Below are positions 1 to 64,000 of a stretch of 64,000 nt of DNA, in pieces (the first letter of the stretch is position 1; every line of letters begins with the position of its first letter). The stretch comes from Selenomonas sputigena ATCC 35185 (lineage in GTDB: Bacteria > Bacillota > Negativicutes > Selenomonadales > Selenomonadaceae), in the NCBI RefSeq assembly GCF_000208405.1, contig NC_015437.1:310001-374000 (forward strand). Reading direction: 5' to 3'. A model generated the notes under the pieces. The model did not search any database. It worked only from the letters and a program-made list of their open reading frames with translations, and was not told where the DNA came from. A program made the translations under genes and the position numbers.

Positions 1-1956
1 TCCGTCATGAGCCAATACGGGCTTTCGGAGGAGTTTCCCGCCGATGTGGCGGCAGAAGCGGCAGCGATCGAGGACGCCGTCTCGCCAGAAGAATTCAGCG
101 GCAGGCGCGACCGCCGCGGTTTTCGCATCGTGACGATCGACGGCGAGGACGCGAAGGACTTGGACGACGGCGTTTACGCCGAGCGGCGCGCGGACGGCAG
201 CTTCTTCCTCGGCGTCTACATCGCCGACGTCAGCTGGTACGTGCGCGAGAATTCACCGCTCGACCGCGAGGCGCGTGCACGCGGCACGAGCGTCTACCTC
301 GTCGACCGCGTGATTCCCATGCTGCCGAAGAAGCTGTCGAACGGTATATGCAGCCTGAACGCGGGCGAAGACCGCCTGGCGATGGCGTGCGAGATGGAGA
401 TCGGCGCGGACGGACTCGTCAAGAGCTACGAGATTCTGCCCGTCGTCATTCACGTCTATCGTCGCCTGACCTATACGCTCGTCAACGAGATTTTCGCCGA
501 GGGAGCGGATGCGGTGCGCACGGAGAATGCCGACCTCCTGCCGCTTCTCACGCCTCTTCGCGAGGTGCATGACGCGATGGAAAAGGCGCGGCATGAGCGC
601 GGTTCCATCGGCTTCGACGTGCCCGAAATCAAGGTGAAGCTCGACGAGAGCGGCAAGCCCGTCGCGCTCATCAAGCGCACGGGGTCGCTCGCAGAGTCGA
701 TGATCGAGCAGTGCATGCTCGCGGCGAACGAGACCGTCGCGGAGCACATGGAGAAGAAGGAGCAGCCGTTCCTCTACCGCGTGCACGAGCAGCCGTCGGA
801 CGAGAAGATCGAGCGGCTGAACAATCTTCTGGCGACGTTCTCACTGCACCTCGTGCCGAACGAGGCGGGCGAGGTAGCGCCGAAGGACGTGCAGCAGGTC
901 TTGGAAAAGGTCAAGGGAAGGCCTGAGGAGCGCATCGTCAGCGCCGTCTCGCTGCGCTCGATGCAGCAGGCGCGCTACGCCGACGCGCCGCTCGGCCACT
1001 ACGGACTCGCTGCGCGTCACTACACGCATTTCACGTCGCCGATCCGCCGCTATCCCGACCTCATCGTGCATCGCCTGCTGCGCGAGACGTTTGCGACGGG
1101 CACGATCGCGTCTGAGCGGCAGGAACGCCTGAGGAGCCTCCTGCCCGAGATCGCTGAGCACACCTCGGCGCGTGAGCGCATCGCCATCGAGGCAGAGCGC
1201 GAGACGCAGGACATGAAGAAGATCGAGTACATGGCGCAGTTTGTCGGCGACGCTTTCGATGCCGTCATCAGCGGCGTCACGGCGTTCGGCATCTTCTGCG
1301 AGCTGGAAAACGGCGTCGAAGGACTCGTGCACGTATCGAGCATGGTCAACGACTACTACGAGTACCGCGAAGACCTCTACGCGCTCGTCGGCGGTGCGAC
1401 GCACGTCTCCTACCGCCTCGGCGAGCCTGTGCGCGTCGTGCTCGTGCGTGCCAATATCGCCGAGCGCAACCTCGACTTCATCTTGGAGGACAACGGCGTC
1501 TTTGTCGCTGCGAAGAAGAAGCCCGAGGAAGGCGGCGTAAAGCGTGGTGAATCTTTGAAAGAAAAGGGCGCGAAGAAGGATGCACGCTCGAAAAAGGGCA
1601 GAGGTCGGAAGGCGGCGAAAGAAAAGCGTACGGATGAGATCATCGCTGATGTGAAGGGCGACAAGCGTCCGGAGAAGACATCCGCCCCTGCGGAAACGGG
1701 CGAACACAAGCCGCACGGTAAGGGACATAAGGGGGCGAAGCCGCACGACAAAGGGCGCAGCGCGAGGAGGCCGGAAAGATTCCAGGCGGAAAGGCAGGGC
1801 GCTCTCGCCGACGAGTCGAGCAGCAGCCGCCCCAAGGCGTTCTGGATGAAGCCGCCGAAGGACTTGCGCAAGAAGGGCAAGAAGTCTGCGCCCAAACCGG
1901 AAAAGAAGCGCCGCCCGCACAACAAGACGCAGCGAGCGACAGCGAACAGCGATTGA
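1..1956 (+). CDS. rnr: Ribonuclease R, 5' part missing
   Basis: 3'-5' exoribonuclease that degrades structured RNA and takes part in trans-translation quality control. The reading frame is open from base 1, so the N-terminal cold-shock domains lie outside the window. What remains is the RNB catalytic domain, with the acidic motif DGEDAKDLDDG near the start, a long central RNB body, and a C-terminal S1 RNA-binding domain (about residues 415-500, GVTAFGIFCELENGVEGLVH). After the S1 domain there is an unusually long Lys/Arg-rich low-complexity tail of roughly 150 residues. Such basic tails in RNase R help bind RNA. It lies 55 bp upstream of smpB, a common pairing because both act on stalled translation. 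The family call is secure; RNase R rather than RNase II rests on the S1-plus-basic-tail layout and on smpB. Confidence 0.95.
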   Translation, partial: SVMSQYGLSEEFPADVAAEAAAIEDAVSPEEFSGRRDRRGFRIVTIDGEDAKDLDDGVYAERRADGSFFLGVYIADVSWYVRENSPLDREARARGTSVYLVDRVIPMLPKKLSNGICSLNAGEDRLAMACEMEIGADGLVKSYEILPVVIHVYRRLTYTLVNEIFAEGADAVRTENADLLPLLTPLREVHDAMEKARHERGSIGFDVPEIKVKLDESGKPVALIKRTGSLAESMIEQCMLAANETVAEHMEKKEQPFLYRVHEQPSDEKIERLNNLLATFSLHLVPNEAGEVAPKDVQQVLEKVKGRPEERIVSAVSLRSMQQARYADAPLGHYGLAARHYTHFTSPIRRYPDLIVHRLLRETFATGTIASERQERLRSLLPEIAEHTSARERIAIEAERETQDMKKIEYMAQFVGDAFDAVISGVTAFGIFCELENGVEGLVHVSSMVNDYYEYREDLYALVGGATHVSYRLGEPVRVVLVRANIAERNLDFILEDNGVFVAAKKKPEEGGVKRGESLKEKGAKKDARSKKGRGRKAAKEKRTDEIIADVKGDKRPEKTSAPAETGEHKPHGKGHKGAKPHDKGRSARRPERFQAERQGALADESSSSRPKAFWMKPPKDLRKKGKKSAPKPEKKRRPHNKTQRATANSD

Positions 1957-2011
1957 TGCAGGGATGCTGCAGGAAGCGGCGATTGCCGCATAAAGAAGCA
2001 GGGGGGAAGCG

Positions 2012-2488
2012 ATGGGACGCAAGAACGACGGCGTGAAGATCGTCGCGGAAAACCGCAAGGCGCGTCACGACTATTTCATACACGAAACCTTTGAGACGGG
2101 ACTCGTGCTGCAGGGCACGGAGGTCAAATCCCTGCGTGCGGGAAGAGTGAACCTCAAGGACAGCTTCGCCTCGATCAAGAACGGCGAGATCTTCGTGGAG
2201 AACATGCACATCAGCCCCTACGAGCAGGGCAACATCTTCAACCACGAGCCGCTGCGGAAGAGAAAGCTCCTCATGCACAAGGCGGAGATCGTCAAACTCT
2301 TCTCCAAGACGCGCGAGAAGGGCTTCACGCTCGTGCCGCTGAAGCTCTACTTCTCGAAGGGCAGGGCGAAGCTCGAACTCGCACTTGCAAGCGGCAAGCA
2401 CAATTACGACAAGCGCCGGGATCTGGCGGCAAAGGCCGCCAAGCGCGACATCGAGCGCGCCTTGAAGGATCACGGCAAGGGTCGGTGA
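2012..2488 (+). CDS. smpB: SsrA-binding protein SmpB
   Basis: Small basic RNA-binding protein that delivers tmRNA to stalled ribosomes in trans-translation. The 158-residue length is typical. Visible family motifs are [20 protein letters not shown] at the N-terminus, [19 protein letters not shown], the HISPYEQGN segment and the basic C-terminal tail ([23 protein letters not shown]). A GGGGGAAG ribosome binding site precedes the ATG. It follows RNase R in the same direction, and a strong terminator comes directly after the stop codon. No tmRNA gene is recognisable in the window, so ssrA must lie elsewhere. Confidence 0.97.
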
Positions 2489-2492
2489 ATAC

Positions 2493-2528
2493 AGCAAAAA
2501 GAGATGGCGGACGCCATCTCTTTTTGCT
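2493..2528 (+). terminator. Rho-independent terminator after smpB
   Basis: A perfect 16-bp stem (arms 2493-2508 and 2513-2528) around a four-base loop. The 3' arm contains a run of five T. It ends the rnr-smpB unit. A TATAAT box at 2528-2533 overlaps its 3' end and could serve the toxin/antitoxin pair that follows, though no good -35 box is visible. Confidence 0.85.
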
Positions 2529-2597
2529 ATAATTTCCTTAGCGGAAAGGGTCTTGCGACTTGATGTTTGCGGCTTTGATGAGAAGAGGAATCCATCC

Positions 2598-2849
2598 ATG
2601 AAGATACAATATGCAAAACTTGCGGTAAAGAGCATTGAGACGATGGACAGGCCGACGAAACAGCGCATCAAACAGGCAATTGAAGGTCTGCCGCAAGGCG
2701 ATGTGAAACGACTCAAGGGGAGTGACGGACTCTATCGGCTGCGCGTTGGAGGTTGGCGAATCGTATTTTCGTATCCTGCAAAGGATACGCTCTTGATTGA
2801 AAAAATTGCGCCGCGAGGCGATGTCTACAAGGGAGGTTTCCTGCTATGA
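2598..2849 (+). CDS. RelE/ParE-family toxin
   Basis: An 83-residue protein with the compact RelE fold pattern: an N-terminal beta strand (MKIQYAKLAVKSIETMD), helices with the basic stretch RPTKQRIKQAIEGL, then GDVKRLKGSDGLYRLRVGGW and RIVFSYPAKDTLLIEKIAPRG, the typical RelE core and C-terminal strands. RelE toxins cleave mRNA on the ribosome. I chose the ATG at 2598 because an AGAGGA site precedes it and homology starts there; the frame is open further upstream. It overlaps the next gene by four bases (ATGA), so translation is coupled. The toxin comes first, the reverse of the usual antitoxin-first order, as in HigBA-type loci. Confidence 0.85.
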   Translation: MKIQYAKLAVKSIETMDRPTKQRIKQAIEGLPQGDVKRLKGSDGLYRLRVGGWRIVFSYPAKDTLLIEKIAPRGDVYKGGFLL

Positions 2850-3049
2850 CGGTAAAAGCTCAGATTGTGGAGATGATAGAGTTCATTCCGGACCGCGAAT
2901 TGCCGATTCTTCTGGAGGTCGTGAGGCGATTCTTGCCGAAAGAGATGGAGGATTTTGCGTCAGAGGACGACAGGGAGGCGCATCACATCGCTATGCAGGA
3001 ATATATGTGTGGAAAAACCGTATCGCATGATGATATCGACTGGGAGTAG
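2846..3049 (+). CDS. Antitoxin partner of the RelE-type toxin
   Basis: A 67-residue acidic protein that overlaps the toxin stop by four bases. It begins MTVKAQIVEMIEFIPDRELP, followed by an amphipathic helix (LLEVVRRFLPKEMEDF) and an acidic C-terminus ending DDIDWE. Small helical proteins of this kind accompany RelE toxins in Firmicutes and neutralise them by binding. No DNA-binding ribbon-helix-helix or HTH motif is obvious, so autoregulation is uncertain. The role is inferred mainly from position and size. Confidence 0.7.
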   Translation: MTVKAQIVEMIEFIPDRELPILLEVVRRFLPKEMEDFASEDDREAHHIAMQEYMCGKTVSHDDIDWE

Positions 3050-3141
3050 CCGGTATGTTGACAACTCGATTAAATGCGTTGCTTGCTGGACGGACGGATT
3101 TTTCGTATTTGCTGAAATCGCTCGATGAGGGGGAGTTTTTC

Positions 3142-3186
3142 TTGACATATAAATCGCTATATCGTAATATATAAATATAACGATTT
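3142..3186 (+). promoter_or_regulatory. Promoter and palindromic operator of the arsR-type gene
   Basis: A TTGACA box (3142-3147) and TAATAT (3165-3170) are 17 bp apart. An imperfect inverted repeat overlaps them: AAATCGCTATAT (3151-3162) and ATATAACGATTT (3175-3186), 11 of 12 positions matching. The AT-rich dyad over the -10 region is where ArsR/SmtB repressors usually bind, so autorepression is likely. Confidence 0.8.
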
Positions 3187-3199
3187 TGGAGTTGATTCT

Positions 3200-3502
3200 A
3201 TGGCAGAAGATCAAGAGCTTGCACGCGCGGCTGAGATGCTCAAGGCACTCTCGCATCCCGTGCGCCTTTGCATCGCGCGCGGGCTTTGGCAGAGCGGCGG
3301 CTGCAATGTGGCACACATGCAGCAGTGCCTCGAAGCGCCGCAGTCGACGATTTCGCAGCATCTCGCGAAGATGCGTGCCGTCGGCATCATCGAGGGCGAG
3401 CGCAACGGGCTGGAAGTCGTCTATCGCCTCAAGAGCCGGGCAGTGGAACAGCTGCTCGAAGGGCTTTTCTGCAAGGAGAAGGATTATCACGATATGGGCT
3501 GA
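3200..3502 (+). CDS. ArsR/SmtB-family transcriptional repressor
   Basis: A 100-residue winged-helix regulator. The family pattern runs throughout: AEMLKALSHPVRLCIARGL at the N-terminus, the recognition helix region QSTISQHLAKMRAVGIIEGE, and the wing RNGLEVVYRLKS. Cysteines occur at CIARGL, GGCNVAHMQQCLEA and FCKEKDYHD, so it could sense metal, persulfide or redox state. The downstream rhodanese/TusA fusion points to reactive sulfur; this is inference. It sits 13 bp after the dyad described just upstream and is followed at 3555 by the oxidoreductase gene in the same direction, which it probably controls. Confidence 0.9.
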   Translation: MAEDQELARAAEMLKALSHPVRLCIARGLWQSGGCNVAHMQQCLEAPQSTISQHLAKMRAVGIIEGERNGLEVVYRLKSRAVEQLLEGLFCKEKDYHDMG

Positions 3503-3554
3503 TTTCGCTCTTTCGACAAGCGAAGCGCGGCGGCACAGAAGGAGGCATATCCGT

Positions 3555-5600
3555 ATGGAAATGGAAATGAAAAAGGAAAAGAAAAAGGCAAAGCGCTATG
3601 TGATCGTCGGCGGCGTGGCGGGCGGGGCGACGGCGGCGGCGCGGCTCAGGCGCTTGGACAAGGATGCGCAAATCGTCCTCTTCGAGCGCGGTGAGCATAT
3701 TTCCTTCGCGAACTGCGGACTGCCTTACTATGTGGGCGATGAGATCAAGGAGAGCGAGCGGCTCCTGCTCATGACGCCGGAGCTGTTTCGCGAGCGCTTC
3801 GCCATCGACGTGCGCACGAAGAGCGAGGTCACGCATGTCGATACAGAGAATCGCCGCGTTCATGTGAAAACGGCGGGAGGAGAGGAATACGAAGAACCAT
3901 ACGACGCGCTCCTCCTGTCGCCCGGTGCGAAGCCCTTGCGTCCGCCGATTCCGGGCATCGAGAGCCCGCGCGTCCTCGCTCTTCGCAACGTGCCCGATGC
4001 CGAGGCTCTGCGCCGTCTGGCGGATCTTCATGCGGCGACGGGGCGCGCCGTCGTCGTGGGCGGCGGCTTCATCGGCGTCGAAATGGCGGAAAATCTTCGT
4101 GCGCGCGGCCTTGCCGTCACGCTCGTCGAGGCGGCGCCGCATGTGCTCGCGCCGTTTGATACGGACATGGCGAAGATCGTGGAAAAAGAGATGAACGAGA
4201 ACGGCGTCGGACTCGTCCTCGGCGATGGCGTGAAGGAGTTCAAGGAAGACGCTGAGGGCGTCCTCGTGCGCCTTGCGAGCGGGCGCGAGGTAGCGGCGGA
4301 CTTCGTCGCGCTCGCCATAGGCGTGAGTCCCGACACAGGCTTTTTGCAGGCGAGCGGCATCGCGCTCGGCGAGCGCGGACACATCCTCGTGAACGAGCGC
4401 ATGGAGACGAGCGTGCCCGAGGTCTACGCCGTGGGCGACGCCGTGCTGACGCTCGACCGTCAGACGAAGAAGGCGGGCGTCCTGCCCCTTGCAGGGCCGG
4501 CGAATCGGCAGGGCCGTCTCGCCGCCGATAATATGGCGGGCAGGCGGCGCGTCTATGACGGTTTCGTCGGCACGTCGATTCTCAAGGTGTTCGGCCTGAC
4601 GGCGGCTTCTGTCGGCAAGAATGAGCGCACGCTGATGCGCGAGGGTCTTTCCTATGGCGAGGATTACCGCGTGGTGAAGCTTCATCCGCTCGCACATGTC
4701 GGCTATTATCCGGGCGCGCAGACGATGACGCTGAAGCTCCTCTATCGCACGAAGGGGTCTGTCGGCAAGATTCTCGGCGCGCAAATCATCGGTGCGGGCG
4801 GCGTGAAGGCGCGGATCGACGTGCTCGCGGCAGCAATCGCCATGGGAGCGGACGTGGATTTCCTCACGAGCTTGGAGCTTTCCTACGCGCCGCCCTTCGG
4901 CGCGGCGAAGGATCCCGTGAACATGGCGGGATACATGGCGGAAAACGATCTGGCGGGTCTCGTGCGCTTCTTGCCCGCAGATCGTCTCAAGGAGGCGCGG
5001 GAAGCGGGCGTACGCGTGCTCGACGTGCGCACGGCGATCGAGCTGCAGAGTGCGCCCGCCGCGTCTGACGCGCAGATTCCGCTCGATGAGCTGCGCGAGC
5101 GCTTTTTTGAGCTTGACCGCACGGTGCGCTGGGCAGTGCTCTGCAAGGTCGGACAGCGCGCTTATAATGCGGCGCGCATTCTCATGCAGGAAGGCTACGA
5201 TGCGGAAGTCATCGAAGGCGGCTATACGTCGCTGAAGATGGAGGAATTCGAGGCGTCGCCCGAAGCTGACGCACCTTGCGGCAAAGGCGGGGACGATGCA
5301 GCGGGCTGCAGCACGGAGGTGACGCAGACTGCTGCGGGTGCGTCAGCAGAACTTGATCTCACGGGACTCAGCTGCCCCGGTCCTTTGATGGAACTGCAAA
5401 AGGCAATGGAACGCATCGCGCCCGGCGGCGTTTTGATGGCGCGCGCTTCCGATCCCGGTTTCTATGTCGATAGCGCGGCATGGGCGCAGACTTCGGGACA
5501 TAAGATGCTTTCCCGCCACAAGGAAAACGGGCTTGTCGTCGTGAAGATCGAGAAGGCGGGAAGCAGGAAAGAGGCAGAAGACGCCTCGGAGGACGGCTAG
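3555..5600 (+). CDS. CoA-disulfide reductase fused to rhodanese and TusA domains
   Basis: A 681-residue sulfur-handling flavoprotein. Residues about 14-465 form an FAD/NAD(P)-binding disulfide reductase with the GGVAGGATAAARLRR dinucleotide motif, the redox cysteine Cys54 in FANCGLPYYVG, a second GGGFIGVE nucleotide motif and YAVGDAV. Residues about 478-565 are rhodanese-like, with the persulfide cysteine in LCKVGQRAY. Residues about 597-672 are TusA-like (LDLTGLSCPGPLMELQKA). Such fusions reduce CoA persulfides/polysulfides and pass sulfane sulfur on. The start is the ATG at 3555, nine bases after AAGGAGG; upstream in-frame ATGs overlap arsR and are unlikely. A DsrE domain follows in a different frame. 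Confidence 0.92.
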   Translation: MEMEMKKEKKKAKRYVIVGGVAGGATAAARLRRLDKDAQIVLFERGEHISFANCGLPYYVGDEIKESERLLLMTPELFRERFAIDVRTKSEVTHVDTENRRVHVKTAGGEEYEEPYDALLLSPGAKPLRPPIPGIESPRVLALRNVPDAEALRRLADLHAATGRAVVVGGGFIGVEMAENLRARGLAVTLVEAAPHVLAPFDTDMAKIVEKEMNENGVGLVLGDGVKEFKEDAEGVLVRLASGREVAADFVALAIGVSPDTGFLQASGIALGERGHILVNERMETSVPEVYAVGDAVLTLDRQTKKAGVLPLAGPANRQGRLAADNMAGRRRVYDGFVGTSILKVFGLTAASVGKNERTLMREGLSYGEDYRVVKLHPLAHVGYYPGAQTMTLKLLYRTKGSVGKILGAQIIGAGGVKARIDVLAAAIAMGADVDFLTSLELSYAPPFGAAKDPVNMAGYMAENDLAGLVRFLPADRLKEAREAGVRVLDVRTAIELQSAPAASDAQIPLDELRERFFELDRTVRWAVLCKVGQRAYNAARILMQEGYDAEVIEGGYTSLKMEEFEASPEADAPCGKGGDDAAGCSTEVTQTAAGASAELDLTGLSCPGPLMELQKAMERIAPGGVLMARASDPGFYVDSAAWAQTSGHKMLSRHKENGLVVVKIEKAGSRKEAEDASEDG

Positions 5601-5698
5601 GCACGCCGCGCACAAAGAGTCGGGAGACGGCAACTTGCCGAAACGCATCACGCGGAAAGCATAAGACCATCGTCGTTTTCAGCGGCGATCTCGACAAG

Positions 5699-6124
5699 GT
5701 GCTTGCGGCGTTCGTCATAGCGAACGGTGCGCTTGCCATGGGCAGCAAGGTCACGATGTTCTTCACCTTCTGGGGACTCAACGCTCTGCGACGCCCCGAG
5801 GGCGCCGCCGTGAATAAAGGGATCATCGACCGCATGTTCGGCTGGATGATGCCGCGCGGCAGCCGGGCGCTCTCGCTCTCGAAGCTCCACATGGGCGGAT
5901 TCGGCACGCGCCTCATGCGCCATGTCATGCAGCAAAAGGGCGTTGCGTCCTTGGAGAGCCTGATGCAGAGCGCCATCGCGGGCGGTGCGGAAATCGTCGC
6001 GTGCCAGATGTCGATGGACGTCATGGGCATACGCGCCGAAGAGCTGATCGACGGCGTAAGTTCCGGCGGCGTCGCCGCTTACTTGGCTGCAGCGGAGAAA
6101 TCGGATACGAATCTTTTTGTATGA
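5699..6124 (+). CDS. DsrE/DsrF-like domain, start codon unclear, possibly frameshifted from the preceding fusion
   Basis: A DsrE/F/H-like sulfur-relay domain of about 150 residues, with the motifs MFFTFWGLNALRR, GGAEIVACQMSMDVMGI and an LIDGVSSGGVAAYL tail. The family's first strand, KTIVVFSGDLDKVLAAF, begins at 5663, upstream of the only available start (GTG 5699). No ATG, GTG or TTG occurs in this frame between 5519 and 5699, and the frame stays open back into the end of the CoA-disulfide reductase gene. In many relatives this domain is fused to the end of that protein, so a -1 frameshift (real, programmed or a sequencing error) would restore one long polypeptide. A standalone gene starting at 5699 would lack its first beta strand. 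Confidence 0.7.
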   Translation: MLAAFVIANGALAMGSKVTMFFTFWGLNALRRPEGAAVNKGIIDRMFGWMMPRGSRALSLSKLHMGGFGTRLMRHVMQQKGVASLESLMQSAIAGGAEIVACQMSMDVMGIRAEELIDGVSSGGVAAYLAAAEKSDTNLFV

Positions 6125-6129
6125 GAAAG

Positions 6130-6175
6130 GGAGTGCCCTGCAGCATCCTGAGGATGGTGCAGGGCACTCCTTCTT
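6130..6175. terminator. Bidirectional terminator between DsrE and the Nim-like gene
   Basis: A 19-bp near-perfect stem (6130-6148 with 6152-6170, GGAGTGCCCTGCA and its complement) followed by TTCTTTT. It separates two convergent genes and can serve both. Confidence 0.85.
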
Positions 6176-6179
6176 TTCG

Positions 6180-6662
6180 CTATACGAAATCTTTCCCTTT
6201 CTTGCCCGTCAGGTGCTCGATCTTCAGCTCGACCATGTTGAAAGCCGGCCAATGCTTTTTGATCTCCTCATCACAGGCCTCGGGATGGCCGGGATAGTAG
6301 GCTTCGCCGAGAAATTCCGCCGCTTCTCGCTTTTCCTCGTCACTCTTGAGGACGCGCAGCCTGCCGAAGGCGATGACGCTGCGGTATTGCGTCAGAAAGC
6401 GGTGCGGCACGACCTTGTCCTCGGCAATGATGCAGAACGACGCCTTGTCGCATCGCTCAATCGACGTCATCTTGTGACCGACGCGTGCCGTGTGAAAGAG
6501 CAGGCGTTCCTTTTCCTCGTCGTAGGCGAAGCTCATGGGCACGGCGTAGGGATAGTCGTTTTCGCCCGCGAGCGCGAGCACGCCCGAGGTCGCTGCCGCG
6601 AGGATGTCGCGGGCTTCTTCATCGCTCATCTGTTGATTCTTGCGGCGCATTTCTCTGAACAT
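6180..6662 (-). CDS. Pyridoxamine-5'-phosphate-oxidase-like flavoprotein, NimA-related
   Basis: A 160-residue FMN-binding split-barrel protein. It opens MFREMRRKNQQMSDEEARDI, followed by the barrel strands GVLALAGENDYPYAVPMSF and LLFHTARVGHKMTSI, then the FCIIAEDKVV and YRSVIAFGRLRVL strands typical of the Nim/COG3467 group. NimA-type members reduce 5-nitroimidazoles to harmless amines; most homologues in anaerobes are untested. It is transcribed against the upstream sulfur operon and divergently from the MATE gene. The family is clear; resistance activity is only a possibility. Confidence 0.85.
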   Translation of the reverse strand: MFREMRRKNQQMSDEEARDILAAATSGVLALAGENDYPYAVPMSFAYDEEKERLLFHTARVGHKMTSIERCDKASFCIIAEDKVVPHRFLTQYRSVIAFGRLRVLKSDEEKREAAEFLGEAYYPGHPEACDEEIKKHWPAFNMVELKIEHLTGKKGKDFV

Positions 6663-6772
6663 GGCAATCGTCTCCTTTTGAGGAAGCCTGGAGAAAAGCC
6701 GTGCTTCCTTGTGCAGCCTTCTTTCATGCGAACTTGGTCAGGGGGCTAAGGCGCTTTATTCTCGCCCAAAAC

Positions 6773-6803
6773 TTGACAACACCCCTACTATATAGCTTAC
6801 AAT
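6773..6803 (+). promoter_or_regulatory. Candidate promoter of the MATE gene
   Basis: TTGACA (6773-6778) and TACAAT (6798-6803) with a long 19-bp spacer. A transcript from here would begin within the hairpin repeat at 6804-6851, about 70 bases before the gene. Confidence 0.5.
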
Positions 6804-6851
6804 GAAAGTCCAAGAAGTCAAGCCCGAAGGGCGCAGGCTGATTGGCTCTTC
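6804..6851 (+). repeat. Structured hairpin repeat, single copy, in the MATE leader
   Basis: This copy has CCAAGA (6810-6815), AGTC, AA, GCCC, the triloop GAA, GGGC, GCA, GGCT, GATTGG (6840-6845). GCCC/GGGC form the apical stem, AGTC/GGCT the middle stem (one G-T wobble), CCAA/TTGG the next. The same layout with different paired bases recurs at 31609-31657 and six times at 13481-13830. Its outermost stem is weak here (GAA/TTC). It lies in the leader of the downstream gene, in sense orientation. Confidence 0.75.
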
Positions 6852-6877
6852 TGGTCAAGCTGCAAAAGGAGAATTTC

Positions 6878-8233
6878 ATGAACACATTGGCAAAGCATTT
6901 CAGTCTCGGCGGACTTTTGCGCTTCGCTGCGCCCGCCGTCGGCATGATGCTCGTCATTTCTATCTATACGGTGACGGACGGTATCTTCATCGGGCGCTAT
7001 GCGGGAAGCCTCGCGCTCGCTGCATCGAATATCGTCTATCCTGCGCTGAATCTCGTATTTGGTCTTTCCATCATGCTTTCTTCGGGCGGCTCGGCACTCG
7101 TTGCCAAGACGCTGGGCGAGGGCGATGCGGCATTGGCGAGAGGCCGCTTCACGCTGCTCGCCGTTGTCGGCGCAGCGCTCGGCATATTGTTCGCAGGCAC
7201 GGTGTTCCTCTTCATGGAGCCTATTTTGGCGCTTCTCGGCGCTTCACCCGAGCTTTATGCCGACTGCCGCGCGTATCTCTCGGCGAATATGTTCTTCGCG
7301 CCCTTTGTCGTTTTGATGATCATATTTAACGCTTTTTATATCGCGGATGGCCGCCCCGTGCAGGGATTTCTCGTATCGTTGACAGCGGGACTTGTCAATG
7401 TCGGACTCGACTATGTGTTTCTCGCGCACTTCGGCATGGGTATCTTCGGTGCGGGTCTTGCGACGGGCATCTCGGATGTCGTCGCGGCGGTCTTGGGTCT
7501 CGTTTACTTTTCGCGCTACAGCCGCACGCTCGCGTTCGAGCGGTTTTCCTTCGTCGTGCGTCCGCTTTTCCAGGCACTTTACAACGGCTCTTCCGAGATG
7601 GTCACGCAGCTTTCCGTCGGCATTACGACGTATCTCTTTAACCTCGTGACATTCTCCTATGCAGGAGCGGACGGCGTCGCGGCAATCAGTGTCATCCTCT
7701 ATGCGGAAATGCTCCTGACGGCAATACTCATGGGTTTCGCCAATGGCGTCGCACCTGTATTTTCCTACCAATTCGGCGCGAAAGGATATGCCGAGCTTCT
7801 GCGCCTTCTGCGGCTGTCGCTTGGCATTATCTTTCTCTTCGGAATTCTGTCCTTTGCGGCGGCAAATATATTCGCCGTACCGCTGATGACGCTGTTTCTG
7901 CCGGATGGAGGACGTGCCTATGCGCTGGCTCTCGGCGGCTTCGGGCTGTTCTCGTGGAGCTTTTTGCTCTGCGGTTTCAACCTTTTCTCCTCGACCTTTT
8001 TCACGGCGTTGTCGGACGGCAGGATGTCGGCAATCCTGTCCTTTGTGCGCAATCTCGTCGGCATCGTGGTGTTCCTGCTGCTCCTGCCGCACTTTTTCGG
8101 CCTTGACGGCGCATGGCTCGCCGTTCCTGCGGCAGATGCGGCCGCTGTACTGCTTTCCTTCCGCCAGCTTTGGGGGGCGGCGCGTTCCTTTCGCGAGGAA
8201 AAGGCAGCGGGCGCTGTGATTTTGGAGCGTTGA
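6878..8233 (+). CDS. MATE-family multidrug efflux transporter
   Basis: A 451-residue inner-membrane antiporter with about twelve hydrophobic segments. It begins MNTLAKHFSLGGLLRFAAP, with the conserved first-helix TDGIFIGRYAG segment, and shows the two-fold MATE pseudo-repeat, the second half starting near FQALYNGSSEMVTQLSVGI. MATE pumps export cationic drugs or metabolites using a Na+ or H+ gradient; the MepA/DinF-like sequence does not reveal the substrate. I chose the ATG at 6878, which has AAAGGAG seven bases upstream; an in-frame TTG at 6842 lies inside the leader repeat. The next gene starts six bases after the stop. Confidence 0.93.
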   Translation: MNTLAKHFSLGGLLRFAAPAVGMMLVISIYTVTDGIFIGRYAGSLALAASNIVYPALNLVFGLSIMLSSGGSALVAKTLGEGDAALARGRFTLLAVVGAALGILFAGTVFLFMEPILALLGASPELYADCRAYLSANMFFAPFVVLMIIFNAFYIADGRPVQGFLVSLTAGLVNVGLDYVFLAHFGMGIFGAGLATGISDVVAAVLGLVYFSRYSRTLAFERFSFVVRPLFQALYNGSSEMVTQLSVGITTYLFNLVTFSYAGADGVAAISVILYAEMLLTAILMGFANGVAPVFSYQFGAKGYAELLRLLRLSLGIIFLFGILSFAAANIFAVPLMTLFLPDGGRAYALALGGFGLFSWSFLLCGFNLFSSTFFTALSDGRMSAILSFVRNLVGIVVFLLLLPHFFGLDGAWLAVPAADAAAVLLSFRQLWGAARSFREEKAAGAVILER

Positions 8234-8238
8234 GAGGT

Positions 8239-9846
8239 ATGTGTGCGAAAATGAACGTTTCGAGAAATATCGGGAAGCATGCTGCGTGCTTTTTGGCTGC
8301 GGTCGGCGTGTTTCTCGGCGGGGCGGATTTGACGGATGCTAAAGCGGGAACGTCTGCCGCGGCAGTGTTGTCCGTGACAGATGCGGCGGCAGTTTCCGTG
8401 CAGTCTGCATCGAAGGCGGAGCTGGCAGATGATATGCGGGCGCAGACGGAAGCGGCATCGCTCGACTACGGCGTGGCGCTCGGCGCTCCCTACGATGACG
8501 CCGGCTTCTGGTGCGATGCGGCAGGCGATCGCCTCCTTGGCACGGCGGAGGACGTGGCACGTCTCAACGAGGAGCTGCACGCGAATCAGCCGAGTCTCGT
8601 TTCTCTGGCGGAATTGCCGCGTGCCGTATCGAGGCGGCAGCTCCGACACTGGATGGAAGAAGCCGCGCCCGAGCGTGAAGATTGGTACGTGCCGACAGAG
8701 CCGCTTTCGGATGAGGCGTATCGGGCGACTGTCGAAAACTGCGCGGCGGACAGGCTGCCGCTTCGCAATCCTCTGCGCTATGGCGTGACGGTGCGGCGTG
8801 CTGACCTGCGCGATCTGCCGACCGAGGAGGCATGGCTCGATGCGCCCGACGATGTGCATTACGACATCTTGCAGGCGACCGCCGTTGATCCCGCCGAGCC
8901 GCTTGCCGTTTGGCACGAGAGCGCAGACGGCAAGTTCCTCTTCGTTTCCATGCGCTATTATCGCGGCTGGCTGGCGAGGGATGCGGTTGCCTTGACAACG
9001 CGCGAGACGTGGCTCGCCTATGTGCAGCCCGAAGATTTCCTCGTCGTCACGCAAAACCGCTACGAAACGCCCGAGGAGGCAGGCGGACAGCTCTATCAGC
9101 TCGGCAGCCGCATTCCGCTCGTGCAGCAGGGCGGAGCGCATCTCGCGCGTCTGCCGCAGCGTGCGGCGGACGGCAGTCTCCAAGAAATGTTTGTGCCGCT
9201 TCCGTACAGCGAGAGCGCGAGCCTTGCTGTGGAGGACGCGGGCGACATGGAAGCCGCCGCGCTCCATCGCGGCAGTCTGCCCTATACGGCGAACAATCTG
9301 CGCCGCGCGGCTTTCGCGTGTCTCGGCGACGTCTATGGTTGGGGCGGGCAGGATGAGAGCGTCGACTGCTCCTCGTTCGTCGCCGATGTCTACCGCACGG
9401 TCGGCATCGAACTGCCGCGCGACGCTGATGAGCAGGAAGAGGCGTTCCTGCGGGCGAGTGCCCATGTGGGCGATGAACAGAATGCGGCGCACGGTGCGCG
9501 GGGAAAGGCTGCGGCATTCGGGGGGCGTCGGTGCGGCACGGAAGATGTCGCGCCGCACATCTTTTTCACGCCGCTCGACGATCTTACGCCCGAGGAGCGA
9601 ACCGAAGCGCTTCTCGCCGCACCGCCTGCGAGCCTTCTCTTTCGCCCCGGCCATGTGATGCTCACGCTCGGCTCGGTCGATGGCAAGACGTATGTCATAC
9701 ATTCCTTGAGCGGCTGCTGGGAAAAGACGCAGGAAGGCCTCAAGCGCTGCCGCATCCGCCGCGTGCTCGTCAGCGACGCTTACTTTTTGACGAGCACGGA
9801 AGGCAGGAATCTCGACGATTGCACAGGGGTGGGCAGTTTCCGATAA
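8239..9846 (+). CDS. Secreted NlpC/P60 peptidase with SH3-like domains
   Basis: A 535-residue exported cell-wall hydrolase. The start (ATG 8239, or ATG 8251 twelve bases on) leads into a signal peptide (HAACFLAAVGVFLGGADLTDAKA). The middle region (about residues 170-330) resembles bacterial SH3 domains that bind peptidoglycan. The C-terminal third is NlpC/P60-like: the catalytic cysteine lies in YGWGGQDESVDCSSFVADVY and the histidine in LLFRPGHVMLTLGSVDG. Such enzymes cut peptide stems of murein or murein fragments. It follows the MATE gene by six bases and probably shares its transcript. A terminator comes right after. Confidence 0.88.
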   Translation: MCAKMNVSRNIGKHAACFLAAVGVFLGGADLTDAKAGTSAAAVLSVTDAAAVSVQSASKAELADDMRAQTEAASLDYGVALGAPYDDAGFWCDAAGDRLLGTAEDVARLNEELHANQPSLVSLAELPRAVSRRQLRHWMEEAAPEREDWYVPTEPLSDEAYRATVENCAADRLPLRNPLRYGVTVRRADLRDLPTEEAWLDAPDDVHYDILQATAVDPAEPLAVWHESADGKFLFVSMRYYRGWLARDAVALTTRETWLAYVQPEDFLVVTQNRYETPEEAGGQLYQLGSRIPLVQQGGAHLARLPQRAADGSLQEMFVPLPYSESASLAVEDAGDMEAAALHRGSLPYTANNLRRAAFACLGDVYGWGGQDESVDCSSFVADVYRTVGIELPRDADEQEEAFLRASAHVGDEQNAAHGARGKAAAFGGRRCGTEDVAPHIFFTPLDDLTPEERTEALLAAPPASLLFRPGHVMLTLGSVDGKTYVIHSLSGCWEKTQEGLKRCRIRRVLVSDAYFLTSTEGRNLDDCTGVGSFR

Positions 9847-9853
9847 GGCATGG

Positions 9854-9885
9854 TGCGCCAGGTTTCGATGCCTGGCGCATTTTTT
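9854..9885 (+). terminator. Rho-independent terminator after the NlpC/P60 gene
   Basis: Stem TGCGCCAGG (9854-9862) with CCTGGCGCA (9871-9879), an eight-base loop, then six T. Confidence 0.9.
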
Positions 9886-9898
9886 GTGCAAGATATAG

Positions 9899-10099
9899 AT
9901 GGAATGTTCTGATGTTGAAATAAGGAGGAGAAAAAGAGCCTCTTATTTCAATATCGTGCGGCGCATCTTCCAGCTTTTCCTTGATGGTATGACGGTTTGC
10001 CGAATTGCCAAGGCACTGGCCGCGCGGCATATCTTGACGGTCACGGGAAAGGAGAAATGGAGTGACGCACACGGGAAGGCACGGAGATACAGAGTGTGA
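9899..10099 (+). pseudogene. Relic of a serine site-specific recombinase
   Basis: A 66-residue frame whose middle part, RIFQLFLDGMTVCRIAKAL followed by HILTVTGKEKWSD, matches the 'recombinase' domain of large serine recombinases (helix, then TPTGKxKWS-like motif). The N-terminal resolvase domain and the zinc-ribbon C-terminus are absent and the frame stops soon after the motif, so it is a decayed fragment. It marks an old mobile-element insertion between the NlpC/P60 gene and the PARG-like gene. Between 10100 and 10233 I see no other supported feature. Confidence 0.55.
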
Positions 10100-10233
10100 A
10101 GTTTCGTGCCAAAGCGGCGAGCGGAGGCGCACGCTCCGTACGGTTGGAAGATTCTCGGCGGCGCGAGGGACTATATCATGTTTGTGGAAGGGGGTGTTCG
10201 CTCCGGTTTTGTCAGCACATTGAAAATTTTTCT

Positions 10234-10281
10234 GCAAAGTACGGAATCACCCCGAAAATCGACATCGAGTGTGGTATAATC
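10234..10281 (+). promoter_or_regulatory. 48-bp promoter-like element, copy A
   Basis: Contains TATAAT (10275-10280). Forty of 48 bases match an inverted copy at 12843-12890, including CCCGAAAATCGACATC and TGTGxTATAATC. Copy A points toward the PARG-like gene; copy B points toward the 125-residue gene facing it. A sequence so similar before two convergent genes suggests one common activator or sigma factor. No consensus -35 is present. Confidence 0.65.
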
Positions 10282-10321
10282 ATACGAGAGGCGCGAAAGA
10301 CGCTGAAATGAATAGTGTAGC

Positions 10322-10364
10322 AACGGGAATCAGAAGATGCTGAGAGTCTGATTCCCGTTTGTTT
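10322..10364 (+). terminator. Terminator-like hairpin in the PARG-like gene leader
   Basis: A 13-bp perfect stem (10322-10334 with 10347-10359) followed by TTGTTTTC. It lies between promoter element A and the gene start at 10426, so it would act as a leader attenuator or stop readthrough from upstream. Confidence 0.6.
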
Positions 10365-10425
10365 TCATCGCTGCGGATGTGCGTTTCGTGGAGTCAACGC
10401 GAATAGAGAGGGGGATGTTTCGGAT

Positions 10426-12201
10426 ATGAAGTATATTGAGGATTTTAACGGCCGATTGAAGTATCGAAAGCGCAGGGATGCCTTTGTGGATACACAGCGC
10501 ATCGTGCTGGAGGATGAGCGACTGCCCGGCGCATGGGTGCGCTATGGCGAGAAGAATAAGGACGAACTCCAGAAATCTTGTTGGCGCAGAATCTATCCTC
10601 GGAAGTGCCGGATCGCCGTGGTGCAGGAGCCGCTTGTGAATGTTGCGCGTGCCCTGTCCGTTGCTTATCCGAAGAAGTGCATCGTGGCAGTGAATCCCGG
10701 CTCGGCGACAAGACCCGGCGGTCGTGTGCATATTGGTGAGTCAGGTGTGGAGGAGTCTCTCTGCCTCTGCTCGGATCTCTATTCGGTGCTGGAATTGCCG
10801 GGGATATGGAAGAAATTTTATATGAAGCATCTCATTGGAATATATAACACAACAGAATATCCTGAGTTGATGGATGAATGGCTTTACTCTGGGGATGTCA
10901 CGATTTTCAAAGAAATCCGCGATGGCGTCCCCGAGCTTCTTCCAGAAAACGAATGGGGTCACATTGATGTCATCACCAGTGCGCCGCCGGGAGCGCTTGC
11001 AGATGACTTGTGGACCGGATATTCAGGCCGTTCTGACCTGGAGAGGGCGATATTGCGCTCTGTGCATCTGCTGCAAGGCAGAAATATTTTCGAGGCGGCT
11101 ATTCATGAAGGAGGCGAGTATGGAAATAATGTACCGCATATTCTTGTCTTGCCTGCCTTCGGCTGTGATCTGGTGTGGGAGGATCCGACGAATTTCGTTG
11201 CCGATGCGTACGCAGATCTCCTGAGGAACTATGCCGAATATTTCGATATGGTCGTGTTTGCCGCAGGCAGACGCAGCGATGTTTTCTGCGAGGCGTTTGA
11301 AAAGAAGGGGCTGACCGTGCAGACGTTGGAGGACATACAAGAGACGTGGCAGGAAGAGCCGGAATTGGAGGAGGAACGGAAGCCGTATTCGACAGAGGAT
11401 GTGATCCTGCACGCACTATTGGGAGACGTTGAGTGGCTGGAGATGAATGATGCGTGGAAGCAGGATCCGGATAGGGAGGCGTGGGTGCGCGAAATGTTGG
11501 AAGAGGCTGAGCAGAGTGCCTTGAAGAAGGCGCAAGAGAGGCAGCAGGCGGAAAAGGCGTTGGAAAAGGAGTTGAAAGAGCCTGTTCTCAGGCAAATGGC
11601 AGAGTACTCCGGTGGGGTTTCCGCAGAACCGAATAATAAATTTTGCGATGTGACAGGCAGCATCCTGACAGCAGGCTGGAAATGCGAAGCATGGAAAGAT
11701 AAAGCATGGAAAGATAAAGCGTGGAAAGATAAAGCGTGGAAAGATAACGCCGACTGGTATAGGGCAGGAATCTTCACGGATGGCAAATCTTTCGTGGAGG
11801 AAGGCATTCGCCTGCCGGAAGATGGTATCAACGGCGTTCAGGAGTACAGGATGTTCTATATATACGCGCTTTCTTCCTATGAGGAGACGGAGGGGAAGGC
11901 GGACGATGAGAAAGAGACGCTTTTCATGCCGATGCTTCCTCCGCAGAGCGTCTTGAAAAAGCGGGCATTTGCCGCAAAGATGAAGTTGGGGAAAATCTCC
12001 GAGGACATGTGGAAGTTTGAAAACTATGTGCGATACCTCGCGGGCTGGGGCATATTGCTTTCGCCGTCGAATCGCTATCGGGGGGCGCTGCAGTATATGA
12101 CGGACTGGCGGGGAAAAGAGGTCGTCTGCGTGATGATTGCGATGCAGGATAATGACGAGAGCTATGCCTTCTCGGGCATGGGGAACTCGTACTGGTACTG
12201 A
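10426..12201 (+). CDS. PARG-like (TIGR02452-type) macrodomain-fold protein with a repeat-containing C-terminus
   Basis: A 591-residue protein. Residues about 1-300 match the microbial poly(ADP-ribose) glycohydrolase-like family (TIGR02452): VNPGSATRPGGRVHIGESG and EESLCLCSDLYSVL hold the GGG-x-EE-type catalytic signature, followed by DVTIFKEIRDG, IDVITSAPPGAL and ILVLPAFGCDLVWEDP. Such enzymes remove ADP-ribose from proteins or nucleic acids. A charged segment (about 370-395) and a short tandem repeat of AWKDK (four units near residue 425) link it to an unrecognised C-terminal domain rich in Trp and Tyr. Translation probably starts at the ATG 10426, with GAGGGGG 12 bases upstream. The domain combination is unusual; its substrate is unknown. 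Confidence 0.8.
   Translation: MKYIEDFNGRLKYRKRRDAFVDTQRIVLEDERLPGAWVRYGEKNKDELQKSCWRRIYPRKCRIAVVQEPLVNVARALSVAYPKKCIVAVNPGSATRPGGRVHIGESGVEESLCLCSDLYSVLELPGIWKKFYMKHLIGIYNTTEYPELMDEWLYSGDVTIFKEIRDGVPELLPENEWGHIDVITSAPPGALADDLWTGYSGRSDLERAILRSVHLLQGRNIFEAAIHEGGEYGNNVPHILVLPAFGCDLVWEDPTNFVADAYADLLRNYAEYFDMVVFAAGRRSDVFCEAFEKKGLTVQTLEDIQETWQEEPELEEERKPYSTEDVILHALLGDVEWLEMNDAWKQDPDREAWVREMLEEAEQSALKKAQERQQAEKALEKELKEPVLRQMAEYSGGVSAEPNNKFCDVTGSILTAGWKCEAWKDKAWKDKAWKDKAWKDNADWYRAGIFTDGKSFVEEGIRLPEDGINGVQEYRMFYIYALSSYEETEGKADDEKETLFMPMLPPQSVLKKRAFAAKMKLGKISEDMWKFENYVRYLAGWGILLSPSNRYRGALQYMTDWRGKEVVCVMIAMQDNDESYAFSGMGNSYWY
11689..11748 (+). repeat. Coding tandem repeat, four 15-bp units
   Basis: Four near-identical units (GCATGGAAAGATAAA, with GCG for GCA in the last two) encode AWKDK repeated in frame within the PARG-like gene, the last unit ending in Asn. 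Such repeats change length by slippage in steps of five residues and keep the frame. Confidence 0.85.
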
Positions 12202-12255
12202 CAAGGCTGCGCACGATGCAAGCGACAGGTGAGATAAGGAGATGGGAGGAAAGAG

Positions 12256-12298
12256 AAATGCCCCGCTGCGAAGCATGAGGCTTCGCGGCGGGGCATTT
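12256..12298. terminator. Bidirectional terminator between convergent genes
   Basis: A strong 19-bp stem with one G-T pair: AAATGCCCCGCTGCGAAGC, then a short loop, then the complementary arm ending at 12298. It lies between the PARG-like gene and the small gene that faces it. Confidence 0.8.
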
Positions 12299-12344
12299 CG
12301 TGCAGAAAATCCAAGGGCGGAGAATCTGGAAGCTGCCGCTTTTC

Positions 12345-12722
12345 CTACGCCTTTTTGGCAAAGACCGTGCCGGATTTGAAGTGTTCGCAGAATCCTTTTT
12401 CCAAGTCTACATGATCCCTGACCTTAGTATAGCCCAACGCTTCAAGCACCTCTTTATTCATGCGTCCGATGGCTTGCCGGACTTGATCATCCTTCAGCCT
12501 CAGGTCGCATTCATCCTTGTGCATGCGGAAGTACTCCTCTACGGCGGGCCCGCTTGCCAGGATTGCCGGCTTGCCCTTATCGGATATCTCGGTCAGCTTG
12601 CGCTGCATCTCTTCCGTGCAGATGATGTTCTCGTAAATATGCCGCGCTGTCTGGCTGTCAGCAAGGAAGGAGTTGAAGGGAGTCGAGTCGAGGAAATCGT
12701 CGAAAGAGGGGAGCCTTGTCAT
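12345..12722 (-). CDS. Uncharacterised 125-residue protein
   Basis: I do not recognise the family. The protein begins MTRLPSFDDFLDSTPFNSFL, is mainly helical and charged, has no signal peptide or membrane segment, and has a central KGKPAILASGPAVEEYFRMH stretch followed by RLKDDQVRQAIGRMNKEVLE and a short aromatic tail (GFCEHFKSGTVFAKKA). I chose the ATG at 12722 because AGAAAGGA lies about ten bases upstream; the ATG at 12731 is too close to that site. It faces the PARG-like gene across a shared terminator, and both genes carry the same 48-bp promoter element, so the two may form one functional module. Confidence 0.65.
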   Translation of the reverse strand: MTRLPSFDDFLDSTPFNSFLADSQTARHIYENIICTEEMQRKLTEISDKGKPAILASGPAVEEYFRMHKDECDLRLKDDQVRQAIGRMNKEVLEALGYTKVRDHVDLEKGFCEHFKSGTVFAKKA

Positions 12723-12842
12723 GAAAATCATCCTTTCTGTACTTGTGACGTCATGTTATATGCGCTTCAATAGCTTGTCAGCCACTTGAGCAGAGACAGC
12801 TACCAAAGTTTCTGCTAAATTTATTCCTTATGTCTCTGAGAG

Positions 12843-12890
12843 GATTATATCACAGAAGATGTCGATTTTCGGGTTAATTTCGAACTTTGC
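12843..12890 (-). promoter_or_regulatory. 48-bp promoter-like element, copy B
   Basis: Inverted copy of the element at 10234-10281 (40 of 48 bases identical), with TATAAT on the minus strand at 12844-12849. It lies about 120 bases before the 125-residue gene it would serve. The rest of 12732-12971 is AT-rich and shows no gene. Confidence 0.65.
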
Positions 12891-12971
12891 AAAAAAATAA
12901 CGATGTGCAATCTACACGTACAAAAATCCAATTTGTGGACGTTGTGCGTGTGGTTTTCTATATAGCCGTTT

Positions 12972-13316
12972 TCATACGCGCTCATACTGCATGATGTTTG
13001 AACTGTCTTTGCCTAGTACTTTTACCATCGAGATGGTATCGCTTCGTACCATCTCGTAGAACGTCCTGCCGAGCGTCAGTTTCGTGCCGCGGCTCTGTGT
13101 CCAGTCTGTGCCGAAGAGCGATTTCAGATTGAACTTCGTGCCAGGAGTCAATGCTGTGACGCGGGCAATCGTCTCAATATAGGCTTTGGAGAGCTCATCA
13201 GCTTCACCGAGAAGCAGACTACGGATGTAGACACTCGTCGGCATCCCTTTTTGCGCAGCTTGCTTTTCGAGACCGGCATACTCTTCATCGGACAGTAGTA
13301 CTTGAAGGTTTTTCAA
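12972..13316 (-). CDS. DUF1413-containing protein with an N-terminal RHH-like segment
   Basis: A 114-residue protein. The N-terminus, MKNLQVLLSDEEYAGLEKQA followed by KGMPTSVYIRSLLLGE, looks like a ribbon-helix-helix DNA-binding segment of the Arc/MetJ type. The C-terminal half, LTPGTKFNLKSLFGTDW with LGRTFYEMVRSD, matches DUF1413, a small domain often found with mobile or toxin/antitoxin-like regions; its function is not known. The TTG at 13316 is the best start because AAAGGAGG precedes it by seven bases. A minus-strand promoter lies just upstream and the hairpin array beyond that. Confidence 0.75.
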   Translation of the reverse strand: MKNLQVLLSDEEYAGLEKQAAQKGMPTSVYIRSLLLGEADELSKAYIETIARVTALTPGTKFNLKSLFGTDWTQSRGTKLTLGRTFYEMVRSDTISMVKVLGKDSSNIMQYERV

Positions 13317-13368
13317 TGGAAGTCCTCCTTTTGTGACCAATATTGAAAATGTTTAAACTCATATTTAT

Positions 13369-13397
13369 ATTGTATATCAGAGACAAGGACCCGGCAA
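13369..13397 (-). promoter_or_regulatory. Candidate promoter of the DUF1413 gene
   Basis: On the minus strand TTGCCG (13392-13397) and TACAAT (13369-13374) are separated by 17 bp, giving a leader of about 45 bases. This promoter lies between the hairpin array and the gene, so the array is not needed for this transcript. Confidence 0.55.
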
Positions 13398-13419
13398 GCA
13401 CTTTTGAGAAAATATTTTA

Positions 13420-13938
13420 GGAAGCGCTGATAAAATGAGGTCGCCCAGATTTGCACAGATGCGCTGTATCTATAGCAGTCAACGTCAACCAATCATGCGG
13501 CGCGCTTCGCGCTTGCATTCTTGGGACGTTTTCGCATACGAGCCGTTGCCCAATCGCCTGCGTCCTTCGGACTTGTCTCTTGGACGGCTCAGCAGCAGTC
13601 AACGTCAACCAATCATGCGGCGCGCTTCGCACTTGCATTCTTGGGACGTTTTCGCATACGAGCCATTGCCCAATCGCCTGCGTCCTTCGGACTTGCCTCT
13701 TGGACGGCTCAGCAGCGGTCAACGTCAACCAATCATGCGGCGCGCTTCGCGCTTGCATTCTTGGGACGTTTTCGCATACGAGCCGTTGCCCAATCGCCTG
13801 CGTCCTTCGGACTTGCCTCTTGGACGGCTCAGCAAGGAGACAAACCACAGGCGTAACGGTGCTGCGTCGAGGTTTTGTCGACGACGAGAGGACAGCGCAG
13901 ATGTGTGAAGATGGGCGGCTGAATTTATCGGTGCTTCC
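13420..13938. mobile_element. MITE-like element with about 49-bp imperfect terminal inverted repeats
   Basis: The left end (13420-13468, starting GGAAGCGCTGATAAAATGAG) and the complement of the right end (13890-13938) align over about 49 bases, both finishing in GCGCTGT. The ends are GGAAGC and GCTTCC. Two short copies of the same family without cargo lie at 23539-23605 and 24632-24698. Here the centre is filled with a six-hairpin array. No transposase is encoded. The frames that stay open across the element on both strands arise because the inner repeat unit is 120 bp (40 codons) and are not counted as genes. Confidence 0.7.
13481..13830 (-). repeat. Tandem array of six structured hairpins (three 120-bp units)
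   Basis: Three copies of a 120-bp unit, nearly identical. Each unit holds two diverged hairpins of about 50 bases (13481-13530 and 13540-13590, then every 120 bp). Read on the minus strand, each has an outer stem, CCAAGA, an inner stem, AA, an apical stem closed by GAA, GCA or GCC, the inner stem's partner, GATTGG and the outer partner. Stems differ between the two types but stay paired: AACGT/ACGTT versus GAGCCG/CGGCTC outside, GCGC/GCGC versus GTCC/GGAC at the tip. The substitutions in the second unit create G-T wobbles on the minus strand, which favours an RNA role on that strand. Confidence 0.85.
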
Positions 13939-14029
13939 TTAAATAGGCAGGAATCTTATTTGGACATATTGAGGGAGGGAACTTGAGGAAACTGCAAGCC
14001 AACCTCCCATGAGTATCCCGATCATCTGC

Positions 14030-14506
14030 TTACCGCAGAAAATTGCGCCAGATCGTAAAAGCTGCGAAGACGATGAGGAGGAAGAAAACGAAGGGGCGAG
14101 GCGGCTCTTTTCTTTTGCCGTGCAGAATCCAATGGAGATCGTCGCGCAGGAGAAAGATGCACAGAAGCGGCCCTAGGATGAATATGGCTTCATTCGCATG
14201 GAACGCGGCAGCGAGGTCGCCTTCGGAGAGCGAGAGCATCAAGCGGGTGATGCCGCAGCCCGGGCAGTCGAGTCCTGTCATGGCGTGGAAGGGGCACGGC
14301 AGGCTGAGCCCCGTCGTGCGGCAGAAGATGAGATAGGCGACGCCGACGGCGAGGAGCAGGGCGTAGCGCTGGAAAATGACCTTGGCGCGTGTTCGCTGCT
14401 CGGCGGCAAAGCATCTTGCTGCCCCTTCTGCATTGCCTGTGATGGTTTTTGCGGCAAAAAGAAACCGCCCGAAAGCGGACGGATTCTCTTTTTTCGTATC
14501 GTTCAT
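14030..14506 (-). CDS. DUF2752 membrane protein
   Basis: A 158-residue protein with three predicted membrane helices. The DUF2752 signature is clear: PCPFHAMTGLDCPGCGITR, with the paired cysteines of CPGCG, then LMLSLSEGDLAAAFHANEA. The function of the family is not established. It follows two DUF4234 genes in the same direction (three bases after the nearer one), so the three small membrane proteins probably form an operon. The N-terminal 40 residues are hydrophilic and unlike other members. Confidence 0.85.
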   Translation of the reverse strand: MNDTKKENPSAFGRFLFAAKTITGNAEGAARCFAAEQRTRAKVIFQRYALLLAVGVAYLIFCRTTGLSLPCPFHAMTGLDCPGCGITRLMLSLSEGDLAAAFHANEAIFILGPLLCIFLLRDDLHWILHGKRKEPPRPFVFFLLIVFAAFTIWRNFLR

Positions 14507-14509
14507 GAT

Positions 14510-14881
14510 TTAGAAGGCCTGCGATATGCCGCCATCGTGATCGATGATGTCGTTGAGCGCACTCTGCATCAAGGCGTAACTGATGATGCCGAAGCCGAAG
14601 AGGGCGAGGACGAGATAGATGATGGGGAGGTTCGTGTCTGCCGTCATGCCGCGTTTCTGCTTCGCCATGACGATGGTCTCGCCCATCTTGTAGAGCCAGT
14701 AGAGGCTGTAGATGCCGCAGGTGAGGAGGGAGAAGAGGATGACCATGCCGCCTGAGGCCGTTGTGCGCTCGCCCGCTGCTGCGTGCGCATCTTCGGTGAG
14801 CGTATAGACCCAATAAAGGGCATAGAGACCGACGGTAATGAAGGAAAGAACGATGGCAAGGGGAATGCTTCTTTTTGTCAT
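14510..14881 (-). CDS. DUF4234 small membrane protein
   Basis: A 123-residue integral membrane protein. It starts MTKRSIPLAIVLSFITVGLY with the DUF4234 pattern of ALYWVYTLTEDAHAA and a second copy of the same kind (SLLTCGIYSLYWLYKMGETI), giving three or four membrane segments. Function unknown; members often occur beside DUF2752 as here. It is a shorter paralogue of the upstream gene 14936-15622 and lies only three bases from the DUF2752 gene. Confidence 0.85.
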   Translation of the reverse strand: MTKRSIPLAIVLSFITVGLYALYWVYTLTEDAHAAAGERTTASGGMVILFSLLTCGIYSLYWLYKMGETIVMAKQKRGMTADTNLPIIYLVLALFGFGIISYALMQSALNDIIDHDGGISQAF

Positions 14882-14935
14882 GATGAATCTTCCTTTCTGG
14901 TTGAATAGGATAAAAACGGCGGATCTTGTCGAACG

Positions 14936-15622
14936 CTAGGCGTGCGGCTTTTGCAGAGATACGCGCGGTGCATCTGCCGAAAAGATGGGATCGGGCGGTG
15001 CGCCGCAGTTCTTTTGCTGCAGAAAATCGTTGAGCGAGGCTTGCAGGAATGCCATGGTGAAATTGTAGGTGCGCAGAATCGCCATGAGCAGGTAGACGAG
15101 CGTCGGACTGTCATCCTTGCGCTTGTAGACCGCCCAGAGGACGATGCCGGAAAGGATGGCCTGAACGATGGCGGTGACGAGAAGCCCGATGATGAATGCG
15201 AGGATGACAATGCCGATGGCCATGGCGTCCTCGGTGGAATCGTGATGCACAGGGGCGGCTTCTGCAGCGGCGCTGAGAATGAATTGGAAGGTGTAGTCGA
15301 GCATCGTGAAGACGATGTAGATGACAGTCATAACAATGGTGACGATCGTATACGTCTTGTTGCTCACGGAGTCGGGAGGCAGGCCGTTTTCGCGGCGCAG
15401 TTCGACGAGTTCGCCGCCGATCTTGTAGAGCCAGTAGTAGAAGTAAAAAGAGCAGGTGAGGATCGTATAGAGTACGGCCGTGCCGCCATCCACCGTGCGC
15501 GGCTTGCCCGAGAGGGCGTGGATCTCGTTCGTCAGCTTGTACATCCAGTAAAGTCCGTAGATGCCGCAGGTAATGACGGTCAGGACGATGGAGAGCGCGA
15601 TGTCGCGCTTCTGTATCTGCAT
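14936..15622 (-). CDS. DUF4234 membrane protein, longer paralogue
   Basis: A 228-residue membrane protein with the same N-terminal design as its neighbour: KRDIALSIVLTVITCGIYGL, YWMYKLTNEIHALSGKPRT and TILTCSFYFYYWLYKIGGEL. It then has two further hydrophobic stretches and a C-terminal segment (NFTMAFLQASLNDFLQQKN) that also ends the shorter paralogue in related form (ALMQSALNDIID). This suggests a duplication. An AGGAGG-type site precedes the ATG. The function is unknown. Confidence 0.83.
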   Translation of the reverse strand: MQIQKRDIALSIVLTVITCGIYGLYWMYKLTNEIHALSGKPRTVDGGTAVLYTILTCSFYFYYWLYKIGGELVELRRENGLPPDSVSNKTYTIVTIVMTVIYIVFTMLDYTFQFILSAAAEAAPVHHDSTEDAMAIGIVILAFIIGLLVTAIVQAILSGIVLWAVYKRKDDSPTLVYLLMAILRTYNFTMAFLQASLNDFLQQKNCGAPPDPIFSADAPRVSLQKPHA

Positions 15623-15674
15623 GAAAACCTCCTTATCAAATATTAGAATTCCTTCAAAATGGCTCTTTTACGAG

Positions 15675-15710
15675 AGAAGCTCCATGGGGCGCCTGCCTCA
15701 TGGAGCTTCT
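15675..15710 (-). terminator. Terminator after the Asp23 gene
   Basis: Twelve-base perfect stem (AGAAGCTCCATG with CATGGAGCTTCT) around a 12-base loop, just beyond the Asp23 stop codon on the minus strand. Confidence 0.75.
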
Positions 15711-15713
15711 TCT

Positions 15714-16118
15714 TCAGCGCACGCGTGCGGCAGGCTCTTCCTTCTCCTCTTCGGGGAAGACGACGCCCTGCACCTGTACGTTCGTTTCGACGACCTTGAG
15801 ACCAGTCATGGACTCGATGGCGCGACGCACGTTCTTCTGCACGTCGGTTGCGACGTGGCGGATGTCGACGCCGTAGGTCACGACGATGGAGAGATCGACA
15901 GCGGCTTCCTGCTCGCCGACTTCGACCTTGACGCCCTTCGAGAAATTCCTGCGACCAAGCATCTCGGCGATGCCGCCGATGAGACCGCCGCTCATTCCTG
16001 CGACGCCGTCGACGTCCATCGCCGCGAGTCCCGCGATGACGCTGACGACCTCATCGGCGACGCGGATCGAGCCGAGTCCTTCGTTGCTCGTCATGAGCGG
16101 AGCTGTATCTTCTGCCAT
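15714..16118 (-). CDS. Asp23/Gls24 family envelope-stress protein
   Basis: A 134-residue protein with the complete Asp23 domain: GSIRVADEVVSVIAGLAAMD, VDGVAGMSGGLIGGIAEML, VKVEVGEQEAAVDLSIVVTY and KNVRRAIESMTGLKVVETNV. These proteins gather at the cytoplasmic face of the membrane and respond to alkaline or cell-wall stress in Firmicutes; their biochemical role is not settled. A good AAGGAGG site precedes the ATG. It is followed by its own terminator and preceded by a cell-wall gene pair in the same direction. Confidence 0.92.
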   Translation of the reverse strand: MAEDTAPLMTSNEGLGSIRVADEVVSVIAGLAAMDVDGVAGMSGGLIGGIAEMLGRRNFSKGVKVEVGEQEAAVDLSIVVTYGVDIRHVATDVQKNVRRAIESMTGLKVVETNVQVQGVVFPEEEKEEPAARVR

Positions 16119-16222
16119 GGAAAAAACCTCCTTGCTGCTGCTAAAACAACTTCTTCAATATCTCTGCCATTCCAGTATAACAGAAAATCGTATGGGTGGC
16201 AACGACATCGGTTTGCAAAGCG

Positions 16223-17407
16223 TCAGAGCGAGGCGGCAGCTCTTTGGGCGATTCGTTGAAAGAGCGCGATCGTCTCTTGGCGGTCGCGGCAGTTCTCGTC
16301 CATGACGACGAGAATCAGGTCGCCCGCGTCGCTCCACGCGATGCCGCCGTCGGCGTAGACGCCTGTGATCTCGCCCGTCTTGTTCGCGACGAGGAAGGCG
16401 GGGAGCGCCGACGGCAGACAGTCCTTGTCCTTCTGGCGCGAGAGGATCTGCAGCATCTTTTTGTCGTGCTCGTAGTCGACGCATTCGCCGCGGTAGATGA
16501 GCGAAAGAAGCGTGCCGATGTCCTTGACGCTGGAGAGGTTCGGCCGGCCTTGGTTGGAGAGCATCATCTTGTGCTGCAGGCGCGTGTCTGCGTATCCTTT
16601 CTGGCGGATGTAGCCGTCGATGTTCTCGATGCCGAGGCGGTCGATAAGGATGTTCGTCGCAGTATTGTCGCTGTCCGTGATCATGCGCTCTAAGAGCTGC
16701 TCGATCGTGAGCTGCTTGCCCCTGTCGTACCAGTTGAGCTGCCCCGCGCCGCCGACGATGTTCGCCTCGGTGATGGAGAGCGGTTCGGCAAGGGAGAGTG
16801 TTCCGTCTTTCGCTTGCTGCATGGCGTAGGCGAGAATGAAGAGCTTGATCATGCTCGCAGGCTGCATGGCATGCGACTGGTAGAGAAGCGGCTCTTTTTC
16901 TTCGCGCGGACGCAGCAGGAAGACGGAGCAGTCGGGAGATTTTGGGGCGAGGATGGCGGAGAAGTCGGCACGCAGCGCTTCCTGGTCGCTGTTGCGTTCG
17001 GCGAGCTTCGGCACAGGCGGTGCGCTCTTAGCTGCAGCCGAAGAATCCTGCTGCACGCTGCGTTCCGCCGCCTCTGCCTCGCCGCCCCTTTGCTTGGCGC
17101 GCACGGCGCTCGTAAGGCTCTGCCAATGCTCTTGCAGTTCTTTTTGCGCGGCGTCGCTGCCATCGAGAAGGGCGACGAGGAACGGCGAGGGCTTGTCCGG
17201 GTTCTGCTTCTGCCACATGTATTCGGCGACGCCGAGGCAGAGGGCAGTTTGCACGAGGATGAGCAGGGCAGTGCAGAGCATCGCTTTTTTCAGCCACGGG
17301 GAGGATTTCTTCGGCGTCTTTTTATCCGCGTGGAGACGATCGAGCTTCCTTTGCAGTTCTGCACGTTCGCCGGCTTTTCCCGATTTTTGCGTGCGCTTCT
17401 TTACCAC
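16223..17407 (-). CDS. Membrane-anchored class A beta-lactamase-like serine hydrolase
   Basis: A 394-residue protein with a basic N-terminus, one membrane segment (residues about 41-62, MLCTALLILVQTALCLGVAE) and a spacer, then an extracytoplasmic class A beta-lactamase/DD-peptidase fold from about residue 145. All three active-site motifs are present: SMIK (Ser185, Lys188), SDN (246-248) and KTG (343-345). A clear omega-loop ExxLN motif is not obvious, so it may act on murein peptides rather than hydrolyse drugs. It overlaps the upstream deacetylase gene by seven bases, so the pair is co-translated and probably remodels peptidoglycan. Confidence 0.85.
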   Translation of the reverse strand: MVKKRTQKSGKAGERAELQRKLDRLHADKKTPKKSSPWLKKAMLCTALLILVQTALCLGVAEYMWQKQNPDKPSPFLVALLDGSDAAQKELQEHWQSLTSAVRAKQRGGEAEAAERSVQQDSSAAAKSAPPVPKLAERNSDQEALRADFSAILAPKSPDCSVFLLRPREEKEPLLYQSHAMQPASMIKLFILAYAMQQAKDGTLSLAEPLSITEANIVGGAGQLNWYDRGKQLTIEQLLERMITDSDNTATNILIDRLGIENIDGYIRQKGYADTRLQHKMMLSNQGRPNLSSVKDIGTLLSLIYRGECVDYEHDKKMLQILSRQKDKDCLPSALPAFLVANKTGEITGVYADGGIAWSDAGDLILVVMDENCRDRQETIALFQRIAQRAAASL

Positions 17408-18375
17408 GGCTGCGCCGTCCGCGGCGTCATGACGCCGAAGGTGAAGCCTGCGCCCTGCAGCATGTCGATGATGGCGGGCAGCGCCTCGACCGTCGTTTCC
17501 TTGCCGTCCTTGCTGTGCATGAGGACGATGGCGCCGCGATCCTTGGGACGGTTGGCGCAGGTGTAGCTGATCGAGCCGAGGATTTTCTGCACGCTGACGT
17601 TGTTGCCCGTCGCATCTTCGCTGCTGACGTTCCAGTCGTGGTTCACATAGCCGTTTTCCTTGAGCATGGCACTGTAGCCGGGCTTGAACATGCTGGCGGC
17701 GCCGCCCGGGGCGCGGACGATGAGCGGACGCACGCCGAGAATGTTGTAGATCACTTCATCGGTGTGGACAATCTCTTCGAGGAAGTTTTCCTTGTTCGGA
17801 TAGAGGATGTCGTAGCGGTGGCTGTAGCTGTGGTTGCCGATGGCATGGCCTTCGGCGAAGATGCGCTTGAGGACGTCGGGGTGCGCTTCTGCCATGCTGC
17901 CGATGACATAGAAGGTGGCGTGTATGCCGCGCTCCTTCAGGATGTCGAGGATGGCGGGCGTGTTCTTCGCGTCGGGGCCGTCGTCAAAGGTCAGGTAGGC
18001 GACATTCGGCATCGTATAGGGGATGAGATCCGGCATCTCGGTGGGAAGGCCTTTTTCGCGGCGTTCGGCGAGCGTATAGATGTCGTAGACGGGCGTCTGC
18101 GCATCGGTGATCTGGAGGTTGCTGAAGTCGTCACTGACGACGACGTAGTTGCCGCTCGGCGGCGTCTTTTTCGCAGGGTCGGCCGCGGGAGCGCCGCTGT
18201 CCGTTGTCTGTGCCGTCGAGGGTTCCGCAGCGTTGTCTTCCGTATGAAGTTCGCTCCATGCGATGCGCCAGCCTGCGATGCAGGCGATCATGAGGCAAGC
18301 GATGAGCACGAACATCTTCGCGTGGCGGTTCTGCAGGAAGTTCTTGCCGCTGGTGTTTTCCGTGTTCTTTTGCAA
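17401..18375 (-). CDS. Membrane-anchored polysaccharide deacetylase
   Basis: A 324-residue protein with one N-terminal membrane segment (about residues 20-42) and a NodB-type carbohydrate esterase 4 domain in the periplasm. The metal and catalytic motifs are visible: YLTFDDGPDAKNTPAILDI, the HSYSH zinc triad motif in AIGNHSYSHRYDIL, RAPGGAASMF and a late VLMHSKDGKETTVEALP. Such enzymes remove acetyl groups from GlcNAc or MurNAc of peptidoglycan or from other polysaccharides. Its end overlaps the start of the beta-lactamase-like gene. Confidence 0.92.
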   Translation of the reverse strand: MQKNTENTSGKNFLQNRHAKMFVLIACLMIACIAGWRIAWSELHTEDNAAEPSTAQTTDSGAPAADPAKKTPPSGNYVVVSDDFSNLQITDAQTPVYDIYTLAERREKGLPTEMPDLIPYTMPNVAYLTFDDGPDAKNTPAILDILKERGIHATFYVIGSMAEAHPDVLKRIFAEGHAIGNHSYSHRYDILYPNKENFLEEIVHTDEVIYNILGVRPLIVRAPGGAASMFKPGYSAMLKENGYVNHDWNVSSEDATGNNVSVQKILGSISYTCANRPKDRGAIVLMHSKDGKETTVEALPAIIDMLQGAGFTFGVMTPRTAQPW

Positions 18376-18442
18376 GACAAAATCATCCTTTCCGTATGTT
18401 CCGTGATTTCTTACATTCCGTTTCTCCGTCCTGGCGCATTTT

Positions 18443-19495
18443 TCATCTTTTGCTGAGGCAGCGGAGTTCTTCGAGAAGCTGCTTCATGTCCTCGTCCGTG
18501 CCGATGGTGATGCGCAGGTGTTCGTCGATGCGCGGTTTCTTGAAGTAGCGCACATAGATGCCGCGCTTTCGCAAGGTTTCGAAGAGCGTTTGTGCCGGGA
18601 TGTTGGGATTTCGCGCGAAGAGGAAGTTCGTCTTCGATTCCGTGACGGAAAAGCCAAGCTTTTGAAGAGACGCCTTCGTTTCCTCGCGCGTCTTGATGAT
18701 TTTTCCAAGCGTTTGCTGAAAGTAGTCTTCGTCCTCGATGGCGGCTTTTCCTGCGGCGAGAGAGAGCGTCGTCATCGTGTAGGAGTTGATCGACGCCTTG
18801 ACGTCCTCCATGGCACGGATGAGCCGCTTTGCTGCGAAGGCGTAGCCGATGCGCATGCCGGCGAGAGCGCGCGACTTCGACATCGTGCGCACGACGACGA
18901 GGTTCTCGTATTTTTTGAGCAGCGGGAGCGCTGTTTCTGCGCCGAAATCGACGTAGGCTTCATCGACGATGACGACGGATTCGGGATTCTTCGCGAGGAT
19001 TTCTTCAACGCCTGAGAGGGGAAGCGCGAGTCCCGTCGGCGCGTTGGGGTTCGCGAAGATGACGCCGCCGTTTTCACGCGCGTAGTCTTCGGGGCGGAGC
19101 GTGAAGTCTGCGGCGAGCGGCACGGTCTCGTAGGGGATGGCGTAAAGCTCGGCCCAGACATCGTAGAAGGAGTAGGTGATGTCGGGGAAAAGCACGGGCT
19201 TTTCCCCGGCAAAGAACGTGAGGAAGGCGAGCGCGAGCACGTCGTCGGAGCCGACGCCGACGAAGACTTCGTCCGGCTTGACCGCGTAATGCGCGGCGAT
19301 CGATTCCTTCAAAGTGTGGCAGTCCGGCTCGGGGTAGAGGCGCAGGCGGCCGGCGTCGCAGACGGCGATGGCTTCGGCGACGCGCGGCGAGGGCGCGTAG
19401 GGGCATTCGTTCGTGTTCAGTTTGATGACCTTGCCCGCAGGCTGCTCGCCGGGGACGTAGGGGGTGACGCGGCGGATGTTATCGTACAGGCTCAT
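18443..19495 (-). CDS. hisC: Histidinol-phosphate aminotransferase
   Basis: A 350-residue class I/II PLP-dependent aminotransferase. It starts MSLYDNIRRVTPYVPGEQPA, typical of HisC, with VFVGVGSDDVLALAFLTFF, NPNAPTGLALP, VVIVDEAYVDFG, and the PLP lysine in VRTMSKSRALAGMRIGYA. HisC converts imidazole-acetol phosphate to L-histidinol phosphate in histidine synthesis; some members also act on aromatic amino acids. No other his gene is adjacent, so it is probably a standalone copy. The family call is firm; the substrate is inferred. Confidence 0.93.
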   Translation of the reverse strand: MSLYDNIRRVTPYVPGEQPAGKVIKLNTNECPYAPSPRVAEAIAVCDAGRLRLYPEPDCHTLKESIAAHYAVKPDEVFVGVGSDDVLALAFLTFFAGEKPVLFPDITYSFYDVWAELYAIPYETVPLAADFTLRPEDYARENGGVIFANPNAPTGLALPLSGVEEILAKNPESVVIVDEAYVDFGAETALPLLKKYENLVVVRTMSKSRALAGMRIGYAFAAKRLIRAMEDVKASINSYTMTTLSLAAGKAAIEDEDYFQQTLGKIIKTREETKASLQKLGFSVTESKTNFLFARNPNIPAQTLFETLRKRGIYVRYFKKPRIDEHLRITIGTDEDMKQLLEELRCLSKR

Positions 19496-19669
19496 GGCTT
19501 TCCCTCGTTTTCATTATGCTATAAGCGTTTTTCTTAAAGAATACATTCCTATTCTACGTCCTTTTTGCCCGAAGGGCAAGGGGGCGGCAGGAAAGCGGCG
19601 GCTTTTGCCGAAAATTTCTTTAGGGTAAATAGGGGATTTTCCGCGTGTTTGACGGAAGGAGAGAAGGTC

Positions 19670-20314
19670 ATGACGGAAGATGGAAAAGTGCGTGAAAAGG
19701 AGCGCATCGAGCGCACGCTTGAAGCGTTTCGCCGCAATCGTTACGACGTATCGCTGTTTCAGACGAAGGAGGAGGCGGCGGACTACCTCGCGCGGGAGAT
19801 CGCAGGAAAGCGCGTGGGCTTCGGCGACTCGGAGACGCTGCGAGCGCTGAGGCTCTACGAGAAGCTCAGCGTGAAAAACGAGGTCATAGATCCTGCGAGG
19901 AGCGGTCACATCGGCGGTTTGGAGGCTTTCCTCGGGGCAGGCAGGGAGGCGCTGATGACCGATGTCTTCCTATTGTCGGCGAACGCCATCACGGAGGCGG
20001 GGCAGATCGTCAACATGGACGGCGCGGGAAACCGCATCGCAGGTTCTCTCTTTGGTCATGAGAAGACGTATTTCGTCTGCGGCGTGAACAAGCTCGTCAA
20101 GGATGTGGAGGCGGCAATCGAGCGCATCCACGCCATTGCCGCGCCGCAAAATGCAGCGAGGAAGAAAAAGCGCACGCCGTGCGCTGCAAAGGGCGACAGG
20201 TGCTACGACTGTACAAGCCCCGAGCGCATCTGCAACGCACTGACAATCCACTACAAGAAGATGAGCTATCGCCCGATGGAACTGGTTTTGATTGAGGAGT
20301 GTTTGGGGCTGTAG
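19670..20314 (+). CDS. LUD (DUF162/LutC-like) domain protein
   Basis: A 214-residue protein of the LUD family, related to LutC of lactate utilisation. Motifs: RNRYDVSLFQTKEEAADYLA, GKRVGFGDSETLRAL, DVFLLSANAITEAGQIVNMD and GNRIAGSLFGHEKTYFVCGV. A cysteine-rich tail, GDRCYDCTSPERICNALTIH, may bind a metal or cluster. I chose the ATG at 19670, preceded by GGAGAGAAGG; the frame stays open to 19565 but has no better site. It stands alone, divergent from hisC, without lutA/lutB neighbours, so its substrate is unknown. Confidence 0.88.
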   Translation: MTEDGKVREKERIERTLEAFRRNRYDVSLFQTKEEAADYLAREIAGKRVGFGDSETLRALRLYEKLSVKNEVIDPARSGHIGGLEAFLGAGREALMTDVFLLSANAITEAGQIVNMDGAGNRIAGSLFGHEKTYFVCGVNKLVKDVEAAIERIHAIAAPQNAARKKKRTPCAAKGDRCYDCTSPERICNALTIHYKKMSYRPMELVLIEECLGL

Positions 20315-20346
20315 ATAGAGTTACGAAGGCGCTGCATGAACGCAAA

Positions 20347-20383
20347 CAGCCTCCTGCACTTCGCTTGGCGAAACAGGAGGCTG
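20347..20383 (+). terminator. Hairpin after the LUD gene
   Basis: Ten-base perfect stem CAGCCTCCTG/CAGGAGGCTG with a 17-base loop. It is followed by CTTGC rather than a T run, so it may be a weak or Rho-assisted terminator. Confidence 0.55.
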
Positions 20384-20498
20384 CTTGCTATATCAGCTTG
20401 CCATGACGGCTGGCCTTCAAAATGGTTGCAATAAGATTCTCAGAACATGGTTTTCGTTATAGCAGAGGCTGGCGCTTTCCTTGCGGCAATTCCTATGC

Positions 20499-20520
20499 TA
20501 TAATCGCCGTAGTGACTGGC
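20499..20520 (+). promoter_or_regulatory. -10 box and 5' end of the type I toxin mRNA
   Basis: TATAAT at 20499-20504 places the transcript start near 20511. The first ten transcribed bases, AGTGACTGGC (20511-20520), are complementary to GCCAGTCACT at 20730-20739, a 5'-3' long-range helix of the type known in TxpA/BsrG toxin mRNAs. The -35 region is weak. Confidence 0.65.
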
Positions 20521-20557
20521 TTCAGTCGGTTCTCCTCCATGCGAGGAGGTGATGTGT

Positions 20558-20641
20558 GTGACGCTTTATGAAAAGCTCTCACTTCTCATTGCAGCGCTTG
20601 CGCTTGCAGTAGACATCACTTTTCATCTGCTTAGATTCTAA
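20558..20641 (+). CDS. Small hydrophobic peptide, type I (TxpA/BsrE-like) toxin
   Basis: A 27-residue peptide beginning MTLYEKLSLLIAALALA and ending DITFHLLRF. It is one membrane helix with a charged tip, resembling the 'putative holin-like toxin' peptides of Firmicutes (M-T-x-Y/F-E-x-L-x-L-x-I pattern). The GTG start at 20558 is eight bases after AGGAGG. That ribosome binding site is held in a hairpin, CTCCTC (20532-20537) with GAGGAG (20543-20548), and a second CTCCTC lies in the 3' UTR, so translation is masked in the primary transcript. An antisense RNA promoter faces it from 20779. Such peptides depolarise the membrane when unchecked. Confidence 0.75.
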   Translation: MTLYEKLSLLIAALALAVDITFHLLRF

Positions 20642-20645
20642 GTAG

Positions 20646-20745
20646 AAAAAAGAACCGCTCTGCGGTTGCGGCGGCTCCTCTTTCCAATGAAACTAAAAAT
20701 TTCCGAAGGAGAAACCGACGCTACCACCCGCCAGTCACTCTTCTT
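20646..20745 (-). ncRNA. Predicted antisense RNA antitoxin
   Basis: The minus strand carries a promoter ending at 20751 and a rho-independent terminator, AACCGC AGA GCGGTT followed by six T, at 20646-20667. The predicted RNA of about 100 bases is fully complementary to the 3' UTR of the toxin mRNA, including the second anti-ribosome-binding-site stretch and the long-range helix strand. This is the arrangement of RatA/TxpA and SR4/BsrG, where the antisense RNA promotes RNase III cleavage and blocks translation. Confidence 0.72.
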
Positions 20746-20750
20746 TTGTA

Positions 20751-20779
20751 ATTATAGATTTTTTGTACGTTGCTGTCAA
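20751..20779 (-). promoter_or_regulatory. Consensus promoter of the antisense RNA
   Basis: On the minus strand TTGACA (20774-20779) and TATAAT (20751-20756) are exactly 17 bp apart: a full consensus sigma-70/sigma-A promoter, stronger than the toxin promoter, as expected for an antitoxin RNA. Confidence 0.85.
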
Positions 20780-20804
20780 TCTTCTCGGCTATGATTGCAA
20801 GCGC

Positions 20805-22001
20805 CTATTCGAGATATTCGATCTTTGCCTTGACGATGCGCCGGACGGAAGCGTCGAGGCGGTCTTTGGAGATCTCGCCGCTTTTCACGGCTTTCAGGAG
20901 GCCGTTGTAGACGGCGGTTTCGTGCGCGTAGTCGTGGCAGACGAGCACGAGGTCTGCTCCCGCCAGGATCGCTTCGACGCCCGCGCGATCGAAGCCGTAG
21001 TGGCGTGAGATTGCGCCCATTTCAAGGTCGTCGGTCACGATGACGCCGTCGTAGGAGAGCTCTTCTCGGAGGAGGCCCTGCAGGATGGCGGGCGAAAGGC
21101 TGGCAGGATTCTTGGCATCGAGCGCCGGGTACATCGTGTGCGTTGCCATGACGAACCAGCCGCTAGCGCCTTTCGCATTCTTTGCAGCGTTCCTTTTAGT
21201 AATCATCTCGCGAAACGGCACGAGGTCGCTCGCTTCGAGGGTAGCGCGGTCGGCGCGCACGGTGACCGTGTCTTCATGCGTGTCGCTCTCGCCGCGTCCG
21301 AGACCGGGGAAGTGCTTGAGCGTCGCGAGAAGCCCGGCGTCCGCGTGGCCTTCGAGGGCGGCGGCGACAAACTTTGTCGCGGTGGCGGCATCGTCGGCAT
21401 AGGAGCGCCCATAGGTCGCACCGAGGTCGGCGACGGGGGCGAAGTTCAGGTTGAATCCCATCGCCTTGAGTCCGTGCGCCGTGTCGGCGGCATAACGGTA
21501 TGCCGCCTGGGGGTCGCCCGTGCGGCCGATTTCTGCGGCGGCGGGCGGCGGCAGGAATGCCTCCTTCATGCGAGCGACGGCGCCGCCTTCCTCGTCGATG
21601 GCCAAGAAAAGCGGCAGTCCTGCATCCGAGGCATTTTTCTGCAGGGAATCGTTCAGCGCACGCACCTGCTCTTGACTCTTCATATTGCGGTCAAAGAGGA
21701 TGACGCCGCCGATATGATACTCCGAAAGCATGAAGCGGCTGTCCGCATCGAGCTCCGCTCCCTGTATGCCGATCATGAGGAGCTGCCCGACCTTCTCGGC
21801 GTCGCTCATCTTCTGTACAATGGCGGCCGCTTTTTCATCGGGCGAGAGGCCTTTTTGCGTATGGCTCGCAGCGGAATCTTTCGAGGCGGCATCGTCAGAG
21901 CGCGCAAGGCAGCCCGCGAGGAGCAGGCTGGTGCAGAAGATGATCAGACAGAGGAGTAGAGGAACGAGGGAGGTTTTGCGGTTCGCGCGATTTTTCGTCA
22001 T
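20805..22001 (-). CDS. nagZ: Glycoside hydrolase family 3 beta-N-acetylglucosaminidase lipoprotein
   Basis: A 398-residue exported lipoprotein. After a short basic N-terminus comes a hydrophobic stretch ending LLAGC, a lipobox with the lipidated cysteine. The GH3 catalytic domain follows: LLMIGIQGAELD, LFLAIDEEGGAVARM, GFNLNFAPVADLG, the NagZ signature KHFPGLGRGESDTHEDT with the His/Asp dyad, and VIVTDDLEMGAIS carrying the aspartate nucleophile. It releases GlcNAc from murein fragments. The ATG at 22001 has AAGGAA nearby; the upstream ATG at 22031 has no ribosome binding site. It follows the Rpn-like gene by 26 bases. Confidence 0.92.
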   Translation of the reverse strand: MTKNRANRKTSLVPLLLCLIIFCTSLLLAGCLARSDDAASKDSAASHTQKGLSPDEKAAAIVQKMSDAEKVGQLLMIGIQGAELDADSRFMLSEYHIGGVILFDRNMKSQEQVRALNDSLQKNASDAGLPLFLAIDEEGGAVARMKEAFLPPPAAAEIGRTGDPQAAYRYAADTAHGLKAMGFNLNFAPVADLGATYGRSYADDAATATKFVAAALEGHADAGLLATLKHFPGLGRGESDTHEDTVTVRADRATLEASDLVPFREMITKRNAAKNAKGASGWFVMATHTMYPALDAKNPASLSPAILQGLLREELSYDGVIVTDDLEMGAISRHYGFDRAGVEAILAGADLVLVCHDYAHETAVYNGLLKAVKSGEISKDRLDASVRRIVKAKIEYLE

Positions 22002-22027
22002 GGATGATTCCTTGCTGGGAGTGTGTT

Positions 22028-22915
22028 TCATAGCAGTGACATATACTTGCTGCGAGCCATGGCGTCAATGCCGAGCAGATCCATGGCTTTCTCTGGCGAG
22101 ACGCCCGCATTCTTCATCAGATTGCGGATGCTGCTGAGAAAGGCGCTTTCTTCGCCATGTGCTTTGCCGCGAGCTTCGCCGCGGGCTTCACCACGGGCTT
22201 CACCGCGAACCTCGGCTTCGGCTACTTCGGCCTTGAGAATGTGTTCCAGGTCACTCTTGACGAGGTCTTCAATCAATTTGCACATGGTGGAGGCTCCCCT
22301 TTCGTTTTCTTTGAAAAATCTCGCTCGATTTGCTAAGACGCTGTAATGCATGTCGTTGGGGTTTTCACAGAAGAAATCATGCATCAGGCGACCGAGCGGC
22401 GTGTCGTCTTGATATGCGGCATTGACGTAGATAATATGTGCGCCGTCGTCGAAGGCGACTCCTGTTTCAGCGAAGGACTTCTGTACATGATATAGTGGTC
22501 GATTGCCTTTCCATACATCGTGTTCCGTAATGAAGATGACATAGGTTTCGGGCAGTTCCCTGAAGTCTTTTCCCTTGTCGAGTTCGCGTGCGTCCATCAT
22601 GCAGCTGTTGTAGCGCGCTCGCATGGGATCGGCACCCTCGTCATCGCGCTGCACTTCGACATCGAAGATGCGTTCACCGTCAGTGGCAATTGCATCGAAG
22701 CGCACACCGCGTCCGAAGAGGTTGGGGACAGATCTTTGCGTCAATACTTCTTCGACGCGCAGTTGTGGATTGCCAAAGATGATTTGCAGCAAAAGCTCCA
22801 TACAGGCGATGTCGCCGTCGAAACAGCTGTTGAAAAATGCGTCGTCAATCAAACGCAGTTTCTTGATGATGTCACGATAGACTTTTTGCCGCTCCGGTGT
22901 GTCGAAAATCGTCAT
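22028..22915 (-). CDS. Rpn-family recombination-promoting nuclease/putative transposase (PD-(D/E)XK)
   Basis: A 295-residue protein of the PDDEXK_2 group. The N-terminal domain shows DDAFFNSCFDGDIACMELLL, then the nuclease core with RFDAIATDGERIFDVEVQRD, where Asp and E-V-Q form the metal site, then DELDKGKDF-type and ETYVIFITEHDVW strands. The C-terminal part is a coiled, charged tail with four tandem GEAR-like units (AEVRGEARGEARGEARGKAH) and ends SKYMSLL. Rpn proteins nick DNA and promote RecA-independent recombination; many genomes have several. It lies upstream of nagZ on the same strand. Confidence 0.85.
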   Translation of the reverse strand: MTIFDTPERQKVYRDIIKKLRLIDDAFFNSCFDGDIACMELLLQIIFGNPQLRVEEVLTQRSVPNLFGRGVRFDAIATDGERIFDVEVQRDDEGADPMRARYNSCMMDARELDKGKDFRELPETYVIFITEHDVWKGNRPLYHVQKSFAETGVAFDDGAHIIYVNAAYQDDTPLGRLMHDFFCENPNDMHYSVLANRARFFKENERGASTMCKLIEDLVKSDLEHILKAEVAEAEVRGEARGEARGEARGKAHGEESAFLSSIRNLMKNAGVSPEKAMDLLGIDAMARSKYMSLL

Positions 22916-23004
22916 GTGCCGCTCCTTTGAAACGAGGCTTCGCTTACCTCATATTTTATAAAAAATCTGTCCCATTGGCAAGCATTCGCGCTTTTCGATG
23001 CAAG

Positions 23005-23040
23005 AAAAGCCGAGTGCAGCTTTTCCTGCATTCGGCTTTG
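23005..23040 (-). terminator. Terminator after the small Hsp90-annotated-type protein gene
   Basis: Stem of about 14 bases (AAAGCCGAGTGCAG with CTGCATTCGGCTTT), six-base loop, T-rich on the minus strand side. Confidence 0.75.
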
Positions 23041-23062
23041 GCAGTCTGTTTGATTCCGCGTC

Positions 23063-23413
23063 TTACTTGAGCAGCACGCTCGCGTTTTCGAGCACGGTTT
23101 CGCCTGCCTGGCACGCGGGGCAGAAACAAATCTTGTTGCCGGCAGCTTTGAACTCTTCGGCTTTCTTTGCGAGGTTTGCAGCTTCTTCACTGCCGAAGAT
23201 GCTTTTCGCTTCGTCGGACTGGAAGAAGGCGAGTGAGGCGTCGATGCTGGAGACATCTTCCTTGAGAGCGGCGATGAGCTTTTCGGAGAGCTTCTTTTCC
23301 GCGTCCGTGCCGATGGAGGCGAGCCAGTCTTCGCCGAGCTTTCGGAGTCCTTCGTAGCAGCTCGGGGCGCTGACGATCTCTTTGACCTTTTCAATGAGGG
23401 TTTGCTTGTCCAT
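23063..23413 (-). CDS. Conserved small protein of the clostridial 'Hsp90-like' annotation group
   Basis: A 116-residue soluble helical protein, MDKQTLIEKVKEIVSAPSCY at the N-terminus and NKICFCPACQAGETVLENAS at the C-terminus. Similar proteins in Clostridia and Negativicutes are often labelled molecular chaperone Hsp90, but they lack the Hsp90 ATPase domain and the label is not supported. The CFCPAC motif could bind a metal or undergo redox change. The ATG at 23413 is preceded by AGAAAGGA; a second upstream ATG at 23443 has no site. Function unknown. Confidence 0.75.
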   Translation of the reverse strand: MDKQTLIEKVKEIVSAPSCYEGLRKLGEDWLASIGTDAEKKLSEKLIAALKEDVSSIDASLAFFQSDEAKSIFGSEEAANLAKKAEEFKAAGNKICFCPACQAGETVLENASVLLK

Positions 23414-23538
23414 GAATAACATCCTTTCTTTATTCGTTGACATTGCCTATTACGACTATAGAAGAAATGGGGCAGAATTGCAAGCGGTTATTGACAAAGC
23501 GCGGAAAATTTACGTAGTATAGTAATGGAAGAATGGTG

Positions 23539-23605
23539 GAAGCGCGGCTGAGATGGAGTCGTCCGGATATGCGAAGATGGGCGCTTGAGCTTATTCGTGC
23601 TTCCT
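23539..23605. mobile_element. Short MITE-like palindrome upstream of the thioredoxin-reductase-like gene
   Basis: Left end GGAAGCGCGGCTGAGATGGA and right end TTATTCGTGCTTCC align with the ends of the element at 13420-13938 but without internal cargo. It supplies the leader sequence just before the GGAAAGGAG site of the next gene. Confidence 0.6.
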
Positions 23606-23629
23606 TTGGGACGGAAAGGAGATTCAGGC

Positions 23630-24502
23630 ATGAAACATCTTCTTGTCATCGGACAGGGGCCTGCGGGCGTTTCGGCGGCTGTTTACGCGAAGCGCGGCGG
23701 GGCGGCGGTCACGGTCGTTGCGAACGGCGTCGGTGCGCTCGAAAAGGCGGAAAGGATTGAAAACTATTACGGCTTCGGCGAGCCGCTGACGGGCAGGGAG
23801 CTTGCCGCGCAGGGCGTCGAGGGCGCGAAGCGTCTCGGCGTGGATTTCGTCGAGGGGGAGCTTGTCGGCCTGCGCTTCAAGGACACGATGGACGGCTTCG
23901 TCGCTGAGCTGGTGCATCGGACGCTCGAAGCGGATGCAGTCGTGCTCGCCATGGGCGCTTCGCGCCTCGCGCCGCCGCTCTCAGGACTCAAGGAGCTGGA
24001 AGGGCACGGCGTGAGCTACTGCGCGATCTGCGACGCCTTCTTCTATCGCGGCAAGGAGGCCGCCGTCCTCGGCGCGGGTGACTATGCGCTTGCAGAAGCT
24101 GCGGCGCTCCTGCCGCACGCGGCGAAGGTGCATCTTTTGACGAATGGCGAGGCGGCGCCCGCGCACGTGCCGGCAGGGCTTCTCGTGCATACGGAACGAC
24201 TCGCCGCGGTCGAGGGCGAGGGCAGAGTCGAGCGCGTCGTCTTTGCGGGTGGCACGGCGCTTCCCGTCAGCGGCGTATTCGTCGCCGTCGGCACGGCGGG
24301 CAGTACGGCGATTGCCAAGAAGCTCGGCATTCTTCTCGACGGCGTATATCTGAAAGTGAATGAGAAGATGGAGACGAACGTGCCCGGCGTCTTTGCCGCG
24401 GGCGATGCGACGGGCGGACTCCTGCAGGTGGCGAAGGCCGTGCACGAGGGCGCGGTCGCGGGGCTTTCGGCGCTGAAGTTTTTGCGCGGCAAAAAGGCTT
24501 GA
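23630..24502 (+). CDS. Thioredoxin-reductase-like flavoprotein
   Basis: A 290-residue FAD/NAD(P) disulfide oxidoreductase with the low-molecular-weight thioredoxin reductase layout: MKHLLVIGQGPAGVSAAVYA (FAD motif), the redox-active CAIC in GVSYCAICDAFFYRGKEAAV, the second nucleotide motif VLGAGDYALAEAAAL and the FAD-binding NVPGVFAAGDATGG near the end. The family norm is CATC, so Ile in the third place of the motif is a small deviation. Such enzymes reduce thioredoxin or glutaredoxin-like partners; a thioredoxin gene lies about 3.5 kb downstream. The ATG at 23630 has AAAGGAG upstream. Confidence 0.85.
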   Translation: MKHLLVIGQGPAGVSAAVYAKRGGAAVTVVANGVGALEKAERIENYYGFGEPLTGRELAAQGVEGAKRLGVDFVEGELVGLRFKDTMDGFVAELVHRTLEADAVVLAMGASRLAPPLSGLKELEGHGVSYCAICDAFFYRGKEAAVLGAGDYALAEAAALLPHAAKVHLLTNGEAAPAHVPAGLLVHTERLAAVEGEGRVERVVFAGGTALPVSGVFVAVGTAGSTAIAKKLGILLDGVYLKVNEKMETNVPGVFAAGDATGGLLQVAKAVHEGAVAGLSALKFLRGKKA

Positions 24503-24569
24503 ATGGAAGACGTGCGTCGGACGGCAATTTTCCTTTGAAAAAAATTGGAAAGGGACGCCCCTTCCATGC

Positions 24570-24698
24570 TATAATGATGGCCAAGGTATGTACGGCAGCT
24601 GGGCGCGGGCGTGTCCGGCAGTTTTTCTTCGGGAAATGGTGATAAATTGAGGCCGCATAGAAGTGTGAGCATGAGCGGCCGAATTTATCCGTGCTTCT
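24570..24698 (+). promoter_or_regulatory. Leader of the FIST chemoreceptor gene: promoter box plus MITE-like hairpin
   Basis: TATAAT lies at 24570-24575, preceded by a GGAAAGGG/CCCCTTCC dyad. At 24632-24698 is a further copy of the MITE-like palindrome: GATAAATTGAGGCCGC pairs with GCGGCCGAATTTATC (one bulge), ending GTGCTTC. The gene's AGGAGG follows at 24704. Confidence 0.6.
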
Positions 24699-24717
24699 TT
24701 TGTCAGGAGGTTCGAAG

Positions 24718-26820
24718 GTGTTTGATTTTTTGAAGAGCAGAAAAGATGAGGAAGGGAAATCTTCTCTGCGCGATCGCGTGGATGCGAAGCCCTTGCCGCA
24801 GGTTCAAAAGGCAGCCGCGCAGAACAAAGCGCCGGCAGCCAGAGATTTGCAGGGCGCTGATGTCGCCGTCTGCTACCTGCATCGAAGCGAGATCGCGCGG
24901 GAAAACCTCGCGCCCATCGCCTCCCTGCCCGACGGCGCGGCGATCGTCCTCGGCTTCGTCTCGCCCGATCTCGACTTGACGGATGTCGGCAGAGCCGTGC
25001 AGCAGGCGCTCGGCAAGGAGGTGCGCGTCGTGCTCATGACGGACGCGGGCGAGCTTTGTCGTCCGCAGGGCAGTGCGACGCTCTACCAGGAAGCCGGCGA
25101 AGGACGCGCACGCGTGCTTCTGCAGGGATATTCGCGCCGCATGATCGAGGGCGTCTTCACGATGAGCGTTCCGCTCCACTCGCAGGATTTGAAGGCGGAT
25201 CGCATCGACATGAGCCTTGAGGCGCGTCTCCAGGCGATCAAGGGCGAGCTTGAGCGGCATACGCCGCCGTTTCGCATCAGTCTCTACCATACGTTTGCGC
25301 TCGTCTACATTGACGGACTTTCGCGCTCGGAGACGTTCCTCATGCAGGCGCTCTACGAGTCGCGAAAGTTCCCGTGCCCCTATATCGGCGGCTCGTCTGC
25401 CCCCGATGCGCACGGGCGCGCCTGCGTCTACGACGGCGAAGCGAGCCTTGAAGATCATGCCGTCATTACGCTCGTGCGTCTCAGGCGCGGCTACCGCTAT
25501 GGCATCTTCAAGACGCAGGCGGTCGAAAAGACGGATACGTCCTTCATCATCGATAAGGCCTCGACGGCGCTTCGCTCTGTCGAGACGCTGCAGCTTTCGT
25601 CGGGCGAGACATTGCCGGCGTTGGAGGCCTTGAAACGCACGCTTGGCGTGCATTCTGCCGCCGATCTTGATGCGGCAATGCAGAAGTACACGTTCGCTTC
25701 CGATATCAACGAAGACTTCTTCATTCGCTCGGTCAGTGCGCTCGACCATGCGCGAGGCCGCCTGAATCTCTACTGCGACATCGTGACGGGCGAGCGGCTT
25801 CATCTGATGAAGCGCGGCTCTCTCGCCGATACGCTCGCCAAGGGTCTCATCGATTTCCAGCGCGGCAAGCCTGCACCGCTCGGCGGCATTCTGAACGACT
25901 GCATCCTGCGCCGCCTCTGCTATGCGTCGGAGACGGGGCGCATCGACGAGTTCCGTGATGTGCCTGTCGCAGGCTTTTCGAGCTTCGGTGAAATCGCGGG
26001 GCTGCATGTCAACGAGACGCTGACGGCGCTCTTCTTCTATCATGTGCCTTCGGGCGTGAGTTTCCGCGATGACTACATCGATAACTTCGCGAGCATCTAC
26101 GCCGACTGCGACGCCTTTTTCTTCCGCCGCATGATCGACCGGCAGGCGCATGTGGGGGCGCTCAAAGATGACCTTGTCGCCATGTTCCGCGACTATCAGC
26201 AGAAGATTCCTGCGATCATCGACTCCATCACGCGCATTTCCGATGAGGTTCATGCGATTCAGGCGGCGCTCAAGAACCTTTCGGACGGCTCGGCCGAGCA
26301 GAAGCAGCTCTTCGCGCAGATCGTGCGCCAAGGCGAGGAGATCGGGCCGACGCTCGAAAAGCTGGCGCAGGACACGAAGCGCATCGACGAGGTCATCCGC
26401 CTGATTGCAGGCATCGCTTCGCAGATCAATTTGCTCGCCTTGAATGCGACCATAGAAGCGGCGCGTGCGGGCGAGGCGGGACGTGGCTTCGCCGTCGTCG
26501 CGCAGGAGGTCGGCAAGCTATCGGGCACGACGCAGGAAAACCTCACGGCATCCGACGAGGCGGTGCGAAAGCTGCTGCACGAAGTGCGCAAGATCGACGC
26601 CATCATGGAGGCAAACGAGGAAATGGAGAAGAAGATTCGTGCTTTCGACGCGCAGTTCAACGAGCAAATGACCGTGCTGCAGAAGACGCTTGAAGGAAGC
26701 CTCGTGCACATCGCCGAGTCGGCGCGCTCCGTCAGCGAGTTGGAAAAGGTCAGTGAGTCGGCGAATATGCGCATGGAGGCGATCAACCTCCTGATCCGAA
26801 ACATCGAGCGCGGCGCGTAG
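24718..26820 (+). CDS. Soluble FIST-domain methyl-accepting chemotaxis-type sensor
   Basis: A 700-residue cytoplasmic sensor. Residues about 40-225 match FIST_N and about 230-400 FIST_C, sensory domains predicted to bind small ligands such as amino acids. The C-terminal part (about 480-700) is an MCP signalling hairpin with the conserved tip region [37 protein letters not shown], but no HAMP domain or membrane segment, so it senses inside the cell. It would signal through CheA/CheW, not encoded here. The GTG at 24718, eight bases after AGGAGG, is the likely start. The azlC gene abuts its stop codon. Confidence 0.88.
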
Positions 26821-27546
26821 GTGGGAGGCTTGACTCTTCGCGGCAGCGGGGCGAAGGCGCGCGCTCTTCGCGCGGCATTTCCGCGCACCGTGCCGATTCT
26901 CGCGGGCTTTCTCTTTCTCGGCATGGCGTACGGCGTCTACATGCATGTGCTCGGCTTCTCCTTCTGGTATCCCGTCGTCATGGCCGTCGTCATTTTCGGC
27001 GGCTCCTTGGAGTTCGTTGCGGGAACGCTGCTGCTCTCGCCCTTTGCGCCCGTGCAGGCGTTCTTCATCGCCTTGATGATTCAGGCGCGTCATCTCTTCT
27101 ACGGGCTTTCCATGCTCGAAAAGTACAAAGGACTCGGCGCCAAGCGCATCTATCTCATCTATGGACTTTGCGACGAGACGTTCTCCATCGCCTATACGAC
27201 GCGCCTGCCACAGGATGTCGATCGCGGCTGGTTCTACTTCTTCGTGACGCTTCTCAATCAGCTCTATTGGGTTGCAGGTACGGCGCTCGGCAGTCTCGTG
27301 GGCGGTCTGATGAGCTTCGACACTTCGGGACTCGGCTTCGTGATGACGGCGATGTTCGTCGTCATCTTCCTGGAGCAATTCCTGCATGAAAAGCAGCATA
27401 TCAGCGCCGCTGTCGGCTTTCTCGCCGCAGGCGTCTGCCTCTTCTTCTTCGGCACAGACGACTTCCTCATCCCGACGATGGTGCTGATCTTGCTCTTTTT
27501 GACCGCACTGCGCCGCTCGATTGCGCGGAAGGGAGGATTTCGATGA
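26821..27546 (+). CDS. azlC: AzlC family branched-chain amino acid exporter, large subunit
   Basis: A 241-residue membrane protein with seven or eight hydrophobic segments and the AzlC pattern: PRTVPILAGFLFLGMAYGVY, PVVMAVVIFGGSLEFVAGTL, MIQARHLFYGLSMLEKYKG and IYGLCDETFSIAYTT. With AzlD it exports branched-chain amino acids and their toxic analogues. The GTG start lies directly after the stop of the FIST gene, and its end overlaps azlD by four bases. Confidence 0.92.
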   Translation: MGGLTLRGSGAKARALRAAFPRTVPILAGFLFLGMAYGVYMHVLGFSFWYPVVMAVVIFGGSLEFVAGTLLLSPFAPVQAFFIALMIQARHLFYGLSMLEKYKGLGAKRIYLIYGLCDETFSIAYTTRLPQDVDRGWFYFFVTLLNQLYWVAGTALGSLVGGLMSFDTSGLGFVMTAMFVVIFLEQFLHEKQHISAAVGFLAAGVCLFFFGTDDFLIPTMVLILLFLTALRRSIARKGGFR

Positions 27547-27872
27547 GCTTTTCTGAGGAAGCCGCGACGATCACCCTGTGCGCGCTGGCGACGCTCCTTA
27601 CGCGCGCTGTGCCGTTCCTCATCTTTTCGGGCAGGAAGCCGACGCCCGCCTATGTGCGCTACTTGGGCGATGCGCTGCCCGCGGCGATCTTCGCGATGCT
27701 CGTCGTCTACTGTCTCAAGGATGTCGCGTGGCTCGCCGCGCCGCACGGCTTGCCCGAGCTTTTGGGCGTCGCCGTGACGGTGGGCTTGCATGTGTGGCGC
27801 AGGCAGTTTCTCTTCTCCATCGCGGGCGGTACAGTCTGCTACATGCTGCTCATACAGTTCGTATTCATCTGA
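27543..27872 (+). CDS. azlD: AzlD family small subunit
   Basis: A 109-residue protein with four hydrophobic helices: TLCALATLLTRAVPFLIFSG, RYLGDALPAAIFAMLVVYCL and AVTVGLHVWRRQFLFSIAGG. This is the AzlD/DUF931 partner of AzlC, needed for branched-chain amino acid export. The ATG overlaps the azlC stop (ATGA), so translation is coupled. A bidirectional terminator follows. Confidence 0.92.
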   Translation: MSFSEEAATITLCALATLLTRAVPFLIFSGRKPTPAYVRYLGDALPAAIFAMLVVYCLKDVAWLAAPHGLPELLGVAVTVGLHVWRRQFLFSIAGGTVCYMLLIQFVFI

Positions 27873-27897
27873 AGAAGCACGGATGGATGCAGCGCCT

Positions 27898-27945
27898 ATC
27901 AAAAAAAGAGCCGCCACGGCTGCAAAACCATGGCGGCTCTTTCTC
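27898..27945. terminator. Bidirectional terminator between azlD and trxA
   Basis: AGAGCCGCCA...TGGCGGCTCT stem with a run of A on the left and TTTCTCG on the right, so it can end both convergent units. Confidence 0.85.
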
Positions 27946-27984
27946 GTACGTCTTGAGGAAGTGCGGAATTTATCCGCGATCCCT

Positions 27985-28293
27985 TCAGTCGAGCAGGCTC
28001 TCGACCATCTCGCGCGGCACGAAGCCGACGGATTCTTTCGTCTTCTTTCCGTCCTTGAAGACGATGAGCGTCGGAATCGACTGCACGCCGAACCGGACGG
28101 CGAGATCGGGCTGCTCGTCGATGTTGACCTTGCCGACCTTGAGGTCGGGATGCCCTGCAGCCACCTCGTCGATGACGGGCGTGAGCATGCGGCACGGGCC
28201 GCACCACGGCGCCCAGAAGTCGAGCAGCACCGCGCCCTTGGCGGCCGTGACCTCGCTCTCGAAGTTTTCCTTTGTAATCTCTATTGCATTCAT
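27985..28293 (-). CDS. trxA: Thioredoxin
   Basis: A 102-residue classical thioredoxin: AVLLDFWAPWCGPCRMLTPV contains the WCGPCR active site, followed by DEQPDLAVRFGVQSIPTLIV with the conserved cis-proline and the FKDGKKTKE turn. It reduces protein disulfides in the cytoplasm. The ATG at 28293 has GAGGGA at a good distance; an ATG at 28308 lies upstream without a site. It is monocistronic, between its terminator and a region divergent to the carbonic anhydrase gene. Confidence 0.97.
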   Translation of the reverse strand: MNAIEITKENFESEVTAAKGAVLLDFWAPWCGPCRMLTPVIDEVAAGHPDLKVGKVNIDEQPDLAVRFGVQSIPTLIVFKDGKKTKESVGFVPREMVESLLD

Positions 28294-28405
28294 GTTTATC
28301 CCTCGCAATCTTTTTTTGATGAAGCTCCTTCTTCATTATATCACATTTTTTTCCTCGGAAAAAGCGGGAAAGCGTGCGATTTCTTCCGTCTTGCCGTCAA
28401 ATCTC

Positions 28406-28434
28406 TTGCAATATCGCGCTTTTTCCACTACAAT
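28406..28434 (+). promoter_or_regulatory. Promoter of the carbonic anhydrase gene
   Basis: TTGCAA (28406-28411) and TACAAT (28429-28434) with a 17-bp spacer. The leader carries the right-end sequence of the MITE-like family (28468-28483, ATTTATCCGTGCTTCC). Confidence 0.7.
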
Positions 28435-28500
28435 GATGAACGAAAAATAATGATGGGGAGTCGTTGAATTTATCCGTGCTTCCCTGGAAAGGTGGATTCC

Positions 28501-29064
28501 ATGACACGATTGGAAGAGATGCTGCAGGCGAATGAGGCGTACTGCAAGAACCCGCCCGTCGACTACACGGGAGAGGATGCACACGAGAGCAAGCTGCCGA
28601 AGAAGAAAATCGCCGTGTTCACCTGCATGGACACGCGCCTTGTAGAGCTTTTGGAGCCTGCCTTGGGGCTAAAGCGCGGCGACGCGAAATTCGTCAAGAC
28701 CGTCGGCAACACGCTCATCGGCCCCTTCGACGGCGTTGTGCGAAGCCTCATGGTTGCGACATACGAGCTCGGCATTGAGGAGATCTTCGTCGTCGGTCAC
28801 GACGAATGCGGCATGGCGAAGACGACGGCGAAGAGTCTCATCGAGGCCATGCACGCGCGCGGCGTCGACGATGCGGCGATCGCGCCCCTGCGCGAGGAGC
28901 TTGTGCATTGGGCGGACAGCTTCAGCCATCCGGCGGAAAATGTCAAGGAAGTCGTCCAAAAACTGCGCGAGAATCCGCTGCTGCCGAAGGATCTTAAGAT
29001 TCACGGACTGATGTTGCACCCGAGGACAGGCAAGGTCGACCTGATTGAGAGCGGCGATGCGTGA
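28501..29064 (+). CDS. Beta-class carbonic anhydrase
   Basis: A 187-residue zinc enzyme interconverting CO2 and bicarbonate. The beta-class metal ligands are visible: Cys and the Asp/Arg dyad in FTCMDTRLVELL, and His-x-x-Cys in VVGHDECGMAKTT. It belongs to the shorter bacterial group with an FVKTVGNTLIGPFDGVVRSL segment. The ATG at 28501 follows AAGGTGG; a GTG at 28492 lies within that site. It is probably transcribed alone from the promoter described just upstream. Confidence 0.93.
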   Translation: MTRLEEMLQANEAYCKNPPVDYTGEDAHESKLPKKKIAVFTCMDTRLVELLEPALGLKRGDAKFVKTVGNTLIGPFDGVVRSLMVATYELGIEEIFVVGHDECGMAKTTAKSLIEAMHARGVDDAAIAPLREELVHWADSFSHPAENVKEVVQKLRENPLLPKDLKIHGLMLHPRTGKVDLIESGDA

Positions 29065-29121
29065 AGAGAGCATCGGATACGAGGAGAAGTTTTTTGCTGC
29101 AGGTATGCCGAAGGAGAAGTC

Positions 29122-29637
29122 ATGATGGCCGCTCGAAGAAAGAACCGTGACTTTACCGCGAAGGATCTTGTCTTGACGGCGCTGATGACGGCGATCGTCT
29201 TTCTAGCCACCTTCGTGCCGCACATCCCGATTCCGCTGGGCTACGCGCATTTGGGCGATGCCGCGATCTTTCTCTTCGCACTTTTGGCGCCGCGGCGCTC
29301 GGCGCTCTTTGCCGCGTGCTTCGGCTCGGCGCTTGCCGACTTCATGAGCGGCTTCGCGCTTTGGATCGTGCCGACACTCGTCATCAAGTTCGTCATGGCG
29401 GAAATCGTCTGCCGCATGGCGGATGCGGCGAGTCTCGTTGGACGCATCGGCGTGGCGCTCACGCTTTCAAGCCTCTGGATGGCGGCGGCCTACACGTTCG
29501 CAGGGGCTGTCCTTTACGACAGCCTCGCGGCGGCGCTCGCCTCCTTCCCCGGGCTTTTCGCGGAGGGCGTCGTCAATAGCGTCTTGGCGCTCGCCGCCCT
29601 GCCGTTTTTACGCGGGCGTTTTTTGCGCAAGGATTGA
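29122..29637 (+). CDS. ECF transporter S component (ECF-ribofla-trS-like)
   Basis: A 171-residue membrane protein with five or six helices. The pattern TAKDLVLTALMTAIVFLATF, IPLGYAHLGDAAIFLFALLA and ACFGSALADFMSGFALWIVP is typical of substrate-binding S components of energy-coupling-factor vitamin transporters, which use a shared AT-A'-T module encoded elsewhere. The substrate cannot be read from sequence. It stands nine bases before the menaquinone gene mqnE, which suggests a link to a cofactor or menaquinone precursor. Confidence 0.85.
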   Translation: MMAARRKNRDFTAKDLVLTALMTAIVFLATFVPHIPIPLGYAHLGDAAIFLFALLAPRRSALFAACFGSALADFMSGFALWIVPTLVIKFVMAEIVCRMADAASLVGRIGVALTLSSLWMAAAYTFAGAVLYDSLAAALASFPGLFAEGVVNSVLALAALPFLRGRFLRKD

Positions 29638-29646
29638 ATTTTATGG

Positions 29647-30768
29647 ATGAGGAAAGAAGTGACGGAATTGCTCGCTCCCAAGGGCTATGAAGATATTGAA
29701 GAAAAGGTGCTGGCGAAAGAGCGCCTGACGCGCGAGGACGGCGTCCGCCTCTTTGACTGCAGGAACATCGCTTGGCTCGGTGCACTCGCCGACCATGTGC
29801 GGTGCGAAAAGTGCGGCGACGTCGTCTACTACAACGTGAACTGCCATGTGAACCTCACGAATATATGCCGTGCGCACTGCAAGTTCTGCGCTTTCGGCCG
29901 TGACGCCGAGGACAAGGGCGCCTACGAGATGGAGGCGGCGGACGCCATCGCCGTCGTCGAGGATGCGATGAAGGATCCGCATCTTGCGGGACTGCACGTC
30001 GTTTCGGGGCTGCATCCCGAGTGGAGCTTCGATGACTATCTCGCGCGTCTTCGTGCACTGCACGAAAGATTCCCCAAGCTCTACCTCAAGGGATTCACGG
30101 GCGTCGAGATCACGCACTTTTCCAAGATCTCGGGGCTTTCCGTGCGCGAGGTGCTGGAAAGGCTCAAGGCGGCGGGACTCGATGCGATCGCGGGCGGCGG
30201 CGCTGAGATTCTCTCCGACCGCATCCGCGAAGAGCTGTGTCCGAACAAGGCGACGGCGAAGGAGTGGCTCGACGCTGCGCGCACGGCGCATGAACTCGGC
30301 ATCAAGTCGAACGCCTCGATGCTCTACGGGCATATCGAGACGCTCGCCGAGCGCGTCGACCATCTGCTCGCACTGCGCTCTCTGCAGGACGAGACGGGTG
30401 GCTTCCAGACGTTCATCTGCTTCCCGTTCCTGCCGAAGAACACGGCGCTCGCCGCCGAGAGCGGCATCTCTCAGACCTCGATGTGGGACGACCTCAGGAC
30501 GATGGCGATCTCGCGCCTCATGCTCGACAACTTCACGAACATCAAGGCATATTGGGTCATGCTGACCGTCCCCGTCGCCCAAGTAGCGCTCGGCTTCGGC
30601 GCGAACGACATCGACGGTACGGTGCACAAGGAGACGATTCTGCACGACGCGGGCGCGAAGAGTCCGCGCGCGCTGACGGAGGACCGCATCATCCGCATCG
30701 TCAAGGAAGCCGGCCGCATCCCGGCGGCATGTGACTGCAACTTCAATATCCTTCATGTGTATGAATGA
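29647..30768 (+). CDS. mqnE: Aminofutalosine synthase
   Basis: A 373-residue radical SAM enzyme. The cluster motif CRAHCKFCAFGRD follows YYNVNCHVNLTNI, with GLHPEWSFDDYLARLR, GFTGVEITHFSKISGLS and LDAIAGGGAEILSDRIRE, all typical of MqnE. It joins 3-[(1-carboxyvinyl)oxy]benzoate to SAM, giving aminofutalosine in the futalosine route to menaquinone. MqnE is separated from MqnC by its longer N-terminus and these motifs. Other mqn genes are not in the window. The ATG at 29647 follows the ECF gene by nine bases. Confidence 0.92.
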   Translation: MRKEVTELLAPKGYEDIEEKVLAKERLTREDGVRLFDCRNIAWLGALADHVRCEKCGDVVYYNVNCHVNLTNICRAHCKFCAFGRDAEDKGAYEMEAADAIAVVEDAMKDPHLAGLHVVSGLHPEWSFDDYLARLRALHERFPKLYLKGFTGVEITHFSKISGLSVREVLERLKAAGLDAIAGGGAEILSDRIREELCPNKATAKEWLDAARTAHELGIKSNASMLYGHIETLAERVDHLLALRSLQDETGGFQTFICFPFLPKNTALAAESGISQTSMWDDLRTMAISRLMLDNFTNIKAYWVMLTVPVAQVALGFGANDIDGTVHKETILHDAGAKSPRALTEDRIIRIVKEAGRIPAACDCNFNILHVYE

Positions 30769-30788
30769 GGTGGGCAATATACTTGCTG

Positions 30789-31119
30789 TTATGATAGTGC
30801 GTCCTCGTCAAGCTTTGCAATTCTGCGTGCAGCGGTTTTATATACGGCAGAATCGCTGCGCAGACCAATGACGATGATAAGCATGTGATCGCGGTCTTGC
30901 ACCAGTTTGTAGACGATACGGATGCCTGAGCGCTTCAGCTTGATTTTTAATATTCGTGTCGGTGTGTGCGCCCAATGGCTTGCCGTAGCCGCCCTCACTT
31001 GCAGGCAGTGGGTTTTGAGAAACCTTGCAGATGGCTTTTGCCGTTTCCTGCTTTTGACTGCCGTCAAGACGCTCGAAATCTTTTTGCGCTGCGGCCAGGA
31101 ACTGTACCTGCCACGTTAT
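30789..31119 (-). pseudogene. Decayed RelE-like toxin, start codon and frame lost
   Basis: Read on the minus strand, the first part (31113-30960) encodes WQVQFLAAAQKDFERLDGSQ and SQNPLPASEGGYGKPLGAHT, the N-terminal half of a RelE-type toxin. The C-terminal half, ILKIKLKRSGIRIVYKLVQD and LIIVIGLRSDSAVYKTAARR, continues in another frame. A start codon is also missing: the antitoxin stop region reads AATAACG where an ATGA overlap would be expected, as if ATG had become ATA. Both lesions together make it very unlikely to be active. Confidence 0.75.
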
Positions 31120-31439
31120 TCGATTTCGACGCTCTCAAAATCGAGAGAAGGAAGGTCGATGCCGTTTCGCTTGCAGACTTCCTCAAAGGGAATAGCCGCC
31201 TGCTCTTTGCTGTCGAAGTCTTTCAGTCTTTCGGAAGCGAGATGCAGAAGGTCAGCGTCTTCTAAGCGCTCGACAAGGGCGTTGTAATCGGCAGGCGACA
31301 GCAGGACGCACTCCGGTTCATTGTTCTTCATGACGACCGTCATGCCGATTTGTTTTACGTTGGAGAAAATTTTTCCGGCTTGGCCGCGATTGAAGGCTGT
31401 GATGGGAATCGTAGGGGGAAGCGGGCGTATTTGCGGCAT
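31116..31439 (-). CDS. Phd/YefM-type antitoxin, intact
   Basis: A 107-residue antitoxin. The N-terminal half, IPITAFNRGQAGKIFSNVKQ followed by GMTVVMKNNEPECVLLSPAD, is the Phd/YefM DNA-binding domain; the C-terminal half (DADLLHLASERLKDFDSKEQ) is the flexible toxin-binding tail. The ATG at 31439 is preceded by AAAGGATGG. Its stop overlaps the place where the toxin start should be. It is intact while the partner toxin is broken, so it may persist as a repressor or as protection against related toxins. Confidence 0.8.
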   Translation of the reverse strand: MPQIRPLPPTIPITAFNRGQAGKIFSNVKQIGMTVVMKNNEPECVLLSPADYNALVERLEDADLLHLASERLKDFDSKEQAAIPFEEVCKRNGIDLPSLDFESVEIE

Positions 31440-31608
31440 GATGAACCATCCTTTCCGGATCATGCAGGTACTCTGCGTTCAGTATAGCAAGATGTCGATA
31501 AAATGGCAACGAATTTGTCGACACCTCTGCTGCGGGGATCGGAGCAGAGTATCCAGTGGTATAACGCATGGTCGAGAAAAGAACTGTTTTATGCGTGTAG
31601 TTTACCAT

Positions 31609-31657
31609 GAAGCCCCAAGAGGTCAAGCCGAAGGCGCAGACCGATTGGCTCGGCTTC
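31609..31657 (+). repeat. Structured hairpin repeat, single copy, upstream of the Spx/ArsC gene
   Basis: Stems, outermost to tip: GAAGCC/GGCTTC, CCAA/TTGG, GGTC/GACC, GCC/GGC, with GA/GA opposite each other inside CCAAGA and GATTGG, and a GAA triloop. All helices are perfectly paired. Only the shared bases match the copy at 6804-6851; the stem bases differ but pair, as in the array at 13481-13830. A second palindrome (31671-31698, CACAATGTCCAC with GTGGACGTTTGTG) follows. No gene lies in 31464-31729. Confidence 0.8.
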
Positions 31658-31729
31658 TGTAAGGGCGGCGCACAATGTCCACAAAGTGGACGTTTGTGCG
31701 TGTAGCTTATGAGCGAAAGGAGCATTTGC

Positions 31730-32089
31730 ATGAAGAAGGGGCTTTTCGTATGCTATCCGCGCTGCACGACATGCCAAAAGGCGCGTCGCTGGCTGGAAGA
31801 GCGCGGCGCTCTGGTCGAGGAGCGAGACATCAAGGAGGAGAGGCCGACAGCTGATGAACTGCGTGCTTGGCACGCGAAGAGCGGCCTGCCGCTGAAGCGC
31901 TTCTTCAATACGAGCGGCTTGAAGTATAAGGAACTTGGGCTCAAGGACAAACTGCCCACCCTGAGTGAGGCCGCGCAGTATGACTTGCTCGCTTCCGACG
32001 GCATGCTCGTCAAGCGTCCGCTTCTCGTCGCTGCTGACTTCGTCCTCGTCGGCTTCAAGGAAAAGGAGTGGCAGGAGCGCTTTGAATGA
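31730..32089 (+). CDS. ArsC/Spx-family thiol protein
   Basis: A 119-residue thioredoxin-fold protein: GLFVCYPRCTTCQKARRWLE has a CxxC pair in the redox position, followed by VEERDIKEERPTADELRAWH, LKRFFNTSGLKYKELGLKDK and the GMLVKRPLLV arginine motif. The Arg-Pro motif and CTTC site fit the YffB/Spx-like branch of the ArsC family. Members act as reductases or bind RNA polymerase in thiol stress; which applies here is not clear. AAAGGAG precedes the ATG. Confidence 0.88.
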   Translation: MKKGLFVCYPRCTTCQKARRWLEERGALVEERDIKEERPTADELRAWHAKSGLPLKRFFNTSGLKYKELGLKDKLPTLSEAAQYDLLASDGMLVKRPLLVAADFVLVGFKEKEWQERFE

Positions 32090-32247
32090 ATTTCCGGCGA
32101 GATGCGCCGGGATGAGTGACTTCGTTTTATCCGTGTTTTCGGGGCTGTGCCCGGGCTTTCTGCCTTGGGTGCAGTCTTTTTTGCTTCTTGGAGAGAAGCG
32201 CTTGCCGGGCGGTGGGAAGCCCTTGGAAAAATCCTCGGATCTTCCCT

Positions 32248-32274
32248 TAGGAATAGAGGCGTTCGCGACGATAG
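32248..32274 (+). promoter_or_regulatory. Sigma-28-like promoter before yvyF
   Basis: TAGG (32248-32251), 15 bp, GACGATAG (32267-32274). It matches the TAAG-15-NNCGATAN pattern of the four sites listed below with one change in the -35 box. The gene starts 50 bases downstream. Between 32090 and 32247 no gene is seen. Confidence 0.55.
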
Positions 32275-32323
32275 ATACATTGGACGCATATATTTTGGCT
32301 ACTTTTACGGGGAGAGGTACGAG

Positions 32324-32665
32324 ATGAACGGAAATTTGAAAAACTGCCCTTCGTGCGGCAAGCTCTTTATCGCACAGCCGAAGCAGAGGCTCTGCATGGA
32401 CTGCTTCGAGAAGCAGCGTGAGGAAGAAGAACGCATCATCCGCTATGTGAATGCGCATCCGGAGGTGACGACGCTCGACGAGATTGCTGCAGGGACAGGG
32501 GCTGAGCCAAAGGAGATCCTGCGCATGATCCACGACTCCCGCCTGCTGCAGGCGGATCGGGAGATCCGCTATCCGTGCGAGAGCTGCGGTACGCTGATCA
32601 CGCGCGGACGCTACTGCGCGGGCTGCATGCGCGACTTCAAGGCGGGGGCGGATCGCATTGGCTGA
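32324..32665 (+). CDS. yvyF: Flagellar operon protein YvyF (TIGR03826)
   Basis: A 113-residue protein of the YvyF/TIGR03826 family found upstream of flgM in Firmicute flagellar operons. Two zinc-ribbon-like cysteine pairs flank a helical centre: NCPSCGKLFIAQPKQRLCMD with CFEKQREEEERII at the N-terminus and YPCESCGTLITRGRYCAGCM at the C-terminus. The YVNAHPEVTTLDEIAAGTG segment resembles a small helix-turn-helix. Its biochemical role is unknown. The ATG at 32324 has GGGAGAGG upstream; the frame is open further up but unsupported. Confidence 0.88.
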   Translation: MNGNLKNCPSCGKLFIAQPKQRLCMDCFEKQREEEERIIRYVNAHPEVTTLDEIAAGTGAEPKEILRMIHDSRLLQADREIRYPCESCGTLITRGRYCAGCMRDFKAGADRIG

Positions 32666-32770
32666 GGGCGGATGACCTCTTCTTTTCGACGGCGCAATTC
32701 CGTGCCCGTCGCCAAAAAATAGGACGCTTGAGAGCCGCTCTTTCGCAGAAACTTCTCATGGAGCGGCGCT

Positions 32771-32797
32771 TAAGCTGAAAGAATTTTTTTCCGATAC
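32771..32797 (+). promoter_or_regulatory. Sigma-28-like promoter before flgM
   Basis: TAAG (32771-32774), 15 bp, TCCGATAC (32790-32797), close to the TAAA-N15-GCCGATAA consensus. It gives a leader of about 65 bases for flgM. It lies just after a dyad (GCCGCTC with GAGCGGC, 32735-32769) that may end the yvyF transcript. Confidence 0.75.
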
Positions 32798-32869
32798 TAC
32801 TCATGAAAGACGGGTATGTGAGTGAGGATGCTCCGTTTCCGTCTATAACAAGAAAGGTGGTGAGGTGCG

Positions 32870-33163
32870 ATGTCCATCCAGGTGCAGGGACGTGTGCAGG
32901 CTCTTTATGGCGTCTATGCGGCGAATGAAGCTCTTTCTGCCGTGCAGACGCAGGAAAGATACCGGCCGGAAGCGCCGCGCAAGGACGCCGTTGTGCTTTC
33001 TGAGGAAGGCAGGACGTTCGGTGAGATTCTCAACCGCTTGAAGGCGGATAACGATAAGGTTCGAGAGGACAAGGTTGGCCTTTATGAAGAGCGCATCGCC
33101 GCGGGCGATTACTATGTTGCAGGCCGCGACATAGCTGCGAAGATGCTTGATCAGCGCATTTGA
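32870..33163 (+). CDS. flgM: Anti-sigma-28 factor FlgM
   Basis: A 97-residue protein. The N-terminal half is basic and flexible; the C-terminal half contains the sigma-binding region LNRLKADNDKVREDKVGLYE and RIAAGDYYVAGRDIAAKMLD, the FlgM signature. It binds sigma-28 until it is exported through a finished hook, then late genes are switched on. Its own promoter is sigma-28-like, giving the usual feedback. FlgN genes follow. Confidence 0.9.
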   Translation: MSIQVQGRVQALYGVYAANEALSAVQTQERYRPEAPRKDAVVLSEEGRTFGEILNRLKADNDKVREDKVGLYEERIAAGDYYVAGRDIAAKMLDQRI

Positions 33164-33202
33164 AAAACCTTGTTTTGACGTGCCGTCGCGAGGAGGATGC
33201 TT

Positions 33203-33688
33203 ATGTGGCGTGAAATGAAGGAAGTCATGAGAGCACTTTCTTCGTGCTACGCGGAGCTTGTGAGGGTCAGCGAGGCGAAGCACAAGGCGCTGGCCGCGAT
33301 GGATCTCAAGGCGATCGAGCGCGCCGTGAAGGAAGAGGAACGGTTCGCGGCGGAGATCGAGCGGCTTGAGACGCGCCGTAAGGCGGCTCTTCGCGTCATG
33401 GCGGAAAAGGAAGCGGGCATAAGGCCGACGATGAAGATGCGCGAACTTCTGGCGCAGTGTCCCGATCGGCGGATTGCCGGAGAGCTTGCGGCGCTGCACG
33501 AGGAACTTGACCGTCGCATGAAGGAAGTTGAGCGCTTCGGCGAGCGGAATACGCTGCTTGCTGAAGGCGCACTCGCCGCAGTGACGGCGAACCTCAACCG
33601 CATCGGCGGCACGGCGGCGGGCGCGTCCTACGGGGCGGGCGGCAAGGAAAGCGTGACGCGCGAACGGCGTTTCGACTTCAAGGCGTGA
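33203..33688 (+). CDS. flgN: FlgN family flagellar chaperone
   Basis: A 161-residue, mostly helical protein with the FlgN pattern of long charged coiled coils: ALSSCYAELVRVSEAKHKAL, DLKAIERAVKEEERFAAEIE and ELLAQCPDRRIAGELAALHE, then ERNTLLAEGALAAVTANLNR at the C-terminus, the region that binds hook-associated proteins. It probably escorts FlgK and FlgL to the export gate. I chose the ATG at 33203, six bases after AGGAGG; the ATG at 33197 is too close. Confidence 0.85.
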   Translation: MWREMKEVMRALSSCYAELVRVSEAKHKALAAMDLKAIERAVKEEERFAAEIERLETRRKAALRVMAEKEAGIRPTMKMRELLAQCPDRRIAGELAALHEELDRRMKEVERFGERNTLLAEGALAAVTANLNRIGGTAAGASYGAGGKESVTRERRFDFKA

Positions 33689-33692
33689 AGCT

Positions 33693-34166
33693 ATGGGAGA
33701 AATCATCAAGCTGCTCAGGCAGCAGATCGACTTGTGCCAGAGGCTGCTCCTCGCGACAGAACGTCAGCGCCAGGCTCTTTGCAGCGGTTCGGGCGATTCG
33801 CTGAGCAAGGAGACGAAGGCTATCGAAGTCCTGCTCATTGAGCTGCGGCGCATAGAGAAGCGCCAGGCACTTCTCCTCAAAGGAACGGCAACGCGTGATT
33901 TGACCGAACTCCTCTCGCGCACGACTCCGTCGGAAGAGCGCACTGTCGCGAAGCGACTGCTGAAAGAGGCGGACACCGTCATGCGCGAGATGCAGGAAGC
34001 CGTCGCCATGAACGGTGCCCTGCTCGATCGCCACATGCAGTTCATCCTCTTCAACATCAATGTGATGGCGGGGACGCCTGCGGAGGCGACGTACACGGCG
34101 AAGGACGTACAGAAGGGGAAGAAGCAGGCGGGCGCGGACACGAAGGTGTTCGATGCGAGCGTCTGA
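33693..34166 (+). CDS. Second FlgN-like flagellar chaperone
   Basis: A 157-residue helical protein, four bases after flgN. It shows the same layout: EIIKLLRQQIDLCQRLLLAT, IEVLLIELRRIEKRQALLLK, RLLKEADTVMREMQEAVAMN and the C-terminal LLDRHMQFILFNINVMAGTP, again a FlgN-type partner-binding end. Two adjacent FlgN-like genes suggest one chaperone for FlgK and one for FlgL or FliD; the split is inferred. FlgK starts 68 bases on. Confidence 0.75.
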   Translation: MGEIIKLLRQQIDLCQRLLLATERQRQALCSGSGDSLSKETKAIEVLLIELRRIEKRQALLLKGTATRDLTELLSRTTPSEERTVAKRLLKEADTVMREMQEAVAMNGALLDRHMQFILFNINVMAGTPAEATYTAKDVQKGKKQAGADTKVFDASV

Positions 34167-34234
34167 CGGGATAGATAGAGAAAGCGCGGATTCGCAGGAG
34201 CGAGGCGGCGCTTCCGAAGGAAAAGGGTGAAAGA

Positions 34235-35980
34235 ATGCGATCGACATTTTCCGGACTGAACACGATGGTTCGCGGCATTTACAACAATCAGCTGTCCCTT
34301 GATACGGTGGGACACAATATCACGAACGCGAACACAGAGGGCTATTCGCGCCAGCGCGTGAATCCTGCAGCTACGCGCCCGCTGGAGCAGGGCGGCATGT
34401 TTGGCGGACTTTTCGTCGGCACCGGCGTCGATTCGGAGTCGCTGACGAGGGCCCGCGATTTTTTCGCGGACAAGCAGTATTGGCAGGAAGAGGCAACAGA
34501 GTCCTACGCGAAATACCGCCAGAAGAACTACGACAAGATTGAGGCGGTATTCAACGACTCGAAGACCAAGGGGCTGCAGAACGCGATGCACAAGTTCTAC
34601 AGCGCATGGAACGACCTCAGCGTCTACGCGAGCGACCCTGCGAAGCGCGTTTCCGTCGTCGAGTCGGGCAAGCAGTTCGCCGACCGTCTCGAAGAGTCGG
34701 CGCAGAACGTGCAGAAGCAGCTCGACCTCGTCTATCGCGAGATGGACACGCAGGTCAAGGACGTCAATGAGATCACGCAGAAGATCGTCGAGCTTAATAA
34801 GAATATCTCGCTCGCCGAGGCGAACGGCGCGATGGCGAACGACCTCAGGGACAAGCGCGACCTCCTTGTCGACAAATTGTCGGGCTACATGAGCCTGCAC
34901 GTTTACGAGATGGACAATGGCATGTACCAGATCGTTTCGGGCGGCGCGTCCATCGTCAACGGCATCTCGCGCCTTGAACTCAAGATGGACGGCCCAGTTG
35001 AGAACAAGCGCTACGGAGTCAACGACTACTCGCTGATCTTCAAGGATACGAATACCCTCTTTGTGCCGGGCAACGGCACCTTGCAGGCCGCTGTCGACTC
35101 CATCAAGGAGGATAAGGCGTACATGGACAAGCTCGCGAACATCGCGGCGACGTTCATGACGCAGTTCAACGACCAGCATCGCGCGGGTGCGGGCATCGAC
35201 AAGGACAAGACGTCGAATCTCAACTTCTTCGGCAGAAACGACAAGTACTATGTCTGGGACAAGGAACGCCAGTCGCTCCTTGCGGCGAAAGTGACGGGCA
35301 CGGGGTCGACAACGGCGGGTTCGCCGCCCGTGACGACGCATACGACGACGCTTTCGACGACGCCTGGCGATACGGAAGAACTGCAGGGACTTGAGATCAT
35401 CAAGGCGATGAAGGTCAGCGCCGAACTCGTCACGCAGAATGGCGAGCTCAAGGTTGCGGCGCGCGGCTTCGGCGACAACAGCGACGCGAAGAACTCCTAC
35501 GTGCAGAACTTCAGCTACAGCAATTCGACTGTCCCGCCGAACATCACGGGCACGGGCACCGTCGTCCATACGACGAGCGACATGAACGGCACGGCGGACG
35601 GCAGCAACGCCGTCCTTCTGACGAACATCTTCAACATGGAGCAGAAGGACACGGGGCTGACCATCTACAAGAACCCGACGGCGGGCAGCCCGACGGAAAC
35701 GCGTCCGACGGGCACGGTTTCACTCAACAACTATTACAACTCGGTGACGAGTGCGCTCGGCATCGACTCGAACGCCATGGACACGAAGGTCAAGTTCCAA
35801 CAGGATGTCATGACGCAGATCGAGGCTTGGCGCACGTCGGTCTCAGGCGTCAACTGGAACGAGGAACTTTCCAACATGATCAAGTTCCAGCAGGGCTACA
35901 GCGCGTGCGCACGCTGCATGACGACGATGGACGAAATGCTCGACCGTCTCGTGAACAACACGGGACTGGTGGGAAGGTAA
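34235..35980 (+). CDS. flgK: Flagellar hook-associated protein 1 FlgK
   Basis: A 581-residue hook-filament junction protein. The N-terminus carries the rod/hook family helix: MRSTFSGLNTMVRGIYNNQL followed by SLDTVGHNITNANTEGYSRQ. The C-terminus, GVNWNEELSNMIKFQQGYSA and MTTMDEMLDRLVNNTGLVG, is the classical FlgK/FlgL ending. The middle is Thr/Gly-rich (from about residue 345) and may be surface exposed. It is exported by the flagellar apparatus with FlgN. Confidence 0.96.
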   Translation: MRSTFSGLNTMVRGIYNNQLSLDTVGHNITNANTEGYSRQRVNPAATRPLEQGGMFGGLFVGTGVDSESLTRARDFFADKQYWQEEATESYAKYRQKNYDKIEAVFNDSKTKGLQNAMHKFYSAWNDLSVYASDPAKRVSVVESGKQFADRLEESAQNVQKQLDLVYREMDTQVKDVNEITQKIVELNKNISLAEANGAMANDLRDKRDLLVDKLSGYMSLHVYEMDNGMYQIVSGGASIVNGISRLELKMDGPVENKRYGVNDYSLIFKDTNTLFVPGNGTLQAAVDSIKEDKAYMDKLANIAATFMTQFNDQHRAGAGIDKDKTSNLNFFGRNDKYYVWDKERQSLLAAKVTGTGSTTAGSPPVTTHTTTLSTTPGDTEELQGLEIIKAMKVSAELVTQNGELKVAARGFGDNSDAKNSYVQNFSYSNSTVPPNITGTGTVVHTTSDMNGTADGSNAVLLTNIFNMEQKDTGLTIYKNPTAGSPTETRPTGTVSLNNYYNSVTSALGIDSNAMDTKVKFQQDVMTQIEAWRTSVSGVNWNEELSNMIKFQQGYSACARCMTTMDEMLDRLVNNTGLVGR

Positions 35981-35990
35981 GGTGAAGTAG

Positions 35991-37331
35991 ATGAGAATCG
36001 GCAGCTTGCAGATGGTTTCGCGCTATCAGAAACAGCTCAATACCGCTGCAGAGGAGCAGGCGAAGCTCATGGAGCAGTCGGATGGACAGTCGCTGCACCG
36101 CCCGTCGGACGATCCTGTGCGCTACTCGAACTGGCTTCGCTACAGCACGGAGCAAAACGAGAACGAGCAGTATAAGAAGAATGTCGATGCCGGCAAATCG
36201 TGGATGCAGCGCACGGACGGCGCCGTATCGGGCATGGCGGACATCTTCAAGACGTTGAAGGAAAAGACGATCCAAGCGGCGCAGTCGCCGCACCAGAATA
36301 CGGATATGGCGGCGATCGCCAAGGAGATGACGGCGAAGCTGCATGAGATCGTTTCCCTCGGCAATTCGCAGCAGGGCGACCGCTACATCTTCTCAGGGCA
36401 GTCCGACCTCACGCAGCCGTTCCTCCTCACGGAGAAGAAGGTCGCGCGCGGCGTGCCCAAGACGCTTGACGATCAGCAGTCGAAGTTCTTCAACAATACG
36501 AACGTGTCGGGCCGCATGAAGCAGATGATCACGCTCCAGGGCGACGACAAGAACGAATACTATCTCGATACGAAGACGGGAGACATCTATTCCTACGACT
36601 TCATGAAGGACGGCTACAAGAAGAAGGTCGCGGCAGGGCAGACGGAAGTCAATCCGGCGGCTGACCGCGCGGGCACTCTCGGCGGCGCATTCAACGTGTC
36701 GGATAACTTCCTCAACACGGGGCAGATCAAGGACGCCTCGACGACGCCGCCGGCCGCTGCCGGCAAGGGTGCGAATTGGTCGCAGAGCATCACGGTGAAC
36801 GGTCAGACGGTCAACTTGAAGCTCAAGACCATCGACCAGCAGATCGTCAAGTACCAAGGCGATTTCAAGCAGATCTCGATGGTCAAAAAGAACGGCGCTG
36901 TCGAGCCGACCGCCGACACCGTCAACGCTACGGCGGGCGACATCTTCGGCACGGACATCTTCGACGATGAAAATTCGGGCAACACCCAGTCGGGCACGGC
37001 GGCGATCAACGACATGCTGACCGTGGCGGCGAAGGTCGACTCCTCCGACGTCAACTGGCTGATTTCCGACGGCGTGACGCTCGCCGACGAGTCGCACAAC
37101 AACGTCGTCATCGCGCAGGATCATATCGCGGCGCGACACAATGTCTACAAGGGCATGGCGGACATCCTCGACGACTACGCCGTTTCCATCAAGCAGGACA
37201 TCTCCGACACGAACAGCACGGACGTCGCAAAACTCGCCGTCCAGCTCATGCAGGCATCGGCGATCTACAACATGTCGCTCTCCGTCGGCTCGCGCATCCT
37301 GCCGCCGACCTTGACCGACTACTTGAGGTAA
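35991..37331 (+). CDS. flgL: Flagellar hook-associated protein 3 FlgL
   Basis: A 446-residue junction protein between FlgK and flagellin, longer than the usual about 300. The N-terminal helix MRIGSLQMVSRYQKQLNTAA and LHRPSDDPVRYSNWLRYSTE, with GNSQQGDRYIFSGQSDLTQP, mark FlgL; the C-terminus (AVSIKQDISDTNSTDVAKLA) is flagellin-like. The extra length is a central insert of about 120 residues between residues 180 and 330. It starts 10 bases after flgK. Confidence 0.94.
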   Translation: MRIGSLQMVSRYQKQLNTAAEEQAKLMEQSDGQSLHRPSDDPVRYSNWLRYSTEQNENEQYKKNVDAGKSWMQRTDGAVSGMADIFKTLKEKTIQAAQSPHQNTDMAAIAKEMTAKLHEIVSLGNSQQGDRYIFSGQSDLTQPFLLTEKKVARGVPKTLDDQQSKFFNNTNVSGRMKQMITLQGDDKNEYYLDTKTGDIYSYDFMKDGYKKKVAAGQTEVNPAADRAGTLGGAFNVSDNFLNTGQIKDASTTPPAAAGKGANWSQSITVNGQTVNLKLKTIDQQIVKYQGDFKQISMVKKNGAVEPTADTVNATAGDIFGTDIFDDENSGNTQSGTAAINDMLTVAAKVDSSDVNWLISDGVTLADESHNNVVIAQDHIAARHNVYKGMADILDDYAVSIKQDISDTNSTDVAKLAVQLMQASAIYNMSLSVGSRILPPTLTDYLR

Positions 37332-37359
37332 GAGAAAGCCGGAAGAAAGGAGGAGCGCG

Positions 37360-37950
37360 ATGCTTTCCAATATGACGTATCTCAACGTGCGCCATACGCT
37401 GCCCGTGCTCGGCTGGCAGGCACGCTCCTTCAAGCTTCAGACGAGTATGACGCCTGCCAAGATGCAAGGAAGGCGGCGCGAAGCGAGCGCGAATCTCGGC
37501 ACGACGCAGGTGCGCATCGACATCGACAGCTACGAGAGCCGCAAGGCGTACGGCTTCAGGAAGGACGCCGACCTCTGCGCGGACTTCAAGAACGCAGGCA
37601 TTTCGGGCGTGAAAAGCGGCACGAGCCGCCGCTCATCGGAGGCTTGGCAGGCGATCGACGGTGCGGCGAAGCCAAATGCCGACTTTTTCCAGAAGCAGGC
37701 GAAGGGCAAGATCGAAGCCGAGATCAAGGAGCAGAAGGAGATCGAGCTGAGACCCATTCCACGCCCGAAGATCACCGTCTATCCGGCCGAGGTCAAAGGC
37801 TCGCCCGATGTCGGCGAGCACTCGATCGACATACGCTCCGATCCGTTCGCCACATACGACTATGAGCCGGGCAGTATCGACTATCATATGAAAGTGGAAG
37901 GTTCCATTCACATGTGGACATCCATCGGCCATTATGATGTATACGCATAG
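37360..37950 (+). CDS. DUF6470 (YviE-type) flagellar cluster protein
   Basis: A 196-residue protein of the DUF6470/YviE family, found next to fliW in Firmicute flagellar loci. It shows NVRHTLPVLGWQARSFKLQT, GTTQVRIDIDSYESRKAYGF and, at the C-terminus, GSPDVGEHSIDIRSDPFATY with YHMKVEGSIHMWTSIGHYDV. No membrane segment or signal peptide. Function unknown; conserved position with FliW suggests a role in flagellin or filament homeostasis. Confidence 0.85.
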   Translation: MLSNMTYLNVRHTLPVLGWQARSFKLQTSMTPAKMQGRRREASANLGTTQVRIDIDSYESRKAYGFRKDADLCADFKNAGISGVKSGTSRRSSEAWQAIDGAAKPNADFFQKQAKGKIEAEIKEQKEIELRPIPRPKITVYPAEVKGSPDVGEHSIDIRSDPFATYDYEPGSIDYHMKVEGSIHMWTSIGHYDVYA

Positions 37951-37961
37951 GGGAGAAGAAC

Positions 37962-38432
37962 ATGAGAAAGATCACGACGACGCGCTTTGGAGAAATAGAG
38001 GAAGACGAGAGCAAGATCGTTCATTTTGCTGCAGGTCTTCCTGCCTTCGAAGACGAGCACGAGTTCATCATCATACCATACGACGAGGAAAGCCCCTACG
38101 TCTTCCTGCAGTCGGCGGTGACGCCTGACCTCGCCTTCCTGATGGCGATTCCGTTCATCTTCTTCCCCGATTACGAGTTCCGTTTGGAAGACGATGTGCT
38201 CGAAAGCCTTGCTCTTGAGCGGCAGGAAGATCTTCTGCTTTATACGCTCTTGACGATTCCGGGAAAAGATATCCGCGAGATGACGGCAAACCTTCTTGCG
38301 CCGATCGTCATCAACAGCCGCACGAATGAGGGATGCCAGATCGTCCTCGACAAGAGCGGCTATTGCACGAAGCACAAGTTGTTTTCCAAGAAGGCGGAGG
38401 ACAAGGAAGCAAGCGAGCGGGAGGCGAACTGA
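37962..38432 (+). CDS. fliW: Flagellar assembly factor FliW
   Basis: A 156-residue protein. The family motifs EDESKIVHFAAGLPAFEDEH, YVFLQSAVTPDLAFLMAIPF and LTIPGKDIREMTANLLAPIV with INSRTNEGCQIVLD are all present. FliW binds either flagellin or CsrA, so that free flagellin releases FliW to hold CsrA and allow flagellin synthesis. The csrA gene starts one base after its stop, as usual. Confidence 0.96.
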   Translation: MRKITTTRFGEIEEDESKIVHFAAGLPAFEDEHEFIIIPYDEESPYVFLQSAVTPDLAFLMAIPFIFFPDYEFRLEDDVLESLALERQEDLLLYTLLTIPGKDIREMTANLLAPIVINSRTNEGCQIVLDKSGYCTKHKLFSKKAEDKEASEREAN

Positions 38433-38657
38433 ATGTTGGTATTGACGCGCAAGCCGCGCCAACAGATCATGATTGGCGACGACGTCGTCGTTCATGTCGT
38501 GGAAGTGCAGGGGGACAACGTCCGCATCGCCATCGAAGCGCCGCGCGAGGTCAAGATCTACCGCGGCGAGATATATCGCGCCATACAGGACGAGAATAAG
38601 CGGGCGGCAGCGCCTGCTGACATCGACCTCAGCGGTGCGTTGCCCGGGACGGAGTGA
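38433..38657 (+). CDS. csrA: Carbon storage regulator CsrA
   Basis: A 74-residue RNA-binding dimer with the canonical sequence MLVLTRKPRQQIMIGDDVVV and NVRIAIEAPREVKIYRGEIY (RNA contact residues), then a short variable tail. It binds GGA in hairpin loops near ribosome binding sites and blocks translation, in Firmicutes mainly of flagellin. FliW, encoded directly upstream, is its antagonist. Two GGA-loop hairpins lie right after it, before flaG. Confidence 0.97.
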   Translation: MLVLTRKPRQQIMIGDDVVVHVVEVQGDNVRIAIEAPREVKIYRGEIYRAIQDENKRAAAPADIDLSGALPGTE

Positions 38658-38698
38658 AGCGCCTCATCCGGGGCAAGACTTTAGCAAGTCGTTCCTTG

Positions 38699-38739
38699 CA
38701 GGAGCAGGAAGCTCCTGTATTGCCCCGCGCAGGAAGCGC
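38699..38739 (+). promoter_or_regulatory. Two GGA-loop hairpins, candidate CsrA binding sites, before flaG
   Basis: CAGGAGC-AGGAA-GCTCCTG (38699-38717) and GCGC-AGGAA-GCGC (38727-38739): both show the same AGGAA loop, the preferred CsrA target (GGA in a hairpin loop). They lie about 50-90 bases before the flaG start, in the csrA-flaG interval. Confidence 0.65.
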
Positions 38740-38786
38740 TCGGCAAACAAGGGATTGCATATATTTTATCTATGGAGGGAGAAACT

Positions 38787-39314
38787 ATGATAAGCAAGAT
38801 TCAGGACGCGCTCGGCGCGGCGGCCGTCATGCAGATGACCGATCTTGCCGTGGGGGGGAGTCCGGCGCCCGCTCCTGCAGCACCCGCAAACAGCGGACAG
38901 CAGGCAGCGGCGACGGGCGTGGACAATCCCGCGGCGAGCGGCCTTGCCGGCGAGGCTTCGCCCGCCGCCGTCGTCGACGAGCATCTGAGCACGCAGCTGC
39001 AGGCGCGGGAGATCAGCGAAGCGGCGAAGGCGAAGAGCGAGGCGGCAGAGCAAGAGCGCAGGGAAAAGGCCGGCAAGGACAAGCCGGTCGACGAGTCGCA
39101 GATGACGTACCTCATGAAGGAGATCAACCGCATCATGAGCCGCATGAACTGCAACATCGCCTTCGAGTACCACAAGGAAGTCGACGTCATGAGCGTGCGC
39201 ATGCTCGAAAAGAAGACGGGCAAGCTCATTAAGGAGATGCCGCCCGAGTACATGATCAAGGGCATGGAAAAGACGCGCGAATGGCTGGGCACGTTCCTGG
39301 ATCAGCCGGCCTAA
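38787..39314 (+). CDS. flaG: FlaG family flagellar protein
   Basis: A 175-residue protein with an Ala/Pro-rich, probably disordered N-terminal half and a FlaG domain at the end: MTYLMKEINRIMSRMNCNIA, FEYHKEVDVMSVRMLEKKTG and LIKEMPPEYMIKGMEKTREW. FlaG proteins adjust filament length and flagellin assembly; the FlaG-FliD-FliS order is typical. GGAGGGAG precedes the ATG. The unusually long N-terminus sets it apart. Confidence 0.85.
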   Translation: MISKIQDALGAAAVMQMTDLAVGGSPAPAPAAPANSGQQAAATGVDNPAASGLAGEASPAAVVDEHLSTQLQAREISEAAKAKSEAAEQERREKAGKDKPVDESQMTYLMKEINRIMSRMNCNIAFEYHKEVDVMSVRMLEKKTGKLIKEMPPEYMIKGMEKTREWLGTFLDQPA

Positions 39315-39326
39315 GGAGGAAGAATT

Positions 39327-41039
39327 ATGGGTGTAAACGGAATTTACGGCCTTTCCGGCTCGGGTCTTGACGTAGAATCCCTCGTCAAGATGGGCATGAA
39401 GGGCAAGCAAAACCAATACGACAAGATGTACAAGCGCGAGATGACGAACGAGTACACGAAGACCGCGCTCAACGAGCTTTACAACAAGGTCAACACGTAC
39501 AACCTCTCCGAGCTTACGAACTACAAGAAGCAGTCCGACATGGCGGCGAAGAGCGCGTCAAGTTCGGACGACAAGACGGTCACGGTCAATGCGAATGGTG
39601 CGGCGGCGGTCATGAGCCATACGGTCACGGTTGAAAAACTCGCGTCGAACTCCTATTTCGTGTCGAACGCGCCGATCACGCGTTCCTCGGATAATCCGAG
39701 TAAAGCAATGTCGACCGAGCTTGCCGACATCGCTTTCAAGCGCATCGATAAGCTGACGACGCCCGGCCCCGGCGGTGTGCAGCAGTATCACGTCTACTAT
39801 GCGGACGGCACGGATGCCGTCGTCAATGAAGGCGACACGGCGATCGATATGGATCTCGCGGACAAGGATCCGGCATCTGCCGACGATATCTACCACGTCA
39901 AGTATACGTTCAAGGATCTCGTGGAAAACAAGAAGACGCTGAACGATCTCGCGAGCAGCATACAGAACGCCAAGCGCCCGCCGAAAGGGCCGAAGGATGT
40001 CGCGCACAAGGCGAACTTCAATGCGAGCTACGATGCGGCGACGGGTTCTTTCAGCATCTACAACAAGAACGGCGGCGCTAGCAATGTCATCAGCGTCAAG
40101 ACGCTCGACAAAGGCTCGACGCAGCTCGTGAACAACCTGCACTTCGCGAAATTCGACCAGTCGACGAACACCTTGACGAACTTGCCCTCTTTCGTGCAGG
40201 GCACAGAGCAGAAGTTCGGCGGCACAGCTGGCAAGGTCAAGGTCGACGGCAGAGAGTACATTGTCGATGAGAACCGCCTCGTCGCGGGAGGCGTCACCTA
40301 CAACTTCCTCAACAAGACGCAGACGGGACAGACTGTCACGGTCTCCGTCTCGCAGAACGTCGACGCCGTCGTCGACAGGGTCAAGAAGTTCGTTGAGAGC
40401 TACAACAAGCTCCTGGACGAGCTGCAGAAAGAATACAACACGCAGCACGACAAGGACTACGACCCGCTGACGAAAGAGCAGGAAAAAGGCATGTCGGAAG
40501 AGCAGGTCAAGCGCTGGAACGAAAAGGCGAAGGGCGGACTCCTCTACCACAACACCTACCTCGGCAGGCTCATCAGCAAGATGAGAGAAGCCGTCGCGAC
40601 GCCCGTCGCGGCTGCCGAGTCGAAGTACAACTCCGCATCGTCGCTCGGCATCACGACGAAGGTTGGCAACAACCACGGTCATCTGTCGCTGGACGAGGAC
40701 AAGCTCAAGAAGGCGCTGGCGGAAGATCCCGACTCCGTCTACCGCGTCTTTGGTTCGCTGGACGAGAAGGACGACTTCAAGAACTCGGGCGTTTCGATGC
40801 GCCTGTCGAAAGTCGCCCTGGACAGCCTCAAGGAGATCAGCAAGGAAGCGGGCACGAAGTCCGATTGGGACGATGCGTCAACGCTCGGCAACTTGATCCG
40901 CTCGCAGAAGAAAAAGATGAAGGACTTCAAGAATCTCTTGGACGACTTCCAGTCACAGCTCTATAAGAAATACGACGCGATGGAATCGGCGCTGCAGCGC
41001 ATGAACAGCACCTACAGCTCGATTTTCGGCGCGAAGTGA
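39327..41039 (+). CDS. fliD: Flagellar filament cap protein FliD
   Basis: A 570-residue cap protein. The N-terminus has IYGLSGSGLDVESLVKMGMK, the classic FliD_N segment, and the C-terminal FliD_C domain includes VDRVKKFVESYNKLLDELQK, SSLGITTKVGNNHGHLSLDE and IRSQKKKMKDFKNLLDDFQS. The pentamer sits at the filament tip and guides flagellin folding. It is 12 bases after flaG. The middle region carries a long variable insert. Confidence 0.95.
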   Translation: MGVNGIYGLSGSGLDVESLVKMGMKGKQNQYDKMYKREMTNEYTKTALNELYNKVNTYNLSELTNYKKQSDMAAKSASSSDDKTVTVNANGAAAVMSHTVTVEKLASNSYFVSNAPITRSSDNPSKAMSTELADIAFKRIDKLTTPGPGGVQQYHVYYADGTDAVVNEGDTAIDMDLADKDPASADDIYHVKYTFKDLVENKKTLNDLASSIQNAKRPPKGPKDVAHKANFNASYDAATGSFSIYNKNGGASNVISVKTLDKGSTQLVNNLHFAKFDQSTNTLTNLPSFVQGTEQKFGGTAGKVKVDGREYIVDENRLVAGGVTYNFLNKTQTGQTVTVSVSQNVDAVVDRVKKFVESYNKLLDELQKEYNTQHDKDYDPLTKEQEKGMSEEQVKRWNEKAKGGLLYHNTYLGRLISKMREAVATPVAAAESKYNSASSLGITTKVGNNHGHLSLDEDKLKKALAEDPDSVYRVFGSLDEKDDFKNSGVSMRLSKVALDSLKEISKEAGTKSDWDDASTLGNLIRSQKKKMKDFKNLLDDFQSQLYKKYDAMESALQRMNSTYSSIFGAK

Positions 41040-41063
41040 TAGGGGAAGGCAGGGGGAAAACGA

Positions 41064-41513
41064 ATGGTAAATGCAGCAGCGGAAGCATATAAGAGACAGC
41101 AGATCATGACGGCGACGCCCGAAGCCCTGACGCTCATGCTCTACAACGGCGCCCTGCGCTTCATGTCGGAGGGCAAGGAGGCTCTGGAGAAGAAGGACTA
41201 CGAGTCGGCGAACAACTCGATCATCAAGGCGGAGAAGATCATCACGGAATTTCGCGTGACGCTCGACTTCAACTATGAGATCTCGCATCAGCTGCTGCCG
41301 CTGTACAACTACGTCTACGACTGCCTCGTGCAGGGAAATCTGGCGAGCGACACGGCGAAGATCGACGAGGCGGCGGGCATCATACGCGAACTGCGCGACG
41401 CCTGGGCGCAGGCGATGAAGAAGGCGCGTGCCGAAAAATCGGGCGAGAGCTTGGAAAGCGCGGCGCCGCCCATGCCTGAAATCTCGACGACGCCGCCTCC
41501 CGAGGGCGCATGA
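41064..41513 (+). CDS. fliS: Flagellin chaperone FliS
   Basis: A 149-residue helical export chaperone that binds the flagellin C-terminus. Family motifs: AYKRQQIMTATPEALTLMLY, NGALRFMSEGKEALEKKDYE and IITEFRVTLDFNYEISHQLL with YNYVYDCLVQGNL. The C-terminal tail (EKSGESLESAAPPMPEISTT) is longer than normal. The next gene overlaps its stop by four bases. Confidence 0.94.
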   Translation: MVNAAAEAYKRQQIMTATPEALTLMLYNGALRFMSEGKEALEKKDYESANNSIIKAEKIITEFRVTLDFNYEISHQLLPLYNYVYDCLVQGNLASDTAKIDEAAGIIRELRDAWAQAMKKARAEKSGESLESAAPPMPEISTTPPPEGA

Positions 41514-41848
41514 TGGAGATGCACACGCCCGAGGAACTTTGGCGGCTGTACTTGGAGCTTTCGCGCGAGATGCTGAAGTTCCTCAAGGAGGACGACATCG
41601 ACCGCTTCTTAGACCTTGAAGAGCAGAGAGCCAAGATCTTCGAGAAGATGGAAGCGTGCAGCATCGAAGCCTTCAAGGTGACACAGGAAGGGCGAGCTCT
41701 CGTCGAAGAACTCAAGCCCGTCGAGATGCAGATCATCTATAACACGAAGGTCTGGCTGAACAAGTCGCGCACGCAGCATGAGACTGTACGCGACTACGAG
41801 GTCAGGGGTTTTGACCCCAGCGGTCATCTCGTGAACCGAGAAATGTAA
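41510..41848 (+). CDS. fliT: FliT-like flagellar chaperone
   Basis: A 112-residue protein in the usual fliT position after fliS (ATGA overlap). It is helical and charged: LWRLYLELSREMLKFLKEDD, LDLEEQRAKIFEKMEACSIE and KPVEMQIIYNTKVWLNKSRT. Sequence similarity to classical FliT is weak, as usual in this family; the assignment rests on size, helical pattern and position. A role in FliD export is likely. Confidence 0.7.
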   Translation: MMEMHTPEELWRLYLELSREMLKFLKEDDIDRFLDLEEQRAKIFEKMEACSIEAFKVTQEGRALVEELKPVEMQIIYNTKVWLNKSRTQHETVRDYEVRGFDPSGHLVNREM

Positions 41849-41934
41849 GGAAACGGCGTCGATTTGACGGAGTGCGTTTTATCGAGCGCTGCAAGAAAAA
41901 AATCGTCGGCGGGAAAAAAGTTTCAAAAAACACT

Positions 41935-41961
41935 TAAGGAAATGACGCGTCCCACCGATAA
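41935..41961 (+). promoter_or_regulatory. Sigma-28-like promoter of the flagellin gene
   Basis: TAAG (41935-41938), 15 bp, ACCGATAA (41954-41961), seven of eight -10 positions as in the GCCGATAA consensus. It yields a leader of about 225 bases. Confidence 0.85.
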
Positions 41962-42192
41962 ACTAATTGAGCAAAGGCAAGAGATACTTGCCGCTCAAAA
42001 AGTGTCAGCAACCAGGCGGGTCTCCGATCGACCCGCTGCATGAAGCTAGCTAGCGGCGGCATGCAGCAATGACGGAAAACGCCTGCTTTGCTTATTTGCG
42101 CCGCAAGGCGCAGGGACGGCAAGCCGTCTCAAGCACCGGACAAGGATGCCCGGCAGGAGAAGAACTAGGAACAACCAGGGAGGAAAAGACAA
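41962..42192 (+). promoter_or_regulatory. Structured flagellin mRNA leader
   Basis: This gene-free interval of about 230 bases is rich in hairpins: GCGGGTC/GACCCGC (42016-42036), TGCGCC-GCAA-GGCGCA (42097-42112), GACGG/CCGTC (42115-42128) and CCGG-ACAAGGATGC-CCGG (42136-42153). GGA motifs occur in the last loop and again just before and within the ribosome binding site (CAGGAG, AGGAAC, GGGAGGA). By analogy with the Bacillus hag leader these are candidate CsrA sites. Confidence 0.6.
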
Positions 42193-43506
42193 ATGGCATT
42201 GGTAGTTAAGAACAACATGATGGCGGTCAACACGCTGAACACGTTGAACAAGAATCAGAGCGCGCTCTCGACGAGCCTCAAGCAGGTTTCGTCCGGCATG
42301 AAGATCAACGGCGCTGTCGATGACGCTTCGGGCTATGCGATTTCCGAGCGCATGCGCGTCCAGATCCGTTCGCTCGATCAGGACAACCAGAACACGCAGA
42401 ACGGCAACAGCATGATGAAGGTTGCTGAGGGCGCTGTTTCCAGCACGGTTGACATCCTCAAGACCCTCAAGGAGAAGGTCATCAACGCTGCGAACGACAC
42501 GAACACGGATGACGACCGTCTGACGATCCAGAAGGAGCTCAACCAGAGCATCGACCAGATCAACGACAACGCGAACATCACGTTCAACGGCAAGTACCTC
42601 GTCGACGGCACGCACAACCAGAAGGTCACGGCTACGACGACGACGTTCACGAACCAGTCGATGAGCACGGCGACGGTAGCTACTTCGGCTATGACGGGTC
42701 TGCTCGATCGCACGGGTCGCAACCTCAACATCCATTCGCAGGATACGATCACGGTTTCGTACGTCAACCAGGGCAAGACGGAGACGACGAGCTTCAAGGT
42801 TTCGACGCAGACTTTCTCGGAGGTCATCAAGCGCCTCTCGGGCACGGGCATTGTCGGCGGCATGGCAACTGATGTCGGTGCTACATCCGTCATCGGCACG
42901 AACGTCGCTGGTGACACGGTCTACACGGCTTCCGGTGAGAGCGCGATCTCGCTCTACGCTGCAGGCACGGGCGTTGGCAAGTCGGTCGGCGGCATCACGT
43001 TCAGCATCACGGATACGCAGGGCAACATCAACAAGTCCGCGAATGCTGTCCTCGACGCTTTCTCCGAGACGGTTCGTGCGCAGGACAACTCGCAGGACAA
43101 CTCGATGAACTTCCAGATCGGCACGCGCGCCAACCAGGCGATCCGCGTCGGCATGACCGATATGCGCGCCCAGGCTCTCGGCCTCCAGGGTTCGGACGGC
43201 TCCACGCTGAACATCAGCACGCGCGACAAGGCGAACGCTGCCATCAACGTTCTTGACAACGCGATCAGCAAGGCACTCGACCAGCAGACGACGATCGGCG
43301 CTGTTCAGAGCCGCTTGAACTACACGAGCCAGAACTTGACGACGGCAAGCGAGAACGTCCAGGCTTCCGAGTCCACCATCCGCGATGCCGACATGGCAAA
43401 GGCGATGACGAACTACACGAAGAACAACGTTCTCATGCAGGCTGCTCAGGCTATGCTCGCTCAGGCGAACCAGTCCAGCTCCGGCGTTCTCAGCCTGCTC
43501 CAGTAA
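42193..43506 (+). CDS. fliC: Flagellin
   Basis: A 437-residue filament subunit. The N-terminal D0/D1 region (MALVVKNNMMAVNTLNTLNK, SSGMKINGAVDDASGYAISE) and the C-terminal region (DMRAQALGLQGSD, AQAMLAQANQSSSGVLSLLQ) are canonical. The centre (about residues 145-290) is Thr/Ser-rich and variable, for example KVTATTTTFTNQSMSTATVA, offering many possible O-glycosylation sites. The codons are strongly biased, as expected for an abundant protein. It is followed by a strong terminator and by the glycosyltransferase island. Confidence 0.98.
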   Translation: MALVVKNNMMAVNTLNTLNKNQSALSTSLKQVSSGMKINGAVDDASGYAISERMRVQIRSLDQDNQNTQNGNSMMKVAEGAVSSTVDILKTLKEKVINAANDTNTDDDRLTIQKELNQSIDQINDNANITFNGKYLVDGTHNQKVTATTTTFTNQSMSTATVATSAMTGLLDRTGRNLNIHSQDTITVSYVNQGKTETTSFKVSTQTFSEVIKRLSGTGIVGGMATDVGATSVIGTNVAGDTVYTASGESAISLYAAGTGVGKSVGGITFSITDTQGNINKSANAVLDAFSETVRAQDNSQDNSMNFQIGTRANQAIRVGMTDMRAQALGLQGSDGSTLNISTRDKANAAINVLDNAISKALDQQTTIGAVQSRLNYTSQNLTTASENVQASESTIRDADMAKAMTNYTKNNVLMQAAQAMLAQANQSSSGVLSLLQ

Positions 43507-43533
43507 TTTCGTCAGAATTACAAAAGAGCTCTC

Positions 43534-43564
43534 AAGAACCTCCCCTTCGGGGGAGGTTCTTTTG
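43534..43564 (+). terminator. Terminator of the flagellin gene
   Basis: AAGAACCTCCCC and its complement form a 12-bp stem with a three-base loop, then TTTT. Confidence 0.92.
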
Positions 43565-43571
43565 CGTGCAT

Positions 43572-43598
43572 TAAGTTCCCTGCACTTTATCACGATAC
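43572..43598 (+). promoter_or_regulatory. Sigma-28-like promoter of the glycosyltransferase operon
   Basis: TAAG (43572-43575), 15 bp, CACGATAC (43591-43598), the same spacing as the fliC and flgM promoters. An inverted repeat, CTTTATCA (43585-43592) and TGATAAAG (43616-43623), overlaps the -10 box and could bind a regulator. Confidence 0.65.
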
Positions 43599-43638
43599 AT
43601 GAGATAGCTGTTCTATGATAAAGGGGAATTTGTACGAT

Positions 43639-46470
43639 ATGAAAATCTCAGCTTGCTATATCACGAAGAACGAGAGCGCAAATATCGCCGCATCCATCGA
43701 GAGCATAGCGGCGAGCGTCGATGAGATCATCGTCTATGATACCGGCTCTGAGGACGATACGTGCCGTATTGCAGAGGCTTTGCCCAAGGTGAAGCTCTTT
43801 CGCGGCGCGTGGTGCGATGACTTTGCGGTGGCGCGGAACGCGGCGCTTTCTCATGCGACAGGCGACTGGGTCGTATTCCTCGATGCGGATGAGCGCTTTT
43901 CCGAGGCGACGCGCGGAAATTTGTGTACTGTCCTTGAAAAAGCGGAAGGCTTTGATGCGCTCGCCGTGAAGATCGTGAATCTCGACGTCGACGGCGAGAA
44001 GGAAGAGCGCATTGATCATACCTATGTCGTGCGCGCCTTCCGCCGCTTGCCTGAGATCCGCTATGTGGGTCGCATCCATGAGCATATTGAGCGCGAGGAC
44101 GGTGCATTGCGCCTCGGGTTCATTTCCGAAGAGTCCCTTGTGCTGCTTCATACGGGCTATACTGCGAGTCGTGCGAAGGGCAAGGCGGAGCGCAACTTGA
44201 GACTCCTTCTGCAGGAATTGGAGCAGACGCAGAGCCCGGAGGATCTCTACCGCTACCTCGCCGAGGCGTATGAAGGCGTGGGCGATGAGGAGCGAGCGCT
44301 TCACTACGCGCGGCTCGACATCGCAGATGGCCCTCGTCCCGTGCTTTTTGCGAGCCGCTGCTATCGCATGCTGCTCTATACGCTTCCTGAGGGCGAGGAG
44401 CGCACGCGTGTACTGGAAAAGGCACGACGCGATTTTCCGCGCATTCCGGAGTTTCATGCCGAGTATGCCGAGCATTTGGCACGGCAGATGAAGTTCCCTG
44501 AGGCGATTGCGACGATGGAAGAGGCTCTTCGTGCTTATGCTGAGCACGAAGAGGACGGCGAGGCGATGGAGTTCGACGATGCGATGCTCGCCGTGGCGAA
44601 GGAGCGCGCAGCTCTTTGGCAAAAAATCACAGAGAGGGAGAAGACGCTGAGAATTTCGGCGTGTGCGATCGTGCGCGACGAGGCGCATGACATGCCGCGC
44701 TGGCTCCAAAACACGGCGGTCTACAGCGATGAGCGCATCGTTGTAGATACGGGATCGAAGGACGATACGAAGGCGCTGGCCGAGGCGGCGGGCGCACGCG
44801 TCTACGACTATATGTGGCGCGACGACTTTGCGGCGGCGAAGAACGAAGCGCTTTCCCATGCGGCGGGGGACTGGGTCGCCTTCCTTGATGCTGACGAATA
44901 TTTTGCAGAGCCGCAGGCCGTGCGACCGTATCTCGCCGCACTGTCCGTCGAGCAGCCTGAAATCGAGGCGGTCATGCTGGCGATTGCCAATCTCGACGAG
45001 GACGATCATTTTAAGGAGATCCAGCGCTTCCCGACCGTTCGCATTTTCCGTCGCCGTGCGGATATCGCCTTCGCCGGGCGCATCCACGAGGCGGTCGGAA
45101 AGAAGGAAGGTCAGCTCGAAATCAAGCTGGAAAAGAAGCATCTGCTCGTATGCCATCTCGGCTATTCTGCGGGGCGCGTCAGGAAGAAGATTGAGCGGAA
45201 CTTTGCACTCCTGCAGGCGGACATCGAGAAGAACGGCGAGCAGCCCGGGCATTATCGCTATCTGGCGGACTGCTATGTTGCTTTTGGCGATTGGAAAAAG
45301 GCGCTTTACTACGCCCTTTCGGCGCTCGATTCCTCGGTCACTGCCATCGGCAGCGACAGCGATATGTACAGGACAGCGCTGCAGGCGATGCGGGAATGCC
45401 GTATGACGGCAGAAGATATGCTTGCATTAGCGGACAGGGCGTTGGAAGCCTTTCCTGAGCTGCCCGATTTCTATGCAGAGAAAGGCATGATCCTCTCGTC
45501 GATGGGAAGGCTCAAGGATGCGGCGGATTCTTTTGAGCAGGCTTTTTCCCGTGCTGCGCAGGAAGCCGAATCGACATGGCAGGCGTCGCGCTTTGCCGCA
45601 GACGCGCCGGTCGCTTGGCGTCGTCTGGGAGAGATTTATCTTGCGCTTGGCGAGACGACGAAGGCGAAGGCGGCGCTCGCCGCATCTTTGCGTCTCCATC
45701 CGTTCAGTGAGGAAGCACTCGCCGCCTGGCAGAGACTCGTGGGCGTGCCGTGCGGTGAAACCTTGCGCGAGTTCTTCCCGCATACGGCGGAGGCTCTGCG
45801 CTTTCTCGTACGCTGGGCAGCGTCCGCTGGAGAAGCGAAGCTCGCTGCTGATGCGGCAGCGGATTTGGCGGCAATCTTTGGCGAACGTCTGCCTGAGTCG
45901 GATTGCCTCGCTGCTTGGCAGGCAGGGGACTGGCAGAAGATGGCGGGGGTGGCGACGAGATTGGTCGCAGACACGATGCAGGATTTGTTTCTCACACTGC
46001 TGCAGCTGTCGGAACAGAAAGGGAAGGCGCATCTTCCCGTGCAGGAGATGCAGCCGCTCCTGCCTGCGCTGCAGGAGATCGTGCGCTGCTATGCGAAGGA
46101 GGAGCCGCTTACAGAAGAGCTTTGGGAGTCGTATTGGACATTTTTTCCGGCGCTTGCACAGCGCCTGCCGGACGAAGCGCTGCTTCGCTATGTGCGCATC
46201 CTCTCGGCACTCTCGCCGGAGAAGAAGCGTGAGGCGGCGGCAGTCCTCTTGGCGGCGGAGAAATGGCGGGCATCGCTCGAACTCTTGGCTGCCGTGCCGG
46301 CAGATGCCGCCGCAGCTGATGCCGCTTTTTGGCACGATGCAGGTATCGCTTTCTACCGTCTCGGTGATTTCGCGTGTGCGCATGACAGTTTTTCACGGGC
46401 GCGGCAGATGGGATCGCAGGAAAAGGATATCGACGCTTATGAAGCATGGATGAAGGAGGCCGAGGCATGA
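43639..46470 (+). CDS. Large protein with two GT2 glycosyltransferase domains and TPR repeats
   Basis: A 943-residue cytoplasmic protein. Two family 2 glycosyltransferase domains occur at residues about 1-190 (ISACYITKNESANIAASIES, YDTGSEDDTCRIAE, VVFLDADERFSE) and about 335-530 (ISACAIVRDEAHDMPRWLQN, VDTGSKDDTKALAEA, VAFLDADEYFAE). Each has the DxD-like Mn-binding DADE. TPR-like helical repeats follow both, the last part of some 400 residues being all TPR. Such architecture is seen in protein or flagellin glycosyltransferases. I chose the ATG at 43639, where the family starts; an ATG at 43615 lies upstream. It heads the island and ends in a four-base overlap with the next gene. Confidence 0.85.
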   Translation: MKISACYITKNESANIAASIESIAASVDEIIVYDTGSEDDTCRIAEALPKVKLFRGAWCDDFAVARNAALSHATGDWVVFLDADERFSEATRGNLCTVLEKAEGFDALAVKIVNLDVDGEKEERIDHTYVVRAFRRLPEIRYVGRIHEHIEREDGALRLGFISEESLVLLHTGYTASRAKGKAERNLRLLLQELEQTQSPEDLYRYLAEAYEGVGDEERALHYARLDIADGPRPVLFASRCYRMLLYTLPEGEERTRVLEKARRDFPRIPEFHAEYAEHLARQMKFPEAIATMEEALRAYAEHEEDGEAMEFDDAMLAVAKERAALWQKITEREKTLRISACAIVRDEAHDMPRWLQNTAVYSDERIVVDTGSKDDTKALAEAAGARVYDYMWRDDFAAAKNEALSHAAGDWVAFLDADEYFAEPQAVRPYLAALSVEQPEIEAVMLAIANLDEDDHFKEIQRFPTVRIFRRRADIAFAGRIHEAVGKKEGQLEIKLEKKHLLVCHLGYSAGRVRKKIERNFALLQADIEKNGEQPGHYRYLADCYVAFGDWKKALYYALSALDSSVTAIGSDSDMYRTALQAMRECRMTAEDMLALADRALEAFPELPDFYAEKGMILSSMGRLKDAADSFEQAFSRAAQEAESTWQASRFAADAPVAWRRLGEIYLALGETTKAKAALAASLRLHPFSEEALAAWQRLVGVPCGETLREFFPHTAEALRFLVRWAASAGEAKLAADAAADLAAIFGERLPESDCLAAWQAGDWQKMAGVATRLVADTMQDLFLTLLQLSEQKGKAHLPVQEMQPLLPALQEIVRCYAKEEPLTEELWESYWTFFPALAQRLPDEALLRYVRILSALSPEKKREAAAVLLAAEKWRASLELLAAVPADAAAADAAFWHDAGIAFYRLGDFACAHDSFSRARQMGSQEKDIDAYEAWMKEAEA

Positions 46471-48851
46471 AGCTTTCCGCGTGTGTGATCACGAAGAATG
46501 AAGAGGAAAATATTGGCACATGGCTCACCTCGATGAAGAAGATCGCTGACGAGATGATCGTCGTCGATACCGGCTCGACCGATCGCACGGTCGAGATGGC
46601 AAAGGAGGCGGGCGCACGCGTCTTTCATCATGCGTGGCAGAACGATTTTGCCGCCGCGAAGAACTGCGCGTTGGAAAAGGCGAAGGGCGATTGGATTCTC
46701 TTCCTTGACGCGGACGAATATTTCAGTCCGCAGACGATTGCCAAGGTGCGTCCGCTGCTCTTGGAGGTGGAGAAGAGCACGAAGCCCATCGTCGGCGTGA
46801 TCTGCCGCCTCGTCAATATCGACAAGGATCAGGGAAACCGCTTCACGGGCGCGATCTTCCAATTGCGCATCTTCCGCAATAGTCCCGATCTTCGCTACGA
46901 GGGCAAGATCCATGAGCATGTCGTAGATGCTCATCGGGCAGAGCACGAGATGTTCGTGACGCCAAAGCTCGTCATCTTCCACACGGGATATTCACAGCAC
47001 ATCGTGCGCAAGAAGCTGGAGCGCAATCTCGACTTCCTGCGCCAGAAGGAAGAGGCAGAGGGAGAATCGGTGGATGACGCCCTGCATTATATGGATTGTT
47101 ATTACGGCTTGGGCGATTTCGCGAAGGCGGTCGAGTATGCGCAGAAGGCGATTGCGAGCAAGATCGTCTACATGGGGCGCGAAGGCGCGGAATATTGGGG
47201 ACTCGTGCGCGCTCTTCTCGCTCAGAAGCGCCCGAAAGAAGAACTTGTGCCCGTCTTGCAGGAGGCGATGGAGAAGTACCCCGATCTCGCGGAATTCCCC
47301 ATGGAATTTGGGCTTCTGGCATGGGAGGAGCGTGACTACCTGCTGGCGGAGAAGATGTTCCGACGCGGCATGGCGTGCAGGGAGAAGGTGCCTACTTCGC
47401 TGCGTGCGGATAATTCCCTACAGATGTTTCCTTTCGTCTGCCTTTCGCTCGGCAAGATTGAGGCGATGAAGGGAAGACCGGCGGAAGCATTCGACTATTT
47501 CCTTCGTGCGGTCAAGGAATATCCTTACGACACGAGGATCTTCCTTGCGCTCTATGACGCGCTTGCGGGACAGAAGCCGGCAGATGTCATCGCGCTTCTC
47601 GACACGCTCTACGACAAGGAGCGCGATGCGCCGTTCATCACGGCGGCGCTTGCCATGCGCGAACTGACTCACGTCGCACTCTACTACGCACGCTTCTTGC
47701 CGCCCGAGAAGCGCGATGAGGTGCTGCTTTATCGCGCGGCGGGCCGCACGGACGCGGCGGCGGTCGAGCTTTCGGCGCGGCTCAAGAGCTTTTCTTCCCT
47801 GCTCGCCGAGGCGAAGGGCGAGACGGGCGTCCTGCCCGAGGAGGATGCTGTTTCTCTCCTGCTTGCCGAGCCGTACAAAAGGCATTGGCGCAGGAAGGCG
47901 CTGCCTCTCGTCAGCATCATGATCCCGACGTACAACCGCCCGAAGTTCTTCGAGCTTGCGCTCCAAAGCGCCCTGCGGCAGAAGTACGAAAACCTTGAGA
48001 TCATCGTTTGCGACAACGGCACGGACGACCGAACGGAAGCTCTGATTGAAAAGTATTTGGGCGATCCGAGGCTGTGCTATCACCGAAATAGGACGGCGAA
48101 GACGAAGGAGGAGAATTTCGCGCCGTTCGAGCATCTCGCAAAGGGCGAGTACCTGCAGTGGCTGATGGACGACGACATCCTGCTCGACGGCAAGATCGAG
48201 AAGATGATGCAGGCGTTTCGCGAGAATCCTGCGGCGAGACTAGTGACGTCAAGGCGCGCTCAGATTGATGGGGAGGGCAGGGTGCAGCCGAATCCTTGTA
48301 CGGAAGGAGTGCCCGAAAGTGAAGCGGATTATTCCGTATTCGAGGGTGAGGCCGTCGGCAGGGAGACGCTGCTCGGCTGCAGAAACTTCCTCGGAGAGCC
48401 GTCCGCCGTGCTCTTTCGGCGAGCCGATCTCAAGCACCACTATTGGCGCGCCGAGAGCCGTGGCTACAAGACGATTTCCGACGTGGCGATGTGGCTGAAG
48501 CTTCTGGAAGGGGGCGATTGCATCTTCTTTCAGAAGCCCTTGAGCTGCTACCGCCGCCATGAGGAGCAGGAAGGGCAGCAGGCGGAGGTCATTCTCTTGA
48601 GCCGCTTGGAATGGCTGCGGCTCATCAAGGAGTATTTCGAGCGCCGCATATACGTCGCGACGGAAGAAGAGTATGCACAGCCGTTGGAACTTCTCTACGG
48701 CGAGTATCTGGAGGAGCGCGATCGTTTTGATCGTGCGGCGGCAGGAGAAATGTGGCGCGAGTACGAAGAGGCGATGCGCTCCACCCGGCGCACGCTGGAA
48801 AAGATGAAGAAAAAGGAGCGGGCGCATGGCAAGCGAGAAGGAAAAAGATAG
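46467..48851 (+). CDS. Protein with two GT2 domains, one TPR-linked
   Basis: A 794-residue protein whose ATG overlaps the previous stop (ATGA) and is preceded by GGAGG. The N-terminal GT2 domain (LSACVITKNEEENIGTWLTS, VVDTGSTDRTVEMAKEAGAR, DWILFLDADEYFSP) is a paralogue of those in the gene before. TPR helices span about 210-470. A second, different GT2 domain starts near 475: LVSIMIPTYNRPKFFELALQ, IIVCDNGTDDRTEALIEKYL, EYLQWLMDDDILLDGKIEKM. It therefore probably adds two sugars in sequence. The next gene starts inside its last 26 bases. Confidence 0.85.
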   Translation: MKLSACVITKNEEENIGTWLTSMKKIADEMIVVDTGSTDRTVEMAKEAGARVFHHAWQNDFAAAKNCALEKAKGDWILFLDADEYFSPQTIAKVRPLLLEVEKSTKPIVGVICRLVNIDKDQGNRFTGAIFQLRIFRNSPDLRYEGKIHEHVVDAHRAEHEMFVTPKLVIFHTGYSQHIVRKKLERNLDFLRQKEEAEGESVDDALHYMDCYYGLGDFAKAVEYAQKAIASKIVYMGREGAEYWGLVRALLAQKRPKEELVPVLQEAMEKYPDLAEFPMEFGLLAWEERDYLLAEKMFRRGMACREKVPTSLRADNSLQMFPFVCLSLGKIEAMKGRPAEAFDYFLRAVKEYPYDTRIFLALYDALAGQKPADVIALLDTLYDKERDAPFITAALAMRELTHVALYYARFLPPEKRDEVLLYRAAGRTDAAAVELSARLKSFSSLLAEAKGETGVLPEEDAVSLLLAEPYKRHWRRKALPLVSIMIPTYNRPKFFELALQSALRQKYENLEIIVCDNGTDDRTEALIEKYLGDPRLCYHRNRTAKTKEENFAPFEHLAKGEYLQWLMDDDILLDGKIEKMMQAFRENPAARLVTSRRAQIDGEGRVQPNPCTEGVPESEADYSVFEGEAVGRETLLGCRNFLGEPSAVLFRRADLKHHYWRAESRGYKTISDVAMWLKLLEGGDCIFFQKPLSCYRRHEEQEGQQAEVILLSRLEWLRLIKEYFERRIYVATEEEYAQPLELLYGEYLEERDRFDRAAAGEMWREYEEAMRSTRRTLEKMKKKERAHGKREGKR

Positions 48852-51800
48852 GCTGCGCGAGAGGATCGGCGCGTGTCTCGCCGTGCGCGATTTCGACGCA
48901 GCGATGGACGCTGTGCGCGAGCTGGCGAAGGACGAGGCGACCCAGTCGGAGGCGCTCGGCGCCGCTGCGAGCATCCACATCGAGGCGGGCGACTATGAGG
49001 GGGCGGCGCCCTTGGTCGAGGCGCTTCTGCAGAAGGAGCCGCAGTCTGTCTACGGCGCGTTCCTTCGGGCGCGTCTCCTCTTCGCTGAAGGAAAGCTGCT
49101 CTCGGCGCATCATGCGCTCGTATCGCTCTTGCAGCGCGAGGAAGGGATTGCCTCTCTCTACGTCGAGAAGGTCTGCAACCTTCTCGGGCAGACGGCGCGT
49201 GCTATGGGATTGGCAGAAGAAGCAGCAGCCGCCTACGAAAAGGCGGCTGCTGCAGCGGAAACTCCTGAGCTTCGCGCCGTGGCATGGAGCAATGTCCTCT
49301 TCGCGCTGCATTTTCTGCGCGTGCCGCAGCAAGAAGTGTACCGTGCGCACTGCGCTTATGGAGAGCTTTTCCGCGCCGTGACACCGTTTCTCCATCGCTG
49401 TCGGCAAAAGCGGCGCAAGATTCGCATCGGCTATATCTCGCCCGACCTGCGCCATCATGTTGTGCTGCGCTTTGCCGAGGCACTCTTCACGCATTACAAT
49501 GCCGAGCGCTTCGAGGTCTATTGCTATCAAAACGGCCCGGAGGACGAGGAGAGCCGCCGCATCATGCGTCTCGTCGACGCTTGGCGCAATATCTCGCCGC
49601 TCTCGCCGCAGGAGGCGGCACGGCGCATCTACGAGGACGACATAGACGTCCTCGTGGATCTCGCCGGTCATACGCGCGGCACGGGGCTTCCCGTGCTCGT
49701 GCATCGCCCTGCGCCCGTGCAGATGTCAGGCATCGGCTACTTCGCGACGACGGGGCTTCCCGCGGTCGACTATATGATCGGCGATGTATGGCTCGACGGC
49801 GCGCCGGCGGGTATCAAGGAAGCGCCGTTCTTTACGGAGAAGCTGCTCGTTCTCTCACATACGCACCTCTGCTATACGCCCGAGGCGGGCGCACCGCTTG
49901 CGGGCGCTGCGCCATGCCTGCGGAAAGGTTTTGTGACCTTCGGCAGTTTCAATGCTTTCGCCAAGGCTTCGGACGAGACGCTCGCGGCATGGGCGCAGAT
50001 CCTTGCCGCAGTCCCGCAATCGCGTCTGCTCTTGAAATCCGCCGCCTTTTCGAGCGAGGAGGGATGCACCGCCGCACTTGAGCGACTGCAAGCGGCAGGC
50101 ATTGAGCCTGCACGCGTCGAGCTGCGTCCCGATACTCGTGAATACCTGCACGAGTATCATGATGTCGACATCGCGCTCGATACATTCCCCTATCCGGGCG
50201 GCGGTACGACGTTCGATGCGCTCTACATGGGCGTGCCCGTCGTCACGCTCAAGGGAGATTCGCACGGCACGCGTTTCGGCTGCAGCATCCTCGCCAATCT
50301 CGGTTTGGAGGATCTGGCGGCGGCGGATGCGGCAAGCTATGTAGAGACGGCGGCAGCGCTTGCCGAGGATACGGAGCTTCTTGCCGCCCTGCACAGGAAT
50401 CTGCGCCCCATGATGGAAAAGTCACCTTTGATGGACGGCGCTTCTTATGTTGCAGCACTCGAAGTCGGCTATGAAGCGGCGCTCACAGCGCACGATGCGG
50501 CACAGACGGCGATCTCGCCCGAGGAAGCGGCGAGGCTCGCTGTCGCGCTCAAGCGATTCTTTGCGGCGGGAGACCTTCGCCAAGCGCTTGCCGCCGCCGA
50601 CACGCTCCTCGCTGCAGGCAGGGCGGAGCGCGATGTATGGCGTCTGACGGCGGGACTCTACATCGACGCCGGAGAGGGAGAAAATGCCGCGCGTGCAGCA
50701 GGATTGTATATTTCGGGCAAGGATGACGCTTTCGGCCTGTTCCTTCGAGCGCGGGCGGCCTTTTTGCTTGGGCATTGGCAGGCGGCCCGTCTGGATGCGC
50801 AGCGCGCTCTTTCCCTCGGTATGCTCGCACGAGGCGACGAGGTGCTCGCACACAATCTTCTCGCGCGCGTTTCCTGCAGCATGGGAGAGGTCGAGGAGTC
50901 GCTGCGCGAGGAACGGGCGGCCTTCGAGTCTGCCGAGACGCTCGAAGACAAGGCCTCCTCTTGGAGCAACTACCTCTTCGCCCTGCACTACGTCGAGCGC
51001 GAGTCGCAGTTCATGCTCGATGCGGCACGACGCTATGGGGAGCTTTTCAAGGGCGTGCCGCGCATGAAGCGAGCGCCGAAGCGGCGCGGGAAGATCCGCA
51101 TCGGCTATATCTCGCCCGACTTCACGTTCCACATCGTCGCGCTCTTCAGCTTCGCCTTTTTCACGCACTTTGACAAGAGTCGCTTCGAGGTCTTCGGCTA
51201 CTCGCTTGCAGGCGAGAATGCGATGGCGGCGGAGCTTTCTTCTCATGCGTCGGCTTGGCGCTATGTGGGCGGCGGGACTCCTGCAGAGATTGCCGAGAGG
51301 ATCCGCGCCGATGAGATCGACATCCTCTTCGACCTTGCGGGACACAGCGCGAACAACGCGCTTCCCGTGCTCGCGCTTCGTCCTGCACCCGTGCAGATTT
51401 CGGGCATCGGCTACTTCGATACGACGGGGCTTTCCGCGGTCGATTATTTCTTGACGGACGCGTATATCGACCCTATGGGGGAAAACGACGGCTGCTTTAC
51501 GGAGAAGCTCCTGCGCTTGCCCGAGAGTCACCTCTGCTACCGTGCGAGCCGCGCGGGGGAAAAATCGCGCATCGCGCCCTTGCCCGCGCGGGAGAAGGGC
51601 TATATTACGTTCGGCAGCTTCAACAACTTCGCGAAGGTCACGGACCGGGTGTTGCATCTTTGGGCGAAGATCCTCCGTGCCGTGCCGCGCTCGCGCCTCT
51701 TCCTCAAGACGGCGGTCTTCGATGCGTCGGACGGCAGAGAGGAGGCGCTCCGCCGCTTGGAGGCGGCGGGCATCGACCTCGCCCGCATCAGAACCGAAGG

Positions 51801-53877
51801 CCATACGGCGGAGTACCTCGTGGCCTACGGCGAGGTCGACATCGCGCTCGACACATTCCCGTACCCGGGCGGGGGTACGACATGTGACGCGCTCTACATG
51901 GGCGTGCCTGTCGTCACATTGGCGGGGGTGCGCCATGGCGCACGCTTCGGCGCGAGCATCTTGGCGAACCTCGGCCTTGCCGACGCCTGCTGTGCACATA
52001 CGGCGGACGAATATGTGGAGAAGGCATGCGTGCTCGCCGCCGATGTGGCTGCGCTCGCTGTTCTGCGCCGCACCTTGCGCACGCGCATGGAGGCATCTCC
52101 TCTCATGGACGCCGCACGCTACATGCTCCATCTCGAAGCGGCGTATGAGAAGATCTGGGCACACAAGCTCGGCGAGGACAGCAAGAAGCAGTGCAGGAAG
52201 CTCGTGCCCCGTCTGCAAGCCGAGGCGGACGCCGCCTTCGCCGCGCGCGAGTGGCACAGCTTCCTCGCCGCCGCTCATCGCCTCGTCGCGCTGGATGCCG
52301 CATCAAGCCGGCTTTTGATGAGCATGGGATTTGCTTCGCTGCAGTTGGAGGAGCCGAAAAAGGCGCGGGGCTTCCTGGAAATGGCGCTCGAAAAAGCGCA
52401 AGAAGAAAGACCCGAGATCCTGCAGCTTCTCGCCGAAGTGCAGAAGCTCGCGGGCGATCATGCAGCGGCGCTGGCGAGCGCGGAGGAAGCGCAGGCGCGG
52501 ACGGAAAAGACGCGCGAGACACGTCCCTTCCGCCATCGTCTCGCGCTCGCAAAAGCTCATGCCGCCTACATGCTTGCCCGTGCCGACGAGGCGTCGGGAG
52601 CTTACCGCGAAGCCGCAGACCTCGCGGACGACCTTCACGCACGCACGGAAGCGTACAGCTCGCACTTGCTCGCCCTGCACAATACGGCGATCGGACAGGA
52701 GGAGCTTTTTGCCGCGCATCGAGGCTATGAGAAACTTCTTGCGGGCATCGAGCCGCTTGCCGAACGCGCTTGGAAGGATCATGAGAAGATTCGCATCGGC
52801 TATCTGTCGCCTGATTTTCGCTGTCATGTCATGTTTTCCTTTATTTATGGGCTTTTCGTGCGCTTCGACCGCACACGTTTCGAGGTCTATGCTTATTCGC
52901 TCGCGGAGGAGGAGGACGGCTTCACCGAAGCTCTGAAAGAGCACGCGACGGCATGGCGCAATGTCGCGGGGCTTTCCTTTGCGGAGATTGCCGAAAGGAT
53001 TCGTGCAGATGAGATCGATGTCCTCGTCGACCTCGCGGGGCACAGCGCGGGCGGCGCTCTGCCCGTGCTCGCCTATCGACCCGCGCCCGTGCAGGTATCG
53101 GGACTCGGCTACGTCAACACGACGGGGCTTTCGGCGGTCGACTACTTCCTCACGGACGACATCGTCGACCCGCTGGGAAGGCACGACGCCCTCTTCACGG
53201 AAGAGCCTGTATGCTTGACGAGCCAGTTCCTCTACACGGCGAAGAGCGCGGCGCCCGAGCCATCGGGTGCGCCATGCCGGAAAGCGGGGCATGTCGTCTT
53301 CGGCGTTTTCAACCATTGGTACAAGGTCACGGAAGAAATGCTCTTCTGCTGGCGGGAGATCTTGGAGCGCGTGCCGAAGAGCCGCCTGTTCGTCAAGTGT
53401 CAGGAGCTTTTCGCGCCGAAGATGCGAGAAGAGGTACTGCGCCGCATGGCGAAGGCGCAGATCGACATCGAGCGCGTCGACTTGGAGCCTGCGACGAGCG
53501 ACTACATGGAGCGATATAGGACAGTTGACATCGCGCTCGACACGTACCCGTATCCGGGCGGCGGCACGACGTGCGACGCGCTCTACATGGGCATTCCCGT
53601 CGTCACGCGCTATGGCAGGCGGCGCGGCACGCGCTTCGGGCTTTCGCTGCTGAAGAACGTGGGGCTTTCGGAGCTTGCTGCAGCCGATGCGAGGACGTAC
53701 ATTGAGAAGGCCGTGGCGCTCGCTCATGAGGCAGATCTTCTCGATGAACTGCATCGGACGCTCCATGCGCGCTTTATCGCCTCGCCCGTCATGCAGACGC
53801 CGCATTACATGGAGGAGTTGGAGCGCTTCTACTGTATGGCAGTGGAGCGAAAGAAGGAGGAAGAGGGCGGACGATGA
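48826..53877 (+). CDS. Triple O-GlcNAc-transferase-like (GT41) protein with TPR segments
   Basis: A 1683-residue protein with three complete GT41 (SPINDLY/OGT-like) domains, each preceded by about 190 residues of TPR-type helices. The domains begin near residues 199 (KIRIGYISPDLRHHVVLRFA), 755 (KIRIGYISPDFTFHIVALFS) and 1320 (KIRIGYLSPDFRCHVMFSFI). Each repeats DVLVDLAGHT/S, RPAPVQxSGIGY, FGSFNxFAK, and the nucleotide-sugar motif DTFPYPGGGTTxDALYMGVP. OGT enzymes link sugars to Ser or Thr; in Listeria GmaR such an enzyme glycosylates flagellin. Three tandem catalytic units in one chain is unusual. It overlaps its neighbours on both sides. Confidence 0.9.
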   Translation: MASEKEKDRLRERIGACLAVRDFDAAMDAVRELAKDEATQSEALGAAASIHIEAGDYEGAAPLVEALLQKEPQSVYGAFLRARLLFAEGKLLSAHHALVSLLQREEGIASLYVEKVCNLLGQTARAMGLAEEAAAAYEKAAAAAETPELRAVAWSNVLFALHFLRVPQQEVYRAHCAYGELFRAVTPFLHRCRQKRRKIRIGYISPDLRHHVVLRFAEALFTHYNAERFEVYCYQNGPEDEESRRIMRLVDAWRNISPLSPQEAARRIYEDDIDVLVDLAGHTRGTGLPVLVHRPAPVQMSGIGYFATTGLPAVDYMIGDVWLDGAPAGIKEAPFFTEKLLVLSHTHLCYTPEAGAPLAGAAPCLRKGFVTFGSFNAFAKASDETLAAWAQILAAVPQSRLLLKSAAFSSEEGCTAALERLQAAGIEPARVELRPDTREYLHEYHDVDIALDTFPYPGGGTTFDALYMGVPVVTLKGDSHGTRFGCSILANLGLEDLAAADAASYVETAAALAEDTELLAALHRNLRPMMEKSPLMDGASYVAALEVGYEAALTAHDAAQTAISPEEAARLAVALKRFFAAGDLRQALAAADTLLAAGRAERDVWRLTAGLYIDAGEGENAARAAGLYISGKDDAFGLFLRARAAFLLGHWQAARLDAQRALSLGMLARGDEVLAHNLLARVSCSMGEVEESLREERAAFESAETLEDKASSWSNYLFALHYVERESQFMLDAARRYGELFKGVPRMKRAPKRRGKIRIGYISPDFTFHIVALFSFAFFTHFDKSRFEVFGYSLAGENAMAAELSSHASAWRYVGGGTPAEIAERIRADEIDILFDLAGHSANNALPVLALRPAPVQISGIGYFDTTGLSAVDYFLTDAYIDPMGENDGCFTEKLLRLPESHLCYRASRAGEKSRIAPLPAREKGYITFGSFNNFAKVTDRVLHLWAKILRAVPRSRLFLKTAVFDASDGREEALRRLEAAGIDLARIRTEGHTAEYLVAYGEVDIALDTFPYPGGGTTCDALYMGVPVVTLAGVRHGARFGASILANLGLADACCAHTADEYVEKACVLAADVAALAVLRRTLRTRMEASPLMDAARYMLHLEAAYEKIWAHKLGEDSKKQCRKLVPRLQAEADAAFAAREWHSFLAAAHRLVALDAASSRLLMSMGFASLQLEEPKKARGFLEMALEKAQEERPEILQLLAEVQKLAGDHAAALASAEEAQARTEKTRETRPFRHRLALAKAHAAYMLARADEASGAYREAADLADDLHARTEAYSSHLLALHNTAIGQEELFAAHRGYEKLLAGIEPLAERAWKDHEKIRIGYLSPDFRCHVMFSFIYGLFVRFDRTRFEVYAYSLAEEEDGFTEALKEHATAWRNVAGLSFAEIAERIRADEIDVLVDLAGHSAGGALPVLAYRPAPVQVSGLGYVNTTGLSAVDYFLTDDIVDPLGRHDALFTEEPVCLTSQFLYTAKSAAPEPSGAPCRKAGHVVFGVFNHWYKVTEEMLFCWREILERVPKSRLFVKCQELFAPKMREEVLRRMAKAQIDIERVDLEPATSDYMERYRTVDIALDTYPYPGGGTTCDALYMGIPVVTRYGRRRGTRFGLSLLKNVGLSELAAADARTYIEKAVALAHEADLLDELHRTLHARFIASPVMQTPHYMEELERFYCMAVERKKEEEGGR

Positions 53878-55334
53878 AGGATTTTTCCAAGATTACAGAA
53901 GAGCTCGCCGTTTTGCAGGAGCGGACGGATTGGGCGCAGGGGACGGAGCGCATCGGGCAGCTGCTGGAAAAGCACGGGGCGGAGCTTGACCGCGGGGAGA
54001 AGAGCTTCCTGTACGGCCGGCTCGGTTACTTCCTGCGATTCCTTGAGCGCGCGGAGGAATCCGCCGCCGCCTATCGCGAGGCGGTTCTGTACGCACCGTA
54101 TCTCGCACAGCAGAGGAAGCTTTACAGCGATTACCTTTTGATCTGTCACTATCTGCCGCATGTCAGTGATGAGGAGCTGGCTGAGAGCCACTTCTTCTAT
54201 CAGAATTTCTTCCGCCCCAAAGAAGAGCTGCAGCATGTGCGAGACGATCATCGCCGCCACTCGAAAATCCGCATCGGCTATCTCTCGTCGAATTTTAAGA
54301 CGCACATCATGAGCTGCTTCATGATGCAGCTGCTGGCGCTCGCCGACCGCGATCGTTTCGAGGTCTACTGCTATGACCTTGGCGGGCTTTCCGACGGCGC
54401 AGCCGAGCAGATGAAGTCCTTTGGCAACATCTGGCGCAACATCGCTCTGCCCGAGGCGAAGGAGCGTGCGCGGACGATTGCTGCAGACGAGATCGACATC
54501 CTCTTCGACCTCGGCGTTCATACGGACGGCGGACATGGCCTGGCGACGCTCGGCTACAAGGCGGCGCCCGTGCAGATCGCAGGAATCGGCTACATGAGCA
54601 CCTCGGGACTCAAGGCGGTCGACTACTACCTGTCGGATCGCTTTCTTGACCCTCCCGGTAAGGGCGATGCCTATTTCTCGGAAAAACTGCTGCGCCTTTC
54701 GCACTCGCACTTTTGCTACACGCCTTTTGAAGAGATCTTTAAGAGTACGATCGACTGGCAGCCGCACGAAAGGCCGGTGTTTGGCTGCTTCAACAACTCT
54801 GCGAAGATTTCGGAGGAAATGCTGCGCCTCTGGCTGACGCTTCTCAGACGCGTGCCCGGTGCCAAGCTGCTGCTCAAAGCATGGAAGCCCGAGGCGCTGA
54901 TCGAAAAGGCGCTTTCTCTCGGTTATTGTCGTGGGGAGATCGAGGTGCGTCCCATGACGCTCGATTACGTCCACGAGTACATGGACATGGACATTGCGCT
55001 CGACACATTTCCCTATACAGGCGGCGGCACGACATGCGAGGCCATTTACATGGGCGTGCCCGTCGTGACGCTCGCGGGCACGCGCCATGGCACGCGCTTC
55101 GGGCTGTCGCTTCTGGAAAACGTCGGACTCGGCGAGCTTGTGTCGAATACGCCCGAAGAATACGTGGAGAAGGCTGCGGCGCTTGCATCGGACGCGGAAC
55201 TTCTCGCGGCACTGCACAAGAACCTGCGCCCCATGATGCAGCGATCTCCTGTGATGGACGGCAAAAGCTATGTGCGCGAAATCGAAGCGATGTATGAGGA
55301 CGTCTGGCAGGCGTGGCTCGATGGACGAGAATAG
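53874..55334 (+). CDS. Single-domain O-GlcNAc-transferase-like (GT41) protein
   Basis: A 486-residue protein overlapping the triple protein by four bases (ATGA). It has one TPR-like N-terminal segment and one GT41 domain from about residue 130 (KIRIGYLSSNFKTHIMSCFM), with EIDILFDLGVHTDGGHGLAT, APVQIAGIGYMSTSGLKAVD and DTFPYTGGGTTCEAIYMGVP. DLGVHT replaces the DLAGHT of the three domains before it, so its specificity may differ. Together with the upstream gene it gives four OGT-type domains in one operon. Confidence 0.9.
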   Translation: MKDFSKITEELAVLQERTDWAQGTERIGQLLEKHGAELDRGEKSFLYGRLGYFLRFLERAEESAAAYREAVLYAPYLAQQRKLYSDYLLICHYLPHVSDEELAESHFFYQNFFRPKEELQHVRDDHRRHSKIRIGYLSSNFKTHIMSCFMMQLLALADRDRFEVYCYDLGGLSDGAAEQMKSFGNIWRNIALPEAKERARTIAADEIDILFDLGVHTDGGHGLATLGYKAAPVQIAGIGYMSTSGLKAVDYYLSDRFLDPPGKGDAYFSEKLLRLSHSHFCYTPFEEIFKSTIDWQPHERPVFGCFNNSAKISEEMLRLWLTLLRRVPGAKLLLKAWKPEALIEKALSLGYCRGEIEVRPMTLDYVHEYMDMDIALDTFPYTGGGTTCEAIYMGVPVVTLAGTRHGTRFGLSLLENVGLGELVSNTPEEYVEKAAALASDAELLAALHKNLRPMMQRSPVMDGKSYVREIEAMYEDVWQAWLDGRE

Positions 55335-55336
55335 TT

Positions 55337-55363
55337 TAAGCTGTTTCCGTGCTTTTTCGATAT
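55337..55363 (+). promoter_or_regulatory. Sigma-28-like promoter before the TPR gene
   Basis: TAAG (55337-55340), 15 bp, TTCGATAT (55356-55363). The spacing and CGATA core match the fliC, flgM and glycosyltransferase promoters. A small palindrome (ATACGAACGTAT) and a TATAAT (55374-55379) follow, so a second, housekeeping start may also operate. Confidence 0.6.
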
Positions 55364-55411
55364 ACGAACGTATGATATAATGAACGCAAAAGTTTTTAGG
55401 AGGAATATATC

Positions 55412-56275
55412 TTGTCAAAATGGCATAAGAAGAATGCAAAGACGGCGTCAGTGGATGAGGCGAAGCGCAAGCTTGTCGTACAGATGGCGGATGAAGAGTA
55501 CGGCGAGGCGCTCGGCACGGTCGCAGCGATGATCGAGCAGGGGATCGAGGATTCGGATGCCTTTTATGATGCGTCGTACGCCTATTTCATGAGCGGTGAC
55601 TACGAACGCGCGACACAGTGGGTGGATAACACGCTGCGCCTTGCGCCGCAGCATCTCGGGGCACGCATCCTGCTCGCACGCATTTGCTTCCTGCAGGAAC
55701 GCACCTCGGACGGCCTTGCCATAGCCGAGTTCGTGCTGAAGAATTATGCAGCATCCCTTTCGGCGGAAGACAAGGAAGAACTTGCCGAGATGCTCGATTG
55801 CTACGGCACGACGAAGGAAGACGAGATCCGTGCAGGATATCCCGCCATCGCACGCTTTTTGCAGGTCGACGATGCGGCACCGAAAGCACAGACGGAAGCA
55901 TTTCAGCCGTTGGCACAGCAGGTGCAGCGCATCGAGGCGCAGCCCCTACAGCAGATGCAGCCGGCACAGCAGAGCGCGGCGGACGATGAGAAAGAGGCTA
56001 TGCGACTGGCACAGGAAATTCTTGGGAAGAATATCGCTCTTTTGGAGAAGGTGCATCTTCTGAATTCGTTCGCAGCGGGCTTCTTCCTCGCGGGGTCTTT
56101 CGCTGCAGCGAAGCATCTCTTGAAGCAGGCGCTCGGTCTCGATGCACACGATGAGATGACGCTCAAGAACATGGGCTACACGCTTGTCGCTCTGGGAGAG
56201 CGCGATGCGGCGCTTGAGCTTGCCGCCAGGATGAAGCTGCCCGATTTCGGACTTCTGGCTGCGGTCCGCGGCTGA
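55412..56275 (+). CDS. TPR protein of the glycan island
   Basis: A 287-residue cytoplasmic protein. The first half has TPR-like helices (YGEALGTVAAMIEQGIEDSD, GDYERATQWVDNTLRLAPQH), then a Gln/Ala-rich linker (QVQRIEAQPLQQMQPAQQSA) and a second TPR pair (AGSFAAAKHLLKQALGLDAH). TPRs bind protein partners; it could hold glycosyltransferases or flagellin together. The start is TTG 55412, after AGGAGG. It has its own promoter and is followed by a strong terminator. Confidence 0.8.
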   Translation: MSKWHKKNAKTASVDEAKRKLVVQMADEEYGEALGTVAAMIEQGIEDSDAFYDASYAYFMSGDYERATQWVDNTLRLAPQHLGARILLARICFLQERTSDGLAIAEFVLKNYAASLSAEDKEELAEMLDCYGTTKEDEIRAGYPAIARFLQVDDAAPKAQTEAFQPLAQQVQRIEAQPLQQMQPAQQSAADDEKEAMRLAQEILGKNIALLEKVHLLNSFAAGFFLAGSFAAAKHLLKQALGLDAHDEMTLKNMGYTLVALGERDAALELAARMKLPDFGLLAAVRG

Positions 56276-56291
56276 TGTGCGATCCTTGTCT

Positions 56292-56319
56292 GCCGGGCGT
56301 GCAGGATGCCCGGCTTTTT
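56292..56319 (+). terminator. Terminator after the TPR gene
   Basis: GCCGGGC (56292-56298) with GCCCGGC (56308-56314), nine-base loop, then five T. Confidence 0.9.
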
Positions 56320-56353
56320 CATGACTGCGGCGAGAGATGAGAGGGGGATGCGC

Positions 56354-57595
56354 GTGAGACTGCATCATTATTATATAAAGGCCCTGAGAGAATTCTGGGA
56401 GCAGGGAGTCTTGACGGAAGCCGAGGTGAGGGAGAAGGACGTCCTCGTGATCGGCTTGTCCTATTTCGGGACGGGTGTGATCGCTGCGCTCCAGGAACCA
56501 TTCCTCTCCCGTGGGGCAAGGGTGGACTATGTTCCGCTTTTCAACGAGGATTTCGGTATATCCTCTTCCTTGCAGGAAGTGGCGGATGTCATGGAAGGGA
56601 AGCAGTACGATCTTGTCGTGCTCGCAGAAGGGTTGGAACAAGAGCCGCATTTTGCAAAGAGTGCGGAAGCCGTGGCGGCTTGCTGCCGTATCGGAGGAAA
56701 GATGCTGCTCTTCGTGCAGACGCCCGATGCCCTCGATGAAGAGCGCAGCGTACTGCGCTGCTGGGAGCGCGTCTGGGCATACGACCTGCAGGATATTGCG
56801 AGCATCTTCCCCGGATTCGCCATGCTCTTTCACATGCGCACGGCTCCCGCCCTCCTGCTCGCGGCGAAGCTTGAGAAGCGGCGCGAGGCAAGGCCTTTGC
56901 ATCCGACGGCGTTCAACCTGCGGCTGAAGCGTCATGTCAGCGAGAAGAAGGGACTGCAGGCGGGATTCTTTCACGAGTTCCATGAGCTTGACCGCATCGG
57001 CGTAGAAGAATGCACGGACAAGTGCCGCTATCGCCACAACTACCTGAAGAAGTACGAATTCTTTCTGCGCGATTGGAAGAACAAACCCCTGCGCCTCTTG
57101 GAGCTTGGCGTTTCCAAAGGCGGCAGCGAGCGCATGTGGAAGCGTTTCTTTCCTCAGGCTCAAGTCTATGGTGTCGATATTGATGAGAATTGCCGTGCCT
57201 ATGAAGAAGAGCGCATCAAGATTCGCATTGCTGACCTCTCGCAGGACGATGTGCTCGAAAGTCTCAAGGGGATTCGGCCGCACATCATCATCGACGATGC
57301 CTCGCACTTCTGGAGCCATCAGATCAAGGCGCTCTTCACGCTCTTCCCCGTCTTGCCGAGCGGCGGTGTCTACATCCTTGAGGATATCGAGACATCCTTT
57401 CATCCGCTCGTCTTTTCCAGCGAGTACTGCGATGCGCCGCTCGACGCCTATACGGTGGCGGAGCGAATCACGCGCGTGGCGGCGAGCCGGGTGCCGTGCA
57501 AGGAAGGCCCTTTTGCTGAGGAAATCACGGCGGTCGGTATGGATACGGAACTTGTCGCGACGATGCTTTCGAGCTGCATCTTCATCAAGAGGTAG
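56354..57595 (+). CDS. SAM-dependent methyltransferase with an extra N-terminal domain
   Basis: A 413-residue protein. The C-terminal part (about 245-400) is a class I methyltransferase: LRLLELGVSKGGSERMWKRF is the SAM-binding motif, with VYGVDIDENCRAYEEERIKI, IIIDDASHFWSHQIKALFTL and PSGGVYILEDIETSFHPLVF. This resembles macrocin O-methyltransferase/TylF-type sugar methylases. The N-terminal part (about 1-170) is a second Rossmann-like domain (KDVLVIGLSYFGTGVIAAL) of unknown role. It probably methylates a glycan sugar or the phosphonate. The GTG at 56354 is six bases after GAGGGGG; an ATG at 56348 abuts that site. Confidence 0.8.
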   Translation: MRLHHYYIKALREFWEQGVLTEAEVREKDVLVIGLSYFGTGVIAALQEPFLSRGARVDYVPLFNEDFGISSSLQEVADVMEGKQYDLVVLAEGLEQEPHFAKSAEAVAACCRIGGKMLLFVQTPDALDEERSVLRCWERVWAYDLQDIASIFPGFAMLFHMRTAPALLLAAKLEKRREARPLHPTAFNLRLKRHVSEKKGLQAGFFHEFHELDRIGVEECTDKCRYRHNYLKKYEFFLRDWKNKPLRLLELGVSKGGSERMWKRFFPQAQVYGVDIDENCRAYEEERIKIRIADLSQDDVLESLKGIRPHIIIDDASHFWSHQIKALFTLFPVLPSGGVYILEDIETSFHPLVFSSEYCDAPLDAYTVAERITRVAASRVPCKEGPFAEEITAVGMDTELVATMLSSCIFIKR

Positions 57596-57603
57596 GGGGC
57601 GGC

Positions 57604-59373
57604 ATGAACAAGATCATCGCTGTATCCTTGGTTGCAGACAGTGCCGACATTATCGAGAGTTTCGTGCGCCACACCTTGACGTATGCGGACGAGATGCTCG
57701 TGGTCGATCATGCGGCGATCGACGGCACGGCGAATATCCTGTGCGCCCTTCGAGCGGAGGGGCTTCCCGTTCGTGTCGAGCGCTACGAGTCGGCGGAGCT
57801 TTGCCACGACGAGATCATGACGGCGTTGATGCACAGGGCGTTTGACGAGCGTGGCGCCGACATCGTCGTGCCTGTCGACGCCGATGAGTTCCTCGTTACG
57901 GAGGATGCTGCGAAGCCTTGCCGTTCCGTGCTCCGGCGACTGCGCACGGATATGACCTTCTACGCATGGCATTGGATGTATGAATTGGAGAAGCCGGAAG
58001 AAGATGCAGGAAAGTTTCTGCTCTCGCGTCCCTTGCGCCGGAAGAAGGAGCACGAGATGATGCAGAAGGCCATCGTCGGGCGGGAGGCGGCGCACGCCTA
58101 TCCGTTGCTGGCGCAGGGCACGCACTATCTCTATCGCATGGAAGGGGAAAGGCGTGTGCCTGCTCCGGCGCTTCCCATCAGCTTCCTGCACTTCGCGCAC
58201 TTCCAATGGCGCGGCGCACAGCATACGGCCGTCAAGGTCTTGAACGGTTGGATTGCCAATGCGGCGAAGTATTCGCTGCACACGGCGCGCTGCTATTACT
58301 GGAAGGAGCATTTCGATACGGTCTTTCAAGGCGATGTGCCGCCTGTCGCAATTGCTTCGGACGAGAGCGAGACGGTGCAGGGCTTGATTTTGCCGAAGGG
58401 GCAGATCGAGCTTCGCTATACGGAAGGGGCGACGTTCTCCCCGCTGCAGAGTCTCATGTGCTTGGCGGAACAGTTGGCACAAGATTTCGCCGAAGAGCGC
58501 GTGCGTTCGCGGCGGAAGCTTGTGAGCGTCATCGTGCCGTATTTCGGAAATCTCTCGTTTTGGCATCGCACGCTGGAGAATATCGCCTCGCAGACCTATC
58601 CGTATATGGAGGTCGCCGTGCTCGATTTCGCAGACGGTGCGTCCGATCTGCAGGAGATGCTCGCCGCCCTGCACCTGCCGCACTGCATTGTCCGCGCCGA
58701 CTCTCCCGGATGGGGCGTGCGTCTGGCGCAGACGGCGCGTGGCGAATATATCCAGTGGGTCATGCCCGGCGATCGCCTCTTCCCTGAGAAGATCTTGCAG
58801 ATGGTTACGACACTGGAACTCGACGATGAGCTTTCCTTCGTACTCGCCGACGCCGAGGAGACGGCGACTGCAGAAGGTGCAGATCCCGAGCGATTTGTTT
58901 TTTCCATGCATCGGTCGCATTGCTTCGTCGCAGCAGGGGCATGGCACAGAGCCTATGCGTTGGCTGCGGGGCGCACGCCTATGGGAGGCCTGTCGGGCGT
59001 GCTGCTGCGCCGCCGCGTGCTCGACGCTTGTGCCTGGCTGGAGCTGGCCTTTTTCCGGAAGCGATTCTTCCCTCTGGCGGCTTTCGTCCTCCTCTTTCAG
59101 ATGGAGAAGGATTTCCGTGCAGGAGTCTTCGATGTGCCTCTGCTCTCGCATGAATTCCACGATGAGGGGACGCTGGTCTGGCATCCTGCCGAGTGGGCCT
59201 CGCTGCTCCTTTCGTGCGGGCAGGAGCTTGCTGCACACTCCTTCGTGGAAGCGCGGCAGACTCTGGCGGAGAGAGCGAGGGAAGTGTTCGCACGCGAAGA
59301 GCTTCGCGCTCATGCGGATTTCTCGCGCGCCCGCAGCATATTCGAAGAGCTTTTCGCAGCGCTTCCCGAGTGA
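57604..59373 (+). CDS. Two-domain GT2-family glycosyltransferase
   Basis: A 589-residue protein. Residues about 1-250 resemble a Glyco_tranf_2_4-type domain (KIIAVSLVADSADIIESFVR, VVDHAAIDGTANILCALRA, VVPVDADEFLV), which often holds unusual transferases. From about residue 305 there is a GT2 domain: LVSVIVPYFGNLSFWHRTLE, QTYPYMEVAVLDFADGASDL and EYIQWVMPGDRLFPEKILQM. It follows the methyltransferase by eight bases and likely acts on the same glycan. Confidence 0.82.
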   Translation: MNKIIAVSLVADSADIIESFVRHTLTYADEMLVVDHAAIDGTANILCALRAEGLPVRVERYESAELCHDEIMTALMHRAFDERGADIVVPVDADEFLVTEDAAKPCRSVLRRLRTDMTFYAWHWMYELEKPEEDAGKFLLSRPLRRKKEHEMMQKAIVGREAAHAYPLLAQGTHYLYRMEGERRVPAPALPISFLHFAHFQWRGAQHTAVKVLNGWIANAAKYSLHTARCYYWKEHFDTVFQGDVPPVAIASDESETVQGLILPKGQIELRYTEGATFSPLQSLMCLAEQLAQDFAEERVRSRRKLVSVIVPYFGNLSFWHRTLENIASQTYPYMEVAVLDFADGASDLQEMLAALHLPHCIVRADSPGWGVRLAQTARGEYIQWVMPGDRLFPEKILQMVTTLELDDELSFVLADAEETATAEGADPERFVFSMHRSHCFVAAGAWHRAYALAAGRTPMGGLSGVLLRRRVLDACAWLELAFFRKRFFPLAAFVLLFQMEKDFRAGVFDVPLLSHEFHDEGTLVWHPAEWASLLLSCGQELAAHSFVEARQTLAERAREVFAREELRAHADFSRARSIFEELFAALPE

Positions 59374-59409
59374 AGCGTCAAGAGATCAGGAAGGAAGAAG
59401 GCAGGAGTC

Positions 59410-60126
59410 ATGTCCGATCCATACATAGCCGAGCGCGCCATCGTCCTTGCGGCGGGACGCGGAGAGAGGATGCGTCCGCTGACCGACGAGATGCCGAAGC
59501 CCATGGTTCGCGTCGATGGGAGGCGCATCATCGACACGCTGCTCGCCGCCCTCGTAGCGGCGGACATTCCTGAGATTTATGTCGTGCGCGGCTACTTGGG
59601 CGAGAAGTTTGATGCGCTCAAGGAAGAATACCCGACGCTGCATTTCATCGACAATCCCCACTGGCACGAGGCAAACAATATCTCGTCGCTGCTCGCCGCG
59701 GGCGCTCTCGTCGAGAACGCCTTCGTCGTCGAGGGTGACCTCTTTCTGCAGAATCCCTCGCTCCTCTCGCGCGAGCAGCAAGGGTCAAACTATCTGGCGA
59801 TTCCCGTCAAGGAGACGACGGATTGGTGCTTCTTCCCCGATGAGGCGGGCGTCATCCGCCGCATGGCGGTCGGGGGGACGGATTGCTGGAAAATGGTCGG
59901 CATATCGTACTGGACGACGGAAGATGGTAGGAAACTCGCGCAGTCGATCCGGCATCTCTATGAGACGCCGGGCGGGGCGGCGCGTTACTGGGACGAGGCG
60001 GCTCTTTCAGCGGACATCGAGGACTTCAGCGTGCATGTGCGCGCGTGTACGGCGGAAGATGTACAGGAGATCGATACCTTGGCAGAGCTGGAAACTCTGC
60101 GGAAAAGCTTGAAGGGAAAAGGATAA
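59410..60126 (+). CDS. LicC-like nucleotidyltransferase
   Basis: A 238-residue NTP transferase. The N-terminal loop AIVLAAGRGERMRPLTDEMP with KPMVRVDGRRIIDTLLAALV is the nucleotide-binding signature; NNISSLLAAGALVENAFVVE with GDLFLQNPSLL holds the metal-binding aspartate. This is the LicC/CTP:phosphocholine cytidylyltransferase branch; related enzymes activate 2-aminoethylphosphonate to CMP-AEP (PntC). Its stop is two bases before the PEP mutase gene, so an activation step for a phosphonate is the best-supported guess. Confidence 0.8.
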   Translation: MSDPYIAERAIVLAAGRGERMRPLTDEMPKPMVRVDGRRIIDTLLAALVAADIPEIYVVRGYLGEKFDALKEEYPTLHFIDNPHWHEANNISSLLAAGALVENAFVVEGDLFLQNPSLLSREQQGSNYLAIPVKETTDWCFFPDEAGVIRRMAVGGTDCWKMVGISYWTTEDGRKLAQSIRHLYETPGGAARYWDEAALSADIEDFSVHVRACTAEDVQEIDTLAELETLRKSLKGKG

Positions 60127-60127
60127 T

Positions 60128-61429
60128 ATGAAAGAAAAGATTGCTTACGCGTGCTTCTGCACCGATGCGATTCACGAGGGGCATAGGAATATCCTGCGCG
60201 AAGCCAAGAAGCGCGGAACGGTCGTCGCGGGAGTCCTCTCCGATCGCGAAATGGTTCGTTACAACCGCTTCCCCGCCGTATCGCTCGAAGAGCGCATCGC
60301 ACTTCTGGAAGCAGAGCCGGAGGTCGAGCGCGTCATCGTGCAGGACGCCATCATGTACGATGAGGTCATCGCATCGCTGAAGCCCGATTTCGTCGTGCAC
60401 GGCGACAACTGGCGCGGCGGTCCGATGTCTGCGATCCGCGAAAACGTGCTGGCGAATCTCAAGAAGATGGGCGGCGAGCTCATCGAGGTGCCCTACACAT
60501 GGAATCCGGATGTCAAGAAGATCGACGAGCGCATGAAGGAGAGACTCGTCATGCCCGAGTTCCGCCGCCGCCGTCTGCGCCGCTTGTTGGAAATCGTGCC
60601 CATCGTTAAGACGATCGAGGTGCACGACGGGCTCACGGGCCTCTTGGCGGAGAAGACCGTCGTCGAGCATGAGGGCGGCCTCGATCAGTTTGATGCGCTG
60701 TGGATTTCGAGCCTTTGCGACTCGACGGCGAAGGGAAAGCCCGACATCGAGCTTGTTGACATGTCCTCGCGCATCCGCACGATCGACGATGTCATGGACG
60801 TGACGACGAAGCCCATCATCCTCGATGCCGATACGGGCGGCCTCATCGAGCATTTCGTCTATCACGTCCACACGTTGGAGCGCATGGGCGTTTCTGCTGT
60901 CATACTGGAAGACAAGATCGGACTCAAGAAGAATTCGCTCTTCGGCACGGAGGTCGAGCAGCAGCAGGATACGATCGAGCACTTCGCGGCGAAGATCCGG
61001 GCGGGCAAGGAGGCGCAGCGCACGGATGATTTCATGATCATCGCACGCATCGAGAGTCTGATTCTCGAAAAGGGTCTCCCGGATGCCTTGGAGCGTGCCT
61101 CCGCTTACGTGGCGGCGGGCGCGGATGGCGTCATGATCCACTCGCGCAGAAAGGAGCCGGACGAGGTATTCGCCTTCGCCGATGCTTTTCAGAAGGAATA
61201 CGCGCATGTGCCGCTCGTTGCCGTGCCGACCTCCTACAGCTCTGTGACGGAGGCGGAACTTGCCGCGCATGGCGTGAATATCGTCATCTACGCGAACCAG
61301 CTGACGCGCAGCGCCTTCCCCGCGATGGAGCGCACGGCGATGTCCATCTTGAAGCACCATCGTTCGCTTGAGGCGGACGCGGATCTCATGCCGTTCAAGG
61401 ACATCATTCGCCTGATCGATGAAGTTTGA
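60128..61429 (+). CDS. pepM: Cytidylyltransferase-like domain fused to phosphoenolpyruvate mutase
   Basis: A 433-residue fusion. Residues 1-about 135 form an HxGH-type nucleotidyltransferase: DAIHEGHRNILREAKKRGTV, then SLEERIALLEAEPEVERVIV and FVVHGDNWRGG. Residues about 145-425 match PEP mutase/isocitrate lyase enzymes: PIILDADTGGLIEHFVYHVH, the mutase hallmark EDKIGLKKNSL (EDK at residues 261-263), ARIESLILEKGLPDALERAS and DGVMIHSRRKEPDE. PEP mutase makes phosphonopyruvate, the first committed step of phosphonate synthesis. The EDKxxxKxNS motif separates it from lyases. A decarboxylase and transaminase are not in the window. Confidence 0.9.
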   Translation: MKEKIAYACFCTDAIHEGHRNILREAKKRGTVVAGVLSDREMVRYNRFPAVSLEERIALLEAEPEVERVIVQDAIMYDEVIASLKPDFVVHGDNWRGGPMSAIRENVLANLKKMGGELIEVPYTWNPDVKKIDERMKERLVMPEFRRRRLRRLLEIVPIVKTIEVHDGLTGLLAEKTVVEHEGGLDQFDALWISSLCDSTAKGKPDIELVDMSSRIRTIDDVMDVTTKPIILDADTGGLIEHFVYHVHTLERMGVSAVILEDKIGLKKNSLFGTEVEQQQDTIEHFAAKIRAGKEAQRTDDFMIIARIESLILEKGLPDALERASAYVAAGADGVMIHSRRKEPDEVFAFADAFQKEYAHVPLVAVPTSYSSVTEAELAAHGVNIVIYANQLTRSAFPAMERTAMSILKHHRSLEADADLMPFKDIIRLIDEV

Positions 61430-61479
61430 CTGGCACGGAGAGCATCCTTTCGTGCGAGGCTGAAGGGAAGAAAGAGTCC

Positions 61480-63549
61480 ATGCAGGAGCAGGAAAATCTG
61501 GGATGGGACACGGGCGAGGAGGATGCGCTCGGTCTCTGGCTTAGGGAAGCCGTGCGTGAAGGCGCCTACACGGAGGAATATTGCACGAAGCTTGAAGCCT
61601 ACGACAAGGTGACGAAGAACAGGGCGGCCGTGTTCTACTTCACGGCACGCCTTGCCTTCGCGCTCGGCGAGATGGAGGAGGCGCATCGTCTCGCGCACGA
61701 GGCGTACAGGAGACGGAAGATCAGCCACAAGATTTGGCAGATCTTGTTCGAGATCGCTGATGCGCTCGGCCTTGACGAAGAGGCCATATTTTTCAAGGCG
61801 CTTTGCCAGAAGAATATGGAGCTTGATGTGCCTTTGCCCATCTTTCAAGAGGCGCGCTGGCAAGATGCATTCTTCTGCGGTATGCTCGATGTGCAGCTGG
61901 CGCCCTTCCGCTTCGATTTCGTGGAGCGGGCGGATGGCAGCCGCAATTTGGATCTTGTGTCTGCACACGGGCAGTTCCTCCTGAACGAGGGTCATGAGGC
62001 AGAGCGCCGCCGCTACTACTGCGGAATCTACAATGCGGAGGATCTCTTCCATGTACGGGCAAGGCGCTTGGATCTCTTGAAGCGCAGCGACGGCTCTGTG
62101 GTGGATGATTACTGCGGCATGGTCTTCGACGTCATGAAGGCGCGCCGCGCCGAAGGCTCCGTCGAGGTTGCTGAAGAATGTATCCTGCCTGTGGCCGTGA
62201 CGCAGGAGGAACAGAGAATCGACGTGGCGGACGTGCGGACCGAGGGCAGCATCCTCAGCGGACGCGGGGAGTTCCGCTTCCTGCGTCTCGAAGGAGGGAC
62301 AAAGGTGTCTTCAGCGGAGCCGTTCATCGTTGCTGCGCCGATTCTGCCGGGGCATAGTCCAAAGCGGAAGAAGCTCGTCCTGAACCTCCTGCTCGATGGC
62401 CTCTCATGGCAGGCGATGCGCGCGCGCGACTTCCGGTCTGTGCCGAACCTCATGCGCTTCTTCTCCGATGGCGTCATCTTCAACAACAACTACTGCGTGG
62501 CGGAGTACACGTTCGTTTCCCTTGGTACGATCGAGACGGGCATGATGCCGCATCGCTCGCAGGTCGTGTGGGACAAGCCGATGTTCGCGATCGACAAGGA
62601 CATAAAGACGCTGTCCGAGCAGATGAAGGATCTCGGATATTACTGCGTCAATGTCATGGGCGACGGGCGCGGCATCTATGACGGCGTGACGCGCGGCTTC
62701 GATCGCCTCATCGTCAACCCGTATCTGGCGCAGCCTGCGTACGATGGCGTCGCACGCACGATCGCACACTTGGAAGCCTTCGATGAATGTGACAACTATG
62801 TATTCCTGCACGTGGGGGACGCACACTCGACACCGGCGACGATCGCTCCCCTGGCGTTGAAGACGCAGACGCATATCCCGTGGCAGCATACGCGCGTCAT
62901 GCCGGGAGACGATGTTTCCGTGCGCTTGCCGTACAACGATGTCTACGGCTATGACAATCCGCATCGCATCGAAATGATGGATCGCGAACTGGGCAGACTC
63001 TTCGACTATATTGAGGAGCATTATGCGCCCGATGAATACATCGTCTGCGCCTATTCCGATCACGGCAGTTCCGTCTATTCGGAGGATGCGTGGTACTTCT
63101 CTGAGACGCAGGGCGGTGCCGCGCTCATGCTGCGCGGCGCAGGCGTGCAGCACCGGGGAACGGTCGAGGAGCTTTCGAGCTGTTTGGACATCTATCCGAT
63201 CATGGAGAAGCTCGCAGGCTTCTCGGCGCCTGCGGGACAGCTCGACGGCGTACTGCCGCGCGCCTTGGGCGGCGAGGGCAGATCCTACTGCATCAGCAAC
63301 TCCATCTATCCGGAGCAGACGTACAAGCTCAGCATACGCACGCAGGAGTATGAGTTCCGCATGGAGACGGAGCGTCCGACCCATCACGACGGCACCGTGG
63401 ATCTAAGTCGGTTCACGGCGCACATCTACACGCGCGACGCGCTGCACCGCGAGGTCTTCGATGCTGCACTCATGGAGGAGTTCCTGCAGCTGGCGCGTGA
63501 GCACACGGCATCGTTTCACGAGAAGTGGGAGGAGGACTGCGGATGCTGA
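61480..63549 (+). CDS. Alkaline-phosphatase-superfamily transferase with a TPR-like N-terminal domain
   Basis: A 689-residue protein with no signal peptide. Residues 1-about 130 are helical and TPR-like (FTARLAFALGEMEEAHRLAH). From about residue 285 there is a sulfatase/phosphoglycerol-transferase fold: KKLVLNLLLDGLSWQAMRAR, VPNLMRFFSDGVIFNNNYCV, TFVSLGTIETGMMPHRSQVV with Thr344 at the nucleophile place as in phosphoethanolamine transferases, and CAYSDHGSSVYSEDAWYFSE with the DHG metal motif. It could attach or remove a phospho- or phosphonate group. I chose the ATG at 61480; a TTG at 61426 abuts the mutase stop. The next gene resembles its N-terminus. Confidence 0.8.
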   Translation: MQEQENLGWDTGEEDALGLWLREAVREGAYTEEYCTKLEAYDKVTKNRAAVFYFTARLAFALGEMEEAHRLAHEAYRRRKISHKIWQILFEIADALGLDEEAIFFKALCQKNMELDVPLPIFQEARWQDAFFCGMLDVQLAPFRFDFVERADGSRNLDLVSAHGQFLLNEGHEAERRRYYCGIYNAEDLFHVRARRLDLLKRSDGSVVDDYCGMVFDVMKARRAEGSVEVAEECILPVAVTQEEQRIDVADVRTEGSILSGRGEFRFLRLEGGTKVSSAEPFIVAAPILPGHSPKRKKLVLNLLLDGLSWQAMRARDFRSVPNLMRFFSDGVIFNNNYCVAEYTFVSLGTIETGMMPHRSQVVWDKPMFAIDKDIKTLSEQMKDLGYYCVNVMGDGRGIYDGVTRGFDRLIVNPYLAQPAYDGVARTIAHLEAFDECDNYVFLHVGDAHSTPATIAPLALKTQTHIPWQHTRVMPGDDVSVRLPYNDVYGYDNPHRIEMMDRELGRLFDYIEEHYAPDEYIVCAYSDHGSSVYSEDAWYFSETQGGAALMLRGAGVQHRGTVEELSSCLDIYPIMEKLAGFSAPAGQLDGVLPRALGGEGRSYCISNSIYPEQTYKLSIRTQEYEFRMETERPTHHDGTVDLSRFTAHIYTRDALHREVFDAALMEEFLQLAREHTASFHEKWEEDCGC

Positions 63550-64000
63550 ACGATCGTGCGGAGCACATGTATGAGGAAAAGAGCGAAGCGGGACGCGCCT
63601 TCTTTACGGCCTTGCTGCAAAGGAGTGAATGCAGTCGCTACGATGCCACATATCTCGTGTTGCTGGAGGAGTATCGGCGCCTCTTTCCAGATTCGGAGAA
63701 TGTCCAGATCTTCTATGCGCGTCATGCGCTCGCGCATGGGGATACAGAGGCGGCGCTTGCGGCAGCGCAGGAGGCGTACGCCAAGAAGAAGTATCATTAC
63801 GAAGTCTGGAAAATCCTCATCGAATGCTATCGGCGGCTCGGCGACATGCGCAGCCTGCTGATCTTCGAGGGCATTTCGAGCCGCGTCTACCGCACTCCCA
63901 TAGAAGTGCCGCTCGCACGGGAAACGCTGGAAGAATCCCTCGCACTCTTGTCGGTCGCGATGGGAGTGCCCACCCATGCACCCTATACGATCGGGCGCGC
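63543..64000 (+). CDS. Partial paralogue of the preceding transferase, N-terminal domain only in window
   Basis: Starts at ATG 63543, overlapping the previous stop, and runs off the end. The first 150 residues parallel the preceding protein: MLNDRAEHMYEEKSEAGRAF at the start, then QIFYARHALAHGDTEAALAA and KYHYEVWKILIECYRRLGDM match its VFYFTARLAFALGEMEEAHR and ISHKIWQILFEIADALGLDE, and PIEVPLARETLEESLALLSV its DVPLPIFQEARWQDAFFCGM. A second sulfatase-like protein is therefore likely, but its catalytic domain would lie outside the window. Confidence 0.7.
   Translation, partial: MLNDRAEHMYEEKSEAGRAFFTALLQRSECSRYDATYLVLLEEYRRLFPDSENVQIFYARHALAHGDTEAALAAAQEAYAKKKYHYEVWKILIECYRRLGDMRSLLIFEGISSRVYRTPIEVPLARETLEESLALLSVAMGVPTHAPYTIGR

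Follow-up and report, generated by a model that had tools for sequence, protein, structure and literature searches.

REP/BIME elements and the REP-associated Y1 transposases (RAYTs) that go with them (PMC2817692) come close to the repeats described here, being about 100 small, clustered intergenic palindromes per genome with no coding capacity. REPINs (PMC3116915) share with the present repeats a mobile unit of two hairpins. The ends of IS200/IS605 elements are hairpins recognised in single strands; these elements have no terminal inverted repeat (TIR) and insert on the 3' side of a short T-rich site. MITEs of the IS5 type, which have a TNA target, are likewise small and non-autonomous. A 64,000-nt stretch of Selenomonas sputigena ATCC 35185 DNA (the window) holds an array that probably consists of three tandem copies of a dispersed, non-autonomous mobile repeat, namely one class (class 2) of a new family of such small elements whose hairpin is kept by selection for spreading.

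The original prediction of six tandem hairpins on one strand at 13481-13830 held: all six were placed on the minus strand and scored 57-61 bits, within the 52-65 bits of the eight window hairpins; the covariance model behind these scores was itself made from copies of this kind. At 13474-13834, the hairpins make up three tandem units, each of about 120 bp and with two hairpins, and the units are mutually 98-100% identical (Table 1). The compensatory stem changes listed earlier between the two hairpin types are real. The motif CCAAGA-N14-40-GATTGG has nine matches in the window, where 0.18 would be expected, and the genuine matches are eight (6810+, the six of the array, and 31615+); the match at 53887 was rejected as a chance match. 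A coding role was also rejected: the 120-bp period keeps frames open, but no frame is conserved because copies elsewhere carry 1-2 nt indels.

Table 1. Coordinates of the repeat features in the window.
Feature	Position	Strand	Remarks
TIR-flanked MITE, ends GGAAGCGCTGATAAA / TTTATCGGTGCTTCC	13420..13938	.	carries the array; TIRs ~50 bp
Array of three tandem class-2 twin-hairpin units	13474..13834	-	361 bp; inserted in the MITE, replacing 2 nt (CG)
Class-2 unit 1	13715..13834	-	120 bp
Hairpin A of unit 1	13780..13830	-	59.3 bits (covariance model); outer stem GAGCCGT/ACGGCTC
Hairpin B of unit 1	13719..13771	-	60.5 bits (covariance model); outer stem AACGTC/GACGTT
Class-2 unit 2	13595..13714	-	120 bp
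Hairpin A of unit 2	13660..13710	-	58.0 bits (covariance model)
Hairpin B of unit 2	13599..13651	-	56.8 bits (covariance model)
Class-2 unit 3	13474..13594	-	121 bp
Hairpin A of unit 3	13540..13590	-	58.8 bits (covariance model)
Hairpin B of unit 3	13479..13531	-	60.5 bits (covariance model)
Class-1 hairpin	6803..6853	+	3' part of unit absent; two tandem copies here in the sister species
Complete class-1 unit	31604..31709	+	hairpin 31608-31658 and second hairpin ~31668-31702; common to the sister species

Hairpins A and B follow one plan. Inward of the outer stem lies an invariant CCAA/TTGG helix, and a 2-3-nt bulge in the 3' strand separates the two. Next come GA facing GA, a variable stem of 3-4 bp and an internal loop in which AA faces GCA; the apical stem, likewise variable, carries a triloop that is mostly GNA. 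At the level of the family, the hairpin is 53 nt long with conserved internal loops. Short variants without the AA/GCA loop and the apical stem (e.g., CCAAGA-ACC-GTA-GGT-GATTGG) occur at four loci, and the invariant part therefore comprises CCAA/TTGG, GA/GA and the 3' bulge. Class 2 is a 120-bp twin-hairpin unit that reads TGCTGA, hairpin A, GYATGCGAAA, hairpin B, GACCGC, with both hairpins in the same direction and conserved linkers GYATGCGAAAACGTC and GACGTTGACCGC. Class-2 units with altered stems are present in several families, and in other genomes GTG/CAC, GCA/TGC or GCC/GGC takes the place of the outermost GCG/CGC pairs. The class-1 unit spans about 106 bp and runs from AC-YATGAAAGT through the hairpin, ACTTTCAT and TAAGGGCGGC to a further hairpin, different in type (GCGCACAATGTCCAC...GTGGACGTTTGTGCGTG), followed by TAGYTT. 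At three loci, a class-1 subfamily carries another 3' part (TAAGGCRTGAGGACATRTRTACAGCGTGCC...). The units have defined ends without a TIR, and in clusters they stand in direct tandem, neither alternating nor inverted.

The same motif matched 112 times in the 2.57-Mb genome and never in the reversed-pattern control; judged from their inner structure, about 105 of these matches are probably genuine. In a sister species from the same genus, it matched 102 times. Of 380 Negativicutes genomes, 94 yielded members when searched with a covariance model made from the copies, as the original prediction had proposed; the members are spread over many families and patchy between close relatives. A simple ORF scan placed most copies between genes. 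In GTDB genomes, a pattern scan returned Selenomonas, Centipeda and Acidaminococcus, as well as metagenome-assembled genomes (MAGs) labelled Christensenellaceae, Eubacterium and Oscillospiraceae. Outside the class, the hairpin core sits in different tandem units of about 155 and 171 bp, one of them beside a tRNA gene: a 155-bp unit in the Christensenellaceae MAG (L260:6879-7230), and a different unit also in the Eubacterium MAG (L267:223-434 and L231). Viral contigs and phage and plasmid records gave no match, and a literature search found no description of the repeat. An Rfam scan at the gathering score returned no match in the window and no family overlapping the hairpins in the other loci scanned. 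We consider membership of a new, previously uncatalogued family of small dispersed repeats the best explanation of the hairpins, and a reasonably probable one.

Comparison of copies demonstrates that the hairpin is real and that its structure rather than its sequence is conserved, with compensatory changes setting the hairpins of different subfamilies apart. Among 136 distinct copies, pairs changed on both sides 451 times, compared with 177±10 in shuffles, and in 34 chosen copies 108 cells were changed on both sides, compared with 41±5; kinship among copies inflates such counts, but the margin is large, as is the variety of pair types. The covariation score of the 136 copies was 0.384 vs 0.144, and slid registers were far lower too. 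The predicted covariation thus survives class-wide, and with it the structural half of the original claim of selection on an RNA structure. The other half, RNA from the minus strand, was not supported. It had been drawn from unit 2, where the substitutions at 13630 and 13665 indeed leave the minus strand with G-T and the plus strand with A-C. Family-wide, this asymmetry disappears: among 2468 pair cells, deviations comprised 50 G-T and 37 A-C, whereas the acceptor and T stems of tRNAs at the same loci gave 20 G-T and no A-C (Fisher p 1e-4, for copies that are not independent). These counts were made with a separate parser and an unbiased choice of register, because the covariance-model alignment (A2) misplaces the 2-nt bulge and 3-bp stems of hairpin B.

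Orthologous copies in the two sister species tell the same against a minus-strand RNA selected at the locus. They differ by 18 changes in 776 hairpin positions, or about 3.5% vs 3.9% in the flanks, where the hairpin figure is an arithmetic correction that leaves out 12 positions fixed by the search pattern. One-sided changes made or unmade A-C six times and G-T four times. Once placed, copies drift with no sign of selection on structure.

Comparison with the sister species also revealed filled and empty sites. Four clean class-1 sites differ by about 105-107 bp per copy, one of them (L175/L064) by two tandem copies, and at two class-2 sites the difference is about 120 bp, with less clean junctions in which 1-4 nt of the target are altered. 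Tandem copy number varies between orthologous sites (one copy at window 6803, two in the sister species). Both classes therefore behave as mobile DNA and multiply in tandem. A T-run precedes class-1 units, and GTAGYTT closes them; because the right end repeats TT or TTA, a YTT end is indistinguishable there from a short duplication of the target, and this repeat is the most that was found at class-1 junctions by way of target duplication of the units themselves. Among incomplete copies, 38 are 3'-truncated and 11 are 5'-truncated. A SINE-like target-primed retroposon was rejected, as 5' truncation is not in excess and the reverse transcriptase domain RVT_1 gave no match in 8 of 13 high-copy genomes.

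The orientation of the units bears on two further readings. Relative to the strands of the upstream and downstream genes, class-1 units are randomly oriented (17 ++, 17 +-, 12 -+ and 18 --), and a role as leader or terminator was rejected on this ground. Units turn up often, in either orientation, in the rRNA operon spacers of several genera, sense after 23S or beside 16S at nine loci and antisense in the 23S-5S spacer at two (L119 and L183). A fixed role in pre-rRNA is unlikely because both senses occur. Two further loci are listed with twin-hairpin units in rRNA operon spacers. A structured RNA from the CCAAGA...GATTGG strand (sRNA, leader or pre-rRNA processing element), with the copies as an RNA gene family, would account for the strong covariation, the fixed internal loops, the frequent position in rRNA operons and a folding z of -3.1 on the minus strand vs -2.2 on the plus strand. 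This reading is weakened, and we regard it as unlikely, given that G-T about equals A-C where tRNA differs, that placed copies show no constraint in situ, that orientation to genes is random and antisense copies occur in 23S-5S spacers, and that Rfam gave no match. Orientation to replication is random as well (35/72 and 33/72 sites). Host sites retained for a chromosomal function and bound by a DNA-binding protein, such as a nucleoid or replication factor, would fit an invariant core in about 100 copies round the chromosome, but the random orientation to replication, the patchy presence between close relatives and the lack of constraint in situ make this the hardest of the readings to credit. 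We conclude that the structure appears to be selected for spreading and not as a local RNA, and the array looks like a selfish element rather than a conserved RNA gene at this locus.

The array lies within a MITE that is flanked on both sides by TTA (13417-13419 and 13939-13941), which is probably a target duplication; the TNA-type target suggests an IS5-like transposase for the MITE. This type of MITE has many copies, some without hairpin units. Three MITEs were found without units, two of which read CTCCT-CG-ATAGATA at the point of array insertion; one MITE carries a single class-2 unit and is, unit included, wholly absent from the sister species; and two carry a class-1 unit. Class-2 units therefore entered the MITE. 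Among the copies seen, the three tandem copies are peculiar to the window locus. The units might instead be passengers in ordinary DDE-transposase MITEs and spread by them, as about ten other class-2 copies, besides the window array, lie inside the same MITE. However, most copies lie outside MITEs, including all class-1 filled and empty sites, which refutes this reading for class 1, and unit-free MITEs exist; overall, we find it improbable.

Searches for an enzyme that moves the units were directed at known systems. Y1_Tnp (PF01797), which covers RAYTs and the IS200 family, gave no match in 12 of 18 high-copy genomes (the sister species and 11 of 17 others), yet was present in all 12 copy-free genomes tested. 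The TnpB domain (PF07282) gave no match in 8 of 13 high-copy genomes, and clustering of neighbouring proteins across genera showed no recurring protein family or transposase beside the units. Y1/RAYT, reverse transcriptase and TnpB are thus not generally required. The units resemble strict-sense REP elements moved by a RAYT in being palindromic, intergenic, clustered and without TIR, at about 100 copies. That they are such elements is very improbable nonetheless, in view of the distribution of Y1_Tnp, the sequence directly 5' of the hairpin (TTTACYA in class 1 and TGCTGA in class 2, with no GT(A/G)G head) and the direct, non-alternating arrangement. In the genome itself, an IS200-like Y1 element is present six times, in near-identical copies inserted after TTAT, with none in the sister species; two of them landed at the end of class-1 units. 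This element was rejected as the mobiliser, having its own target and its own ends, and those two copies merely landed in class-1 units. In another genome of the same class (G042), a region near a Y1_Tnp gene (L124:2746-2856) matched Rfam STnc490 at 77 bits. STnc490 is an enterobacterial Hfq-binding sRNA, and the match may possibly be an IS200-associated RNA.

Under the favoured explanation, that of a mobile repeat family, the folded hairpin would be recognised by an enzyme that acts in trans to move or copy the unit. The folded form would be a single strand, most likely of DNA, or a cruciform, and the fixed letters (CCAA/TTGG, GA/GA, AA/GCA, the GNA loop and the 2-3-nt 3' bulge) would be the enzyme contacts. 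In source copies, selection would keep the pairing and give rise to covariation between subfamilies, while placed copies would decay. We infer single-stranded DNA because it fits hairpin transposition in IS200/IS605 and REP elements, the GNA triloops and the missing G-U excess; a single-stranded DNA step is thus suggested by the type of loop and the weak strand asymmetry. GNA triloops are very stable in DNA, and the triloop argument also fits RNA. Single-stranded DNA transposition often has a lagging-strand bias, and none was found among the 72 sites in either orientation count given above, which counts against it. Also counting against the favoured explanation are the unclean class-2 junctions, with 1-4 nt of the target differing, the lack of a candidate enzyme or of a protein family recurrent beside the units across genera, and the alternative that recombination or template switching at hairpins spread the units. 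More tentatively, and with considerable doubt, the repeats may represent a mobile-DNA class of Negativicutes that reaches Clostridia and moves as a folded single strand with RNA-like motifs, by an enzyme that is not of the Y1/HUH IS200 type, a reverse transcriptase or TnpB.

If the favoured explanation is right, a widespread small mobile repeat has been absent from Rfam and from the literature searched, and strong covariation alone is no proof of a functional RNA, as selection for mobility on a folded strand gives the same signal. It would also make testable what moves structured repeats in genomes without RAYTs. The repeat will also mislead searches for RNA motifs and the typing of rRNA spacers in this group of bacteria.

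Set against the known systems, the unit works like a REP element and fails the three defining REP features tested: the head, the cognate Y1 and the alternating orientation. It differs from REP/BIME elements (PMC2817692) in its 53-nt hairpin with conserved internal loops, strong covariation and direct twin units, as well as in having no GTAG head and, in 12 of the 18 high-copy genomes tested, no Y1 gene. The hairpins of REPINs (PMC3116915) are inverted, whereas both hairpins here run in the same direction with conserved linkers. Unlike the units, the genome's own IS200-like element has other ends and a TTAT target, and is absent from the sister species. The window MITE, with its TIRs and the TTA on both sides, resembles the IS5 type; the hairpin units, in contrast, are without TIRs and move independently of the MITE.

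Follow-up and report, generated by a model that had tools for sequence, protein, structure and literature searches.

What might a bacterium do with three glycosyltransferase domains of one family on a single polypeptide, and a fourth encoded by the very next gene, all following a flagellin gene? This question is raised by a 64,000-nucleotide stretch of the Selenomonas sputigena ATCC 35185 genome (the window), in which two adjacent genes, P0001 and P0002, encode GT41 proteins. We believe, with a probability of roughly 0.7, that their predicted activity is that of soluble, SPINDLY-related GT41 O-glycosyltransferases that modify the flagellin encoded upstream. The array is composed as follows.

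48826..53877, + strand: P0001, three-domain GT41 protein, 1683 aa (ORF, Pfam/HMM, AlphaFold models)
48826..49395, + strand: P0001 TPR segment 1, residues 1-190 (Pfam TPR_19 above cut-off; helix pairs in the model)
49396..50490, + strand: P0001 GT41 domain D1, residues 191-555 (HMM; catalytic residues kept)
50491..51069, + strand: P0001 TPR-like segment 2, residues 556-748 (weak Pfam TPR; helix pairs, pLDDT ~93)
51070..52161, + strand: P0001 GT41 domain D2, residues 749-1112 (HMM; full SPY-type K/A/Y signature)
52162..52764, + strand: P0001 TPR-like segment 3, residues 1113-1313 (weak Pfam TPR; helix pairs)
52765..53841, + strand: P0001 GT41 domain D3, residues 1314-1672 (HMM; K/R/Y, clade-specific Arg at SPY position 731)
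53874..55334, + strand: P0002, 486 aa, one GT41 domain (D4, in clade D4) after a short TPR-like N-terminus

Open reading frames, Pfam and HMM boundaries agree with the original prediction of three complete tandem domains followed by a fourth protein, and the two genes meet in an ATGA overlap (GGACGATGAAGG). The PF13844 (Glyco_transf_41) model finds P0001 at E=3.4e-124 (415.5 bits against a curated cut-off of 25) through three N-half and three C-half stretches, and P0002 at E=4.3e-37 (128 bits) through two stretches; the HMM boundaries of the domains are residues 191-554, 749-1112 and 1314-1670 of P0001 and 126-480 of P0002. A TPR region precedes every GT41 domain. By HMM, TPR1 lies above the Pfam cut-offs and TPR2, TPR3 and the P0002 segment are weak, although the three P0001 segments are all regular helix pairs in the AlphaFold models. 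Because the four GT41 domains are only 46-55% identical to one another, an echo of sequence assembly is excluded. An assembly artefact or frameshifted concatenation was likewise discarded, given that the genome is complete, the domains are ~50% identical and the sister species has the same gene.

The P0001 chain was modelled in two parts (residues 1-1115, mean pLDDT 92.3; residues 1112-1683, 91.0), which consist of TPR and GT-B modules. Arabidopsis SPINDLY (SPY; 7y4i, 8dtf-8dti), a GT41 O-fucosyltransferase with a TPR solenoid and a GT-B catalytic domain, and the bacterial protein TtOGT (5djs) are the top structure matches of these P0001 models, with VIA-align Z scores of 42-53 over the shared solenoid and GT-B architecture. 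D2 accounts for most of this match list (Z 46.7 and 3.0 A over 539 residues against SPY 8dti; Z 51.0, 2.9 A over 500 residues against TtOGT), while the D3 part aligns with SPY 8dtf at Z 45.7 and 4.4 A over 542 residues, and D1 is well modelled. Sequence matches in the PDB give a corresponding order (SPY 1.3e-83, TtOGT 3.4e-64, human OGT 4.8e-40). Thus, by sequence and predicted structure, the GT41 domains are nearer to SPINDLY than to human OGT.

These comparisons also reveal how the S. sputigena proteins depart from known systems. Their catalytic domains are 37-42% identical to that of SPINDLY, but the plant enzyme has one such domain whereas P0001 has three, and the S. sputigena genes reside in a bacterial flagellin locus. 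XcOGT (2jlb) and TtOGT have the same TPR and GT41 fold, but each carries a single domain; TtOGT is 35-37% identical and has Ile at the position of SPY K689, and XcOGT ranks below both SPY and TtOGT as a match. The UDP-glucose N-glycosyltransferases HMW1C/NGT have the GT41 superfamily fold and a weak sequence match (E ~1e-8), but they form N-linkages and are without a TPR array; the NCBIfam equivalog NF049992 scores 84 bits here against a cut-off of 1000.

The immediate surroundings of the array provide the proposed acceptor and several candidate partners.

42193..43506, + strand: fliC flagellin, 437 aa, proposed acceptor (Pfam Flagellin_N/C)
43615..46470, + strand: SunS-like protein with two GT2 domains and TPR, 951 aa (domain search; conserved neighbour)
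46446..48851, + strand: protein with two GT2 domains and TPR, 801 aa (relatives in other genera form fusions with the GT41 array)
55412..56275, + strand: TPR protein (comes after the GT41 genes in many relatives)
56306..57595, + strand: methyltransferase-like protein of the same island (Pfam; also at locus L125)
57604..59373, + strand: protein with GT2-type domains, same island (Pfam)

P0001 and P0002 come after fliC and the two GT2 genes. To our knowledge, few oral-bacterial flagellins have a published glycan map, and the S. sputigena protein is one of these. The FliC of the window has the right residue at all five positions (T149, S182, T199, T259 and S334) that we take to be the glycosites of the published 437-aa S. 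sputigena flagellin. Papers citing Rath 2018 describe this flagellin as heavily O-glycosylated. The locus offers specific candidates for its transferases, none of which had been assigned as far as we have found.

Precedent exists for such an arrangement. In Caulobacter crescentus, flagellin glycosylation requires the TPR part of FlmG, a soluble TPR-GT-B protein that binds flagellin through this part (PMC7591256). By description, FlmG resembles our proposal of cytoplasmic flagellin glycosylation by a TPR and GT-B protein, although it has a single GT domain and uses pseudaminic acid. GT41 genes of the 'SPINDLY family' beside fliC are already known from enterobacterial flagellin islands (De Maayer and Cowan 2016, PMC4875605). 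Most of those proteins, unlike ours, carry methyltransferase domains, and the parts of that paper available make no mention of tandem GT41 domains in one chain.

The linkage to flagellin is conserved well beyond this strain. The 3+1 set is also present in the sister species, in the order fliC-GT2-GT2-GT41x3-GT41-TPR, and the order fliC-GT2-GT2-GT41(n)-TPR with multi-GT41 proteins recurs across many named genera of Selenomonadaceae, some of which have GT2+GT41 fusions. Among Selenomonadales loci with >8 kb upstream, 21/36 have a flagellin gene upstream on the same strand; none was found in the examined flank of the other 15, which come mostly from uncultured rumen lineages. The position after fliC and GT2 genes is a strong, conserved link, and it fits the multi-site or multi-sugar flagellin modification originally suggested for this locus. 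Nevertheless, if that position were incidental, the targets could be other cytoplasmic or surface proteins, as in eukaryote-like signalling. The 15 loci with no flagellin nearby would fit such a view, as would the two additional GT41 genes found elsewhere in the S. sputigena genome and the independent arrays of up to six GT41 domains that Geobacteraceae carry after type IV pilin genes. We consider it very unlikely, given the gene order repeated over so many genera, the GT2 fusions and the fact that the alternatives to fliC as neighbours likewise encode filament subunits.

Which donor these domains use is less straightforward. The original prediction called them O-GlcNAc-transferase-type domains and proposed assays of UDP-sugar transfer, and a classical version in which UDP-GlcNAc is the donor for all four and only their acceptor sites differ would be consistent with the GT41 fold and with homology to XcOGT and human OGT. 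The flagellin glycans reportedly include GlcNAc-linked forms, and D3, alone among the four, has an Arg that corresponds to R904 of human OGT, as do nearly all D3 orthologues. However, the OGT/SEC-like set Leu866/Arg904/Cys917 is replaced in D1-D4 by Lys (SPY K689) in place of Leu and Tyr (SPY Y744) in place of Cys, both reported to disfavour UDP-GlcNAc (PMC10027727, PMC9715652), and SPY ranks above OGT both by sequence and by structure; this reading seems quite improbable. The opposite extreme, in which all four are SPINDLY-like O-fucosyltransferases using GDP-fucose, benefits from the same two residues, from the complete K689/A731/Y744 set of the SPINDLY clan in D2, from clustered gmd, gmd-like and fcl genes in the genome (C1:41676-44407), and from a paper citing Rath 2018 that calls fucose a major flagellin glycan sugar. 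We nevertheless judge it to be unlikely. By one HMM with a strict cut-off, gmd occurs in only 27/61 sampled family genomes and was missing from near-complete ones such as G018 and G043, whose arrays (L037 and L038) have K689 and Y744 in every domain, and this patchiness weakens GDP-fucose as a universal donor, while rmlD for dTDP-rhamnose is found in 57/61. For the GDP-mannose pathway, TIGR01479 gave a match in 6/12 genomes, of which two exceeded the cut-off. These data argue that Lys689 alone need not signify GDP-fucose, and the donor is perhaps different for each domain. The remaining domains are mixed at the three positions (D1 K/E/Y, D3 K/R/Y, D4 K/E/Y), resembling an 'intermediate' prokaryotic group (PMC10027727), and three of four lack Ala731. 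Furthermore, S496 of SPY is V/I and T747/T748 are G/G in the S. sputigena domains; because Ala substitution of S496 or T748 lowered SPY activity, the donor geometry is probably unlike that of SPY.

It is also appropriate to ask whether only one or two modules are catalytic, with the rest acting as structural or allosteric pseudo-glycosyltransferases. Key residues are lost from D2 in some relatives (L035/L042/L078) and from the second domain in several rumen lineages, which implies that not every array domain need be catalytic. For S. sputigena itself this seems doubtful, since alignment shows the equivalents of SPY H495 (human H558), N661, the essential K665 (human K842), K689, D740, Y744 and T749 (see PMC9715652 and PMC10027727 for the functions of K665, K689 and Y744) in all four domains, with no sign of dead domains. 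In P0001 the K665 equivalents are K380, K937 and K1500; in P0002 it is the Lys of FNNSAK. Moreover, comparison with the sister species gives dN/dS values of 0.162 for D1, 0.114 for D2, 0.139 for D3 and 0.150 for P0002, and thus all four are under purifying selection. One motif had been proposed to mark a different specificity in the fourth domain, DLGVHT instead of DLAGHT. These motifs are indeed present in D4 and D1, but D2 and D3 read DLAGHS, and DLGVHT is unique to D4 of this strain (DLSGHT in the sister species, mostly DLAGHT/S in other D4 orthologues). We rejected it as a specificity motif, since this singleton sits in the N-lobe, away from the nucleotide-sugar-binding residues of the C-lobe.

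Under the flagellin-modifying reading that we prefer, flagellin would be glycosylated in the cytoplasm before export. Each module, complete with its preceding TPR solenoid and GT41 domain, would hold the flagellin chain with the TPR arm while the GT-B cleft moves one sugar onto Ser/Thr. Three linked modules and a separate fourth would enable one complex to serve several sites, perhaps with several donors, and the adjoining TPR-coupled GT2 proteins may add or start further sugars. We infer that flagellin is the substrate, that all four domains are active and that D1/D2 differ from D3/D4 in donor or site.

The tandem array is an old and conserved family trait rather than a freak. We found nothing on tandem GT41 domains in the open-access papers searched, which is not proof of absence, and conserved arrays of this kind appear to be undescribed so far. 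More tentatively, chains of 2-6 GT41 domains might constitute a recurrent group of multi-active-site O-glycosyltransferases that act on filament subunits (in Selenomonadaceae and some Planctomycetota the subunit would be flagellin, in Geobacteraceae perhaps pilin) and whose domains have diverged in donor; for example, a GT41 O-rhamnosyltransferase using dTDP-L-rhamnose might share its chain with a domain that uses GlcNAc or a GDP-sugar. If linked domains do use different donors, they would represent a natural case of several protein-glycosylating specificities in one chain, and would test the SPY/OGT residue code (K689, A731, Y744) as a donor predictor in bacteria. No significant correlation was seen between the number of GT41 domains per locus and either the length of the flagellin or its content of Ser/Thr (p=0.07 and 0.32; n=25). 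Domain trees had been suggested as a means to detect recent duplication. A recent triplication, with D1+D2+D3 as one genus-specific clade, is rejected (AU p=0.006), but D1+D2 alone as such a clade is compatible with the data (p=0.51), and D1/D2 could be younger.

The 3+1 set of GT41 domains is a real and old variant that is probably functional, and it is not an oddity unique to the S. sputigena genome. The window covers positions 310001-374000 of the single contig (2,568,361 bases), and both of the predicted ORFs, which share an ATGA overlap, are present:

48826-53877, plus strand: P0001, 1683 aa, three Pfam PF13844 matches (D1, D2 and D3)
53874-55334, plus strand: P0002, 486 aa, one PF13844 match (D4)

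These matches bear out the proposed tandem of three domains with a separate fourth. Two more GT41 proteins, each single, are encoded elsewhere in this genome.

The gene order fliC-GT2-GT2-GT41(n)-GT41-TPR recurs, whole or minus single pieces, in the sister genome, S. ruminantium, Mitsuokella, Megamonas, Schwartzia, S. noxia, S. flueggei and others, and a same-strand flagellin lies upstream in 21 of the 36 loci with sufficient flank. GT41 is found in 144/151 genomes of the family sample, and open frames of 1000-2147 aa are numerous there. Several of the relatives with this gene order carry GT2-GT41 fusions, and Geobacteraceae, Planctomycetota, Burkholderia relatives and Thiomargarita, all outside the family, have arrays of two to six GT41 domains:

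L040:8909-15325, minus strand: GT2 and GT41 domains in one chain
L039:4306-10302: GT2 and GT41 domains in one chain
L043:6657-11033: GT2 and GT41 domains in one chain
L089: GT2 and GT41 domains in one chain
L102:3091-14382: Geobacteraceae protein, 3763 aa, six GT41 domains
L104:7955-19153: Geobacteraceae protein, 3732 aa, six GT41 domains

Because the two enzyme types share one chain in the fusions (up to 2138 aa in these four loci), they appear to be functionally linked. Two type IV pilin-like ORFs lie a short way upstream of each six-domain gene, whose products are possibly pilin glycosyltransferases.

In a domain tree of many loci, sequences group by array position (SH-aLRT 98 for D1, 97 for D2, 99 for D3 and 98 for D4) with the topology ((D1,D2),(D3,D4)), although the D1 clade includes one D2-position entry. 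Selenomonadaceae sequences form one group (100) versus SPY, Geobacteraceae, Planctomycetota and Thiomargarita. Since labels in two-domain proteins were set after the first FastTree, the unbiased test is provided by three-domain proteins, among which only the second domain of locus L064 breaks the grouping. As for recent duplication of the repeats, a single clade of D1-D3 within the S. sputigena genus was rejected (AU test, p=0.006), whereas D1+D2 alone was not (p=0.51), and thus D1 and D2 could be a younger duplication within the genus. Values of dN/dS against the sister species are 0.16 (D1), 0.11 (D2), 0.14 (D3) and 0.15 (P0002).

Aligned with Arabidopsis SPY, all four domains retain the catalytic-site set H495, N661, K665, K689, D740, Y744 and T749, so that none lacks the key residues. 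In SPY, K689 contacts guanine and Y744 contacts fucose; human OGT has Leu and Cys at these positions and Arg904 at that of Ala731 (PMC10027727, PMC9715652). D2 has the full SPY set (K689, Ala731, Y744), D1 and D4 carry Glu at 731, and D3 carries Arg, which is near-constant throughout its clade; the domains thus seem to differ by clade at a position adjoining the base. S496 is replaced by Val or Ile and T748 by Gly. Given this combination of kept, mixed and changed residues, the domains appear to be SPY-like to intermediate rather than OGT-like, and prokaryotic SPY-like GT41 proteins are already known. The 'O-GlcNAc-transferase-type' label of the original prediction is not supported, as K689 and Y744 occur in all four domains and SPY ranks above human OGT; the label should be dropped pending activity evidence. 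Elsewhere, the second GT41 domain in L035, L042, L078 and rumen loci such as L083, L095 and L112 has lost key residues while the first is intact, which would make these second domains natural pseudo-glycosyltransferase domains inside arrays. In a fifth island GT41 gene of the sister species (L031:17688-19175), the catalytic His (H495) is Gln.

A helical segment of ~190 residues (P0001) or ~125 residues (P0002) precedes each catalytic domain; the first in P0001 exceeds Pfam TPR cut-offs and the remaining segments are weak by profile. AlphaFold models of P0001, built in two parts with alignments of relatives, have helix pairs of TPR type alongside GT-B domains (residues 1-1115, mean pLDDT 92.3, pTM 0.79; residues 1112-1683, 91.0 and 0.89). 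Their nearest solved structures are SPINDLY and TtOGT, with XcOGT and human OGT further down; by sequence, too, SPY leads and TtOGT follows.

Flagellin glycosyltransferases of the TPR-GT type are already known, GmaR among them. FlmG, another such enzyme, binds flagellin through its TPR part and modifies it in the cytoplasm through its GT-B part (PMC7591256). By this analogy, each module should grip nascent or chaperoned flagellin and would attach sugar to its Ser/Thr residues. Linked modules would raise local concentration and serve a number of sites or linkages, and the GT2 domains coupled to TPRs might lengthen chains or begin others. In this scheme we infer flagellin as substrate, the number of active domains and the donors. 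GT41 genes have been described before in enterobacterial flagellin islands (PMC4875605). GT41 chains with several catalytic domains in tandem were not found described in the open-access literature searched, which does not prove their absence.

This genome encodes GDP-fucose enzymes (gmd, gmd-like and fcl) and the dTDP-rhamnose pathway genes rmlB and rmlD; among 61 family genomes, gmd occurs in 27 and rmlD in 57. GDP-fucose is unlikely to be a donor common to all orthologues, because genomes G018 and G043 (completeness 100 and 99) gave no gmd match and yet their arrays (L037 and L038) retain K689 and Y744 in every domain. The donor may be dTDP-rhamnose, UDP-GlcNAc or some other sugar. Rath and colleagues, in 2018, reportedly described the 437-aa flagellin with rhamnose- and GlcNAc-linked O-glycans at T149, S182, T199, T259 and S334. 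Window FliC has T, S, T, T and S at these positions, matching them. Among papers that cite Rath et al. 2018, rhamnose-linked glycans are described, and fucose is given as a major sugar.

The rest of the island continues into L027 of the same genome:

window 59410-64000 and L027:1-6050: a nucleotidyltransferase, a fusion of PEP mutase with a cytidylyltransferase-like domain, and four or more genes of the sulfatase/AlkP superfamily
L027:7510-12939, far end of the island: genes for CDP-glucose 4,6-dehydratase, DegT aminotransferase and GT9 proteins

The first group suggests a phosphonate-type modification near the flagellin glycosylation genes, and the second points to an additional 6-deoxy sugar. 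PEP mutase is also present in the flagellin-GT41 islands L032 (sister genome), L113 and L125. Elsewhere in this genome, at L029:6048-10608, the minus strand carries a second flagellin-like ORF of 278 aa, with a further single GT41 gene and a gene of the sulfatase family nearby.
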